Part shown: positions 1 to 41,013 of the stretch, in pieces
Numbering within the stretch: the stretch's first letter is position 1
Layout of the letters: each line of letters begins with the position of its first letter
DNA from: a virus
Virus record (IMG/VR): IMGVR_UViG_3300045922_000523
Span: 1 to 41,013 of that record
Reading direction: 5' to 3' (one strand)
Length of the DNA stretch: 41,013 nucleotides
Notes under the pieces: generated by a model
Database searches by the model: none
Seen by the model: the letters and a program-made list of their open reading frames with translations, nothing else
What the model was told of the DNA's origin: nothing
Made by a program: the position numbers and the translations under genes

Positions 1-127
1 CCGACAACATCGACCGGCGGATCACCGGGTATGGCTGCGCCTGCCCCGACACGTCGGCTCCCACCACCCCGGCGGTGGTGCTCGACCCGTTCGGTGGGAC
101 AGGCACAACCGCGATGGCCGCCCGAGC
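1..127 (+). repeat. 127-bp exact direct repeat, copy 1
   Basis: Bases 1-127 match 39972-40098 without a mismatch. Base 128 is A where base 40099 is G, and the copies are only similar after that. An exact match of 127 bases starting at the first base of a contig is what a de Bruijn assembler run with k=127 leaves at a graph branch. Confidence 0.9.
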
Positions 128-263
128 ACTCGGCCGTGCCGGCATCTCCCTCGACCTGTCGTGGGACTACTGCCGTCTCGCCCAGTGGCGCATCTGGGAG
201 AGCGACGACCGGGTGAAGGTCGAGGCCCGGACGAACCGTGACCGTCAGCAGGTGTTGCTGTGA
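3..263 (+). CDS. DNA N4/N6 methylase, C-terminal fragment cut by window start
   Basis: Open from the first base in frame 3 to the stop at 263. It contains DPFGGTGTT, the AdoMet-binding motif I of amino-methyltransferases in which the catalytic TSPPY motif comes first and motif I last. After motif I the sequence GISLDLSWDYCRLAQWRI fits the usual end of such enzymes. The N-terminal half is missing because the window begins inside the gene. The first 127 bases are identical to 39972-40098 in a second methylase copy, after which the two diverge. It could be a second paralogue, or a strain variant of that copy joined at an assembly branch. Confidence 0.85.
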   Translation, partial: DNIDRRITGYGCACPDTSAPTTPAVVLDPFGGTGTTAMAARALGRAGISLDLSWDYCRLAQWRIWESDDRVKVEARTNRDRQQVLL

Positions 264-272
264 GGAGGAGAG

Positions 273-365
273 ATGAGCGTCCCGGTCCTCTCGCTCGGCT
301 GGGCGGTCGTGTTGCTCGTCGTCGTCTGGGCGCTGCTCGCGGTCGCGACGAGAGGGCGGCAGTGA
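273..365 (+). CDS. Single-span membrane peptide, 30 aa
   Basis: ATG at 273 follows a strong GGAGGAG ribosome site at 263-270 directly after the methylase stop. The peptide is one hydrophobic segment (residues 5-25, rich in Val, Leu and Trp) with a TRGRQ tail, so it is probably a one-pass membrane peptide with the Arg end in the cytoplasm. The stop overlaps the GTG of the next ORF, as in the following small genes. Function unknown. Confidence 0.55.
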   Translation: MSVPVLSLGWAVVLLVVVWALLAVATRGRQ

Positions 366-469
366 GCCCGCCGAGCCGCCACCGCTTCCGGCCCGCGCCC
401 GGCCGACCGTTGGAATGCGCGATCTGCGGGCGGCGCCCCGAGGTGCACGTCGAGGAGACGGACCGGTGA
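362..469 (+). CDS. Small CxxC protein, 35 aa
   Basis: GTG at 362 overlaps the previous stop. The product is basic at the N-terminus and carries a single CAIC pair followed by Arg-rich residues and an acidic tail. One CxxC pair could be half of a zinc site completed in a dimer or with a partner. I do not recognise a family. Tight overlaps on both sides support it as a gene. Confidence 0.5.
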   Translation: MSPPSRHRFRPAPGRPLECAICGRRPEVHVEETDR

Positions 470-570
470 CGCCCACCTCGATCGTGTGCGGGTCGTGCGG
501 TCATCTCGAGGACGTGCACGAGCTCGACCGGTGGGCCGAGTGGCGGGACCACGGTGGAGGCGACGCGTGA
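466..570 (+). CDS. Small zinc-knuckle-like protein, 34 aa
   Basis: GTG at 466 overlaps the upstream stop by four bases. Near the start there is CGSCGH, and later EDVHEL and a DHGGG tail, so two Cys and several His could hold one zinc. It is shorter than any family I can name. Its value as a gene call rests on the chain of GTGA overlaps from 362 to 713. Confidence 0.5.
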   Translation: MTPTSIVCGSCGHLEDVHELDRWAEWRDHGGGDA

Positions 571-713
571 TCCGCCTGCGCTGCATCGTCTGGGTCTGGG
601 CGCCTGACGACGACGCCGCCGATCAGGTGCTGCGCGCGATCACGCGCATCGCCACCTCGACACCAGACGTCGAGATCGCCGTGCGCGAGGAATGGCGGGA
701 GGCCGTGCCATGA
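567..713 (+). CDS. Small hypothetical protein, 48 aa
   Basis: GTG at 567 overlaps the stop at 570. The product begins MIRLRCIVWVWAPDDDAADQ and continues with a helix and a VEIAVREEW strand, suggesting a small beta-alpha-beta fold. It resembles the 45-aa product at 35288-35425 (shared MI..., VWV.A, D.DADR/DAADQ, EE.R pattern), so the two are probably paralogues. Function unknown. Confidence 0.6.
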   Translation: MIRLRCIVWVWAPDDDAADQVLRAITRIATSTPDVEIAVREEWREAVP

Positions 714-796
714 GCACACAGCTCGAGCGTCGCGGCCCCGAGCCGCTCGACGTCAAGCGCGCCGAGCCCGCTCCACCGCGCGCCGCGCCGAAGTGA
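710..796 (+). CDS. Very small Pro/Ala-rich ORF, 28 aa
   Basis: ATG at 710 overlaps the previous stop (ATGA). The product is hydrophilic, with an RRGPEPLDVKRAEP core and a Pro-Ala tail. No family recognised. It is the last ORF before a 368-bp non-coding stretch, and its stop codon region overlaps the palindromic site at 794-808. Confidence 0.4.
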   Translation: MSTQLERRGPEPLDVKRAEPAPPRAAPK

Positions 797-808
797 GAAT
801 CGTTCTCA
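794..808. promoter_or_regulatory. 15-bp palindromic operator-like site, Zur-box-like
   Basis: TGAGAATCGTTCTCA has perfect 6-bp arms around a 3-bp centre. The same 15-mer occurs at 17053-17067, and a 13/15 match lies at 17032-17046. The symmetry and the TGA..TCA ends resemble the 15-bp sites bound by actinobacterial Zur/FurB proteins. Which gene it would control here is unclear; the next gene starts 357 bp downstream. Confidence 0.45.
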
Positions 809-1164
809 GACTGCCGCGCCCCTCGGCCGCAGCCGGGCTCCCAAGGCTCGAGGTCGCGACTCGCACCGGCGGCTGGTGATACACCGGTGTCCACGGTCGT
901 TACACCCCTGGTCACAGGCGTGGGTGTCGGCATCCGCCTGATCGCGTGCAGGCGCCCCCGTGCGATGGCGTGGGTGTCGGCATCCGCCTGATCGCGTGCA
1001 GGCGCCCCCGTGCAGGCGCCCCCGTGCGATGCGCAGGCGGGGCGCGAGCCCTCCGGGCCGGCCGGGGCGCCCCCCCCACCCCCGCGCGCGGCCGGGCCTG
1101 CGCGCATGGAGCCTCCCCCCGCGTACATGCCGGAGTGTCTGTAGTTGATCGTTTGGAGGTGGTG
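797..1164. other. Non-coding gap between small ORFs and lysis cassette
   Basis: No convincing gene in 368 bp. It holds the tandem repeat at 917-1027 and, at about 1050-1110, a G/C-run segment with GGGGCGCCCC palindromes that could form a strong hairpin. A ribosome site GGAGG at 1155-1159 serves the next gene. It could be a regulatory or packaging region, but nothing in the sequence decides this. Confidence 0.6.
917..1027. repeat. 50-bp tandem repeat with partial third copy
   Basis: A 47-base block beginning GGCGTGGGTGTCGG and ending CCCCCGTGC occurs at 917-963 and again at 967-1013 (period 50 bp). A third partial copy of its end, AGGCGCCCCCGTGC, follows at 1014-1027. It sits in the long non-coding gap upstream of the lysis genes. 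Confidence 0.9.
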
Positions 1165-1308
1165 ATGCCTGGTTCGCGTGATCGTGCGTTGGAGGATCGG
1201 GTGTTGGGCGTGCCGAAGGCCGGGGGGTCGGTGCGTGCTCGTCCGGATGGGCCGCGGGATGGGCGCGAGCGGGTGCGGGTGCGGCCGCGGGGGGTGTATC
1301 GGCGGTGA
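1165..1308 (+). CDS. Small Arg-rich hypothetical protein, 47 aa
   Basis: ATG at 1165 is preceded by GGAGG at 1155-1159. The product is highly basic and polar (RDRALEDRVLG, then RARPDGPRDGRERVRVRPRG). No family recognised. Its stop overlaps the GTG of the holin-like gene, so it belongs to the lysis operon. From here to about 2600 the DNA prefers GTG and TCG codons on the coding strand and is visibly G/T-richer than neighbouring genes. Confidence 0.6.
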   Translation: MPGSRDRALEDRVLGVPKAGGSVRARPDGPRDGRERVRVRPRGVYRR

Positions 1309-1652
1309 GGTGGGAGTCGGAGCCGGCGAAGGTCGTGGGTTGGTTGGTGGCGGTCGTGGTGTCGGTGTGTGCGGTGCTGGTCGAGGTGTTGAACGACGTG
1401 CTGCCCGTGTTGCCCGAGAGGTGGCGGGACGAGGTTCGGGTGGCGTCGGGCGTGGTGGTGGTCGTGTCGGTGGTGGCGTCGCGGGTGCAGGCGTTGGTGA
1501 CGCGTGGGCGGGTGTTCGCGCCGGCGACGGTGGATGGTCTCGTGGAGGGGTTGCAGGTGGCGGCGGACGAGCGGGCGCGTGATGTTCGTGACGTGGCGGC
1601 GATGACGTCGCGGTTCGTGTCGACGAACCCGGTGAGGGATCCTCGTGGCTGA
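1305..1652 (+). CDS. Holin-like two-span membrane protein, 115 aa
   Basis: GTG at 1305 overlaps the upstream stop. There are two hydrophobic segments, about residues 11-37 (VVGWLVAVVVSVCAVLVEV) and 46-64 (VRVASGVVVVVSVVASRV), followed by a charged helical tail. Size, topology and position immediately before the endolysin match a phage holin, which would form membrane lesions that release the lysozyme. Holins have little sequence conservation, so this is inferred from topology and context. The 3' end overlaps the endolysin start by 8 bp. Confidence 0.65.
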   Translation: MRWESEPAKVVGWLVAVVVSVCAVLVEVLNDVLPVLPERWRDEVRVASGVVVVVSVVASRVQALVTRGRVFAPATVDGLVEGLQVAADERARDVRDVAAMTSRFVSTNPVRDPRG

Positions 1653-2616
1653 TGCCTTGGATGTGGCGTCGTGGCAGGGGGAGATCGACGGGGCGGCGAT
1701 CCGTGATGCGGAGACGGGCCGGGTCGGCCTGGTGGTCGTGAAGGTGTCCGAGGGGTTGTGGGCGTCGAACCCGTACCGGTCACAGCAGGTCGGCTCGACG
1801 TTGGAGGCGGGGATGCGGGTGGGGGCGTATCACTTCGCCCGCCCGGACGTGTCGGACGCGTCGGGGGTGGTCGAGGCGGATGTGTTCGTGCGGAACCTGG
1901 GGCGGGTGGCGGATGCGCCGCGTCCGGTGCTGGCGTTGGATCTGGAGCCGTTCCCTGGGATAGCGTGGCCGCTCGACGCGGGCCGGACGGTGCGGTACGC
2001 GGTGGCGTGGCTGGATCGGGTGCGCGAGCTGGTGCCGCACGCGGATGTGTGGTGGTACTCGTACCCGGCGTTCATCTCGTCGTTCCTGCCACGCGAGGAG
2101 AACCTCGATCGGTATGGCTGCTGGATCGCGGACCCGTCCGCGTGGGAGCGGCAGTTCACGCCGCGGACGGGTGGGCGCGAGTGGGTGTTGCACCAGATCG
2201 GTGTCGGCCCGCACGCAGGGGTGAACGGTAACGTGGATCTCAACGTGTTCGGGCCGGCGTACGTGGCAGGCCCGCGGGAGGAGCCGGAGATGAAGTCGCT
2301 GCTGGTGCATTACCCGAACGATCATCGGATCTTCGTGTACGACCCGGCGAACCACACCAAGACGCTGGTGCCGTCACTCGAGGTGCTCGACGGGTTGAAG
2401 CATCTCGCGCCGCGGACGGGACTGATCGTGGACGGGCCGGACAACGGGGCGTACGAGGCGAACGCGGCGTTCCTCGACTCGGCGATGACGCTGGAGCCGG
2501 CGGACGTGGTGCCGGGGGTGTTGACGCCGGAGCAGCGCGCGGCGGTCGCGCAGGTGCAGATGGACGCCGAGCAACTGGCCGAGTCGGCGGCGCGGCTCGC
2601 GGAGGCGTTGGGGTAG
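1645..2616 (+). CDS. Endolysin, GH25 muramidase, 323 aa
   Basis: Glycoside hydrolase family 25 lysozyme that would cut the beta-1,4 bond between N-acetylmuramic acid and N-acetylglucosamine at the end of infection. Visible family features are DVASWQG (Asp6), VVKVSEG, YHFARP (62-67), LALDLEP with Asp99 and Glu101 as the acidic catalytic pair, WWYSYPAF, and DLNVF (198-202). The catalytic domain ends near residue 205. The last ~115 residues are a separate C-terminal part, possibly cell-wall binding, with a helical end. There is no signal peptide, so release would need the neighbouring holin. GTG start at 1645 overlaps the holin-like gene. Confidence 0.92.
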   Translation: MADALDVASWQGEIDGAAIRDAETGRVGLVVVKVSEGLWASNPYRSQQVGSTLEAGMRVGAYHFARPDVSDASGVVEADVFVRNLGRVADAPRPVLALDLEPFPGIAWPLDAGRTVRYAVAWLDRVRELVPHADVWWYSYPAFISSFLPREENLDRYGCWIADPSAWERQFTPRTGGREWVLHQIGVGPHAGVNGNVDLNVFGPAYVAGPREEPEMKSLLVHYPNDHRIFVYDPANHTKTLVPSLEVLDGLKHLAPRTGLIVDGPDNGAYEANAAFLDSAMTLEPADVVPGVLTPEQRAAVAQVQMDAEQLAESAARLAEALG

Positions 2617-2654
2617 GCCGCGGTAGCCCGGATGTGCCCGCATCGGAGGTTCCC

Positions 2655-2837
2655 GTGATCGGCGCGCAGGTCCCCGACACGTATCTCGTCACGGCGATCA
2701 CGCTCGGGTTCGGCGTCGTCGTCAGCATGGTCGCCTGGTCGTTGCGGCTGCTGTTGAAGATCTCGGAGACGGTGGCCCGTCACGACGAGCGGATCCGGGA
2801 CCTCGAGGATGCCAGGCGGATCCCGCCGCATTGGTAG
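2655..2837 (+). CDS. Small membrane protein with coiled coil, 60 aa
   Basis: GTG at 2655 was chosen because GGAGG at 2645-2649 is correctly spaced; a longer in-frame start at 2634 lacks this. One hydrophobic segment (LVTAITLGFGVVVSMVAWSL) is followed by a charged helix, ISETVARHDERIRDLED. This layout is common in small phage lysis-associated proteins (a second holin, antiholin or similar). It overlaps the next ORF if that one starts at 2809. Confidence 0.65.
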   Translation: MIGAQVPDTYLVTAITLGFGVVVSMVAWSLRLLLKISETVARHDERIRDLEDARRIPPHW

Positions 2838-3066
2838 CGGCCCGGCGTGGTTGTGCGTCGCGCTGCTCGTCGGTGGCTACGACCTGTGGGCGTTGCGGAC
2901 GCGGCGCGAGACGATGAGCGCCGGGTTCCACCGGGCGTTGCGTCACCCGTTGAGCCGCTGGCCGGTCGTCGTCTCGTGGGCGTACCTGACGGCGCACCTG
3001 TTCGTCGGGCCGGCGTGGACGTGGGACCCGATGCGGAGCGTGACGGCACGTGCTGACTCTCCCTGA
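2809..3066 (+). CDS. Two-span membrane protein of actinophage type, 85 aa
   Basis: The segment LCVALLVGGYDLWALRTRRETMSA and a second one near WPVVVSWAYLTAHLFVG, ending TWDP, match a small membrane protein often found near lysis or terminase genes in actinobacteriophages. The start is uncertain: ATG 2809 overlaps the previous gene by 29 bp, while TTG 2851 would avoid this. It overlaps the terminase start by 17 bp. The exact role is not known; involvement in lysis is an inference from position. Confidence 0.7.
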   Translation: MPGGSRRIGSGPAWLCVALLVGGYDLWALRTRRETMSAGFHRALRHPLSRWPVVVSWAYLTAHLFVGPAWTWDPMRSVTARADSP

Positions 3067-4678
3067 CGTCGGCTTCGACGATCTCGACCCGGAGATCGCG
3101 AAGGCCGTCCAGGAGATGATCGACGCCGCGGCGGACATCCCTCCGCAGGTGTACCCGGAGTTCGAGCGGCGGCTCGACGAGCTGCTGATGCGCGGCTCCC
3201 CGTCGCGGATGGCGATGCGCGTGTCGTCGGGCATGTGGAAGCCGTACCGGCATCTGGTGTTCCTGAACATGCAGCTCGTGAGGCTCGCACGGCGCGAGAT
3301 CACCCGTCTGCTGGTGACGATGCCGCCGCAGCACGGCAAGAGCTGGACGTGCTCCAAGTACTTCCCGGCCTGGTACCTCAAGCGGTTCCCCGACCATCGG
3401 ATCATCCTCGCGTCCTACGAGGCCGACTTCGCCGCGACGTGGGGTGGCGAGGTCCGCGATGTCATCGAAGCCGAGCCGGAGGTGTTCGGCTTCACCGTCG
3501 ACCGCCGATCGAAAGCACGCAACCGCTGGTCGCTGCGCGGCCATCTCGGCGGGATGCACACGGCCGGGATCGGCGGGCCGATCACCGGGAAGGGCGCGCA
3601 CCTGTTCATCATCGACGACCCGGTGAAGAACGACGTCGAGGCGCAGTCCGAGGCGATCCAGGAACGCAACTGGAACTGGTACCGGACCGTCGCGCACACC
3701 CGTCTACGGCGCGACGAGGACGGCACGATGCCGGCGGTGATCCTGCTCATCCAGACCCGCTGGCACGAGGCGGACCTGGCCGGGAAGATCCTCGACGAGC
3801 ACGGCGAACGGTGGGAGGTCGTGAACCTGCCGGCGCTCGCCGAGGAAGGCGACCCGCTCGGTCGGCGACCCGGTGAGCCGCTCTGCCCCGAGCTGCACCC
3901 GCTCGAGGATCTCGAGGAGGCACGCGCGGTCTCGGCGAGCGCCTGGTCGGCGTTGTACCAGCAGCGGCCCACCGCAGAAGGTGGAGGCCGGTTCCGGCGC
4001 CAGAACTTCCGCTACTGGTCGACGGCGCGTGCCGACCAGGACTACTACCGCCTGCACGGGCCGCTCGGTGACGAGCTCGTCCCGAAGGCCGGTGCACTCC
4101 GGTTCACGACGATCGACCTGGCCGGCACGACGAAACGCAAGTCCGACTGGTCGGTGTTCGCGGTGTGGGACCTGATCCCCGCGCGGATCGACAACGAGGG
4201 CCGGGATCGGCCGTCGTTGTTGCTGCTCGTTGACCGTGTGCGCGAGCGGGTCGAGTCGGTCGACCATCTGCACCTGCTGGAGCAGGTCGACGCGATGTAC
4301 GACCCGGCGTGGCATGGCATCGAGGAGGAGAAGTTCGGGCTGACGCTGGTGCAGTCGGCGATCCGCTCCGGGTTCCCGATCATCCCGCTGCCCACCGACC
4401 GCGACAAGTGGGTGCGGTCCGAGATCGCCGCTACGATGATCGCGAACGGGAGGATCTTCTTCCCTCGCGCGGCTCCGTGGCTCTCCGAGTGGGAGCACGA
4501 GCTGCTGCTGTTCCCGAACGCGGCGCACGACGATCAGGTCGACGTGCTCTCGCACGCGGCGATCGTCGCCGATCAGCGTCGTTCGCGACCGAAGCGCACC
4601 GAGCCGCGTTCGGTGCGTGAGCGCCTCCGCCGCGCGCGTGCCCGCCGTCCCGTCCATCCCGTCCTCGGACGTCTGTGA
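3050..4678 (+). CDS. terL: Terminase large subunit, 542 aa
   Basis: ATP-driven DNA-packaging motor with a nuclease domain that cuts concatemers. Walker A is MPPQHGKS (residues 91-98) and Walker B is LFIIDDP (185-191). The coupling motif lies in LLIQTRWHE. The RNase H-like nuclease domain shows FTTIDLAG with an acidic residue near 350 and the terminal AAHDDQVDVLSHA. Length fits complete TerL proteins. GTG start at 3050 overlaps the upstream ORF. No typical small terminase lies directly upstream; the small HTH protein at 21658-21900 is a remote candidate. Confidence 0.95.
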   Translation: MLTLPDVGFDDLDPEIAKAVQEMIDAAADIPPQVYPEFERRLDELLMRGSPSRMAMRVSSGMWKPYRHLVFLNMQLVRLARREITRLLVTMPPQHGKSWTCSKYFPAWYLKRFPDHRIILASYEADFAATWGGEVRDVIEAEPEVFGFTVDRRSKARNRWSLRGHLGGMHTAGIGGPITGKGAHLFIIDDPVKNDVEAQSEAIQERNWNWYRTVAHTRLRRDEDGTMPAVILLIQTRWHEADLAGKILDEHGERWEVVNLPALAEEGDPLGRRPGEPLCPELHPLEDLEEARAVSASAWSALYQQRPTAEGGGRFRRQNFRYWSTARADQDYYRLHGPLGDELVPKAGALRFTTIDLAGTTKRKSDWSVFAVWDLIPARIDNEGRDRPSLLLLVDRVRERVESVDHLHLLEQVDAMYDPAWHGIEEEKFGLTLVQSAIRSGFPIIPLPTDRDKWVRSEIAATMIANGRIFFPRAAPWLSEWEHELLLFPNAAHDDQVDVLSHAAIVADQRRSRPKRTEPRSVRERLRRARARRPVHPVLGRL

Positions 4679-4688
4679 GGTATGCCCT

Positions 4689-4976
4689 ATGGCTCGCTAC
4701 GCCGCAACCGCGCACATCCGCAGGACCGTGAGGCTCGACGGCCACAGGGTCGCCTTCGCGGTCCACGTCCACGAGAACGGCGCGGAGTCGGAGCTGCGCG
4801 TCCGCGGCGCGGGGATCGGCAGGCACATGCTGCGCGCGCGCCTCGACCGCGGCGGCGCCACGTTCGACCAGGAGATCGGCGCGGAGTGGGTCGGTGACGA
4901 GCTCGAGCTCCCGCTGCCGTTCATCCCACACAAGGCGATCGTCACGTTCGACGGGCATGACGAGATCCGGTTCTGA
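4689..4976 (+). CDS. Hypothetical beta-rich protein, 95 aa
   Basis: ATG 4689 follows GAGG at the end of terL. The product has alternating strands (RRTVRLDGHRVAFAVHVHENG, LELPLPFIPHKAIVTFDGHDEI) and no cysteine, so a small beta-sandwich or barrel is likely. It opens a run of small proteins between terminase and portal, where such genes often encode decoration or minor virion proteins. I do not recognise the family. Confidence 0.7.
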   Translation: MARYAATAHIRRTVRLDGHRVAFAVHVHENGAESELRVRGAGIGRHMLRARLDRGGATFDQEIGAEWVGDELELPLPFIPHKAIVTFDGHDEIRF

Positions 4977-4991
4977 GCAAGGAGCAGGCCA

Positions 4992-5309
4992 ATGGCACTC
5001 ACGTTGACGAAGCAGTCCCGCAGTCGCGCCGGTCACCGGCAGGAGGTCGTGTTCGACTTCGTGTTCGACTCGTCGTACGCGACGGGTGGTGAGTCGCTCA
5101 CCCCGGAGGACCTCGGGTTGAAGCAGATCGAGACGCTGGACGTGGTGGAGTCCCCGGACGGCTACTCGTTCACCTACGACCGGGCGAGCAAGAAGCTCCT
5201 CGCGTTCCGGTACGACTACCCGAACGCGAGCGCAGGCCCGGCGATCGAGGTGCCGAACGGCACGAACCTCTCGGCGGTCAACGGCCGGCTCGTCGCACGA
5301 GGGTTCTGA
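4992..5309 (+). CDS. Small virion-associated protein candidate, 105 aa
   Basis: ATG 4992 has AAGGAG upstream. The product contains VVESPDGYSFTYDRASKKL, then AFRYDYPNASAG and VPNGTNLSAVNGRLVARGF. That pattern recurs in short proteins encoded next to capsid or tail genes of many unrelated phages, which suggests a capsid-decorating or minor structural role. The function is not established. It is followed six bases later by a gene of similar size and composition. Confidence 0.7.
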   Translation: MALTLTKQSRSRAGHRQEVVFDFVFDSSYATGGESLTPEDLGLKQIETLDVVESPDGYSFTYDRASKKLLAFRYDYPNASAGPAIEVPNGTNLSAVNGRLVARGF

Positions 5310-5314
5310 GCCGC

Positions 5315-5704
5315 ATGGGCGCGGGGAAGTTCACGTACAAGGAAGTCACGATCGCGGACGGCGCGTCGCTGTCGGACGAGGCGAGCCTGATCGGCCATCA
5401 GCTCGTCGCGATCTACGTGCCGGCGGGGATCGAGGGGACGGCGCTGACGTTCCAGGCCCGTCCGGGTGTGGCGCGTGACCCGAAGGCGCACGCGAACGAG
5501 GCGCTCGCCAACGTGTACGACGACGCGGGGACGGAGGTGTCGGTGACGGTCGCCGCGTCGGCACGGTACGTGGCGCTCACCGGGGCGAAGCTCGACGCGT
5601 TGACGGGCTGCGGGGCGGTCAAGGTGCGGTCCGGGACGGCAGCGGCGCCGCAGAACCAGACCGGCGCGATCACCCTCACGCTCGTCCTGCTGCCGATCAC
5701 GTAG
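5315..5704 (+). CDS. Small structural protein candidate, 129 aa
   Basis: Reads FTYKEVTIADGASLSDEASL, then HQLVAIYVPAGIEGTALTFQ, and ends ITLTLVLLPIT. Strands separated by short turns suggest a beta-sandwich. Proteins of this composition accompany the preceding gene in many phage structural modules. It contains no cofactor or catalytic motif. A role in the virion is inferred from position between terminase and portal and from pairing with the upstream gene. Confidence 0.7.
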   Translation: MGAGKFTYKEVTIADGASLSDEASLIGHQLVAIYVPAGIEGTALTFQARPGVARDPKAHANEALANVYDDAGTEVSVTVAASARYVALTGAKLDALTGCGAVKVRSGTAAAPQNQTGAITLTLVLLPIT

Positions 5705-5706
5705 AG

Positions 5707-6429
5707 ATGACGGTGCGGATGCGCCCCGGCGGGCTGCGACGAAGCCGCGTCATCGGAGGGGGCGGTTTCTCCCCGCTCGACGTGCCTGGCCTCGTCGCCT
5801 GGTACGACGCCGCCGACACCTCCACGATCACGCATTCGGGCGGGGCGGTGTCGGAGTGGCGGGACAAGAGCGGCAACGGTTACCACCTGACGCAGGCGAC
5901 GGGCAGCCAACAGCCGACGACGGGGACCGCCACGATCAACGGCCGCAACGTCATGCGGTTCGTGTCGAACGACTTCATGCAGATGGCGTCGAACGCAACC
6001 TGGATGACGTCCTACACCGTCGCCGTGATCGTCCAGGTCGACGCCGCAGCCGAGAACTGGTGGGCGGGGATCGATACCTGCTCGCTGCACCTCGGTCACC
6101 AGAACTCCACCAACGTCTACGTCGGCCACTACGGCAACGACCAGGGCTACACCCACACGGTGACCACCACGCCCAAGATCCACATAGCGTCCTACACGAA
6201 GCCAGGCTCCCGTTGGGTGACCAACGGGAGCCTGATCGGTTCCAGTGGCACGGCCCCGTCGGCGGACCCGAACACCGGCGGCAAGTTCCAGGTCGGCCGT
6301 GGACACTCCTGCGGCGGCGGTTTCCTCACGGGCAACCTCGGCGAAGTCGTGGTGTGCTCGCCGAACATCGGAACCAGCGACGAGGCGGCGCTGACCGCCT
6401 ACCTCAACTCGAAGTGGGCGGTGTTCTGA
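5707..6429 (+). CDS. LamG/concanavalin-like lectin domain protein, 240 aa
   Basis: After a short basic N-terminus, VPGLVAWYDAADTSTIT, VSEWRDKSGNGYHLTQ and MRFVSNDFMQ are typical of concanavalin A-like (LamG) jelly-roll domains in phage and bacterial surface proteins. The C-terminus GNLGEVVVCSPNIGTSDEAA also fits this fold. Such domains often bind glycans, so a receptor-binding or virion-decorating role is likely. It starts two bases after the preceding stop and overlaps the next gene by one base. No enzyme motif is seen. Confidence 0.8.
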   Translation: MTVRMRPGGLRRSRVIGGGGFSPLDVPGLVAWYDAADTSTITHSGGAVSEWRDKSGNGYHLTQATGSQQPTTGTATINGRNVMRFVSNDFMQMASNATWMTSYTVAVIVQVDAAAENWWAGIDTCSLHLGHQNSTNVYVGHYGNDQGYTHTVTTTPKIHIASYTKPGSRWVTNGSLIGSSGTAPSADPNTGGKFQVGRGHSCGGGFLTGNLGEVVVCSPNIGTSDEAALTAYLNSKWAVF

Positions 6430-6770
6430 TGGGTGCGGTCCGTTTCCCCAACGCCGCCGCGTTCACCACCTGGCACGACGCAGCGTGCGCGGCGCGGGGC
6501 ATCCCTCGCCCTGGCCGCAACGCCGCGACGGGCGCGGTCGAGGTCGATGCGTGCTGGACGACCGCCTGGGTCGAACCGCGTCTCGTCAACGGGCAGATCG
6601 TGGTCGAGTTGCCCGACGCGGACATCGCCGCGGACCCGACGCTGAACGCGCTGCCGAGGGTCACCTATGACCCCGAGACCGCGAGGATCGGCGCGGTGCC
6701 GTTAGAGTTCCGCAAGCCGAAACCCGCGACCGTGACGATCGACGGGATCACGTACTCGACAGGAGCCTGA
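6429..6770 (+). CDS. Hypothetical protein following the lectin gene, 113 aa
   Basis: ATG 6429 overlaps the previous TGA. The N-terminal half (FPNAAAFTTWHDAACAARGIP) looks helical. The C-terminal half contains VEVDACWTTAWVEPRL and a beta hairpin at ATVTIDGITYS. Proteins this size directly behind tail-fibre or lectin genes can be accessory or chaperone proteins, but I see no motif that decides it. Function unknown. Confidence 0.65.
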   Translation: MGAVRFPNAAAFTTWHDAACAARGIPRPGRNAATGAVEVDACWTTAWVEPRLVNGQIVVELPDADIAADPTLNALPRVTYDPETARIGAVPLEFRKPKPATVTIDGITYSTGA

Positions 6771-7145
6771 ATGGAACTTCGCGTGCTGCCGACCATCCCA
6801 CCCACCGCGCGCAACAAGAGCTGCACGTTCTGTAACCACGGGCGTCGTGAGCGCGACGGGGGGCTCGAGCGGGTGCTCGACACGGGCATCCACATCGAGT
6901 GGGAAGGCTTCATCGTGGTCTGCGAGACGTGCGTGACCCACATGGGCCGGATGATCGGGCTTCTTACGCCAGCCGACGTCGAGGCGCTCGCGCAGGAGTG
7001 CAAGACGCTGCTGGAGCAGAACGTCGCGCACGAGCAGCGGATCAGCGAGCTCGAGCGGGTCGTCGACGCGCAGCGCGTCCTTCTCGCGGCCGAGGGCCGC
7101 CCGATCGACGAGCCGGATGCGGCCCCAGCAGGAGTGCCGGCGTGA
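6771..7145 (+). CDS. Zinc-ribbon protein with coiled coil, 124 aa
   Basis: CTFC near residue 20 and CETC near residue 52 form a four-Cys zinc ribbon of the CxxC..CxxC type. After it comes a helix (LTPADVEALAQECKTLLEQ) and a coiled coil (EQRISELERVVDAQRVLL), then an acidic, Pro-rich tail. It starts next to the preceding stop codon. DNA or protein binding is likely from the zinc ribbon; the exact role is unknown. Confidence 0.75.
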   Translation: MELRVLPTIPPTARNKSCTFCNHGRRERDGGLERVLDTGIHIEWEGFIVVCETCVTHMGRMIGLLTPADVEALAQECKTLLEQNVAHEQRISELERVVDAQRVLLAAEGRPIDEPDAAPAGVPA

Positions 7146-7360
7146 CCGTCGCGCTCGTCGTCGTCATCGCGGCGCTCATCGTGGAGCGTGTTTGGTCGCA
7201 GCACGTCCACGCGCGCGAGCGTCGGCATCTGACGAACGCGGTGATCGCGAAGCACGGCTCGGAGCTCCTCGCGCTCGATCATGAGCCCCGCAGGCCCGAC
7301 GAGGAGCGCATCCGCGAGCGTGAACGGGCGTACCGGCTCGACAACCCGGTCGGCTACTGA
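7142..7360 (+). CDS. Single-span membrane protein, 72 aa
   Basis: GTG 7142 overlaps the upstream stop. An N-terminal hydrophobic segment (VALVVVIAALIVERVW) is followed by a charged tail with many Arg, His and Glu. The arrangement suggests an anchor with a cytoplasmic tail. The stop overlaps the portal start. No family recognised. Confidence 0.65.
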   Translation: MTVALVVVIAALIVERVWSQHVHARERRHLTNAVIAKHGSELLALDHEPRRPDEERIRERERAYRLDNPVGY

Positions 7361-9330
7361 TGCCCTACATCGAGCCCTCGAAGGTCAAGGAGTGCTGGGA
7401 CAAGGGCGCGAAGGCGACGCGCCGCCAGGCCGCCGACTTCTGGATGAACTCGCTGTTCTGCGCGGACGAGCAGTGGGTCGCGCAGAACAGCGTGACCGGC
7501 GGGATCGACGAGATCCCGCGGCTCGACCCGGAGCGCGTGCGGGTGACGATGAACCTGCTGCGTCCCCGGTCGCGGGGGATCATCGGCCGACTCTGCGCGC
7601 GCCCGCTGTTCTTCCAGGTGAAGCCCCGGAACGCGGACGACGAGGCGGTGATCGGCGCGCAGATCGCGACCGACGTGCTCCACTATTACTACGAGAAGCA
7701 GGATTGGGAGCTGCTGCGCGAGGATCAGGCGTGGGTGACCTGGCTCGGCGGGACGGCGGTGACCTGCATCGAGTGGGATCCGACCGCCGGGGAGCGGATC
7801 GTGGACCCCGAGACGCGCGTGCCGTTGTCCACGCGGGACGGCCGGCGGGCGCTCTACACGGGTGACCTGACCGTCCAGGTGCTCTCCATCGCGGAGGTGG
7901 CGCTCCAGCCGGGCACGCGCGACGCGGAGCGCGCGCTCTATTGGGTGAAGTGCGTGGCGTTGCCGCCGGAGGAAGTGAAGGAGATGTTCGGGCTCCCGGA
8001 GACCCCGAAGCCCGACGCGAGCTCGATGCTCTCCCCGGTCCAGTGGCGGTTGCTGGACTCGCGCGACAAGCAGAACGGGCCGCAGCAGCTCACGCTCGTC
8101 TACACGTATTACGAGCGGCCGTGCCGTGGCAGCGAAGGGCAGGCGGTCACGGTCGTCGGGGATGACCGGGTGGAGGAGTCACCGTGGCCGTTCCCGTTCA
8201 CCGACCGGCTGAACATCGCGGTCACGCGGGAGACGAAGGTTCATGCCCGCTGGTTCGGTGACACGGTGCTGACGTCGGCGCGCGTCCCGCAGATGGCGTT
8301 CAACCAATCGTGGTCGTCGATCATCGAGCACATGAAGCGGTGCGGGAACGCCCGGACGTGGGTGAACCAGGCGACGGCCGACAGGGTGGAGGAGCTGACC
8401 GACGAGCCGGGCGAGTTCGCCGTGTTCGTCGGCCCGGAGAAGCCGGTGGTGGTGTCGCCGCCGCAGATGCCGTCCTGGTGGATTCATCAGCCCGACCGTG
8501 TGATGGCGCTGATCGACGAGCAGCTCGGCTCGGTGGAGGTGTCCCGTGGTGTCGCCCCGCGCAACGTGGAGTCGGGGATAGGTCTGTCGATCCTGAGTGA
8601 GAACGCGAACACGCCGATCAGCTCGCTCGCCAAGGAGCAGGCGATCGCATGGTCGAAGATCGCGCAGATGGCGCTCAAGATCCTCGAGGCGAAGGCGACC
8701 GAGCCGCGCACCGGCTACTTCGACGGGTTGCCCGAGTACGAGCTGCCCGCACGCGAGTTCACCTGGACCGGCAAGGATTTCGCCGGCCAGACGCACGCGA
8801 GGGTGCCGCTCGACTCGATCCTGCCGCGTTCGCCGGCGCAGGTGCAGGCATGGGCGCAAGCGCAGTTCGACCGTGGCGCGATCGACCTCCGCCAGTACGC
8901 GCGGCTGGTGCAGCTCCCCGAGCAGGAGCATCTCATCGCGATCGCGGACCCGGACGCGGCGAAGGCACAGGTCGAGAACTTCGGGATGTCGCAGGGCCGC
9001 ATCGAGATCCCGGAGCCGTTCGACGACCACAAGACGCACATCGCGGCCCACAACGCGTTCCGCAAGTCGGACCGGTATAGGCGCCTCGACGACGAGATCA
9101 AGGAACTGATCGACGATCACGTGAACGCGCACGAGCAAATGGCCATCGACGAGGCGGCGAAGGCATCGGAGCGCCAGGCGATCGACCCGGCGCTCGGCAT
9201 GGCCGCGACGGCGAACGAGGCGCCGATGTCGATGCCGGCCGAGCCGCCAAGCCGCGAGAGCGCCAACCTCTCCGCCCGACCACCAGCAGGGCAGATGCCC
9301 TTGCCACCATTGAGGAGGCACGATGCCTGA
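7360..9330 (+). CDS. Portal protein, 656 aa
   Basis: Dodecameric channel at the capsid vertex through which DNA is packaged and ejected. The identification rests on length, position between terminase and scaffold/capsid, and portal-like segments: MNLLRPRSRGIIGRLCARP, HYYYEKQDW, SVEVSRGVAPRNVESG in the region facing the channel, and an acidic helical C-terminus. Portals are poorly conserved in sequence. The pattern is closer to the large portals of short-tailed phages than to ~400-aa siphovirus portals. It ends by overlapping the scaffold gene by 8 bp. Confidence 0.85.
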   Translation: MPYIEPSKVKECWDKGAKATRRQAADFWMNSLFCADEQWVAQNSVTGGIDEIPRLDPERVRVTMNLLRPRSRGIIGRLCARPLFFQVKPRNADDEAVIGAQIATDVLHYYYEKQDWELLREDQAWVTWLGGTAVTCIEWDPTAGERIVDPETRVPLSTRDGRRALYTGDLTVQVLSIAEVALQPGTRDAERALYWVKCVALPPEEVKEMFGLPETPKPDASSMLSPVQWRLLDSRDKQNGPQQLTLVYTYYERPCRGSEGQAVTVVGDDRVEESPWPFPFTDRLNIAVTRETKVHARWFGDTVLTSARVPQMAFNQSWSSIIEHMKRCGNARTWVNQATADRVEELTDEPGEFAVFVGPEKPVVVSPPQMPSWWIHQPDRVMALIDEQLGSVEVSRGVAPRNVESGIGLSILSENANTPISSLAKEQAIAWSKIAQMALKILEAKATEPRTGYFDGLPEYELPAREFTWTGKDFAGQTHARVPLDSILPRSPAQVQAWAQAQFDRGAIDLRQYARLVQLPEQEHLIAIADPDAAKAQVENFGMSQGRIEIPEPFDDHKTHIAAHNAFRKSDRYRRLDDEIKELIDDHVNAHEQMAIDEAAKASERQAIDPALGMAATANEAPMSMPAEPPSRESANLSARPPAGQMPLPPLRRHDA

Positions 9331-10183
9331 CTCGCTCATCATTCGCGTCCTGATCGACGGCCGCCCCCATTGGCAGTGGGGGGACGGAACGCTGCTGCCG
9401 GTCGTGTCCGGCGGCGACGGCGACGAGCCGCCCATGAACGCGGCGGCGGCGTTCAGCGAGGCGCTCGAGCAGTCGGCCGGCGACGAGGGACCGTCCGCCC
9501 AACCGCCGGGCGACGAGCAGCCCACCGACGCGCCGCGGATGGTCCCGTGGGACGAGCACGTGAGGCTCCGTCGGGAGAACGCGACGTACCGGCAGCGGTG
9601 GCAGCCGTACGAGGAGGCTTTCGACGGGCTCGAGGACGACGTGCGCGGCGCGTTCTTGGAGCTTGCCCGCATGTACCGGGAGGATCCCGAGCAGGCCGCG
9701 GCGCGGCTGCTGGAGGCGTTCGGCCTCGCGCCGCCGACCGCCGGGGAGGACGGCCCGCCCCAATACCTCACCCGCGACGACTTCCGCGCCGAGATGGACG
9801 CGTTCTGGGCCGAGCAGCAACGCCGCCAGCGGGAGCAGGAGGTGGTCGAAGGGGCGCGCGAGACGCTGCGCAACACGGCGAAGGAGCTCGGCTTCGAGCC
9901 GGGCACACGCCAGTACCGGCAACTGCTCAGCCTCGCCGCGGACGAGTTCGCCACCGACGAGCTCGGGAACCCGCGTGAGCCCGCGGAGATGATCCGCCTC
10001 GCCGCGGACGAGATCCACAGAGGGCTGGCCGAGTTCGAGAAGAAGTCGATCGCGCGGTACCTGGAGGGCAAGTCGCAGCCGGGCGTCACCCCGGTCGGGG
10101 TGGGCGAGCCGGGCAGCCCGGAGAAGGTGCCGACGACGCTGGAGGAGGCGTCGCGGGCCTTCAAGGCCGCGATCGGCGCGTGA
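9323..10183 (+). CDS. Capsid scaffolding protein, 286 aa
   Basis: Acidic, Gln/Glu-rich and mostly helical: a disordered acidic N-terminal third (SAGDEGPSAQPPGDEQPTDA), then long helices (REQEVVEGARETLRNTAKEL) and a basic C-terminal end. This composition, and its place between portal and major capsid gene, is typical of the internal scaffold that shapes the procapsid and then leaves. No protease motif is visible, so scaffold exit rather than self-cleavage is more likely. Confidence 0.82.
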   Translation: MPDSLIIRVLIDGRPHWQWGDGTLLPVVSGGDGDEPPMNAAAAFSEALEQSAGDEGPSAQPPGDEQPTDAPRMVPWDEHVRLRRENATYRQRWQPYEEAFDGLEDDVRGAFLELARMYREDPEQAAARLLEAFGLAPPTAGEDGPPQYLTRDDFRAEMDAFWAEQQRRQREQEVVEGARETLRNTAKELGFEPGTRQYRQLLSLAADEFATDELGNPREPAEMIRLAADEIHRGLAEFEKKSIARYLEGKSQPGVTPVGVGEPGSPEKVPTTLEEASRAFKAAIGA

Positions 10184-10392
10184 CCTGCCGCCGTCCGATC
10201 CGCCGATCAGGTATGCTGATCGGCAAACGTGCAGGCGTGCGGGCCAGATGCCCATGAGCACGCCTTCGTAGAGGGGCCGATCCCCGAGATCCACGCCAGG
10301 CCGAGGCAGATCCTCGTGGCCTTCGCGCACCTGATGGGCGCGGGCGTCCTGGACCCGACCCAGTTCACCCCCCATTTCGCGGAGGAAAGCCA
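10184..10392. other. Leader region of the major capsid gene
   Basis: About 209 bp between scaffold and capsid genes without a convincing ORF. It contains the inverted repeat at 10202-10224 and a good ribosome site (GGAGGAAAG) just before the capsid ATG. An untranslated leader giving high capsid expression is plausible. Confidence 0.5.
10202..10224. promoter_or_regulatory. Inverted repeat around a TATGCT box upstream of capsid gene
   Basis: GCCGATCA (10202-10209) and TGATCGGC (10217-10224) are perfect 8-bp arms with a 7-base loop containing TATGCT at 10212-10217. It could be a hairpin in the RNA, an operator, or the -10 region of a capsid promoter. No good -35 box lies 16-18 bp upstream. The 11-mer TGCAGGCGTGC at 10230-10240 also occurs in the operator element at 36089. 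Confidence 0.5.
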
Positions 10393-11595
10393 ATGGCTCT
10401 CGACCTCACGAACGCGGCGGGTGCCCTCAAGCGTTGGTACTTGCCGGGTGTCCGCAGCCAGATCAACAACAAGTGCCTGCTGCTCGAGCAGGTGGAGTCC
10501 GGTGACGAGCACGTCGAAGGCGAGGAGTGGGTGCTCTCCCTGCACGTGCAGCGCAACGCGGGTGTGGGTGCCCGCGGCGAATCAGGGACCTCCCCCGCCG
10601 CCGGCAACCAGAAGTACGTCACGGCACGCGACACGGTGAAGGAAATCCGTGGGCGCATCGAGATCACGGGCCGGATCATCAAGGCGATGGCATCCAACCG
10701 TGGCTCGTTCGTCCGCGCGATCGACTCGGAGATGAAGGGCGTCACCAAGGATGCCTACCGGGACATGAACCGTCAGCTCGCCGGGACGGGCGATGGCGTG
10801 ATCGCCACCTGCGGCGTCACGAGCGGGTCGACGACCGTGAACCTCGCGGCGACGACACCGAAGTCCGCGTTGCGGCAGCTCGAGGTCGGCAAGCGCATCG
10901 ACATCGGAACGGTCGCGAACCCGGTGTCGGTGGCGTCGAACCGGGAGATCACGGCGGTCGACACGACGAACAAGACCATCACGATCTCCGGTGCGGCGGT
11001 CACCACGGCCGGCACCAACTTCGTGTTCAACCAGGGCGCCGGCGGCAACAACCCGCAGCTGGAGACGCACGGCCTCCAGGAGATCGTGAAGGACACGGGC
11101 ACGCTGTTCAACGTGAACCCGTCGACCTACGCGGTCTGGAAGTCGTACGTGAAGGACGCGGCGAGCGGGCCGATCAGCGACCCGCTGCTCGAGGAGGTCA
11201 TGGACGAGATCGACCTCCGCGCCGGCGAGGAGATCGACCTGTGGCTCGTCTCGTACGGCGTCTACCGCGAGTACGGGAACTACCTGTCGACGCTCAAGCG
11301 GGCACCGAACACGGTGGATCTCAAGGGTGGTCACAAGGCGCTCTCGATCCTGTCGGGGTCGCGTGAGGCCGGGCTGACCCGTGAGCGGGACATTCCCGAC
11401 GGCATGGCGTTCGCGCTCAACACGAAGCATCTGTTCGCTCCCACGATGAGCGATTGGGACTTCATGGACGAGGACGGCGCGGTGTTCTCGCGGGTTGCCG
11501 ACAAGCACTCGTACGAGGCCACGCTCTACAAGTTCATGGACTTCGCGACGGATCAGCGCAACGCGCACGGGTTGATCAAGAACATCGCCGAGTAG
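10393..11595 (+). CDS. Major capsid protein, 400 aa
   Basis: Forms the icosahedral shell. It directly follows the scaffold gene, has the best ribosome site in the late region (GGAGGAAAGCC before ATG), and is followed by a strong hairpin, as expected for the most abundant protein. Segments such as GRIEITGRIIKAMASNRGSF, TYAVWKSYVKDAA and HLFAPTMSDWDFMDEDGAVF resemble the HK97-fold capsid proteins of podovirus-like phages. A beta-rich insertion near residues 130-215 (TSGSTTVNLAATTP, KTITISGAAVTTAGT) could be a surface domain. Confidence 0.88.
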   Translation: MALDLTNAAGALKRWYLPGVRSQINNKCLLLEQVESGDEHVEGEEWVLSLHVQRNAGVGARGESGTSPAAGNQKYVTARDTVKEIRGRIEITGRIIKAMASNRGSFVRAIDSEMKGVTKDAYRDMNRQLAGTGDGVIATCGVTSGSTTVNLAATTPKSALRQLEVGKRIDIGTVANPVSVASNREITAVDTTNKTITISGAAVTTAGTNFVFNQGAGGNNPQLETHGLQEIVKDTGTLFNVNPSTYAVWKSYVKDAASGPISDPLLEEVMDEIDLRAGEEIDLWLVSYGVYREYGNYLSTLKRAPNTVDLKGGHKALSILSGSREAGLTRERDIPDGMAFALNTKHLFAPTMSDWDFMDEDGAVFSRVADKHSYEATLYKFMDFATDQRNAHGLIKNIAE

Positions 11596-11612
11596 CCCAA
11601 TCGCTTCGTGAC

Positions 11613-11650
11613 GAGGCCGGGGGAGCACGAGGACGGCCCCCCCGGCTCGT
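11613..11650. terminator. Strong hairpin after the capsid gene
   Basis: ACGAGGCCGGGGG and CCCCCGGCTCGT can pair over 12 bases with one bulge, separated by about 13 bases. There is no T-run, so it may attenuate transcription or protect the capsid mRNA 3' end rather than act as a classic intrinsic terminator. The next gene has its own AGGAGGGG ribosome site. Confidence 0.6.
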
Positions 11651-11674
11651 CGCGCCACTCAGGAGGGGAACGGA

Positions 11675-12157
11675 ATGCCCAGGCTCGTGCTCCCAAACGA
11701 GGAGACGCTGCCCGTCGTCCACCATCCCGAGACGCTTCGCGGCGCGTTCCGTGACGGGCACAAGTTCTCCTACGTGCATCACGAGATCCAACGCTGCCTC
11801 CAGCGTGGGTACGGCGAGTGGCCCGGCGACCCGCGCTACGCGCTGTACGCGCACCCGGACCCGCCGCCAGCCGGCACGTGGTATCTCGTCCGCCTGGAGT
11901 ACGACCGCGTGTACCGGACGGAGAACCGCTGGCCGGGCACCGAGTTCTCGTCGAACTTCGAGCTGCTCGCCGCGGTGATCCGCTGGGTGCAGGAGCACGA
12001 CACGCGCCGCGGGTACGACCCGGTGGCCGAGATCGAGGCGCACGAGGCCGCGCTCGAGCGCGAGCGCGAGCGCGTGTTCTCCGACTTCACGCAGGACTTC
12101 GCGGACCACTACCTGTACCACGCGCTCAAGAAGGACGGGGCCGATGACTACTGCTGA
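11675..12157 (+). CDS. Hypothetical virion-module protein, 160 aa
   Basis: ATG 11675 has AGGAGGGGAACGGA upstream. The product contains WYLVRLEYDRVYRTENRWPG, followed by helices (AEIEAHEAALERERERVF) and an end rich in Tyr, His and Asp. Position between capsid and adaptor suggests a head-completion or minor head protein. I do not recognise a family, and no enzyme motif is apparent. Confidence 0.72.
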   Translation: MPRLVLPNEETLPVVHHPETLRGAFRDGHKFSYVHHEIQRCLQRGYGEWPGDPRYALYAHPDPPPAGTWYLVRLEYDRVYRTENRWPGTEFSSNFELLAAVIRWVQEHDTRRGYDPVAEIEAHEAALERERERVFSDFTQDFADHYLYHALKKDGADDYC

Positions 12158-12163
12158 CGGCCC

Positions 12164-12784
12164 ATGAACCTCGGCCAGATGAAGGATTCCGTGTACCGGC
12201 GCACCGGCTACACGAGTGACGACCCGCTCGTCACCCCGACGCTGGTGGTGGAGGCGCTCAACGAGGCTGCCGCGCTCATCTGGGCGGAAGCCGACTGGCC
12301 GTGGGCGTCGACGTCGACGACGTTCAACACGGCGGCGGGCACCGCGACGTACGCGGTGCCGTCCGACTGGAACCGCACGGAGCGGATCGTGGATCCCGAC
12401 GGTTACCCGCTCGAACGTGCGGACGCCCGGCAGCTCGAGGACGAGTGGGGTGACGAGCGGGGTGTCCCGCGGTTCTTCGCCGTCGACAACGAGAAGATCG
12501 TGCTGCGCCCGATCCCCGATGCGGTGCGGACCTACACGCACGAGTACGTGCGCACCGAGAAGGTGCTGGCCGCGGACACCGAGGCGTTCATCCTGCCGGC
12601 TCAGTGGCATCTCGCGGTGGTGACGCTTGCCGAGGCGCGGGTCCACGAGGCGGGCCGCAACCCGGAACGCGCGGCGGAGGCGGCGACACGGTACGAGCGT
12701 GAGTGGCGAGCACGGATGGTCGACGAACGGCTGCGGTTCCGTGGCGGGTTACGGCCACGGATCCGCGACGGGAGCGTGTTCTGA
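12164..12784 (+). CDS. Head-tail adaptor protein, 206 aa
   Basis: Begins MNLGQMKDSVYRRTGY, then LVTPTLVVEALNEAAALIWA, with a central strand-rich part (TATYAVPSDWNRTERI) and a helical C-terminus (AARYEREW-like). This matches adaptor proteins of short-tailed phages that dock below the portal and join it to the tail nozzle. It follows the capsid module, as expected. The neighbouring fibre and nozzle-like genes support the call. Confidence 0.8.
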   Translation: MNLGQMKDSVYRRTGYTSDDPLVTPTLVVEALNEAAALIWAEADWPWASTSTTFNTAAGTATYAVPSDWNRTERIVDPDGYPLERADARQLEDEWGDERGVPRFFAVDNEKIVLRPIPDAVRTYTHEYVRTEKVLAADTEAFILPAQWHLAVVTLAEARVHEAGRNPERAAEAATRYEREWRARMVDERLRFRGGLRPRIRDGSVF

Positions 12785-13056
12785 TGCTGCCGCGCCCACG
12801 GCTCGCCGGCCCGCCGTTGGCGCTCGACGATCCCCGGTTCGGGCTCGCCGTGGAAGTCGCGGCGATCGACGTCGAGCTCGAGGATCATCCTGCGCCGCCA
12901 CGTGAGGCGCTTGATCGGGAGCATGTCGAGCGGTTGCGCCGCTCGGGCGCGACGCGCTTCGAGGTGGCCGAGTACGCGGCGACGCTGCTGAACCCGCGCC
13001 TGGTCGACCGCCTCCTCGACGACCTCGACTCGTACGGCTCGTGGAGGGGTGACTGA
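12784..13056 (+). CDS. Small head/tail-module protein, 90 aa
   Basis: ATG 12784 overlaps the adaptor stop and the end overlaps the next ATG. The product starts with a Pro-rich stretch, then a short beta part (GLAVEVAAIDVELED), and ends with helices (HVERLRRSGATRFEVAEYAA, RLVDRLLDDLDSYG). Tight coupling to adaptor and fibre genes suggests a virion or assembly role. Function unknown. Confidence 0.7.
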   Translation: MLPRPRLAGPPLALDDPRFGLAVEVAAIDVELEDHPAPPREALDREHVERLRRSGATRFEVAEYAATLLNPRLVDRLLDDLDSYGSWRGD

Positions 13057-14198
13057 TGCCGACGAGCATCATCTCCAACACGATCACGGACCCTTCGGGT
13101 AGCCCGCTCGAGGGGGTGCGGGTCGTCGCGCGGCTCGTCCCGGCGCCGGCGTTCCGCACCGCGGACGGTTCGGAGGTGTCGCCGATCGAGGAGACGACCA
13201 CGAACGCGTCGGGGCAATGGTCGCTCACCCTGGAGGAGACCGCCGGGATCAGCCCCTCGAACTCGCACTACGAGATCATCGAGTACCTGCCGTCTGGTCC
13301 CCGGACGCACACGATCCAGGTCGGCGCGAGCGACCAATCGCTGTTCGCTGCGCTCGTGGTCCCGCCGCCGCCGGCGGACGGGAACACCTACCTGACCCAA
13401 GCGTCAGCGGACGCGCGGTACCAGCAGCTCGGCGCGATCGGCGGTACCAACCCGACGAGCATCGCCAACGGTGTCGCCGCGTCGGAAGGTGCGAGCGGCG
13501 CCGCGGCGCGCCGCGATCACCAGCACGCGCTTGCTTCCGGCCTGCGGATCCCGGCGGTCTGCACCTCGAGCACCCGCCCATCGTCGCCGACCGAAGGCGA
13601 CCTCATCTACGAGACGGACACCAAGAAGATCCTGGTGCGCACGGCGACCGCATGGATCCCGATCGGCAACATCCAGATCGTTACCTCGACCACCCGTCCG
13701 TCAACGCCGTTCGAGGGGCTCACGATCTACGAGACGGACACCGACCGATTGGTCGTGTGGGACGGCTCCACGTGGGTGCGGATCGGCCACTACTCGGGGG
13801 CGGGACGAACCGGCGGCACGTGGACCCGGAACGCGAACCAGAGCTTCCCGAACGCGACACCGACGACGTTGACGTTCAACGCCGAGACGACCGACTCGGA
13901 TGGGTTCCTCACGCCGACGTCGGGGACCATCACGATCCCGGCCGGGCAAGGTGGCCTCTACGCGTTCGATCTCAGGTACACGTGGTCGGCGAGTCCGGGC
14001 ACGCAAGGTGTCGGTATCCGCAAGAACGCGGGGAACTTCATTCCCGTAGGACTCGCGACCCTCGGCAGCTACGGCGGAGCCTGCGGCACGATCCTCTGCG
14101 CTGCCGGTGACACGATCGAGTTTCAGCCGATCCAGAACTCCGGCGGTGCGCTGAACCTCAACCCGGCGACGCTGAACTTCTACAAGGTCGCGAACTGA
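13056..14198 (+). CDS. Tail fibre/minor tail protein with C1q-like C-terminus, 380 aa
   Basis: Modular adhesin. Residues 1-100 look like a carboxypeptidase-regulatory or Ig-like beta domain (ITDPSGSPLEGVRVVARL, ASGQWSLTLEET). Residue ~111 on has YLTQASADARYQQLG, a repeat typical of trimeric phage fibres. Then comes a tandem ~35-aa duplication (RPSSPTEGDLIYETDTKKI and RPSTPFEGLTIYETDTDRL). The last ~130 residues resemble a C1q/TNF jelly roll (TITIPAGQGGLYAFDLRYTW, GVGIRKNAGN). Likely function is host recognition. Confidence 0.82.
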   Translation: MPTSIISNTITDPSGSPLEGVRVVARLVPAPAFRTADGSEVSPIEETTTNASGQWSLTLEETAGISPSNSHYEIIEYLPSGPRTHTIQVGASDQSLFAALVVPPPPADGNTYLTQASADARYQQLGAIGGTNPTSIANGVAASEGASGAAARRDHQHALASGLRIPAVCTSSTRPSSPTEGDLIYETDTKKILVRTATAWIPIGNIQIVTSTTRPSTPFEGLTIYETDTDRLVVWDGSTWVRIGHYSGAGRTGGTWTRNANQSFPNATPTTLTFNAETTDSDGFLTPTSGTITIPAGQGGLYAFDLRYTWSASPGTQGVGIRKNAGNFIPVGLATLGSYGGACGTILCAAGDTIEFQPIQNSGGALNLNPATLNFYKVAN

Positions 14199-15712
14199 TG
14201 CCCGAGACAGTCGTGTTCGACTCGTTCCGCGGCGGCGAGTTCGGGCAGCGCGGCGCGTCGGGCGCGCACGCCGACTCGTTCACCGGCCGGAACGTCATGG
14301 TGTTCCAGGACGGGGCGATCGGCCCGCGGCCAGGGCTCAAGGAGATCAGCCCGAGCGGCATGGTGCAAGGCACGGTGTGGGGGTTCGTCGGCCTCGGCCG
14401 CAGCGCCACCCGCGGTGTGATCTTCGGCGTGGGCAACACGGTGTACGGCTTCACCTACGACCCGCTTGGCGCGGTCACGCCGCTCGGGACGCTCTCGGGC
14501 GGGACGCCGAGCGTGACCCCGGTGCAGCTCGTACAGCATGGCAACCTTGCGTACCTCGTCGTGAAGGGCGACAAGGGGTACAAGGTCGACCCGTCGATAC
14601 CGTCGGTGACGGCGCTCACGCAGTTCCCCGGCGCGCGCGTGCTCGGCGTGTACGGCGAGCGGATGATCGCCGCGAACACGAATGCCAACCCGAACCGGGT
14701 CTACTACTCGGCTGCCGCGGATTTCGCAACGTGGCCGGCACTCAACTACTTCGATGTCGGCGCGGTGCAGGGCATCTCGCATGTGAGCGAGGCCAGGAAT
14801 CGACTGGCGATCGCGAACGCGGGCAACGAGTGGTGGGCGTTGTCGGGGGTGCCGGGCGTCAATGACACGTTGCGGCGCGCGCCGCGCAGCGACCTGTCGC
14901 CGTTCGAGCACAACCATGTGAGCAGGCTCGGGGAGAGCCTCTGGTTCATGCCGTGCCTCGAGGACTTCCCGGCACAGTTCACTGGTGCGGTGACGGACAA
15001 GCTGCGGTACCGCTACTTGGCGTTCGCGGACGGGGCTGGTGTCACCGCGGCGAACGGTGGCGCGGCGGCGCTCGCCGCGTCGGAGACGCTCGTGTTCACG
15101 CAGGGCACCGCCGGCAAAATGCTGGTGCTGCACAACGACGTGTGGAGCGTCCACACGATCCCGGTCGGCATCGGGCCGCTCGTCGTGCCCGTGGGCGACC
15201 AGGGTGTCGGGGTGACGAACGCGGTGCTGCTGCTCTGCGACGGCGGAGGCGTCGGCGTCGCGGCGAAGTTCTACGTGTGGAAGCCCACGCTCGACCGACC
15301 CGGCAAGGTGGGGGACGCGGAGGCGCAGCCAGGCGACGCGTCGACGACGCCGCTCACCGCGAACCTGTACCTACCCGAGTGGTGGGCGCGGGACGGCCGC
15401 GAGGCGCTCGTCCGGTCGGTGACCGTCGACTTCGCCAAGTGGAACACCGGCTCGTCGGCCACCAACCACTTCGACCTCACCGTCCGCGCGTTGCATCGCA
15501 CGGGCATCGCGAGCCACAAGGACTCCACGGTGCAGCGCTTCGACGAGGCGGCGAGCCTCACGACCACCGACCGGCAACCCGACCGGCAAGTCTTTCCGTT
15601 CGGGGATCAGGGGTCGGCGCACGGCTTCCAGCTCCGTTTCGATGCGCTGCGCGGCGTCGCGATCCGGCGGGTGAGCGTGCAGCTCGAGCTCACGGACGCC
15701 CGGAGACCCTGA
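14198..15712 (+). CDS. Nozzle-like tail protein, 504 aa
   Basis: Strand-rich protein with repeated blades: RNVMVFQDGAIGPRPGL, WGFVGLGRSATRGVIFG, NRVYYSAAADFATWP, NRLAIANAGNEWWALSG and SLWFMPCLEDF. FxxFRGGEFG at the start and the NPNRVYYS-type segment are common in nozzle (tail tubular B-like) proteins of podoviruses, which form the tube below the adaptor. It overlaps fibre and C1q-like genes by one base at each end. No tape-measure gene exists, in line with a short tail. Confidence 0.72.
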   Translation: MPETVVFDSFRGGEFGQRGASGAHADSFTGRNVMVFQDGAIGPRPGLKEISPSGMVQGTVWGFVGLGRSATRGVIFGVGNTVYGFTYDPLGAVTPLGTLSGGTPSVTPVQLVQHGNLAYLVVKGDKGYKVDPSIPSVTALTQFPGARVLGVYGERMIAANTNANPNRVYYSAAADFATWPALNYFDVGAVQGISHVSEARNRLAIANAGNEWWALSGVPGVNDTLRRAPRSDLSPFEHNHVSRLGESLWFMPCLEDFPAQFTGAVTDKLRYRYLAFADGAGVTAANGGAAALAASETLVFTQGTAGKMLVLHNDVWSVHTIPVGIGPLVVPVGDQGVGVTNAVLLLCDGGGVGVAAKFYVWKPTLDRPGKVGDAEAQPGDASTTPLTANLYLPEWWARDGREALVRSVTVDFAKWNTGSSATNHFDLTVRALHRTGIASHKDSTVQRFDEAASLTTTDRQPDRQVFPFGDQGSAHGFQLRFDALRGVAIRRVSVQLELTDARRP

Positions 15713-16317
15713 TGCCGCTCCCCACGGCCAACTTCCAGTTCGACTACTACCTCGTCGACTATCTCACCCAGCTCCAAGGGCTGCTCGAGGAGCAGGGGCT
15801 CCAGATCCCCGATCGGATGCGCACCTTCTTCAAGGAGGTGAGCCAGGCGCTCGACGTGCGCGACACCGACCTCGAGGACTTCCTCGGCCTCGGCGCGTTC
15901 GCGCCGGCGATGGGCTTGTCACGGGCGACCACGCAGAGCATCAACCACAACACGCTCACCTCCATCACGTTCGACACGCAGGATTTCCAGTCGACGGACG
16001 TGTTCGAGTGGGACAACGCGACGAGGCTCACGGTGAAGAACGACGGGGTGCTTCTCGCGATCGGCAACCTGCGATTCGCGGCCCATGCCGCGGCAGCGGG
16101 TGTCCGGTTCGGGGCGATCTACCAGAACGGGATCGAGATCACCGCGTCAATGGACCCGCAAGCGGTCAACAACGTGCAGTCGCGCCTCCCGATGGTCGAC
16201 GCGGTGCTGGCCCTCTCGGGTGACTACTTCGAGCTGCGCGCCTACCACACGCAGGGCACGGCCTTGAACGTCGACGTCGCGAAGCTGCGGCTGATCTTCC
16301 TCGGCCAGACCGGCTAG
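15712..16317 (+). CDS. Tail protein with C1q/TNF-like domain, 201 aa
   Basis: ATG 15712 overlaps the nozzle-like stop. The N-terminal ~75 residues are helical (YYLVDYLTQLQGLLEEQGLQ) and could attach to the tail or trimerise. The C-terminal ~125 residues have the strand pattern of a C1q/TNF jelly roll (TSITFDTQDFQSTDVFEW, VRFGAIYQNGIEITAS, YFELRAYHTQGTALNVD). This is a second C1q-like adhesin candidate beside the fibre at 13056. It is convergent with the leftward insert, with overlapping stop codons. Confidence 0.75.
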   Translation: MPLPTANFQFDYYLVDYLTQLQGLLEEQGLQIPDRMRTFFKEVSQALDVRDTDLEDFLGLGAFAPAMGLSRATTQSINHNTLTSITFDTQDFQSTDVFEWDNATRLTVKNDGVLLAIGNLRFAAHAAAAGVRFGAIYQNGIEITASMDPQAVNNVQSRLPMVDAVLALSGDYFELRAYHTQGTALNVDVAKLRLIFLGQTG

Positions 16318-16481
16318 CAGTAGCGGTACCCGTACGGTGGTTCGTAGCACGCCTCCGGGTAGCGCTCCGGGCTCCCCCCGCGGGCCAGGAGCAGCACCGC
16401 CAGGTAGACCATCGCGATGATCGCGGCCCACACGAGGATCATCGTGAACGGGGCGAGCATCCGCCCGAGGCGTCTCAGCAT
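16314..16481 (-). CDS. Small membrane protein of leftward insert, 55 aa
   Basis: Starts MLRRLGRMLAPFTMILVWAA and has one strong hydrophobic segment (FTMILVWAAIIAMVYLAVLLLA) followed by a short Tyr/Pro/Cys-containing tail (YEPPYGYRYC). Its ATG overlaps the lipoprotein stop by 7 bp, so both are probably co-transcribed and translationally coupled. A membrane partner of the lipoprotein is plausible. No family recognised. Confidence 0.65.
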   Translation of the reverse strand: MLRRLGRMLAPFTMILVWAAIIAMVYLAVLLLARGGSPERYPEACYEPPYGYRYC

Positions 16482-17068
16482 GGCAGCAGTCCCTCGGCGC
16501 AGAGGGCGGTCACCTGCGCCGGGGTCGGCGGCACCTCGATGTAGACGAGATCCGGCCCCGACGAGCCTGCGACCACCGCGCCGAACACGTCCGCGTAGTC
16601 CTCGGGATCCCATGCGGGAAGCCCGCGGATCGCCGCGTACGACTGGCGCTGATCGTCACGGAGTCGCAGCGACCACGTGTGGCCGATCTCGTGAGCGGCC
16701 GTCGCCCGCCATGCCCTGTCCCAATAGGGCTCGGGCACCCGCTCGAGCGGGTAGCGAACCACGAACCCATACCCGGCCGCGTAGCCGGCCCGCGTCGCGA
16801 GGAACGGATCCTCGTCGCGGGTGCGACACACCCCCTCGGCCTCCATCGGAGCCTTCCCGACCGGCTTCCACTCGGCCAGCAGCGCGTCGACGATCGCCTG
16901 GCATCGCTGCCCGAGCGGGTCGGTCGGAGGGTGCATCGCCGAGGTCGTGGTGGTGGTCGTCGTCACGGGCCGTGATGCCCGTCGCGACACCTCTCGTGTG
17001 CTCCCGCACCCAAGGAGGATGACCCCCGAAATGAGAATCATTCCCATGACCCTGAGAATCGTTCTCAT
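16475..17068 (-). CDS. Predicted lipoprotein with zincin HEIGH motif, 197 aa
   Basis: MRTILRVMGMILISG followed by VILLGC is a lipoprotein signal with Cys21 as the lipid-anchored residue. A Thr-rich linker (35-43) leads to a globular domain with AAHEIGH at 124-130, the HExxH zinc site of metallopeptidases. PEDYADVFGA at 155-164 is in the place where the third zinc ligand of ImmA- or SprT-like zincins usually lies. Four further Cys may form disulfides outside the membrane. It lies antisense among late genes, typical of a prophage-expressed extra gene; lipoproteins of this sort can block superinfection. Whether it is an active protease is not shown. Confidence 0.75.
   Translation of the reverse strand: MRTILRVMGMILISGVILLGCGSTREVSRRASRPVTTTTTTTSAMHPPTDPLGQRCQAIVDALLAEWKPVGKAPMEAEGVCRTRDEDPFLATRAGYAAGYGFVVRYPLERVPEPYWDRAWRATAAHEIGHTWSLRLRDDQRQSYAAIRGLPAWDPEDYADVFGAVVAGSSGPDLVYIEVPPTPAQVTALCAEGLLPC
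17032..17067. promoter_or_regulatory. Pair of Zur-box-like palindromes at lipoprotein start
   Basis: Read on the + strand, TGAGAATCGTTCTCA (17053-17067) is identical to the site at 794-808, and TGAGAATCATTCCCA (17032-17046) matches it at 13 of 15. They are 21 bp apart, two turns of the helix, and overlap the first codons of the leftward lipoprotein gene. Binding there would block its expression. Because the sites are inside codons for the signal peptide, chance cannot be excluded, but the exact 15-mer recurrence argues against it. Confidence 0.45.
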
Positions 17069-17093
17069 GCGCAGAATGTAAAGGAGTCGTCAA

Positions 17094-17705
17094 GTGCCTG
17101 CCTACCGCTTCGGAGACGTCACGATCCACGCCCCGAACCGTGCTGCCGCGGTTCAGGAGTACAACCGGATGATGGGGCCGTCCAACCAGGCGGTGCTCGC
17201 GGATCTCGGGGTGCAGCTCGTCGGCGGCCAGGCCGTGCCGGTGCAGTCCTACCAGGAGCCGACATACGACTCGGGTGGCGGTGGGGGCGGCGGGTACGTC
17301 GCGCCGGCGAACCTCGGGCCGCTCGACCAGGATCCGGGTTGGCTCGCGCTCATGGCCGAGCTGGACCGGCAGGCGGGGATCTACGGCGCGGAGGCGGAGC
17401 GCCAGAAGGCGCTCGCGGTCGCGGAGCGGGACCGGCTGCTCTCCGAGCTGGCGCGGCGGGGGGAGATCGAGCGGGAGAACGTCGCCGGGTCGATGGAGGC
17501 GCGTGGCCTGCTGCGCTCGGGTGAGACGGAGCGGAACATCGCCCGTCAGCGGGCGAACGAGCTGGCCCGCTCGGGGTCGATCACGTCGGGGACCGCGGCG
17601 CGCCTGAGCGACATCGAGGGGCAGTTGGCGCTCCAGCAGGCGGAGCTCGATCGCCGCCGCGCCGAGGCCCGCGCGGAGTACCTGAGCCGGGGGTACACGG
17701 CCTGA
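17094..17705 (+). CDS. Internal virion protein candidate, coiled coil, 203 aa
   Basis: GTG 17094 follows AAAGGAG. The N-terminal part (MPAYRFGDVTIHAPN) is compact, then a Gly-rich linker (SGGGGGGGY), then long helices full of Ala, Glu and Arg (AEAERQKALAVAERDRLLSE, QLALQQAELDRRRAEARAEY). Genes placed after the tail genes and before a very large internal protein usually encode ejected core proteins in podoviruses. No enzymatic motif. Confidence 0.72.
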   Translation: MPAYRFGDVTIHAPNRAAAVQEYNRMMGPSNQAVLADLGVQLVGGQAVPVQSYQEPTYDSGGGGGGGYVAPANLGPLDQDPGWLALMAELDRQAGIYGAEAERQKALAVAERDRLLSELARRGEIERENVAGSMEARGLLRSGETERNIARQRANELARSGSITSGTAARLSDIEGQLALQQAELDRRRAEARAEYLSRGYTA

Positions 17706-18493
17706 TGGCGACGCCGGCCGACTTCATCGAGCAGCAGCGCCGCGCCCAGCTCGCCGCCCTCGCACGCGGTGGGCAGGGAGCCGTGACCGCGTACCAGGAC
17801 GCGACCGCGCAGCTCGCGGCACGCCAGCAGGCGGCGATCGACGCCGAGCTCGCTGCGTCGCGCACGCGCGGGGCGGGTCCTGCGGCCGAGGCCGCCATCG
17901 CCGAGATCATCGGTCAGGGCGCGCAGCCCTACCAGCAGCTCCTCAGCGCGCGCCAGGGTGCAGACACGCAACGGTTCCTCGCCCGTGGCATCGTTGAGGA
18001 CGTCTACATGGGCCGGATGCGCGATCAGATCCCCGCGATCGAGGCGCAGCTCGCACGCGAGGAGGCGGAGCGCCGTCGTGGCCGCGGTGGCGGCGAGCGC
18101 GGTGGCGGCGAGGATGACACGGATTGGTGGGATCCGCTCGAGGAGGACTTCGATACGAAGTCGGACCTCTACGACTGGATCGGGCTGCACGCCGGGGAGG
18201 GCCGTACGCCGGCGTTCATGGTCCAGCGGGCGCTCGCCGCGGAGCTCGGCATCCCCGAGAAGGTCGCAGAGGTGCGGTTCCAGCCGGGCGAGTACCTGAC
18301 GGAAGGGCTCCGGCGCGCAGCGCGCGCGGCGGAGCGTGGGATGCCGGTGCGGCGCTTCCGTCGCCGAGCGAAGCAAGCCGCGCGCGCGGACGACTCGATC
18401 ACGAGCCGCGCCCCCGAGCGCCGCTACCTCGTCGATCAGTACCGGCAGATGCTCCGGCAGCAGCCGCGTCGTCGCCGTGGGAGACGCCGCTAG
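17705..18493 (+). CDS. Internal virion protein candidate, 262 aa
   Basis: ATG 17705 overlaps the upstream stop. Helical N-terminal half (DFIEQQRRAQLAALARGG, QLAARQQAAIDAELAAS), a basic Gly-rich hinge (RGRGGGERGGGEDD), an acidic patch and an Arg-rich C-terminal tail that could bind DNA. It is sandwiched between two other internal-protein candidates and ends directly against the next ATG. A role in genome ejection is inferred from context. Confidence 0.7.
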   Translation: MATPADFIEQQRRAQLAALARGGQGAVTAYQDATAQLAARQQAAIDAELAASRTRGAGPAAEAAIAEIIGQGAQPYQQLLSARQGADTQRFLARGIVEDVYMGRMRDQIPAIEAQLAREEAERRRGRGGGERGGGEDDTDWWDPLEEDFDTKSDLYDWIGLHAGEGRTPAFMVQRALAAELGIPEKVAEVRFQPGEYLTEGLRRAARAAERGMPVRRFRRRAKQAARADDSITSRAPERRYLVDQYRQMLRQQPRRRRGRRR

Positions 18494-21400
18494 ATGGCCA
18501 CCGACGGCGGTTGGGGCGCCAAGAAGAAGAAGGGGCGCGCGCCGACGCAGCGCGACCCGGCGAAGGAGCTGATGCGCGGCTTGTCGCGGGCGCTCGCCGC
18601 GCCGTACTCGGCGGAGCGCACCCAGCAGATCACCGCGGCGCTGCAAGGGTTGACGCCCCGCCAGGTGCGGGAGGCGGGCCGTGCCGCCGACCTGCCGCAG
18701 GGCCACATCCGGGATCTGGTCGCGCGTGCTCGCGCGGCCCGGCAGGACGTGAAGGGCTCGCCGCTCGAGCCGGTGGGCTCGGCGTTCATGTGGACGTTGC
18801 GGCAGGCGTCGCGGCCCGCGCAGGGTGTCCTGTCGGCGACGGCGGAATGGTCCCGTCAGGGTGAGCGGAACCCGGTGGATCTCGGGCCGTTGTCGGTCCG
18901 GCTGGTGCCGACCGATCCGGGCGAGATCCTGGAGGCGGGGGTCGAGGGGGTGAAGCTCGAGCGGCACGACTCGCCGCGCACGATCGCCGAGGAGGCGGGC
19001 CGGATCCGGGCGGGACAGGGCGAGTCGACGCAGGCGTTCGGCGGGTTGCCGGGCACCGATCTGACGAAGGGCCAGGCGTTGCCTGGCGGTGCGGTGGGAC
19101 GGGTCGCGTACGACGTCGGTGGCGCCGCGGCAGTCGACCCGCTCACGTTCCTGACGTTCGGGACGGGCAGCGCGGCCCGGCAGGGGATCCGGGCGGCGAC
19201 CCGTGTCCTCGGCGAGGAGCGGGCCGCGGAGATCGCGCGCCGGGGTGTGAACATCCTCTCGGCGGAGGAGAAGGCCCGGCTCGGCGCGGACGTGGTGCGC
19301 CGCCTGCGGGGCGTGAAGCCGGGTGTGGCGGTGCGGGTACCGCAGCCGATCCGGGCGGTGCGCCGCGGGGAGAGCCTCCTGGCACCGCCGCGGACGGTCC
19401 TCCCGCTGACGCCGCTCGCCCGTGGGGCGACCGGTGTGGCGCACGCTGCGGCGGCGACCCCGCCGGGCGGGTTCCTGGAGCGCATGTTCGTCCCCCGCGC
19501 GGGGGTGCGCCAGGCGGAGCGGGCCGGGCGTCTGGCTCCCGGCACGGCCGAGCATCTCGATGACCTGCGGGCACGGTTCGTCGCGATGGCGGACGCGTCG
19601 GAGGATCTGCGCCGGCTGGCGTGGATCAAGCGGACGCACCGCCTCGACGACGACGAGACCCGCGCGCTGCTCGACGCGCTGGAGACGTCGCCCGCGGGGT
19701 TGACCCCGAAGGTCCAGGCCGCGTACGACGACCTGAACGAGTGGCGGTTGCGGCTCGCCGCGGAGAAGCGCGCGGCGGGGGTGATCGACTCGGTGGAGCC
19801 GGAGCTGCGAGCGCTCCCGCCGATCCCAGACGAGCAGTACGTCCCGCACCTGCCGGCGCACGGGACGGCCCGAGCCCGGCAGGCGGAGGAACGTGCCCGG
19901 ATCATGCGCGGCGGCCCGAGCGTCACCCGCGGTGAGCCGGGGTTCGCGAAGCGCCGGGAGATCCGCAAGACGGTGCTCGAGGCGAACGCGGAGGGTCAGC
20001 GGTTCGAGACCGATCCGCTGCTCGCGTTCGCGAAGCATTCGGTGGAGGCCCGCCGCGCGATCGCGACGCGCTGGTTCGTCGACGAGGTGCTCCAGATCAC
20101 CGATACCGACGGGGTGCCGCTGCTCAAGTCGGTCGACGAGGTGGCGGACATGTCCGACGAGGCGCTGCACGCCGCGGGGCTCGACAAGGTGACGATCCCG
20201 CGTGTCGGGGAGTTCGTGGTCGACCGGGCGCTCAAGCCGGAGATCACGAAGGTCGCGCGCCTCGCGGGTGGTGATGACATCAACGTGTTCCTGCGCGGCC
20301 TCGACCGTTGGATGACGCTGTGGAAGGGCTACGCGACGGTGCCGCTGCCGTTCGGGATCGGCTTCCACATGCGCAACGGCCTCTCGAACGTGATGCTCAA
20401 CTGGCTCGCCGACATCAACCCGGCCGACCCGGCATACAAGCAGGCGTGGACGATCCAACGTGCGATCTCGAAGGGCTTGAAGGAGGGCGACGCGCTCAGG
20501 TTCCTGCGGGGGACGAAGTGGGAGCCGGTCGCGCAGGCAGCGCTGGACCGCAACGTGATCGGCGGCGCGTTCTTCATCGAGGACATCCCCCCGGACCTGC
20601 TGCGCCCGTTCCAGTCGCGCGTCCGACGCGCCGTGCAGGCCGTGAACCCGTTCGACCCCGGCAACCTCGCCATCCGCGCCGGCCGCCGTGTCGGCATCGA
20701 GATCGAGGAGAACGCGCGCCTCGCCCACTTCATCGCGAAGCTGCGCGAGTTCGACAACGCGGACGACGCCGCCGCGTCGGTCCGCAAGTACCTGTTCGAC
20801 TACGGTGACCTCACCGCGATCGAGAAGGACGTGTTCAAGCGGGTCATCCCGTTCTACACGTTCACCCGTAAGAACACGCCACTGTGGATCGCTGCCGCGT
20901 TGCGGCAGCCCGGCAAGTATTCGCGGCTCCAGCAGTGGCGCACCGCGCTCATCAACGAGGCGGGTGGGCAGCCGGAGGGGGCGATCCCGCTGTACCTGCG
21001 CGAAGCGGGGGCGGTGCCGATCCCTGGTGTGACCTGGCGCGGCGACCCGGTGATGCTCTCCCCGGACATCCCGCCTGTCGCCGCGTCGGAGGTGGTGACG
21101 CCGCTGCTCCAGCTCGCCGGCGAGGTGCCAGGCGCGGAGAGTCTGGGGCTGACCCCACACCCGGAGGGGCCGAGCGGCGCGCTGCGCCCGCTGTTCTCGC
21201 AGGTGGGTGGCGGGCTTCCCGGCGCGCTCAAGGCGCTGTACGACGCATACGTGGCAGAACGCGACTCGTTCACCGGCCGGCCGTTCTACCCCGGCGAGCG
21301 GGTCGAGGCGCCCAGCTACCTCGGTCCGCTCGCCGCGCTGCTCCCCCGCCGCGAGGTGGAAGGCGAGCAGGTGCCGTCCCTGGGGCGCCGCACCCAATAC

Positions 21401-21658
21401 GTCATGGAGGCGCTCGCGCCGCTGCTGCCGAAGGTGCGCTCCCTCGCGCCGACGGACCCGCGCGACGAGGACAAGCAGCTCCGGCGTGCGCTGTCGATCC
21501 TCACCGGCATCCAGGTGTACCCGCTGGGTGAGGCGACCGAGCGGAGCGAGCTGTTCCGCCGCGTGGAGATCCTCCGCCGGTACCTGGCGGATCTCGCCGC
21601 GCGCGGGGTGGACGTGCCTGACCGGCCACCGTCGGGGCGCACGACCGGGGGCTGGTGA
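18494..21658 (+). CDS. Large internal virion (ejection) protein, 1054 aa
   Basis: Largest gene in the window. The core segments LPFGIGFHMRNGLSNVMLNW and YLFDYGDLTAIEKDVFKRVI with PFYTFTRKNTPLW are characteristic of very large phage internal or polyvalent proteins that are packed in the capsid and injected with the DNA. The rest is helical with basic N-terminus (GAKKKKGRAP) and no transmembrane segments typical of tape measures. Three consecutive genes (203, 262, 1054 aa) parallel the internal core of T7-like phages. No lytic transglycosylase motif was found. Confidence 0.78.
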   Translation: MATDGGWGAKKKKGRAPTQRDPAKELMRGLSRALAAPYSAERTQQITAALQGLTPRQVREAGRAADLPQGHIRDLVARARAARQDVKGSPLEPVGSAFMWTLRQASRPAQGVLSATAEWSRQGERNPVDLGPLSVRLVPTDPGEILEAGVEGVKLERHDSPRTIAEEAGRIRAGQGESTQAFGGLPGTDLTKGQALPGGAVGRVAYDVGGAAAVDPLTFLTFGTGSAARQGIRAATRVLGEERAAEIARRGVNILSAEEKARLGADVVRRLRGVKPGVAVRVPQPIRAVRRGESLLAPPRTVLPLTPLARGATGVAHAAAATPPGGFLERMFVPRAGVRQAERAGRLAPGTAEHLDDLRARFVAMADASEDLRRLAWIKRTHRLDDDETRALLDALETSPAGLTPKVQAAYDDLNEWRLRLAAEKRAAGVIDSVEPELRALPPIPDEQYVPHLPAHGTARARQAEERARIMRGGPSVTRGEPGFAKRREIRKTVLEANAEGQRFETDPLLAFAKHSVEARRAIATRWFVDEVLQITDTDGVPLLKSVDEVADMSDEALHAAGLDKVTIPRVGEFVVDRALKPEITKVARLAGGDDINVFLRGLDRWMTLWKGYATVPLPFGIGFHMRNGLSNVMLNWLADINPADPAYKQAWTIQRAISKGLKEGDALRFLRGTKWEPVAQAALDRNVIGGAFFIEDIPPDLLRPFQSRVRRAVQAVNPFDPGNLAIRAGRRVGIEIEENARLAHFIAKLREFDNADDAAASVRKYLFDYGDLTAIEKDVFKRVIPFYTFTRKNTPLWIAAALRQPGKYSRLQQWRTALINEAGGQPEGAIPLYLREAGAVPIPGVTWRGDPVMLSPDIPPVAASEVVTPLLQLAGEVPGAESLGLTPHPEGPSGALRPLFSQVGGGLPGALKALYDAYVAERDSFTGRPFYPGERVEAPSYLGPLAALLPRREVEGEQVPSLGRRTQYVMEALAPLLPKVRSLAPTDPRDEDKQLRRALSILTGIQVYPLGEATERSELFRRVEILRRYLADLAARGVDVPDRPPSGRTTGGW

Positions 21659-21900
21659 TGAGCCTCGCGGACGATCTGCTCGCCCCGATCCCACCGCCGA
21701 CGGTCATCCGCTGTCGGGTCGCGCTGCTGTTGCAGCGCCTCGACGCGCAGGACCCGGAGGGGGCCGCCGCGTTACGTTCGGTCCTCGCGTCGGAGATGCC
21801 AGGCACGGTGATCGTGCAGCGGCTCCAGAACGCCGGGATCGACCTGACGATCCACGCGCTGTGGCGTCACCGGCGGGGGACGTGCCGATGTCCGAGGTAG
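21658..21900 (+). CDS. Small HTH protein, possible small terminase, 80 aa
   Basis: ATG 21658 overlaps the previous stop. After a Pro-rich start it is helical (VIRCRVALLLQRLDAQDPEG, MPGTVIVQRLQNAGIDLTIH) and ends ALWRHRRGTCRC, a pattern of small actinophage HTH proteins whose last helix carries Trp-Arg-His and two Cys. Because no small terminase lies next to terL, this is a candidate for it, or for a regulator. It overlaps the phosphoesterase gene by 13 bp. Confidence 0.55.
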   Translation: MSLADDLLAPIPPPTVIRCRVALLLQRLDAQDPEGAAALRSVLASEMPGTVIVQRLQNAGIDLTIHALWRHRRGTCRCPR

Positions 21901-22940
21901 CGGACGCGCTGCGCGTCCCGACGGTCCGTGACCTCGACGACCGGGAGCTCGTCGAGGAGCTGGAGCGCCGCGGCTGGATCCTGCATCAGGACGACCCGAA
22001 AGCGGAGCGGCACATCGAGCTCGACGCGCCGAAGCGTGGGAAGGTCCGGTGCGCGTTCGTGTCGGACACGCACCTCGGCTCGAAGTACCAGCAGGTCACG
22101 TATTGGCGGCAGTTCTACGAGGTGGCGCGTGCGTTCCGGGTCGATTACGGATTCCATCTCGGCGATGTGGTGGATGGCAGCCACAAGATGCATCGGGGGA
22201 TGGAGTACGAGCAGTTCCGCCTCGGTTACGAGGCGCAACGTGCGTACGCGGTGGAGGCATGGCCGGAGCTGCGGTCGGCACGCGGGAAGCAGCTGACGCA
22301 GTATGTGATCGGCGGGAACCACGACGGCTCGTTCCACGCGGATGTCGGCGCGAACATCCTGTCGGATATCGGGCACGAGCGGCCCGACGTGGAGTTCCTG
22401 GGTGCGCCCGCGGCGACCTTCCACATCTCGGGGGTGCAGATCTATTTGCTGCACCCGGATGGCGGTGTGCCTTACGCGCGGTCGTACCGGCCGCAGAAGG
22501 CGGTGGAGCAGATCGCGCCGGACGAGAAGCCGAACTTGTGGGTGGCCGGGCATTGGCATGTGCCGGTGCACGTGCCGGGCTACCGGAACGTGGAGGCGTT
22601 CACGCTCCCGTGCTTCCAGTCGCAGACCCCGTATCTGCGGCGGAAGGCGCTCGCCCCGGTGGTGGGCGGGCTGCTGATGGAGATCGAGTTCTCGGAGCGG
22701 GGCTTGGAGGATCTGACGACGCGGTGGGTGATCTTCCGGAACCCGATGGAGAAGGACTGGCCAGGGGCGGTCGTGACGATATGGCCGCATGGCCTGGCGG
22801 TAACGCTTCCCTGGCTCGATGCGTACGTTCGTTGGCCGGCGAAGGGACAGCGGTTCTCGACGCGGATGGGCTGGTGGCATGTCCCACCTGCCGCCGGCCG
22901 ATCCGGCTCGCCTCGGGTATCTGCTTCCACTGCGGAATGA
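21888..22940 (+). CDS. Calcineurin-like metallophosphoesterase, 350 aa
   Basis: Contains every metal-binding motif of the family: SDTHLGS (59-65), HLGDVVDGS (90-98), GGNHDGS (142-148, catalytic Asn-His pair), HPDGG (His189) and AGHWHVP (His222, His224). It should hydrolyse phosphoesters in nucleic acid or nucleotides with two metals. The N-terminal ~50 residues are helical and outside the domain. Such enzymes occur near HTH or terminase genes in many actinophages, with roles in DNA metabolism proposed but not settled. The C-terminal ~25 residues are low-complexity. Confidence 0.85.
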   Translation: MSEVADALRVPTVRDLDDRELVEELERRGWILHQDDPKAERHIELDAPKRGKVRCAFVSDTHLGSKYQQVTYWRQFYEVARAFRVDYGFHLGDVVDGSHKMHRGMEYEQFRLGYEAQRAYAVEAWPELRSARGKQLTQYVIGGNHDGSFHADVGANILSDIGHERPDVEFLGAPAATFHISGVQIYLLHPDGGVPYARSYRPQKAVEQIAPDEKPNLWVAGHWHVPVHVPGYRNVEAFTLPCFQSQTPYLRRKALAPVVGGLLMEIEFSERGLEDLTTRWVIFRNPMEKDWPGAVVTIWPHGLAVTLPWLDAYVRWPAKGQRFSTRMGWWHVPPAAGRSGSPRVSASTAE

Positions 22941-22948
22941 TCCCCTAA
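22874..22948 (+). CDS. Tiny zinc-ribbon peptide, 24 aa
   Basis: Begins at GTG 22874 in another frame, overlapping the end of the phosphoesterase gene. The product is MACPTCRRPIRLASG followed by ICFHCGMIP: two CxxC pairs with a spacing suited to one zinc ribbon. The four cysteines in a short frame are unlikely by chance. No good ribosome site is visible, so translational coupling is assumed. It could also be the true C-terminus of a frameshifted phosphoesterase. Confidence 0.4.
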   Translation: MACPTCRRPIRLASGICFHCGMIP

Positions 22949-23853
22949 GCCGCGCGCGCGCCTGCCCCGCCCCGGTCCGGGGGCGGGGTTTCGTCGCGTC
23001 CGGCACCCGGCGGGAGGAGCCGGCGCACCGCCTCGACCGCGGCGGCAGGGTTGACGTACGTGTATTGCTGCGTCGTGATGGGCGTCTCGTGGCCCAGGAG
23101 CTCTTGCGTGACCCGAAGGTCGCCGGTCGCCCGGTAGATCGTCGTCGCGAAGTAGTGGCGGAGCGTGTGGAGCGTGTGCTCGATCCCGAGATCGTGGAGG
23201 AACTGATTGCACGAATGCGAGACGACGTGCGCGGGGACGGGGCCGACCCGCCCGTCGCGTCGAGGGAAACACCATCCGACCTTCGGGAGCCCGAGTAGCT
23301 CCGGGAGCAGCAATGGGTGGACGGGCACGCTCCGCATCTTCCCGCCCTTCGCTTCGAACACGAGCAGCGGCGGCTCCTGGTGGAGCAGCACCCCCTCGGC
23401 GCGGAGGCGTGCGATCTCGAACGCGCGCAGTCCGGCGTAGCACGCGAGGTGCATCCACACTCGGACCCGATCGGTCGCGATGAGCAGCGCGCGCGCGAGA
23501 TCCTCCTCGGGCATGGGACGGGGGAGGCGTCGGTGCAGCCGCGGCCGTTCGACGCGCACCGTCGGATCATCATCGCGATGCCCCTCGAGGAGTGCCCACT
23601 TGAAGAACGCCCGGAGATGCGAGAGCTCCGTCGCCCGGCTCTCGGGTACCTCGAGCCGGGCGAGGAAGGCGACGATCTCCTCCGAGGTCGCGTGGATCGC
23701 GTCACGGCCGGTGAACCGCTCGAGGCGGCGCAGCGCGTATCGTCGTTGCGTGATCGTCGACGCGCGCAGGTTGCGTCGACGGAGATGATCTATGTGGGCC
23801 GACGTCAGCACGACCACCCCGCTCGTGATACGGCAGTCCCGTTTGTCGCTCAT
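22945..23853 (-). CDS. int: Tyrosine integrase, 302 aa
   Basis: Site-specific recombinase that would insert phage DNA at a host attB site. Residues 15-95 form the core-binding SAM-like domain. The catalytic domain shows AGLRAFEIARL (Arg143), EAKGGKMRSVPV (Lys172), HTLRHYF (His229, Arg232) and LGHETPITTQQYTYV (His255, nucleophile Tyr264): the full R-K-H-R-H-Y set. Length is that of XerC/D-like integrases; there is no long arm-binding domain. It lies 40 bp downstream of the repressor candidate on the same strand. A start slightly downstream at a GTG is possible. Confidence 0.93.
   Translation of the reverse strand: MSDKRDCRITSGVVVLTSAHIDHLRRRNLRASTITQRRYALRRLERFTGRDAIHATSEEIVAFLARLEVPESRATELSHLRAFFKWALLEGHRDDDPTVRVERPRLHRRLPRPMPEEDLARALLIATDRVRVWMHLACYAGLRAFEIARLRAEGVLLHQEPPLLVFEAKGGKMRSVPVHPLLLPELLGLPKVGWCFPRRDGRVGPVPAHVVSHSCNQFLHDLGIEHTLHTLRHYFATTIYRATGDLRVTQELLGHETPITTQQYTYVNPAAAVEAVRRLLPPGAGRDETPPPDRGGAGARAA
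22965..22988. terminator. Bidirectional terminator hairpin between late genes and integrase
   Basis: CCCCGCCCCGG pairs with CCGGGGGCGGGG with one bulge, followed by TTT on the + strand. It lies between the end of the rightward late genes and within the last codons of the leftward integrase, where two converging transcripts must stop. Confidence 0.65.
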
Positions 23854-23893
23854 ATCGGCAGCGACCGTACGGAACTTGAGTGATTCGGGATGA

Positions 23894-24241
23894 TTACGCT
23901 GCGTTGGTCAGAAACTTCCGATTTTGACCAAAGAGGCTGTCGTGGAGCAGGTCTCGTAGCTCCTCGTCGTCGGGCCAGACCCTCGGGCGGATGATCTTGA
24001 TGCCGTATTCCGCCGGGTCGTGCTCGATCAGGAGTGCCAGCAGGTAGGCCCGCCGCAGGTCGTCGTACTTGGTGGGCCGCTCCTCGCACTTGAACAACTT
24101 GGCCCAGGTGTTCTGCACCGCCCGGTCGACGGTGTTGAGGGCGTCGACCACCTCGCGGAACGCGGCGATCCCCTGCTCGGCCATGTAGCGCTCCGTGTGG
24201 AGCTTCAATCGCTCTCCCCAGGTCACCGTCATCGTCGGCAT
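23894..24241 (-). CDS. Immunity repressor candidate, 115 aa
   Basis: ATG at 24241 has an excellent ribosome site (GGGAGGAAGGG). The sequence VTWGERLKLHTERYMAEQG, AFREVVDALNTVDRAV and RPTKYDDLRRAYLLALLIEH reads as a small all-helical DNA-binding protein in the style of short actinophage repressors. It is divergent from a Cro-like gene and upstream of int in the same direction. The C-terminus FLTNAA ends in Ala-Ala, like a ClpXP degradation tag. Recombination at a site in its 3' end would change this tail. The repressor call is by context. Confidence 0.6.
   Translation of the reverse strand: MPTMTVTWGERLKLHTERYMAEQGIAAFREVVDALNTVDRAVQNTWAKLFKCEERPTKYDDLRRAYLLALLIEHDPAEYGIKIIRPRVWPDDEELRDLLHDSLFGQNRKFLTNAA
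23904..23931. other. Candidate attP core: AT-rich inverted repeat in repressor 3' end
   Basis: TTGGTCA (23904-23910) and TGACCAA (23925-23931) are perfect 7-bp arms separated by 14 AT-rich bases (GAAACTTCCGATTT). The site lies in the last twelve codons of the repressor candidate, directly upstream of the integrase gene, and its AT-content contrasts with the GC-rich surroundings. This is where attP lies in phages with integration-dependent immunity. There is no tRNA-like sequence, so the call is from position and symmetry only. Confidence 0.4.
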
Positions 24242-24289
24242 CCCTTCCTCCCTTGCTCGTGCGCCCGCCCCAACATCGGCTGTGCAACT

Positions 24290-24301
24290 CTGCCTACGCA
24301 G
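24290..24301. promoter_or_regulatory. Operator-like palindrome at repressor promoter
   Basis: CTGCCTACGCAG has 4-bp arms CTGC/GCAG. It covers the predicted start point of the leftward repressor transcript. Its first ten bases, CTGCCTACGC, recur exactly at 36131-36140 over the start point of another promoter. Confidence 0.5.
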
Positions 24302-24303
24302 AA

Positions 24304-24332
24304 ATGCTATACGCCAAAGCCTTGACGCACAA
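24304..24332 (-). promoter_or_regulatory. Leftward promoter for repressor and integrase
   Basis: On the minus strand, TTGTGC (24332-24327) and TAGCAT (24309-24304) are separated by 17 bp; TATAGC two bases away is an alternative -10. It would start RNA near 24297, some 56 bases before the repressor ATG. The -35 region abuts that of the divergent promoter. Confidence 0.5.
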
Positions 24333-24350
24333 GTCCCGATGTCGTAATCT
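24322..24350 (+). promoter_or_regulatory. Rightward promoter for Cro-like/early genes
   Basis: TTGACG (24322-24327), 17-bp spacer, TAATCT (24345-24350): near-consensus sigma-70/SigA boxes. Expected start is about 24357, which is the first base of the GTG start of the HTH gene, so the mRNA is predicted to be leaderless. Confidence 0.75.
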
Positions 24351-24369
24351 GCAAGCGTGCAGACTTGCG
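24350..24369. promoter_or_regulatory. Operator-like element at early promoter start
   Basis: TGCAAGCGTGCAGACTTGCG contains the inverted arms GCAAG and CTTGC eight bases apart. It spans from the -10 box over the start point and first codons of the HTH gene. It matches 36089-36108 at 19 of 20 positions. Confidence 0.65.
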
Positions 24370-24578
24370 AAGTCGCAGATGCACGCGCTTCCGTCGGTGC
24401 TCGCCTCCGGGTGCTGCGCCGTGAGCGTGGGCTGACGCAGGAACGACTGGCCGCCGCCGCCGGGATCTCGCACTCCACCATCTCGCGCATTGAGAGCGGG
24501 GAGGTGTCGGGCAGCGTGCGCTCCCTGACGAGCATCGCACGGGTGCTCGAGGTGCCGATCGGGGAGCTCGTGGCGTGA
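24357..24578 (+). CDS. Cro-like XRE-family HTH regulator, 73 aa
   Basis: The helix-turn-helix LTQERLAAAAGISHSTISRI with LRVLRRERG before it and LARVLEVPIGEL-type helices after is a canonical XRE/Cro-C1 domain; nothing else is present. GTG 24357 is the only in-frame start upstream of the domain and coincides with the predicted transcription start, so it probably lacks a leader. It is the first gene of the rightward early transcript, the position of cro in lambdoid and BPs-like switches. It likely binds the shared operators; whether it or the divergent protein is the dominant repressor is open. Confidence 0.85.
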   Translation: MQTCEVADARASVGARLRVLRRERGLTQERLAAAAGISHSTISRIESGEVSGSVRSLTSIARVLEVPIGELVA

Positions 24579-24793
24579 GGGCTCTGTTCCTGCCCACCGG
24601 GCGGGACGGCGAGTTCGTCAACGTCGTCCGGGCCGCCGCGATCCGCATCGCGCCGAGCGCACGCACCAAGCGGATCGCCGTGCTGGCCGTGTTCTCCGGG
24701 CACACCCGCCCCATCGGGGAGTTCGACACGCGGGAGCAGGCGGCGCGCTACGTGCGCGATCTCGTCGCCAGGATCAACGGAGCGGGCACGTGA
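24575..24793 (+). CDS. Hypothetical early protein, 72 aa
   Basis: GTG 24575 overlaps the HTH stop. The product has FVNVVRAAAIRIAPSARTKR, a strand RIAVLAVFSG and a helix REQAARYVRDLVARIN. A small alpha-beta fold is likely. No family recognised. Coupling to the regulator gene suggests an early function in the switch or takeover. Confidence 0.6.
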   Translation: MRALFLPTGRDGEFVNVVRAAAIRIAPSARTKRIAVLAVFSGHTRPIGEFDTREQAARYVRDLVARINGAGT

Positions 24794-24873
24794 CCTTCTA
24801 CCGGCTCGTCGGCCTCCTCGCGGCCTTCGTCATCGTCACCTGCTTCGCTCAGATGTTCGGGGTGACGCCGTGA
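24790..24873 (+). CDS. Tiny membrane peptide, 27 aa
   Basis: GTG 24790 overlaps the upstream stop and the stop overlaps the next GTG. Almost the whole peptide is one hydrophobic span (YRLVGLLAAFVIVTCFAQMF). The double four-base overlap supports translation. Function unknown. Confidence 0.5.
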   Translation: MTFYRLVGLLAAFVIVTCFAQMFGVTP

Positions 24874-25823
24874 CCCACCCGCGCGTCCTGGCCGTCGACC
24901 CCAACGACCACGCGCAGTGGCTTGCGGCCCGTCGGCGAGGGATCGGCTCGTCCGATGTCGCCGCGATCCTCGGCATGAGCAAGTTCGCGACGCCCTACAG
25001 CGTGTGGGTCGACAAGGTGGAAGGGCTCCCCGAGGACGAGTCGCCGGCGTTGGAGTTCGGTCGTCGCCTCGAAGCGGTCGTAGCCGACGCGTTCGCTGAC
25101 CGTCACCCCGAGTTCCTCGTGTTCAAGCCGTCGGAGATGTACGCGCACGGGGAGTTCGAGTGGATGCTCGCGAACCCCGACCGCCTGCTGTGGGAGGACG
25201 GGGATCTCGTCGGGGTGCTCGAGGTCAAGACGTCGAACTACGCCGACGACTGGAGCGGCGACGAGCCGCCCGACTACGTGCTGCTCCAGGTGCAGCACCA
25301 GCTCGCAGTGATGGATCTCCCATTCGGGATCGTGGCGCTGCTCATGTTCGGACGCGAGTACCGGGAGTTCCGCGTCGAACGCGACGAGCGGGTCATCGCG
25401 ATGCTCGTCGACCTCGAGCGCGACTTCTGGCGTCGCGTGGAGGAGCACGATCCCCCGCCGGTCGACGAGTCCGAGGTGACGGAAGCAGCGATCAAGTGGC
25501 TGTACCGCGAGCCGGACCCAGAGACGGTGGTCGAGCTCGGCGACGACGGGGCGCTGCTCCTCGAGGAGCGGGCGCAGGCCAAGCGTGCGCTCGACGAGGC
25601 GGAGCGCGCGTTCCGCGCGGCGGACAACGCCTTGAAGGCCCGGCTCGGCAACCGGACAGTGGCGACGGTGCGCGGCGAGGTCGCGGCGACGTGGAACGTC
25701 GTCGTGCGCCAGGGAGATCTCGACGTGGACGCGCTCGCGGCGGATCACCCGGAGCTCGTGCAGAAGTACCGCCGGCCGGCCACGACCTACCGACGGTTGC
25801 ACGTGAAGAAGGCGTGGGCATGA
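24870..25823 (+). CDS. YqaJ-type recombination exonuclease, 317 aa
   Basis: PD-(D/E)XK nuclease of the YqaJ/lambda-exonuclease group, which resects double-strand ends for phage recombination. Motifs: RRRGIGSSDVAAIL (21-34), LEFGRRLE (61-68), ANPDRLL with Asp104, VLEVKTS with Glu118 and Lys120, and QVQHQL (140-145). The C-terminal ~110 residues are helical and basic. It is paired with the RecT homologue at 25989, with only a 50-aa gene between, the usual two-component recombination set. Confidence 0.9.
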   Translation: MTHPRVLAVDPNDHAQWLAARRRGIGSSDVAAILGMSKFATPYSVWVDKVEGLPEDESPALEFGRRLEAVVADAFADRHPEFLVFKPSEMYAHGEFEWMLANPDRLLWEDGDLVGVLEVKTSNYADDWSGDEPPDYVLLQVQHQLAVMDLPFGIVALLMFGREYREFRVERDERVIAMLVDLERDFWRRVEEHDPPPVDESEVTEAAIKWLYREPDPETVVELGDDGALLLEERAQAKRALDEAERAFRAADNALKARLGNRTVATVRGEVAATWNVVVRQGDLDVDALAADHPELVQKYRRPATTYRRLHVKKAWA

Positions 25824-25839
25824 GCCGTGGGAGGTCGTG

Positions 25840-25992
25840 ATGCCGTGGGAGCTCCGCAAGAGCGGGACGCGCTGGTGCGTGTTCAAGAAGGGCACCGACG
25901 AGAAGGTCGGGTGCCATCCGACCCGTGAGAAGGCAGCCGCGCAACTGCGCGCGCTGTACGCGAACGCCTACGAGAAGGAGATGCGCCCGTGA
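25840..25992 (+). CDS. Small AP2-like/host-interaction domain protein, 50 aa
   Basis: ATG 25840 with GGGAGG upstream. MPWELRKSGTRWCVFKKGTD, then KVGCHPTREKAAAQLRALYA: three short strands and a helix, a small domain that recurs in actinophage genomes beside recombination and replication genes. The fold resembles tiny DNA-binding domains, but this is not shown. It is overlapped by the RecT start. Confidence 0.65.
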   Translation: MPWELRKSGTRWCVFKKGTDEKVGCHPTREKAAAQLRALYANAYEKEMRP

Positions 25993-27032
25993 GCGGAACC
26001 GACTTGGCCGCACGGGTGGAGGCCACGCAGGTCGCCCGGCAGACCGGCTCCGGCAAGACCGTGTTCCAGGCGCTCGAGGATCCGAAGTTCAAGACGCAGC
26101 TCGCCCGCGCGCTCCCCAAGGCGATCAACCCGGAGCGGTTCCTCCGCCTGGTACTGACCGAGTGCCGGACAAGCCCGAACCTGATGCGCTGCTCGCACGC
26201 GTCGCTCCTCGGGGCGACGATGACTGCCGCTCAGCTCGGGCTCGAGATCGACGTGCGCGGCCTCGCGTACCTGATCCCCCGCCGGCACAAGAACGGGTAC
26301 GCGGCGACGCTGATGATCGGCTACCGCGGCTACGTCGAACTCGCCCGCCGGTCGGGTGACGTGCGTGACGTGCGCGCCCACGTCGTCTACGAGCGTGACG
26401 ACTTCGACTGCGAGTACGGGGATTCCCCCCGCCTGTTCCACCGACCGACACTGATCGGTGAGCGTGGCGAGCCGGTCGCCGCGTACGCGGTCGCGTTCTA
26501 CAAGGACGGGACGACCAGCGCGCTCGCGTTGCGGGTCGACGAGATCGAGGCACGCCGGAAGCGGTCCGCGGCGAGGGACGACGGGCCGTGGGTGACCGAT
26601 TGGGACGCGATGGCCCGCAAGACCGCTGTGCGTGCGCTCGCCCCGTATCTGCCGCAGACGCCGGAGTTCGCGCACGCGCTCGCGCTCGACGAGCAGGTGC
26701 GCGTGGACTACGAGAAGCCGCTCGAGGACGTGAAGCCGCTAGAGGACGACGGCATCCCCGAGGCCGAGCTGGTCGGGGATGCGGAGGACGGAGAAGCGCC
26801 GGGCGGGTCAGATCCGCCTTTCCGCCCGGATCAGCGCAGCGACGAGGTGGCCCAAAACCCCCAGCCCTCCGCTGCCGACCCGCCCGGCCTCTCCGAGTAC
26901 GACGCGCTGACGCCGGCGCAGCTCCGCGCCGAGTGCGCCCGTCGCGAACTGGACCCGAAAGGCTCGAAGGCCGATCTCGTCGCCCGCCTCGTGGCGTTCG
27001 ACGAACGGCCGTTCGTCGAGGACGTGACCTGA
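25989..27032 (+). CDS. RecT-family annealase with C-terminal SAP domain, 347 aa
   Basis: Single-strand annealing protein that pairs the DNA ends produced by the upstream exonuclease. RecT core features: NPERFLRLVLTECRTSPNL, SLLGATMTAAQLGLEIDVRG, LIPRRHKNGYAATLMIGYRG and RDDGPWVTDWDAMARKTAVR. After an acidic, Pro-rich linker (about 250-300) comes a SAP-like motif, LTPAQLRAECARRELDPKGS plus KADLVARLVAF, a DNA-binding helix pair. RecT proteins normally lack this module. GTG start 25989. Confidence 0.88.
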   Translation: MSGTDLAARVEATQVARQTGSGKTVFQALEDPKFKTQLARALPKAINPERFLRLVLTECRTSPNLMRCSHASLLGATMTAAQLGLEIDVRGLAYLIPRRHKNGYAATLMIGYRGYVELARRSGDVRDVRAHVVYERDDFDCEYGDSPRLFHRPTLIGERGEPVAAYAVAFYKDGTTSALALRVDEIEARRKRSAARDDGPWVTDWDAMARKTAVRALAPYLPQTPEFAHALALDEQVRVDYEKPLEDVKPLEDDGIPEAELVGDAEDGEAPGGSDPPFRPDQRSDEVAQNPQPSAADPPGLSEYDALTPAQLRAECARRELDPKGSKADLVARLVAFDERPFVEDVT

Positions 27033-27088
27033 TGGTGCATCGCCTGCTGCGCTGGCTGCGCTTCCCGGCCCCGCGGAGGCTGCTGTGA
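27032..27088 (+). CDS. Very short basic peptide ORF, 18 aa
   Basis: ATG 27032 overlaps the RecT stop, and the stop overlaps the next GTG. The product is an amphipathic Arg/Leu/Trp peptide (MVHRLLRWLRFPAPRRLL). The overlaps suggest it may serve translational coupling more than a protein function. Confidence 0.3.
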   Translation: MVHRLLRWLRFPAPRRLL

Positions 27089-27585
27089 CGCTCCTGCCGG
27101 GTCCGACGAAGGCCGAATGCCAGGGTGACCGTGAGCGGTGTACCCGTAAGGACTGCCCCGCGTTCGGGACGCTCGGCCGGCCGGCGCGTGACGGGCTCCG
27201 CCGCGTGCGTGGCTGCGGGGACCCGGTGGCCCGCGGCGCGCGCAACCGCAGGAAGGGGCTGGCGAAGCAGCGTGTCGCCCGGCGACGGCTCGGCGTGCGC
27301 CCGTCCCACAAGTTCGGGGATGCCGACGAGGAACGGTGGGGCGATGCGCTGTTCGCGAACGAGGTGAAGTCGGGTCGCCAATGCGACCCGGTGAAAAACG
27401 CGTGGGCGCGCGCGGAGAGCCAGATCCGCGCGTCCGAGCCCGACCACGGCGGTCAGCACAAGCCGGCGAGGGTCACGTGGATGCCCGAAGGGTGGGGCAG
27501 CGACGGGCTGGTCGCGGTGCGGTTGTCCGCGTGGGAGCAGATCGTCTCCCCGGCGCTCGAGGCGTTCTACGGGCAGGCCGCGTGA
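27085..27585 (+). CDS. Putative nuclease of recombination module, 166 aa
   Basis: N-terminal part has four Cys (CQGDRERCTRKDC and later RGCG), possibly a zinc site, then a very basic stretch. The part FGDADEERWGDALFANEVKS and GRQCDPVKNAWARAESQI resembles actinophage Holliday-junction/PD-(D/E)XK-like nucleases, in which an acidic residue and the E-x-K pair (EVKS) coordinate metal. The end holds VTWMPEGWGSDGLVAVRLSA. Position after exonuclease and annealase fits DNA processing. The family call is tentative. Confidence 0.55.
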   Translation: MTLLPGPTKAECQGDRERCTRKDCPAFGTLGRPARDGLRRVRGCGDPVARGARNRRKGLAKQRVARRRLGVRPSHKFGDADEERWGDALFANEVKSGRQCDPVKNAWARAESQIRASEPDHGGQHKPARVTWMPEGWGSDGLVAVRLSAWEQIVSPALEAFYGQAA

Positions 27586-27713
27586 GCACCGGAATCCACC
27601 CGACGCCTACGCCCCCGCCTCCGCCTCCGCCCACGCCTTCGCCAACGCCGCCGCCGGCGCCGACGCCCCCGCCCCCGCCCCCGCCAACGTCTCCGCCAAC
27701 GTCCAACACCTGA
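27582..27713 (+). CDS. Proline/threonine-only repeat ORF, 43 aa
   Basis: GTG 27582 overlaps the upstream stop. After MSTGIHPTPT nearly all residues are Pro with interspersed Thr, Ser and Ala. The DNA is a run of CC-G/C-rich triplets. A similar tract ends the protein at 28693-29082, and related DNA lies at 32400-32450. It may be a spreading low-complexity sequence rather than a conserved protein. Confidence 0.4.
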   Translation: MSTGIHPTPTPPPPPPPTPSPTPPPAPTPPPPPPPTSPPTSNT

Positions 27714-27726
27714 AAGGAGCCTCCCC

Positions 27727-28377
27727 ATGCAACTGACCATCAACCTCCGCTCGTACATCGCCGACCCGTACTGGCCCGAGCGCGAGCGGCTCATCAACAT
27801 CCAGAAGGAATCGGGGATGAACCGTGCCCGGTCCTCCGCCAACCGGCGCAAGGCGCTGGAGGAGCACCTGCGCGCCAATGACATGACCCTCGCCGACTAC
27901 GAGCGCCTCGAAGTGCTCGCGTCACGGCCGTTCCACACCGACGACGACGGCCGGATCGTGATCCCGTCGCGGCAGGTGACCGCGATGATCGTCGCGACCT
28001 GCGACGAGGCGCGCGCCGCGTTCCGCCCGTGCCCTCCGGAGCAGGTGCGCTACGCGATCCGCGCGTCGTCGTGGACGACCGACGTCACCCCCGATGACGC
28101 GCTCGTGTGGGAGCGGTACGCGATGGTGACCGCCGGGACCGGGGCGCGGCTGTCGAACCAGCGTGCGCTCCGCCGCAACGCGTACATCGGCGCCGAACCG
28201 CCAGACGAGACGCTCGCCGCGACGAAGCCGGTCACCGCCCGTGGGACCGTCGAGGTCGACCCGGAGATGGTCAAGCCGGATGTGCTGCTGAACGCGCTCA
28301 CGTGGGCGGGTCAGCGTATCGGGATCGGCGCGTGCCGGAAGATGGGATGGGGCCGATTCGAGGTGCTCGCCGAGTGA
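27727..28377 (+). CDS. Conserved-looking early protein with G-rich C-terminal motif, 216 aa
   Basis: ATG 27727 follows AAAGGAG. The N-terminal part has IQKESGMNRARSSANRRKAL. The rest is strand-rich with VRYAIRASSWTTDVTP and ends AGQRIGIGACRKMGWGRFEV. That last motif (G-x-G-x-x-R-x-x-G-x-GRFEV) recalls the Gly-rich loop of RAMP/RRM-fold proteins and of several unnamed phage early proteins. A single-strand nucleic-acid binding role next to the recombination genes is possible. I cannot name the family. Confidence 0.65.
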   Translation: MQLTINLRSYIADPYWPERERLINIQKESGMNRARSSANRRKALEEHLRANDMTLADYERLEVLASRPFHTDDDGRIVIPSRQVTAMIVATCDEARAAFRPCPPEQVRYAIRASSWTTDVTPDDALVWERYAMVTAGTGARLSNQRALRRNAYIGAEPPDETLAATKPVTARGTVEVDPEMVKPDVLLNALTWAGQRIGIGACRKMGWGRFEVLAE

Positions 28378-28691
28378 TCCGCCGTCTCCTGCGCCGCTGC
28401 GACTATCCCGGCTGCCGCAGCCGCGGCACGGTGACAGGCGCGTTCGAGCGTCGCCGGGCAGGCAGCGTCGTCGTCAAGTCGCAGAAGCTGCGGCTCTGTG
28501 ACGCCCATGCCGGCGCGCTCGCGACGATCGCGATGCGCGGGCGGGAAGCGCGCATAAGGGTGATCGATGCGGCGACGGGAGAGGAGTCGGAGTATCTCGG
28601 CCGGGACGCCGCGGCGCGCCGCCTCGCGCTCGTCAAGGGGATCCCCCTCCGTCAGGCGCGCCGCGAGCTCGACCAGCGGAGGGGCCGCTGA
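28374..28691 (+). CDS. Zinc-binding hypothetical protein, 105 aa
   Basis: GTG 28374 overlaps the upstream stop. CDYPGCRSRG near the start and LCDAHAGAL near residue 45 give a Cys-x4-Cys..Cys-x2-His zinc site, as in short actinophage zinc proteins. The C-terminal half is helical and basic (AARRLALVKGIPLRQARREL). Function unknown. Confidence 0.65.
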   Translation: MIRRLLRRCDYPGCRSRGTVTGAFERRRAGSVVVKSQKLRLCDAHAGALATIAMRGREARIRVIDAATGEESEYLGRDAAARRLALVKGIPLRQARRELDQRRGR

Positions 28692-28692
28692 G

Positions 28693-29082
28693 ATGCCGAT
28701 GGCAGCACGCGTGATGCCGAAGCCAGCCCGTGCCCGGATGCCGGGCGAGCCGGGTTGCGACCGCAAGGTGCGGTTCTCGTCGCGCAAGAAGGCGATGGAC
28801 GCTCTGCGGACATTGCACCGCACCGGGCGCCGCTTGGGAAGCGCGGACGTCAAGGGAATGTCCGCTTACTTCTGTGAGCGTCACAACTGCTGGCACCTTG
28901 GGCATCGCGGCCCGCAGGAACCTCGATCAAGGATCTCGCCGCCGCCGCCGCCCCCGCCAGCGCCATCGCCAGCGCCAACGCCATCGCCCCCGCCGCCGCC
29001 ATCGCCACCGCCTACGCCGCCGCCATCGCCACCGCCTACGCCTCCGCCTACGTCTCCGCGGATACGGGAGGAGGCGGCATGA
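28693..29082 (+). CDS. Small Cys/His domain protein with polyproline tail, 129 aa
   Basis: The first ~75 residues contain DRKVRFSSRKKAMDALRTLH and MSAYFCERHNCWHLGHRG, the FC..H.CWHLGH pattern common to small actinophage proteins that probably bind zinc. From about residue 82 the protein turns into a Pro-rich tail with Ser, Thr and Ala (36 or more residues), ending RIREEAA at a start-stop overlap. Homologues normally end soon after WHLG, so the tail looks like an added low-complexity tract. Confidence 0.6.
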   Translation: MPMAARVMPKPARARMPGEPGCDRKVRFSSRKKAMDALRTLHRTGRRLGSADVKGMSAYFCERHNCWHLGHRGPQEPRSRISPPPPPPPAPSPAPTPSPPPPPSPPPTPPPSPPPTPPPTSPRIREEAA

Positions 29083-29504
29083 GTGGCTGCATCGTCGGCG
29101 ACCGCAGGTGCGGATCCGCATCGGCATACGCCGCAGGATGCCGCGAACCTGCGTGCCGCCAGGCACATACCGAATACCAACGGCAGCGCCGCGCCAGCGC
29201 TCCGCACGTCAGCATCGAGCGGGTTCCACTGCGCGCCTGGGTGAGCCAAGCCGCCTGCCGCGCTGAGCCGACCGCTACGTTCTTCCCGACGGTCGAGCAC
29301 CCCATCGCCATTGGTCTCCGGCACGCCATCCGCACCGATCCGTGGGAGCGGGCACGGCGGATCTGCGGTAGCTGCCCGGTGTGGGAGCAGTGTCTCGACG
29401 AGGCGCTCCTGTTCCACCCCAACGAGGACTTCGGGTTCCGTGGCCGCCACGACCCCTACGAGCGGCGCAAGCTGCGGAAGCAGAGGCGGAGGGTCGCGGG
29501 ATGA
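29079..29504 (+). CDS. WhiB-family Fe-S regulator with extra N-terminal domain, 141 aa
   Basis: WhiB proteins are actinobacterial transcription factors holding a 4Fe-4S cluster. Cys60, Cys96, Cys99 and Cys105 give the C-x(n)-C-x2-C-x5-C set (WVSQAACRAEP, ICGSCPVWEQC). The loop after it, GFRGRHDPYERRKLRK, replaces the usual G-V/I-WGG turn and leads into the basic DNA-binding tail. Residues 1-38 (RCGSASAYAAGCREPACRQA) are a separate Cys-rich motif, also known as a stand-alone phage domain. WhiB strongly points to an actinobacterial host. Phage WhiB proteins can interfere with host WhiB regulation. Confidence 0.85.
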   Translation: MSGCIVGDRRCGSASAYAAGCREPACRQAHTEYQRQRRASAPHVSIERVPLRAWVSQAACRAEPTATFFPTVEHPIAIGLRHAIRTDPWERARRICGSCPVWEQCLDEALLFHPNEDFGFRGRHDPYERRKLRKQRRRVAG

Positions 29505-29914
29505 CGGACGTCGCGGCCCGCGCCGCGGAGGACTGGAGCCAGCTCGAGATCGAGCGTGACCTGATGGATCGCGCGAACGCGGCGGCAAAGGCGCGGATCG
29601 CGCTCCGCACCAAGGCGCGTGAGGTGGGTATCGCGAAGGCGCAATACAAGGCGATCCGGGCTACGACCGCGTTGCGCCTCCGCGCCGAGGACATCGAGAC
29701 TGGTGCGCCGGCCCGTGGACCAGGTGCGGTCACCGAGTCGGTCCGTGAGGCGCGCGTCGACGCGAACGAGCAGGTGAAGGACGCGGCACTCCGGTACTAC
29801 ATCGCGGAAGCCGAGTTCGAGGCGGAGCAGGAAGCCGCGCGGCTGCTGCGCACGGAGATGGCGGCCCTCCAGTCGATCTTGGCTGATCTTCGCCCGATGG
29901 TGAGCGAGCGGTGA
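29501..29914 (+). CDS. Helical hypothetical protein, 137 aa
   Basis: ATG 29501 overlaps the WhiB stop. Nearly all helical, Ala/Glu/Arg-rich (DLMDRANAAAKARIALRTKA, YIAEAEFEAEQEAARLLRTE), likely a coiled coil. The segment KAQYKAIRATTALRLRAEDIE resembles phage HTH-containing helices, but no clear domain is seen. It precedes the replication initiator and may act with it. Confidence 0.6.
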   Translation: MTDVAARAAEDWSQLEIERDLMDRANAAAKARIALRTKAREVGIAKAQYKAIRATTALRLRAEDIETGAPARGPGAVTESVREARVDANEQVKDAALRYYIAEAEFEAEQEAARLLRTEMAALQSILADLRPMVSER

Positions 29915-29938
29915 GCGCCGCGCAGAGGACCGAATGAG

Positions 29939-30646
29939 ATGGCGAGGATCCGGACGATGAAGCCAGAGTTCTTCGGGAGCCCCAAGACCGCGAAGGTGTC
30001 GATCGGTGCGCGGCTGACGTTCCTCGGCCTGCTCACCGAGTCGGACGACGAAGGGAAGCTCCTGGGCGCGGCCAAGCGGATCGCCGGCGCGCTGTTTCCC
30101 AATGATGACGACGTGACGCCCCGCAAGGTCTCCGCGTGGCTCGACGAGCTCGAGCGGGCACGTTTCATCCTGCGGTACGCGGTCGACGGGGTGGAGTACG
30201 TGTTCATCCCTGGGTTCGCCGAGCACCAGCGTGTCTCTCACCCGACACCTTCGAGAATCCCCGGACCACCTCCGGAACTTCTCGCGAAAATCTCCGGAGA
30301 GGCGCCGGAAGATTTCGTCCCTGAAAAGGAACAGGGAACAGGGAACAGGGAAGCGCGCGCGCGCGTCGTCGACGCGGAGTTCGACGCGCTGTGGGTGGAC
30401 TACCCACGCAAGGTCGCGCGCAAGGCCGCGGCGAAGGCGTACGCGGCGCGACGACGCGAGGGGGTGCCCGCCGAGGATCTCGCGCTCGCGGTGAAGCACT
30501 ACGCCGCGGCGATGGACGGTCAGGAAGAACGGTTCATCATGCACGGCTCCACGTTCTTCGGACCGAACGAACGGTGGAAGGACTACCTCGCGCCGACGCA
30601 GCAGGAGTCGGCCGTGCCGGACTGGATGCGGGGGCCGACGCTGTGA
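29939..30646 (+). CDS. Replication initiator (DnaD/replisome organiser-like), 235 aa
   Basis: The N-terminal winged-helix domain begins MARIRTMKPEFFGSPKTAKV, then ARLTFLGLLTESDDEGKLLG, typical of phage replisome organisers that bind the origin and load the helicase. A variable linker (about 100-140) is followed by a helical C-terminal part, DALWVDYPRKVARKAAAKAY and FGPNERWKDYL, found in phage DnaC/DnaD-like loaders. The linker DNA contains a 7-bp tandem repeat and iteron-like CCGGA boxes, so the origin may lie inside the gene. A helicase gene follows one gene later. Confidence 0.8.
   Translation: MARIRTMKPEFFGSPKTAKVSIGARLTFLGLLTESDDEGKLLGAAKRIAGALFPNDDDVTPRKVSAWLDELERARFILRYAVDGVEYVFIPGFAEHQRVSHPTPSRIPGPPPELLAKISGEAPEDFVPEKEQGTGNREARARVVDAEFDALWVDYPRKVARKAAAKAYAARRREGVPAEDLALAVKHYAAAMDGQEERFIMHGSTFFGPNERWKDYLAPTQQESAVPDWMRGPTL
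30245..30366. repeat. Iteron-like and 7-bp tandem repeats in initiator gene, possible origin
   Basis: 30328-30352 is GGAACAG repeated 3.5 times. A GC dinucleotide run follows (30353-30365). Upstream (30250-30316) CCGGA/TCCGG boxes recur at short spacing with AT-richer stretches between. Phage origins often lie in the initiator gene between its two domains, the place seen here. Confidence 0.45.
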
Positions 30647-30999
30647 GCCGAGGTCCGCTGCTGCCGGAGCGCCTGAGCGAGTTGCCGGACTTCATCGTGT
30701 TCGACGCGCAGCCGACGGTCGACGGGTGGTGCGCGACGGGGATTGTGCACGCGCCCGAGGCGTGCGACCCGCCCTGCCCGTTCCATGCGCCTTCGGCGCA
30801 CCCGCTTGCGCGCGCGCCGAAGGCGATGTTCCGCCTCCCCTTCGGCTGGATCGTATTCCGGGCGTGCGAGCACCTGATCCTCCACCCGGATCCCGACTCG
30901 CTGATGCACATGCGCCGGGTCGGCACGCTGCCCACCTATCCGGTGATGCACACCTGCTGCCCGACCCGGTGCTGCGGGCTCGACGAGGACGGGGCATGA
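30643..30999 (+). CDS. Cys/His-rich actinophage protein, 118 aa
   Basis: GTG 30643 overlaps the initiator stop. CDPPCPFHAPSAHPLARAPK, then CEHLILHPDPDSLMHMRR and HTCCPTRCCG. This set of Cys, His and HPDPD repeats a small protein found near replication genes in many actinophages, with several potential zinc ligands. Function unknown. It overlaps the helicase start. Confidence 0.7.
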   Translation: MSRGPLLPERLSELPDFIVFDAQPTVDGWCATGIVHAPEACDPPCPFHAPSAHPLARAPKAMFRLPFGWIVFRACEHLILHPDPDSLMHMRRVGTLPTYPVMHTCCPTRCCGLDEDGA

Positions 31000-32228
31000 G
31001 GGGCTGGGTTCCTCCCCACGATCTCGACGCCGAGGCTGCTGCGCTCGGCGCGGCGATGCTGACCGTCGCGGCGCGCGATCTGCTGTTCGCTTCCCTGTTT
31101 GCCGAGGACTTCTACGCGCCGAAGCACCAGGCGATCTTCAGGGCGATCGCCGCGGTCCACTTCCGCGGCCAGGCGGTCGATCCGCTCACCGTCGCACGCG
31201 AGCTGCGAGGAAAGGGCGGGGACGAGCACGCTGACGCGAAGGAGGAGCTGCTGCGCCTCGCCGCGTCAACCGGGATCCACCACCGCGAGTACGTGCGGAT
31301 CGTCGCGGAGCTCGCCGCGCGTCGACGTCTCATCGCGTTGGCGGACCGGGTGCGCGACGACGCGTGCGGGGATCGTCCGGTCGATGAGATCGTGGCGGAG
31401 CTCGAGCACGTGGCCGACAAGGTGCGGCTCCCAATGGTCGACATCGAGCCCGCGGAGTCCGCGTTGACGTTGGCGACCCGGACTCGGGACGTTCAGTACC
31501 GATGGCTGGTGCCCGACTGGATCGAGCGCCAGGACCGTGTGGCGCTCACCGGGGCGGAAGGCGTCGGGAAGTCGACGCTGATGCGCCAGTGGGCGGTGCA
31601 GCTCGCGTCGGGTATCCATCCGTGGAACCTCACCGCGATGCACCGGGTCTCGACGTTGTACGTCGACCTCCAGGACACGCCGCAGCAGGCCGGGCGCGCG
31701 TTCAGTCGGCTCATCGCCATTGCCGGCGCGCGTTATGACGACTCGAAGCTGCATGTCGTCTGCTGGCGTGCCGGGATCGACCTGCGGGACCGGCGCGACT
31801 ACCGCAGGGTGGACCGGCTCATGGAGATCCACAAGCCGGACGTGCTGATGCTCGGCCCGCACTACAAGTGCTACCGGCTTGCCAAAGGCGAGAAGTCGAG
31901 TGACGAGGGGCCGGCGATCGAGACCGCCAACGCGCTCGATGCGGTGCTCGCGCGTCACGACGCGGCGCTCGTGATCGAGATGCACTCGCCGCACGGTGAG
32001 AACAACGACCGTGCGCAGGGCCGGCCGTACGGCCCGTCGTTGTGGCTCCGTTGGCCCGAGTTCGGGATCTGGTTGCACCACCCGAAGGGCCAACCGGACG
32101 TGCTGGTGGCTGATCGGTGGCGTGGTGACCGGGACCGCGCGCGCGGGTTCCCCGGACGGTTCACGTCGTCGGGTCGTTGGCCGTGGTCCGCGTTGCTCGA
32201 GCAGGACGGCCTACTGGAGGGGGCGTGA
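30996..32228 (+). CDS. Replicative helicase, DnaB N-domain with RepA-like ATPase, 410 aa
   Basis: Residues 1-145 match the DnaB N-terminal helical domain (DLDAEAAALGAAML, FYAPKHQAIFRAIAAV, STGIHHREYVRIV). The second part is a RecA-fold ATPase with Walker A GAEGVGKST (186-194), Walker B near STLYVDLQDT, and later sensor regions (ALVIEMHSPHGEN). The ATPase resembles RepA/AAA_25-type helicases more than DnaB itself. It should unwind the fork after loading by the initiator. Confidence 0.88.
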   Translation: MRGWVPPHDLDAEAAALGAAMLTVAARDLLFASLFAEDFYAPKHQAIFRAIAAVHFRGQAVDPLTVARELRGKGGDEHADAKEELLRLAASTGIHHREYVRIVAELAARRRLIALADRVRDDACGDRPVDEIVAELEHVADKVRLPMVDIEPAESALTLATRTRDVQYRWLVPDWIERQDRVALTGAEGVGKSTLMRQWAVQLASGIHPWNLTAMHRVSTLYVDLQDTPQQAGRAFSRLIAIAGARYDDSKLHVVCWRAGIDLRDRRDYRRVDRLMEIHKPDVLMLGPHYKCYRLAKGEKSSDEGPAIETANALDAVLARHDAALVIEMHSPHGENNDRAQGRPYGPSLWLRWPEFGIWLHHPKGQPDVLVADRWRGDRDRARGFPGRFTSSGRWPWSALLEQDGLLEGA

Positions 32229-32980
32229 CGGTGACGAGGCGTGATCGGTTGTGGGTGGTGTTCCTGGCCGCGCTGCGGGCGGAGTGCGCGATCCGACGGC
32301 ATCTACGCCGCGGTGGGCGCGATCCGAGGAAGCGGCACGCCAGGTCTCCGGGCAACGTGATGTCGTCACTCATCCCACCGGCTCCCCGAGATCGACCCAC
32401 TCGCGACGTCGACGCCCGCGCCGGCGCCAACGCCTCCGCCGCCGCCCCTTTCCTCGCTGGCCTCGCGTTCACTGTCTCCGTCACCCTCCTCGCGGTGGCC
32501 GGTCATCCCCCACACCGCCGGCCGGCCGCTACCGGCCAGACCCTCGGATCCCCTCCCGCCATCGTCACCGGCTGGCCGGAGGGCACCACCGACCTGATCG
32601 CGCGGCTCGGAGCCGCAGCCATCCACATCGAGGAGGAGGAGGAACGTGAGCGACTGGAGGCTGAGCGCCTGGCAGCAGCTCGCCGTGCTGGAGACGCCGG
32701 TGTGGCTCGCGCAGGAGATCGAGCACCGGCGTCGTGCGACGGGGTTGATTGGGTCGTCCCGGTCTGGATCGTCGCACGGGAGTCCGGCTGCCGCGTCGAC
32801 GCGGTTTCGCCGGACGGCCGGTACGTCGGCGCGTACCAGTTCGATGCGCGCCACTGGGACGCGGGGAGCGGCTGGGGAGGATGCGCGGATCTCGGGGATT
32901 GGCGCGACCCGGAGAGCCAGCACGAATGCGCCCGTCGGCTCTCCGCCGGCGGAACCGACCTCCGTCCCTGGGGAGGGTGA
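32225..32980 (+). CDS. Membrane-anchored Rpf/transglycosylase-like protein, 251 aa
   Basis: Basic N-terminal part, one transmembrane span (about 76-93, FLAGLAFTVSVTLLAVAG), a coiled coil (IEEEEERERLEAERLAAARR), then a lysozyme-like domain: VPVWIVARESGCRVDAVSPD with Glu186 as likely catalytic acid, GRYVGAYQFDARHW, and the end ECARRLSAGGTDLRPWGG. It resembles resuscitation-promoting-factor/transglycosylase-like domains. Being in the early region, it is not the main endolysin; an exposed, anchored muralytic enzyme expressed early or in lysogens is suggested. ATG 32360 is an alternative start. Confidence 0.72.
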   Translation: MTVTRRDRLWVVFLAALRAECAIRRHLRRGGRDPRKRHARSPGNVMSSLIPPAPRDRPTRDVDARAGANASAAAPFLAGLAFTVSVTLLAVAGHPPHRRPAATGQTLGSPPAIVTGWPEGTTDLIARLGAAAIHIEEEEERERLEAERLAAARRAGDAGVARAGDRAPASCDGVDWVVPVWIVARESGCRVDAVSPDGRYVGAYQFDARHWDAGSGWGGCADLGDWRDPESQHECARRLSAGGTDLRPWGG

Positions 32981-32983
32981 GTG

Positions 32984-34354
32984 ATGCGGATCGACAGGCT
33001 GACACCAGAGCAGGAGGCCCGCATGGACGAGTGGGCCGACCGGTGGATCGAGATCGGCCTGCGGACCGGTCCGGCTGACCGTCCCCGGTTCGAGGCCGCG
33101 GTCGCGGAGTGCTATCGGTTCGCCGGGCTGGAGCCGCCGCGTGTTGTGTGGTGCTCGTCGCCGCTCGTCGCGGTGGTGGCGGGGCCGATCGCGGCCTCCC
33201 TCCTGCACGACGCGCTGGGGAGGCCGGGCGCTGCGGTGGACAACACGGTGGGAGCGATGTACCACGCGGTGGGCGTCGCGGTGGGCGACGCGGTGCGAGG
33301 CGCGGTGGACGACGCGGTGGGCGTCGCGGTGGGCGACGCGGTGCGAGGCGCGGTGGACGACGCGGTGGGCGTCGCGGTGGGCGACGCGGTGGGGGCGGTG
33401 GGAGACGCGGTGGACGCGGTGGACGACGCGGTGCGCGTCGCGGTGCGCGTCGCGGTGACGGCGGTGGACCGCGCGGTGGGAGACGCGGTGGGGGCGGTGG
33501 ACGACGCGGTGCGCGTCGCGGTGGACGCGGTGGACGCGGTGGACGTCGCGGTGCGCGTCGCGGTGACGGCGGTGGACCGCGCGGTGCGAGGCGCGGTGGA
33601 CGCGGTGGAAGACGCGGTGCGCGTCGCGGTGCGCGTCGCGGTGGGCGACGCGTGGTGGAGGTATCTCGGTGGGCAGTTCTGGGTGGGCGGCTCGGGGTGG
33701 GGACCGGCCTGGACCTCGTTCTTTCGTGAGGTCTGCGGCCTGCGGCTGGCGGGTGACCTGTGGGACCGTGCCCGAGCGTGGGAGGCGACGGTCGAGTCGG
33801 CCTGCTGGTGGTGGCCGCACCCCGAGTTCGTCACGGTGTCCGAACGGCCCGAGGAGATCCACCTGGAGCAAGTCGGGCCCCGCGGGCCGGGGTCGCATCG
33901 GCTGCACCGTGAGGACGGCCCGGCGATCATCTGGCCGGACGGGTGGGGGATCTGGGCCTGGCATGGGGTGCGTGTCCCCCGCGAGGTGATCGAGACCCCC
34001 GACGCGCTGACCGTCGACTGGATCCTCGGGCACCCGAACGCGGAGGTGCGCCGCGCGGCGTGCGAGCGGATCGGCTGGGACCGCTTCGCCGCCCAGGCGG
34101 GGCTCGCCGCAGTGGACCGCTGCCCCGACCCTGCGAATCCCGGCCACGACCTGGCCCTCTACGACCTGCCCGAGGCGATCTTCGAGCGGCCGGTGCGGCT
34201 GCTCGTGTGCGTGAACGCGTCGCCGGACCGGGATGGGACACGCCGCCGGTTCGGGCTGACCGTGCCCGCCGACGTGCCGGACGCGCTCACCGCGGCGGCG
34301 TGGACGTTCGGGATCGACCGTGACACCTACGCGGGCCTGACCCGCGCGACCTAG
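32984..34354 (+). CDS. DUF6745-type protein with long Ala-Val repeat, 456 aa
   Basis: N-terminal part PADRPRFEAAVAECYRFAGL and VVWCSSPLVAVVAG and C-terminal part HRLHREDGPAIIWPDGWGIW and HGVRVPREVIE match the DUF6745 proteins of actinobacteria, whose function is unknown. Residues ~95-222 are an almost pure four-residue repeat with Ala-Val at every turn (VGVAVGDAVRGAVDDAVG and so on). GGAGGG lies 8 bp before ATG 32984. A strong ribosome site before 34369 indicates an operon with the next gene. I infer a self-contained two-gene module brought in by transfer. Confidence 0.78.
   Translation: MRIDRLTPEQEARMDEWADRWIEIGLRTGPADRPRFEAAVAECYRFAGLEPPRVVWCSSPLVAVVAGPIAASLLHDALGRPGAAVDNTVGAMYHAVGVAVGDAVRGAVDDAVGVAVGDAVRGAVDDAVGVAVGDAVGAVGDAVDAVDDAVRVAVRVAVTAVDRAVGDAVGAVDDAVRVAVDAVDAVDVAVRVAVTAVDRAVRGAVDAVEDAVRVAVRVAVGDAWWRYLGGQFWVGGSGWGPAWTSFFREVCGLRLAGDLWDRARAWEATVESACWWWPHPEFVTVSERPEEIHLEQVGPRGPGSHRLHREDGPAIIWPDGWGIWAWHGVRVPREVIETPDALTVDWILGHPNAEVRRAACERIGWDRFAAQAGLAAVDRCPDPANPGHDLALYDLPEAIFERPVRLLVCVNASPDRDGTRRRFGLTVPADVPDALTAAAWTFGIDRDTYAGLTRAT
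33269..33654. repeat. In-frame 12/48-bp tandem repeat coding for Ala-Val
   Basis: The basic unit is 12 bases (variants of GACGCGGTG plus three). A 48-bp unit is perfectly duplicated at 33269-33316 and 33317-33364, with a half copy after it. A second unit, GTGCGCGTCGCGGTGACGGC with GGTGGACCGCGCGGTG, occurs near 33443-33478 and 33551-33586. All units are multiples of three, so copy-number change keeps the frame. Confidence 0.92.
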
Positions 34355-34368
34355 AGAGGAGACTGCCA

Positions 34369-34761
34369 GTGGGCACGTACGTCGAGGTGATGGGAGGCCG
34401 GGTCGAGATCCCGGCGCATCTGGAGGCCCAGGCCGAGGTGCCGGTACTCGGAGGGCCGCAACGGCAGGGGGACATCCTGGTCCTGCCGACGCGTGCGGGC
34501 CGGGAGCGGGGTGAGCGCATCCCGCCGGAGGGGGTGCCGGTCGTGCGCGGGGAGGCGACCGGGCACACGCATCTGCTGGTGGGTGACGGCTGGTGGCGTC
34601 CGGCCGGGTCGGGTCAGGACCTCGGGATGCTGACCGTCCCTGCTGGCGGCGCGGCGTATCTGCTGCACCCGGAGCATGGGGCGCAGGGCATCGCACCAGG
34701 CGCGTACCTGGTCCGGCGTCAGCGGGAGCAGGCGGACGAGATCCGTCTCGTCGCGGACTGA
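34369..34761 (+). CDS. Partner of DUF6745-type protein, beta-rich, 130 aa
   Basis: GTG 34369 follows GAGAGGAGA. The product reads QGDILVLPTRAGRERGERIP, then VVRGEATGHTHLLVGDGWW and LHPEHGAQGIAPGAYLVRRQ plus REQADEIRLV. The G-E-x-TGHxH core, a turn with H-E-x-x-x, and the R-x-R-Q-R-E end form a cupin-like or beta-barrel pattern that accompanies DUF6745 proteins in actinobacteria. The two His (GHTH) might bind a metal. Function unknown. Confidence 0.7.
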   Translation: MGTYVEVMGGRVEIPAHLEAQAEVPVLGGPQRQGDILVLPTRAGRERGERIPPEGVPVVRGEATGHTHLLVGDGWWRPAGSGQDLGMLTVPAGGAAYLLHPEHGAQGIAPGAYLVRRQREQADEIRLVAD

Positions 34762-34868
34762 TGACGACGCTCGCTGATGTGATCGCGGATCAGGCCGCGC
34801 AACACGCGCTCCGCGACTTCGCGGACACGCTCACGGACATCCTTGGGGAGGAGGCCTCGGGGGGATGA
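34761..34868 (+). CDS. Small helical protein, 35 aa
   Basis: ATG 34761 overlaps the stop of the DUF6745 partner. The product is one amphipathic helix (LADVIADQAAQHALRDFADT). The stop overlaps the next ATG. It might bind one of its neighbours. Not recognised. Confidence 0.5.
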   Translation: MTTLADVIADQAAQHALRDFADTLTDILGEEASGG

Positions 34869-35275
34869 GGGCGCGGATCCCGATGTATGAACGTCGGCTC
34901 GTCTATATCGCCGGTCCCTACACCCGGCCCGATCCGGTGGCGAACACCCGCGCCGCGCTCGACACCGCGGAACGGCTGCACGCGACGGGCGTGGTCACTT
35001 GCGTCGTTCCGCACCTCACGATGCTGTGGCATTTCGCGCACCCGCATGACCTCGAGTATTGGTATGAGCTCGATCTTGCGACGCTGGCGCGCTGCGACGC
35101 GCTGCTGCGGATCCCCGGCGAGTCGACCGGCGCGGATCGTGAGGTGACGTTCGCGGCCCAACGCGGCATCCCCGTGTTCCGCGACGCCGACGCCTTGCTG
35201 GCATGGGTCACGACAAGGGAGGGAGGCGCTCGGCAGAGTGGACGGGCGACGGGGCACCGTGCGTGCGCCTACTGA
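34865..35275 (+). CDS. Nucleoside deoxyribosyltransferase-like (DUF4406-like) protein, 136 aa
   Basis: Residues 11-110 show LVYIAGPYTRPDPVANTRAA, VPHLTMLWHFAHPHDLEYWY, CDALLRIPGESTGADREVTF and AAQRGIPVF. IAGPYT at the nucleotide-binding end, the acidic residue in the central helix and the PGxSxGADRE segment are those of the nucleoside 2-deoxyribosyltransferase/DUF4406 fold. It may exchange or cleave bases on deoxynucleosides to modify the nucleotide pool. The last 25 residues are Arg-rich and atypical. Confidence 0.72.
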   Translation: MRARIPMYERRLVYIAGPYTRPDPVANTRAALDTAERLHATGVVTCVVPHLTMLWHFAHPHDLEYWYELDLATLARCDALLRIPGESTGADREVTFAAQRGIPVFRDADALLAWVTTREGGARQSGRATGHRACAY

Positions 35276-35287
35276 TCGGGGAGCAGG

Positions 35288-35425
35288 ATGATCGAGGTGA
35301 AGTTGAACGTGTGGGTGCGCGCCGCCTCGGACGAGGACGCGGACCGGATCATCCACGCGATCCGCACGCTCGGCGTGACGGTGCTGGAGGAGTCCCGCCA
35401 GGAGGATGAGAGCCCGTGCACGTGA
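35288..35425 (+). CDS. Small hypothetical protein, paralogue of 567-713, 45 aa
   Basis: ATG 35288 is preceded by GAGCAGG. The product MIEVKLNVWVRAASDEDADR continues with an isoleucine-rich helix and VTVLEESRQEDE. It shares strand-helix-strand layout and several residues with the 48-aa product at 567-713. Function unknown. Confidence 0.6.
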   Translation: MIEVKLNVWVRAASDEDADRIIHAIRTLGVTVLEESRQEDESPCT

Positions 35426-36065
35426 TGGCGAGGCCGAGTCGGTGAAGCTGCGACGTGCAGCCCCACCCTTGCCGAAGCGTCGGGGTGACGGCACCCGGAC
35501 GTGGCGCACTCGTGATCTCATGGAGCAGATCACCTGGCTCGAGGATGCCGCCGCGGAACTTCGAGAACGGTCCGTGACGGTGATCCAGCGCGCATGTCGG
35601 GATCTCGACGACGGGACGGGCCGGCGGGTCGATGAGCGGGTGGCCGGCGGACGCTACGACGAGGATGGCTCTGCCCCCGGCCGGGTGCCGGCGATGGTGC
35701 TGGCCCGGTTCCGCGACGGCGCATGGCATGGTGACCCGGTGGAGACGGCCGTACGCGATCTCGTCAGTGGCGTGATGGCCGCGCGCGCGGCACTTCTGGG
35801 GGCGCTCGATGCGGCGGGTCGCCTGCGGGGAATGGGGGCCGAGGAGGCGGCGGGCTTCGCCGAACGGGTGCGCGAGCTCCAGGGTCGAGCGTCGGGCTAC
35901 TGCGCGAACTGCGGGCGGTGGGTGTCGGGGACCGACGAGGACCGTCTGCGGGCGGGCCGCTGCGAGGCGTGCTACCGCTTCCGACAACGGCACGGTGCCG
36001 ACCGTCCGCTCTCGGAGGTGGAGCGCGAGCGGGTCATCGCGTTGCATAGGTCGGGGGACTTGTGA
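35406..36065 (+). CDS. Zinc-finger protein of early region end, 219 aa
   Basis: Helical protein with MEQITWLEDAAAELRERSVT and VRDLVSGVMAARAALLGALD, then a four-Cys finger (YCANCGRWVSG, RCEACYRFRQRHG) and an end LSEVERERVIALHR that looks helix-turn-helix-like. A similar domain order is found in small actinophage regulators or DNA-binding proteins. Starts at 35406 (overlap of 20 bp with the upstream gene) or GTG 35442. It is the last gene of the long rightward early run. Confidence 0.65.
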   Translation: MRARARDGEAESVKLRRAAPPLPKRRGDGTRTWRTRDLMEQITWLEDAAAELRERSVTVIQRACRDLDDGTGRRVDERVAGGRYDEDGSAPGRVPAMVLARFRDGAWHGDPVETAVRDLVSGVMAARAALLGALDAAGRLRGMGAEEAAGFAERVRELQGRASGYCANCGRWVSGTDEDRLRAGRCEACYRFRQRHGADRPLSEVERERVIALHRSGDL

Positions 36066-36088
36066 GCAGGGTCTCTGACCTGCGGTTT

Positions 36089-36108
36089 TGCAGGCGTGCA
36101 GACTTGCG
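36089..36108. promoter_or_regulatory. Second copy of switch-region operator element
   Basis: TGCAGGCGTGCAGACTTGCG matches 24350-24369 at 19 of 20 bases and keeps the inverted arms. It overlaps the -35 box of the promoter at 36104-36132, where a bound protein would exclude RNA polymerase. Confidence 0.65.
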
Positions 36109-36132
36109 CGTCCCCCGCGGATGATGTATGCT
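36104..36132 (+). promoter_or_regulatory. Promoter for structured RNA region
   Basis: TTGCGC (36104-36109), exactly 17 bp, TATGCT (36127-36132). Expected start ~36139. The ten bases CTGCCTACGC at 36131-36140, shared with 24290-24299, cover the start point. There is no gene with a ribosome site directly downstream. Confidence 0.6.
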
Positions 36133-36138
36133 GCCTAC

Positions 36139-36292
36139 GCTGGGCGCGTGCGCGAATCCACGCGTCCAGTCGTGAGGCGACACCGAGGGCGAAACCCTCG
36201 TGGTTGGCTTCCTCTCCGTGAGGGAGTGCGGTCGGACGGGTCGCTACCGTCGCGGGTCCGCGGGGTGACGCCGCCGGCCGGCCACCGGCGGC
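36139..36292 (+). ncRNA. Structured small RNA candidate
   Basis: From the promoter at 36104-36132 the sequence can form several hairpins: CGAGGG-CGAAA-CCCTCG (36184-36200), CCTC-TCCGT-GAGG (about 36211-36223), GACGG...CCGTC (about 36235-36251) and the large GCCGCCGG/CCGGCGGC stem at 36270-36292. No ribosome site and no credible ORF is present; one frame stays open (GTG 36148) but runs antisense through the recombinase. Function unknown; repressor-controlled regulatory RNA is one idea. Confidence 0.45.
36270..36292. terminator. Bidirectional terminator-like hairpin
   Basis: GCCGCCGG (36270-36277) and CCGGCGGC (36285-36292) pair perfectly around a 7-base loop. It ends at the last bases of the recombinase stop codon, so it can end the leftward recombinase transcript and the rightward RNA candidate. 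There is no clear T-run. Confidence 0.6.
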
Positions 36293-37008
36293 TAAAGCAC
36301 CCTTCCCGTACGCTCTGTGCGCTCAAGGATGCGACGGACGCTGTTCTCGTACCATCTCGCCCCGCCTCGGGGCGGGGGCACTCCCGCCTCGTTGAGCAGC
36401 CTGGCGATGGCCCGGTAGCTCGCCCCTCCTGCGCGAGCGACGCGCATGAGGTCGATCTGCGCCTGCTCCTCCTCGGCTTGGACGAGCTCGCTATCGACGA
36501 TGCGCCACCCGTAAGGCGGCGCGCCGCCGAGCCACCCGCCCTCCTCGCGCTTGCGATTTTTCCCGGCGGTGAGCCGCAGACGGATCATGGCCCGCTCGTA
36601 CTCGGCGACGGCGCCGAGGATCTGGCGGATGAGCCGGCGTGACGGGTCACCAGGGTCGTCCTCGAGGTACGCGTCCTCGCCGGGCGAGCACGAGAACACT
36701 CGTCCTTTCGCGCGGCGCACCTCGGCGAGCAGTTGCTCCTGGAGCACGAGGTCGCGGGCGAGCCGGTCGAGGCGCGCGACTACGATGCCGCGCACCCGGC
36801 GGACACGCACGGCATCGATCGCTCGCATCAGCCCAGCCCGCGACTCGAGGCCGTTGCTGCCCGACTGCCCGACGTCCTCGCACCACAACCCGACCGTGTG
36901 CCCGCCGTTGCGTGCCCAGCGGGCGATCGTGTCGCGTTGGATGTGGAGGCCCATGCCGGCGTCGGCCTGCTGGTCGGTGGACACTCGCACGTATGCGGCG
37001 ACTTTCAT
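36292..37008 (-). CDS. Serine recombinase, short form, 238 aa
   Basis: Resolvase/invertase-type catalytic domain: MKVAAYVRVSTDQQ with Ser10 as nucleophile, then ARLDRLARDLVLQEQLLAEV and LIRQILGAVAEYERAMIRLR. After this comes WLGGAPPYGWRIVDSE, the start of the Recombinase domain of large serine integrases, and a helical DNA-binding end (YRAIARLLNEAGVPPP). Large serine integrases have 450-600 residues, so this one is short. The phage already has a tyrosine integrase. It may act in inversion, resolution or transposition, or be a degenerate integrase. ATG overlaps the 27-aa upstream ORF. Confidence 0.88.
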   Translation of the reverse strand: MKVAAYVRVSTDQQADAGMGLHIQRDTIARWARNGGHTVGLWCEDVGQSGSNGLESRAGLMRAIDAVRVRRVRGIVVARLDRLARDLVLQEQLLAEVRRAKGRVFSCSPGEDAYLEDDPGDPSRRLIRQILGAVAEYERAMIRLRLTAGKNRKREEGGWLGGAPPYGWRIVDSELVQAEEEQAQIDLMRVARAGGASYRAIARLLNEAGVPPPRGGARWYENSVRRILERTERTGRVL

Positions 37009-37088
37009 GACGGCACCTCACGTGGCTTCAACGGCCGACGGCTCCATGGGGGCACCGGCGGCCGATAGTGGGTGGCGGCTCCGCTCAT
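37005..37088 (-). CDS. Tiny ORF between leftward genes, 27 aa
   Basis: ATG 37088 overlaps the upstream stop and its TGA overlaps the recombinase ATG, both as four-base ATGA. The product is Pro/Arg-rich (MSGAATHYRPPVPPWSRRP and so on). The two overlaps are its main support; a coupling peptide is possible. Confidence 0.45.
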   Translation of the reverse strand: MSGAATHYRPPVPPWSRRPLKPREVPS

Positions 37089-37402
37089 GGTCTCGCCTCC
37101 CTTGCGCCGACGACCGCGAGCCGCAGCCACGGTGTCCCGTTACCCTCGAGTAAGGTGACCGCGTGCGGCTCCACTATCACCCGCCGCCTCGAGGGCCAGG
37201 GGATGACAGAGACACCCCCGCGGGCTCCGGTGACGACGAGCTGGTGCCGCGACACGCGCAGCACTAGCGCGATCCGGTCGAGTTCCGGCGTGCGCGCGTG
37301 GTGCATCTCGAGCCGGTGCCCAGGCTTGAGATGCCGGATCACCCCCGCTAGCGAGCCTAACGCCGGCGGATCCGAGATCGTCGGTTCAATGGGTTCTCTC
37401 AT
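37085..37402 (-). CDS. Hypothetical protein of leftward operon, 105 aa
   Basis: ATG 37402 was selected because GGGAGGGAGC lies directly before it. The product has strands (DRIALVLRVSRHQLVVTGAR, VSVIPWPSRRRVIVEPHAVT) and a Pro-rich N-terminus. A small beta-barrel is likely. It is first in an operon of three with the serine recombinase, so it could be a recombination accessory or an independent cargo gene. Not recognised. Confidence 0.6.
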   Translation of the reverse strand: MREPIEPTISDPPALGSLAGVIRHLKPGHRLEMHHARTPELDRIALVLRVSRHQLVVTGARGGVSVIPWPSRRRVIVEPHAVTLLEGNGTPWLRLAVVGAREARP

Positions 37403-37479
37403 GCTCCCTCCCTTTTTCTCCGCGTGTCCCGTAACGCGGCGGAAGCCCGCCGGCCGATCAGGCGGCCGACGAGCAACCG

Positions 37480-38082
37480 TCACGCGGCGGGAGTCGCCAC
37501 TACGTAGTAGCCCGCCTCGAGCCGCTCGGCGACGGTGCCGTACCACCGCGCCGAGTGAGCGTCACCGTTGACCGCGCGCCATTCCGCCGTGGCGCGAAGC
37601 GCGGTAAGGATCGGCTGGGCGTCCTCGAGCGTCGGCACGCGGTATGGCACGTGGCACCCACCGCACCGGCAGATAGCCACGAGTCGACCACCGCGGATGG
37701 CTTGGCCCGCGAGCCTGACCGGCCCGGCGTTGCCGTTTCGCACCACGCGCGGGTCACCCTCGGGCGACTCTGGGCACGGGAGCGAGACGACATACCCATG
37801 GTGCGAGACGAACTGACACGTCGAATGCTCGAGCCCGATCTCCGGCGGCGCGACACCGGAGATCCCAAGTTCGCGGAACGGATCGGCGTAGTCACCCGGT
37901 GGCGTGCCGTCCTCGTCGGGCCACGGGAACCGGAATCTGTAGATGTCGAGGGCGCGGCTGGGGTCGGCGTCTCCGCAGTAGGCCACGTCGCGCAGCTGGT
38001 CGTAGCGGAGAGACCAGAGATCCTCGCACGTGCCGACCTTGATTCGTGCGCCGTCAGAGATTCGCCGCATGTACTCACCCAT
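37480..38082 (-). CDS. Hypothetical accessory protein, 200 aa
   Basis: Reads YMRRISDGARIKVGTCEDLW, RYDQLRDVAYCGDADPSRAL, DIYRFRFPWPDEDG and later RLVAICRCGGCHVPYRVP. Proteins with this RISDG..IK.GTCE.L start and F-FP-PDED middle occur in actinobacterial genomes without known function. The Cys cluster CRCGGC may bind a metal. ATG 38082 overlaps the upstream ORF by 8 bp. It is the last gene of a three-gene leftward operon. Confidence 0.65.
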   Translation of the reverse strand: MGEYMRRISDGARIKVGTCEDLWSLRYDQLRDVAYCGDADPSRALDIYRFRFPWPDEDGTPPGDYADPFRELGISGVAPPEIGLEHSTCQFVSHHGYVVSLPCPESPEGDPRVVRNGNAGPVRLAGQAIRGGRLVAICRCGGCHVPYRVPTLEDAQPILTALRATAEWRAVNGDAHSARWYGTVAERLEAGYYVVATPAA

Positions 38083-38266
38083 GACTCATGCCACCTTCTC
38101 GAGTGTCCGCGCGCCGGCAGAGCATCTCGGCGTGCGCGCGGATCTCATCAGCCGACCATTCGACGATGGTCCCGACCGTCAGTGATTCGGGGATCGCCGG
38201 GAGTTCGAGGTGTTGCCCGCCGCCGCCGAAGGCTCCGGTCGCGGGACCGGAGCCTCGAGGATCCAT
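38075..38266 (-). CDS. Small hypothetical protein, 63 aa
   Basis: Starts MDPRGSGPATGAFGGGGQHL, then LPAIPESLTVGTIVEWSADE and a helix IRAHAEMLCRRA. It overlaps the following gene by 8 bp and the preceding 44-aa ORF by 88 bp in another frame. No better internal start was found. Function unknown. Confidence 0.5.
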   Translation of the reverse strand: MDPRGSGPATGAFGGGGQHLELPAIPESLTVGTIVEWSADEIRAHAEMLCRRADTREGGMSHG

Positions 38267-38313
38267 TTCTTCGTCTCCCGGTCGACCGTTGCCGAGACGG
38301 TGACACTGGCCAT
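38179..38313 (-). CDS. Small hypothetical protein, 44 aa
   Basis: ATG 38313 has AAAAGGAGAGA before it. The product MASVTVSATVDRETKKWILE forms a beta hairpin, followed by a Pro/Ser-rich tail. The tail region is also coding for the next ORF in another frame. It heads the leftward operon, opposite the gene at 38399. Confidence 0.5.
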   Translation of the reverse strand: MASVTVSATVDRETKKWILEAPVPRPEPSAAAGNTSNSRRSPNH

Positions 38314-38346
38314 GATGATCTCTCCTTTTCTCCGCGCATCTCGCGG

Positions 38347-38375
38347 CCGTTCCGCACTCCCCGAATGCGGAACGG
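38347..38375. promoter_or_regulatory. Perfect inverted repeat in divergent promoter region
   Basis: CCGTTCCGCA (38347-38356) and TGCGGAACGG (38366-38375), 10-bp arms, 9-base loop, centred between the divergent starts at 38313 and 38399. It probably is an operator for both directions, perhaps bound by the product at 38399, or an RNA hairpin. Confidence 0.6.
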
Positions 38376-38398
38376 TCGCGCTATGCAAGGCTGGTGAC

Positions 38399-38836
38399 AT
38401 GGAATCTTCCGATCCTGCAAGTGTGACTGTAACCGATCCTGTAACGGCAGGCAAGCCCTGGTATTTCGAGCCGGAGACAGCGCGGCGCGCCGGCGCACGG
38501 TCGGGAGAGTCCCGCCGGTCCCGTGCGGCCGTGCGCCGGGAGACGCAAGCCGCGCTCGAGCGCATCGCTCGGTCCCGCCCGGATCTCCTGACCGAGGATG
38601 TCGGCATCCTGGCCCGCGCTGCCGCGGTGAGGATCGCCGGTGACATCGCGACGGGCGGCGTGACCGAGAAGAATCTCCACCATGCCGCGGCTGCGGTGCG
38701 CTATCTCGTCGACGTCGCCCGGATCGAGGCGGGCCAGCCGACAGAGCTTCGCGCCACGGTGACCGCCGCAGCCGACGACTTCCGCGCGTGGCTGGACGAG
38801 GTGCGGAGTCAGGCGGCTCTACGCGCCGGAGAGTGA
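38399..38836 (+). CDS. Helical DNA-binding-like protein, 145 aa
   Basis: After a polar N-terminus (MESSDPASVTVTDPVTAGKP) comes an Arg-rich helix (RRAGARSGESRRSRAAVRRE) and further helices (LARAAAVRIAGDIATGGVTE). The basic patch suggests DNA binding, for example as a regulator or small terminase, but no domain is certain. It is divergent from the leftward operon and convergent with the HTH gene at 38838. Confidence 0.55.
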   Translation: MESSDPASVTVTDPVTAGKPWYFEPETARRAGARSGESRRSRAAVRRETQAALERIARSRPDLLTEDVGILARAAAVRIAGDIATGGVTEKNLHHAAAAVRYLVDVARIEAGQPTELRATVTAAADDFRAWLDEVRSQAALRAGE

Positions 38837-38837
38837 G

Positions 38838-39272
38838 TCACGACGACTTCCGCCGCCCGATGAGGTAGGCGAGCACCGACGCGCGGGTCAGCCCACCGTC
38901 AGGATGCCGTTCCAGGCGCCCACGGTGGACGAGCCGGTCGATGGTCCCACGGTGGACGCCGAGGATCGCGCCGGCGACGGAGCGGGACACGGCCTCGGAC
39001 GTGTCGTGACCGAGGCTCATCGCGCAGGCCCGGCCGAGGGGCGTCGACCACCAGCCGGGCGGCGGGTCGCCATCACCCCAGAGGGCGACGAGGATGTCCT
39101 GGACGAGCTCGGCGCGCTCGTCGTCGTCGTCGCCGGTGAGGATCGCGGCCCACATCGGGGCGCGCTCGCGGATCCGCTCGTCGACGAGCGACTGGAGGTC
39201 GGGGCCGATGAGGGGGGCGAGCCGCCACGCGGCCCGCCCCACATCGTTGACGACCTGCGCGTGGAGGGTCAC
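38838..39272 (-). CDS. HTH protein, excisionase-like C-terminus, 144 aa
   Basis: GTG 39272 overlaps the stop of the upstream ORF. The N-terminal half is helical (VVNDVGRAAWRLAPLIGPDL, SLVDERIRERAPMWAAIL). The C-terminal part VAGAILGVHRGTIDRLVHRG then RLERHPDGGLTRASVLAYL is a MerR/excisionase-type winged helix. It could be the directionality factor for integrase, a replication-associated protein or a regulator. The helical N-terminal domain makes it longer than ordinary Xis proteins. Confidence 0.65.
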   Translation of the reverse strand: MTLHAQVVNDVGRAAWRLAPLIGPDLQSLVDERIRERAPMWAAILTGDDDDERAELVQDILVALWGDGDPPPGWWSTPLGRACAMSLGHDTSEAVSRSVAGAILGVHRGTIDRLVHRGRLERHPDGGLTRASVLAYLIGRRKSS

Positions 39273-39412
39273 GCCGGGACGGCTCCAACGTCGAGATCGT
39301 CGAGCGTGACGACGACCGGATCGTCGCCGAGCGGGTGGTGATCCCACGCCTCGACCGGGCCACGCCACGGGTCGGTCGCGACCCAAACGCCCGGGTCGAC
39401 GTCGCTCCCCAC
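39269..39412 (-). CDS. Small acidic protein, possibly 5'-truncated, 47 aa
   Basis: MGSDVDPGVWVATDPWRGPV, then DHHPLGDDPVVVTLDDLDVG. Its TGA overlaps the GTG of the next leftward gene, which supports translation. The start at GTG 39412 is arbitrary: coding character seems to continue upstream (GEALDESYVQ) until it meets the rightward relic. It looks cut at a junction near 39430. Confidence 0.45.
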   Translation of the reverse strand: MGSDVDPGVWVATDPWRGPVEAWDHHPLGDDPVVVTLDDLDVGAVPA

Positions 39413-39577
39413 CTGGACGTAGGACTCGTCGAGCGCCTCGCCGCGGTGAGCCCGTGGAACCCGAACGCGTCGGGTGCGTGCGCGGATCTGGATGCTGGGG
39501 TGATCGCGGATCAGCAGGAGTGTGTGCGCCGCCTGTCGAACGACGGGCAGAACCTGGCGCCGTGGGGAGGGGCATGA
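39335..39577 (+). pseudogene. Relic of Rpf/transglycosylase-like gene end
   Basis: The last ~45 residues, AVSPWNPNASGACADLDAG, QQECVRRLSNDGQNLAP and WGGA, match the end of the intact protein at 32225-32980 (CADL..., ECARRLSAGGTDLRPWGG). The catalytic Glu segment and QF motif are missing, and upstream residues look like non-coding shadow of the leftward ORF. This is therefore a remnant with its 5' part deleted at about 39430. It ends overlapping the methylase ATG. Confidence 0.6.
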
Positions 39578-40234
39578 TGAGCGTGGTGCGTGGCGACGCG
39601 CTGTCGATCCCGCTGAGGGATGAGTCCGTCGATCTGATCGTGACCTCGCCGCCGTACTTCGCCCAACGGTCGTACAAGGATGGGGGTGAGCATTCTCGGC
39701 GCGTTGCCGGGTTCGGTGTGGCGGATCCCGACCGAGCCGCTCAGGGTGCCCGACCATCTCGGCGTCGAGCACTTCGCCGCGTTCCCGTCCGAGTGGCCAC
39801 GCCGGTTGATCCTCGGCTGGTCCCCGCCCGGCTGGTGTACGGCGTGCGGCGAGCCGCGGCGGCCTGTGGTGGAGCGCGAGTTCTACGGCGTCTACAACGA
39901 CGCCGAAGCCATCCGCCAGCGAGTCCGTTCCACGGCGACCGGCGGCATTGATCGGGTGACGCTCGGGCAGACCGACAACATCGACCGGCGGATCACCGGG
40001 TATGGCTGCGCCTGCCCCGACACGTCGGCTCCCACCACCCCGGCGGTGGTGCTCGACCCGTTCGGTGGGACAGGCACAACCGCGATGGCCGCCCGAGCGC
40101 TCGGTCGCACCGGGATCTCCCTCGACCTGTCGTGGGACTACTGCCGTCTCGCCCGGTGGCGTATCTACGAGTCGGGTGGTGTGGCGAAGGTCGCGGCCCG
40201 TACCGATGCGGACCGTCAGGGGGTGCTGTTGTGA
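39574..40234 (+). pseudogene. DNA N4/N6 methylase with internal deletion and frameshift
   Basis: Starts at 39574 in frame 1: MSVVRGDALSIPLRDESVDL and IVTSPPYFAQRSYKDGG, with the catalytic TSPPYF motif. At about 39686 the frame breaks and the downstream half continues in frame 2: LGALPGSVWRIPTEPLRVPD, HFAAFPSEWPRRLILGWSPP, CGEPRRPVV, then DPFGGTGTT (motif I). In complete enzymes well over 100 residues separate YKDGG from the LGALPGSVW segment; they are absent. Either a real deletion of several hundred bases or an assembly error. The 3' part repeats the sequence at 1-127. Confidence 0.8.
39972..40098 (+). repeat. 127-bp exact direct repeat, copy 2
   Basis: Identical to bases 1-127 and located in the target-recognition/motif I part of the second methylase. 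After 40098 the copies diverge to a related but different sequence, and the genes after the methylases are unrelated (membrane peptide at 273 versus the 82-aa ORF at 40234). Confidence 0.9.
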
Positions 40235-40482
40235 TGGACGCCGAGACGCGTGACCGGCTGATCGAGCAGGTGGCCCGTGCGCTCGCCACTCGTGCGGGCT
40301 GGCAGTGGGATGAGACCATCGATTTGGCGCAGGAGTCGTGCCGCCGTGATGCAGCGGCGGTCATCGACACGCTCGGGATAGTCGAGGCAGGCCGAGGGAA
40401 GGTGCTCGACGATCCTGACAGCCCCACGTTCGGCTCCACCTTCCCGCTGTTCCGCATCCGCGCCGCAGAGGACGACCGATGA
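40234..40482 (+). CDS. Hypothetical protein, 82 aa
   Basis: ATG 40234 overlaps the methylase stop. The first part is helical (TRDRLIEQVARALATRAGWQ) with a pair of helices common in small actinophage proteins, and the end is a short beta part (PTFGSTFPLFRIRAAEDD). Not recognised. It is in an overlapping chain with the next three ORFs. Confidence 0.6.
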   Translation: MDAETRDRLIEQVARALATRAGWQWDETIDLAQESCRRDAAAVIDTLGIVEAGRGKVLDDPDSPTFGSTFPLFRIRAAEDDR

Positions 40483-40646
40483 GCATCGTCGCCGCGCTGC
40501 GCGCCCTGGTGTGGCGTCGTGCTCGCCGCCGGCCGTCGAGCCACGATTGGGCCCGGCTGGCGTGGCGGGCACCGTGCGAACCGCTTCGCCCACCCGACCC
40601 GCACATCGGGACGATCACCGGAACGCCACGATGCGGGCGTACGTGA
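40479..40646 (+). CDS. Small basic protein, 55 aa
   Basis: ATG 40479 overlaps the previous stop. Arg/Trp-rich (VAALRALVWRRARRRPSSHD) with two Cys. The overlap with the next start is 16 bp. Function unknown; its composition fits a small DNA- or RNA-binding peptide. Confidence 0.45.
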   Translation: MSIVAALRALVWRRARRRPSSHDWARLAWRAPCEPLRPPDPHIGTITGTPRCGRT

Positions 40647-40867
40647 TCGATTCGGAAGGTGTGGTGCTGATACCCGAGTTCGGGTGTGATGGCCACCCGC
40701 CACACTTGGATGTCCCGGTGCAGCCCACGTTGCGGGACATGCTGTGTGCTGATCCTGGCGATGCGAGCCCGGTTCGGCGGGTGCTTGCGGTGTTCGAGCG
40801 GGTGCGTGACGATGGTGTCGCGATCTACCGGGTGAGGGAAGTCCTCGACTTTGGGGCGGCAGCATGA
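40631..40867 (+). CDS. Hypothetical protein, 78 aa
   Basis: MRAYVIDSEGVVLIPEFGCD, then PVRRVLAVFERVRDDGVAIY and a short end. Alpha-beta pattern, no motif recognised. It is coupled to the resolvase by a four-base overlap. Confidence 0.55.
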   Translation: MRAYVIDSEGVVLIPEFGCDGHPPHLDVPVQPTLRDMLCADPGDASPVRRVLAVFERVRDDGVAIYRVREVLDFGAAA

Positions 40868-41013
40868 CCGCACGGTCACTACGAATCGACGTGATCGGCA
40901 CACCCGCCCCGCAAGGATCCAAACGACCGATGCGCCTCCCCAACGGGCGGCTCGTCGTGATCGAGCAGCTCGACCGGCGGATCAAAGCATGGCGGCGTGC
41001 TGTCACCGACGCC
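40864..41013 (+). CDS. RusA-like Holliday junction resolvase, N-terminal part, cut by window end
   Basis: MTARSLRIDVIGTPAPQGSK, then RPMRLPNGRLVVIEQLDRRI and KAWRRAVTDA up to the window edge. The I-x-V-x-G-x-PxPQGSKR start is that of RusA endonucleases, dimeric enzymes that cut four-way junctions before packaging. The catalytic Asp residues lie further downstream and are not in the window. Fifty codons are visible. Confidence 0.8.
   Translation, partial: MTARSLRIDVIGTPAPQGSKRPMRLPNGRLVVIEQLDRRIKAWRRAVTDA

Follow-up and report, generated by a model that had tools for sequence, protein, structure and literature searches.

An 18-bp dyad as putative operator at the switch and at a distal predicted promoter of a temperate actinobacterial-type phage

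A 20-base sequence located at the lysis-lysogeny switch of this phage (TGCAAGCGTGCAGACTTGCG, 24350–24369) recurs on the same (+) strand 11.7 kb away, at a distant predicted promoter (TGCAGGCGTGCAGACTTGCG, 36089–36108), 19 of the 20 bases being identical. An 18-bp dyad contained in it, GCARG-N8-CYTGC, is probably the operator of a switch-encoded regulator, most likely the 73 amino acid Xre/Cro-type protein. This putative operator of a switch regulator, with a tandem pair of copies at the distal locus, is well supported by the sequence statistics and by the layout, and arrangements of this kind are already known, phage repressors with dispersed operators having been demonstrated experimentally for mycobacteriophage BPs (PMC4557955). 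This provides a short and concrete operator definition for an orphan temperate phage switch, and suggests that the same control extends to a distal promoter, possibly that of a non-coding RNA. Dispersed operators in phages of actinobacterial type would thereby gain an example from outside the mycobacteriophages that have been studied.

The DNA analysed (the window) is a virus record of 41,013 bases with a GC content of 70%. Among its phage genes are those for a terminase, portal and capsid proteins, RecE/RecT and DnaB-type replication functions. The annotated relatives of the capsid protein are found mainly in Arthrobacter, Microbacterium and Cellulosimicrobium phages, with about 30% identity. 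The phage is temperate and of the actinobacterial type. The switch consists, in order, of the integrase gene (−), the gene for a 115 amino acid protein (−), a divergent promoter region and the gene for the 73 amino acid regulator (+), downstream of which RecE, RecT and then the replication genes extend as far as position 36065 (Table 1). The left end of the window (1–266) is repeated near the right end (39972–40238) with 88.8% identity, and both repeats carry a C-terminal stretch of a DNA methyltransferase; the repeat reflects either duplication of the domain or a circular genome that wraps around imperfectly. Within gene 32981–34354, which matches DUF6745, short repeats of the GCGGTGGRCG type are densely packed at 33261–33640.

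Table 1. Coordinates of genes, predicted promoters and putative operators
Feature	Position	Strand	Remarks
Possible operator at a third locus	10222..10241	+	16/20; upstream of capsid gene, 5 bp past a TATGCT box
Tyrosine integrase, XerC-like	22945–23853	−	Switch region
115-aa orphan protein	23894..24241	−	Candidate immunity repressor by gene position
Candidate divergent promoter of the 115-aa gene	24304..24332	−	TTGTGC-17-TAGCAT; rank 35; weak
Predicted early promoter, PR	24322..24350	+	TTGACG-17-TAATCT; top-scoring sigma-70-like site in window
Putative operator dyad, switch	24351..24368	+	GCAAG-N8-CTTGC; within 20-mer 24350–24369
73-aa Xre/Cro-type HTH regulator	24357..24578	+	Strong HTH_3/HTH_31 match; predicted leaderless
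Weak second switch dyad	24375..24392	+	GCAGA-N8-CTTCC; 8/10 arm positions
Putative upstream distal operator dyad	36066..36083	+	GCAGG-N8-CCTGC; exact pattern match
Putative distal operator dyad	36090..36107	+	GCAGG-N8-CTTGC; within 20-mer 36089–36108; overlaps −35 box of distal promoter
Predicted distal promoter, P36	36104..36132	+	TTGCGC-17-TATGCT; rank 48 in window
Predicted short P36 transcript	36139..36292	+	Hairpins at both ends; without credible gene
Serine recombinase, 238 aa	36292–37008	−	Converges on early operon

The two copies of the 20-mer are the sole matches in the window at up to three mismatches, where 0.01 are expected. Some 13 dispersed pairs with 19/20 identity occur in the window, most of them apparently between coding stretches, so that such a pair is unremarkable by itself. 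Among the 29 intergenic regions (4.2 kb), no other two are joined by a 19/20 match; 0.015 are expected, and one appeared in 1.5% of 200 shuffle sets. In 300 shuffles of the switch and 36-kb regions, no match with one mismatch was longer than 15 bases, compared to the 20 observed. The recurrence described in the original prediction is thereby upheld. The same prediction had joined the two loci through a second element, the 10-mer CTGCCTACGC, whose exact occurrences are indeed confined to 24290 and 36131. An exact match of at least 10 bases between the two regions arose, however, in about 12% of the shuffles, and the 10-mer has opposite orientations at the two loci relative to the predicted transcripts; it was dropped as a second operator. 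The argument from two independent elements thus falls away, since the 10-mer is compatible with chance. Operators common to the switch and the distal promoter are still the best reading, one that gains strength from the symmetry of the dyad, from the exact spacing of the tandem sites and from their placement on promoter boxes.

In its sequence the 20-mer forms an imperfect dyad, GCARG-CG-TGCA-GA-CTTGC. Its symmetrised arm pattern, the 18-bp GCARG-N8-CYTGC, is matched exactly at three places in the genome, where 0.15 would be expected; the pattern was derived from two of these sites, and the independent part of the result lies in the third copy and in the spacing. All three exact dyads are intergenic, and the single-mismatch arm matches elsewhere in the genome are coding. 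The exact dyad at 36066–36083 and the weak one at 24375–24392 are additional sites, missing from the original prediction. At both loci the spacing is 24 bp (36066 to 36090, and 24351 to 24375). Genome-wide, arm scores of at least 8 are reached at 0.25% of positions; up to 60 bp from the three exact sites they are seen solely at 24-bp offsets. A chance repeat in a GC-rich genome would be in keeping with the dispersed 19/20 pairs and with the shared 10-mer, but is very unlikely in view of the intergenic expectation, the excess of exact dyads and the repeated 24-bp offset. A perfect 13-bp palindrome (GACTTGCGAAGTC, 24362–24374) overlaps the switch operator and is absent from the 36-kb copy.

Promoters were called using our own sigma-70-like scoring; a stricter scan with the E. 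coli consensus returned no promoter site at the switch or at the 36-kb locus. The −35 box of the divergent promoter shares one base with that of PR. The GTG of the Xre gene comes 7 nt after the −10 box of PR, and a leaderless mRNA is accordingly predicted for this gene, the operator lying over the start point and the start codon. The switch dyad itself covers the end of the −10 box, the start point and the GTG; the Xre protein, if bound there, would turn the early promoter off and thereby repress its own synthesis. The position of this dyad on the top-scoring promoter and on the start codon of the regulator supports the operator reading as a whole; the rank of P36 and the want of a recognisable product from that promoter count against it. 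P36 possesses a good −10 box and a −35 box no better than background.

A phage-encoded regulator of DNA-binding type is present at the switch in the form of the 73 amino acid protein, which resembles autoregulating controller (C) proteins and phage repressors. C proteins, for example C.Csp231I with its tandem palindromic operators CTAAG-n5-CTTAG (PMC4824078), are likewise small proteins of the Xre fold with a leaderless gene and tandem palindromic operators, and a single C protein both activates and represses, as may be the case here. They differ in their motif, and both sites of a C system lie upstream of the C gene. A role for the 73 amino acid regulator as the C protein of a restriction-modification system was rejected: no restriction-modification operon was found, the neighbours of its gene being RecE/RecT and the integrase.

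The dyads may instead be bound by the 115 amino acid product acting as immunity repressor, a possible though somewhat unlikely reading in which the Xre protein would be the Cro, maybe sharing the sites, and the repressor of a BPs-like integration-dependent switch would silence PR and the distal promoters. The gene order (integrase, small gene, divergent promoters, Cro-like gene) is in its favour, as is the precedent of BPs, whose repressor gp33 binds five regions (OR, O6, O27, O55 and O61) and controls three distant promoters in addition to PR (PMC4557955). The last codons of the 115 amino acid gene, beside the XerC-like integrase, hold an attP-like dyad on the − strand (TTGGTCAAAA-TCGGAAGT-TTCTGACCAA, 10-8-10, 23904–23931), one of 12 such 10-8-10 dyads in the window, and the protein ends in ...RKFLTNAA, i.e. 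in -AA; the dyad and this terminus make the phage a candidate for BPs-like integration-dependent immunity. Against this reading, the protein matches no family, those of DNA-binding proteins included, and its structure model is all-helical, of low confidence and without a fold match. The only annotated immunity repressor that it matched, that of Chymera, did so marginally (E-value=0.019). Homology to a known immunity repressor being no stronger than this, the phage was not filed under BPs-like integration-dependent immunity, and the Xre/Cro-type protein is retained as the probable binder.

In its layout the phage is like BPs: a small temperate phage switch adjoins the integrase, the early promoter carries a palindromic putative operator, copies that are identical or nearly so stand at distant intergenic promoters, and each full site is made up of two adjacent elements. 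As with dispersed operators generally, one dyad is shared by the switch promoter and a distant one. The BPs half site (CGACATATGTCG, spaced 5–8 bp) differs in sequence from the dyad found here, and in BPs the repressor is encoded by a gene other than the Cro-like one; the likeness drawn here is one of layout.

At 36.1 kb the tandem pair, 24 bp apart, would be occupied by the same regulator, probably as two cooperating dimers, beside and over the −35 box of P36. Taking the start to be near 36139, the centres of these distal operators fall near −40.5 and −64.5. In lambda, OR2 and OR1 occupy comparable positions at PRM, so that activation of P36 is as plausible as its repression; activation from OR2 is described for lambdoid phages (PMC5977221). 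Like the OR1–OR2 sites of CI and Cro at the lambda PR/PRM region, those of the present phage are tandem dyads spaced by about 24 bp, with one set over a promoter that it would repress, and the distal pair near −40/−64 of another promoter corresponds to OR2/OR1 for PRM. The sequence is different, the main switch site lies on the start point here and not on the −35 box, and the distal promoter is not that of the regulator gene; cooperativity and looping are known on the lambda side of the comparison.

The 36-kb copies are near the serine recombinase gene, and the dyads could conceivably be crossover or accessory sites of that enzyme, being imperfect, of a length that such enzymes can bind, and in direct orientation at the two loci. 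This is highly improbable, given that the sites adjoin the 3' end of the gene and not its 5' end, that the switch copy coincides with the start codon of a gene for an HTH regulator, and that the identity extends over just 20 bp, the number of sites differing between the loci. The recombinase stops inside its Recombinase domain, and the same phage also encodes the tyrosine integrase.

P36 would transcribe a stretch of about 150 nt, apparently non-coding, beyond the early operon. Between 36139 and the convergent recombinase gene no credible gene was seen. A stem-loop begins at the predicted 5' end of the P36 RNA, and a GC-rich hairpin is situated at 36270–36292. Folding energy was rejected as a sign of a non-coding RNA (z=−1.35 against shuffles, not significant). 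A comparison with Rfam gave nothing at the gathering score, only sub-threshold matches, and the best antisense duplex of the 36139–36292 RNA (−121.8) was close to the best for shuffled RNA (−120.6), no target being claimed. We tentatively propose, while thinking it rather unlikely, that the regulator represses the early promoter and, from the tandem sites near −40 and −64, activates P36 at the far end of the early operon, the short structured non-coding RNA being a state-dependent output of the switch; this function of the RNA is one that we infer.

Phage records, viral contigs and bacterial genomes yielded no relatives with this switch. Nothing matched the exact 20-mer, and a search with the tandem dyad returned 15 contigs, mostly coding or repeat, in just one of which there was an Xre-like match, about 1.2 kb away. 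Relatives by capsid (five short contigs) and by RecT (two distant phages) contained no usable switch.

A third, weaker match had been placed upstream of the capsid gene (TGCAGGCGTGC, 10230). It is present, although the better register is 10222–10241, and as a third operator locus this site is suggestive only: 0.16 matches at 16/20 are expected genome-wide, and 14% of shuffled genomes contain one. The hexamer TATGCT occurs in the window solely at P36 and at this site. In BPs, one distant operator is situated between genes 5 and 6 (PMC4557955). An open frame with GC-rich third positions (10229–10639) has its GTG start inside the weak third operator and extends out of frame into the capsid gene; it is possibly a small gene, a frameshift or a sequence error.
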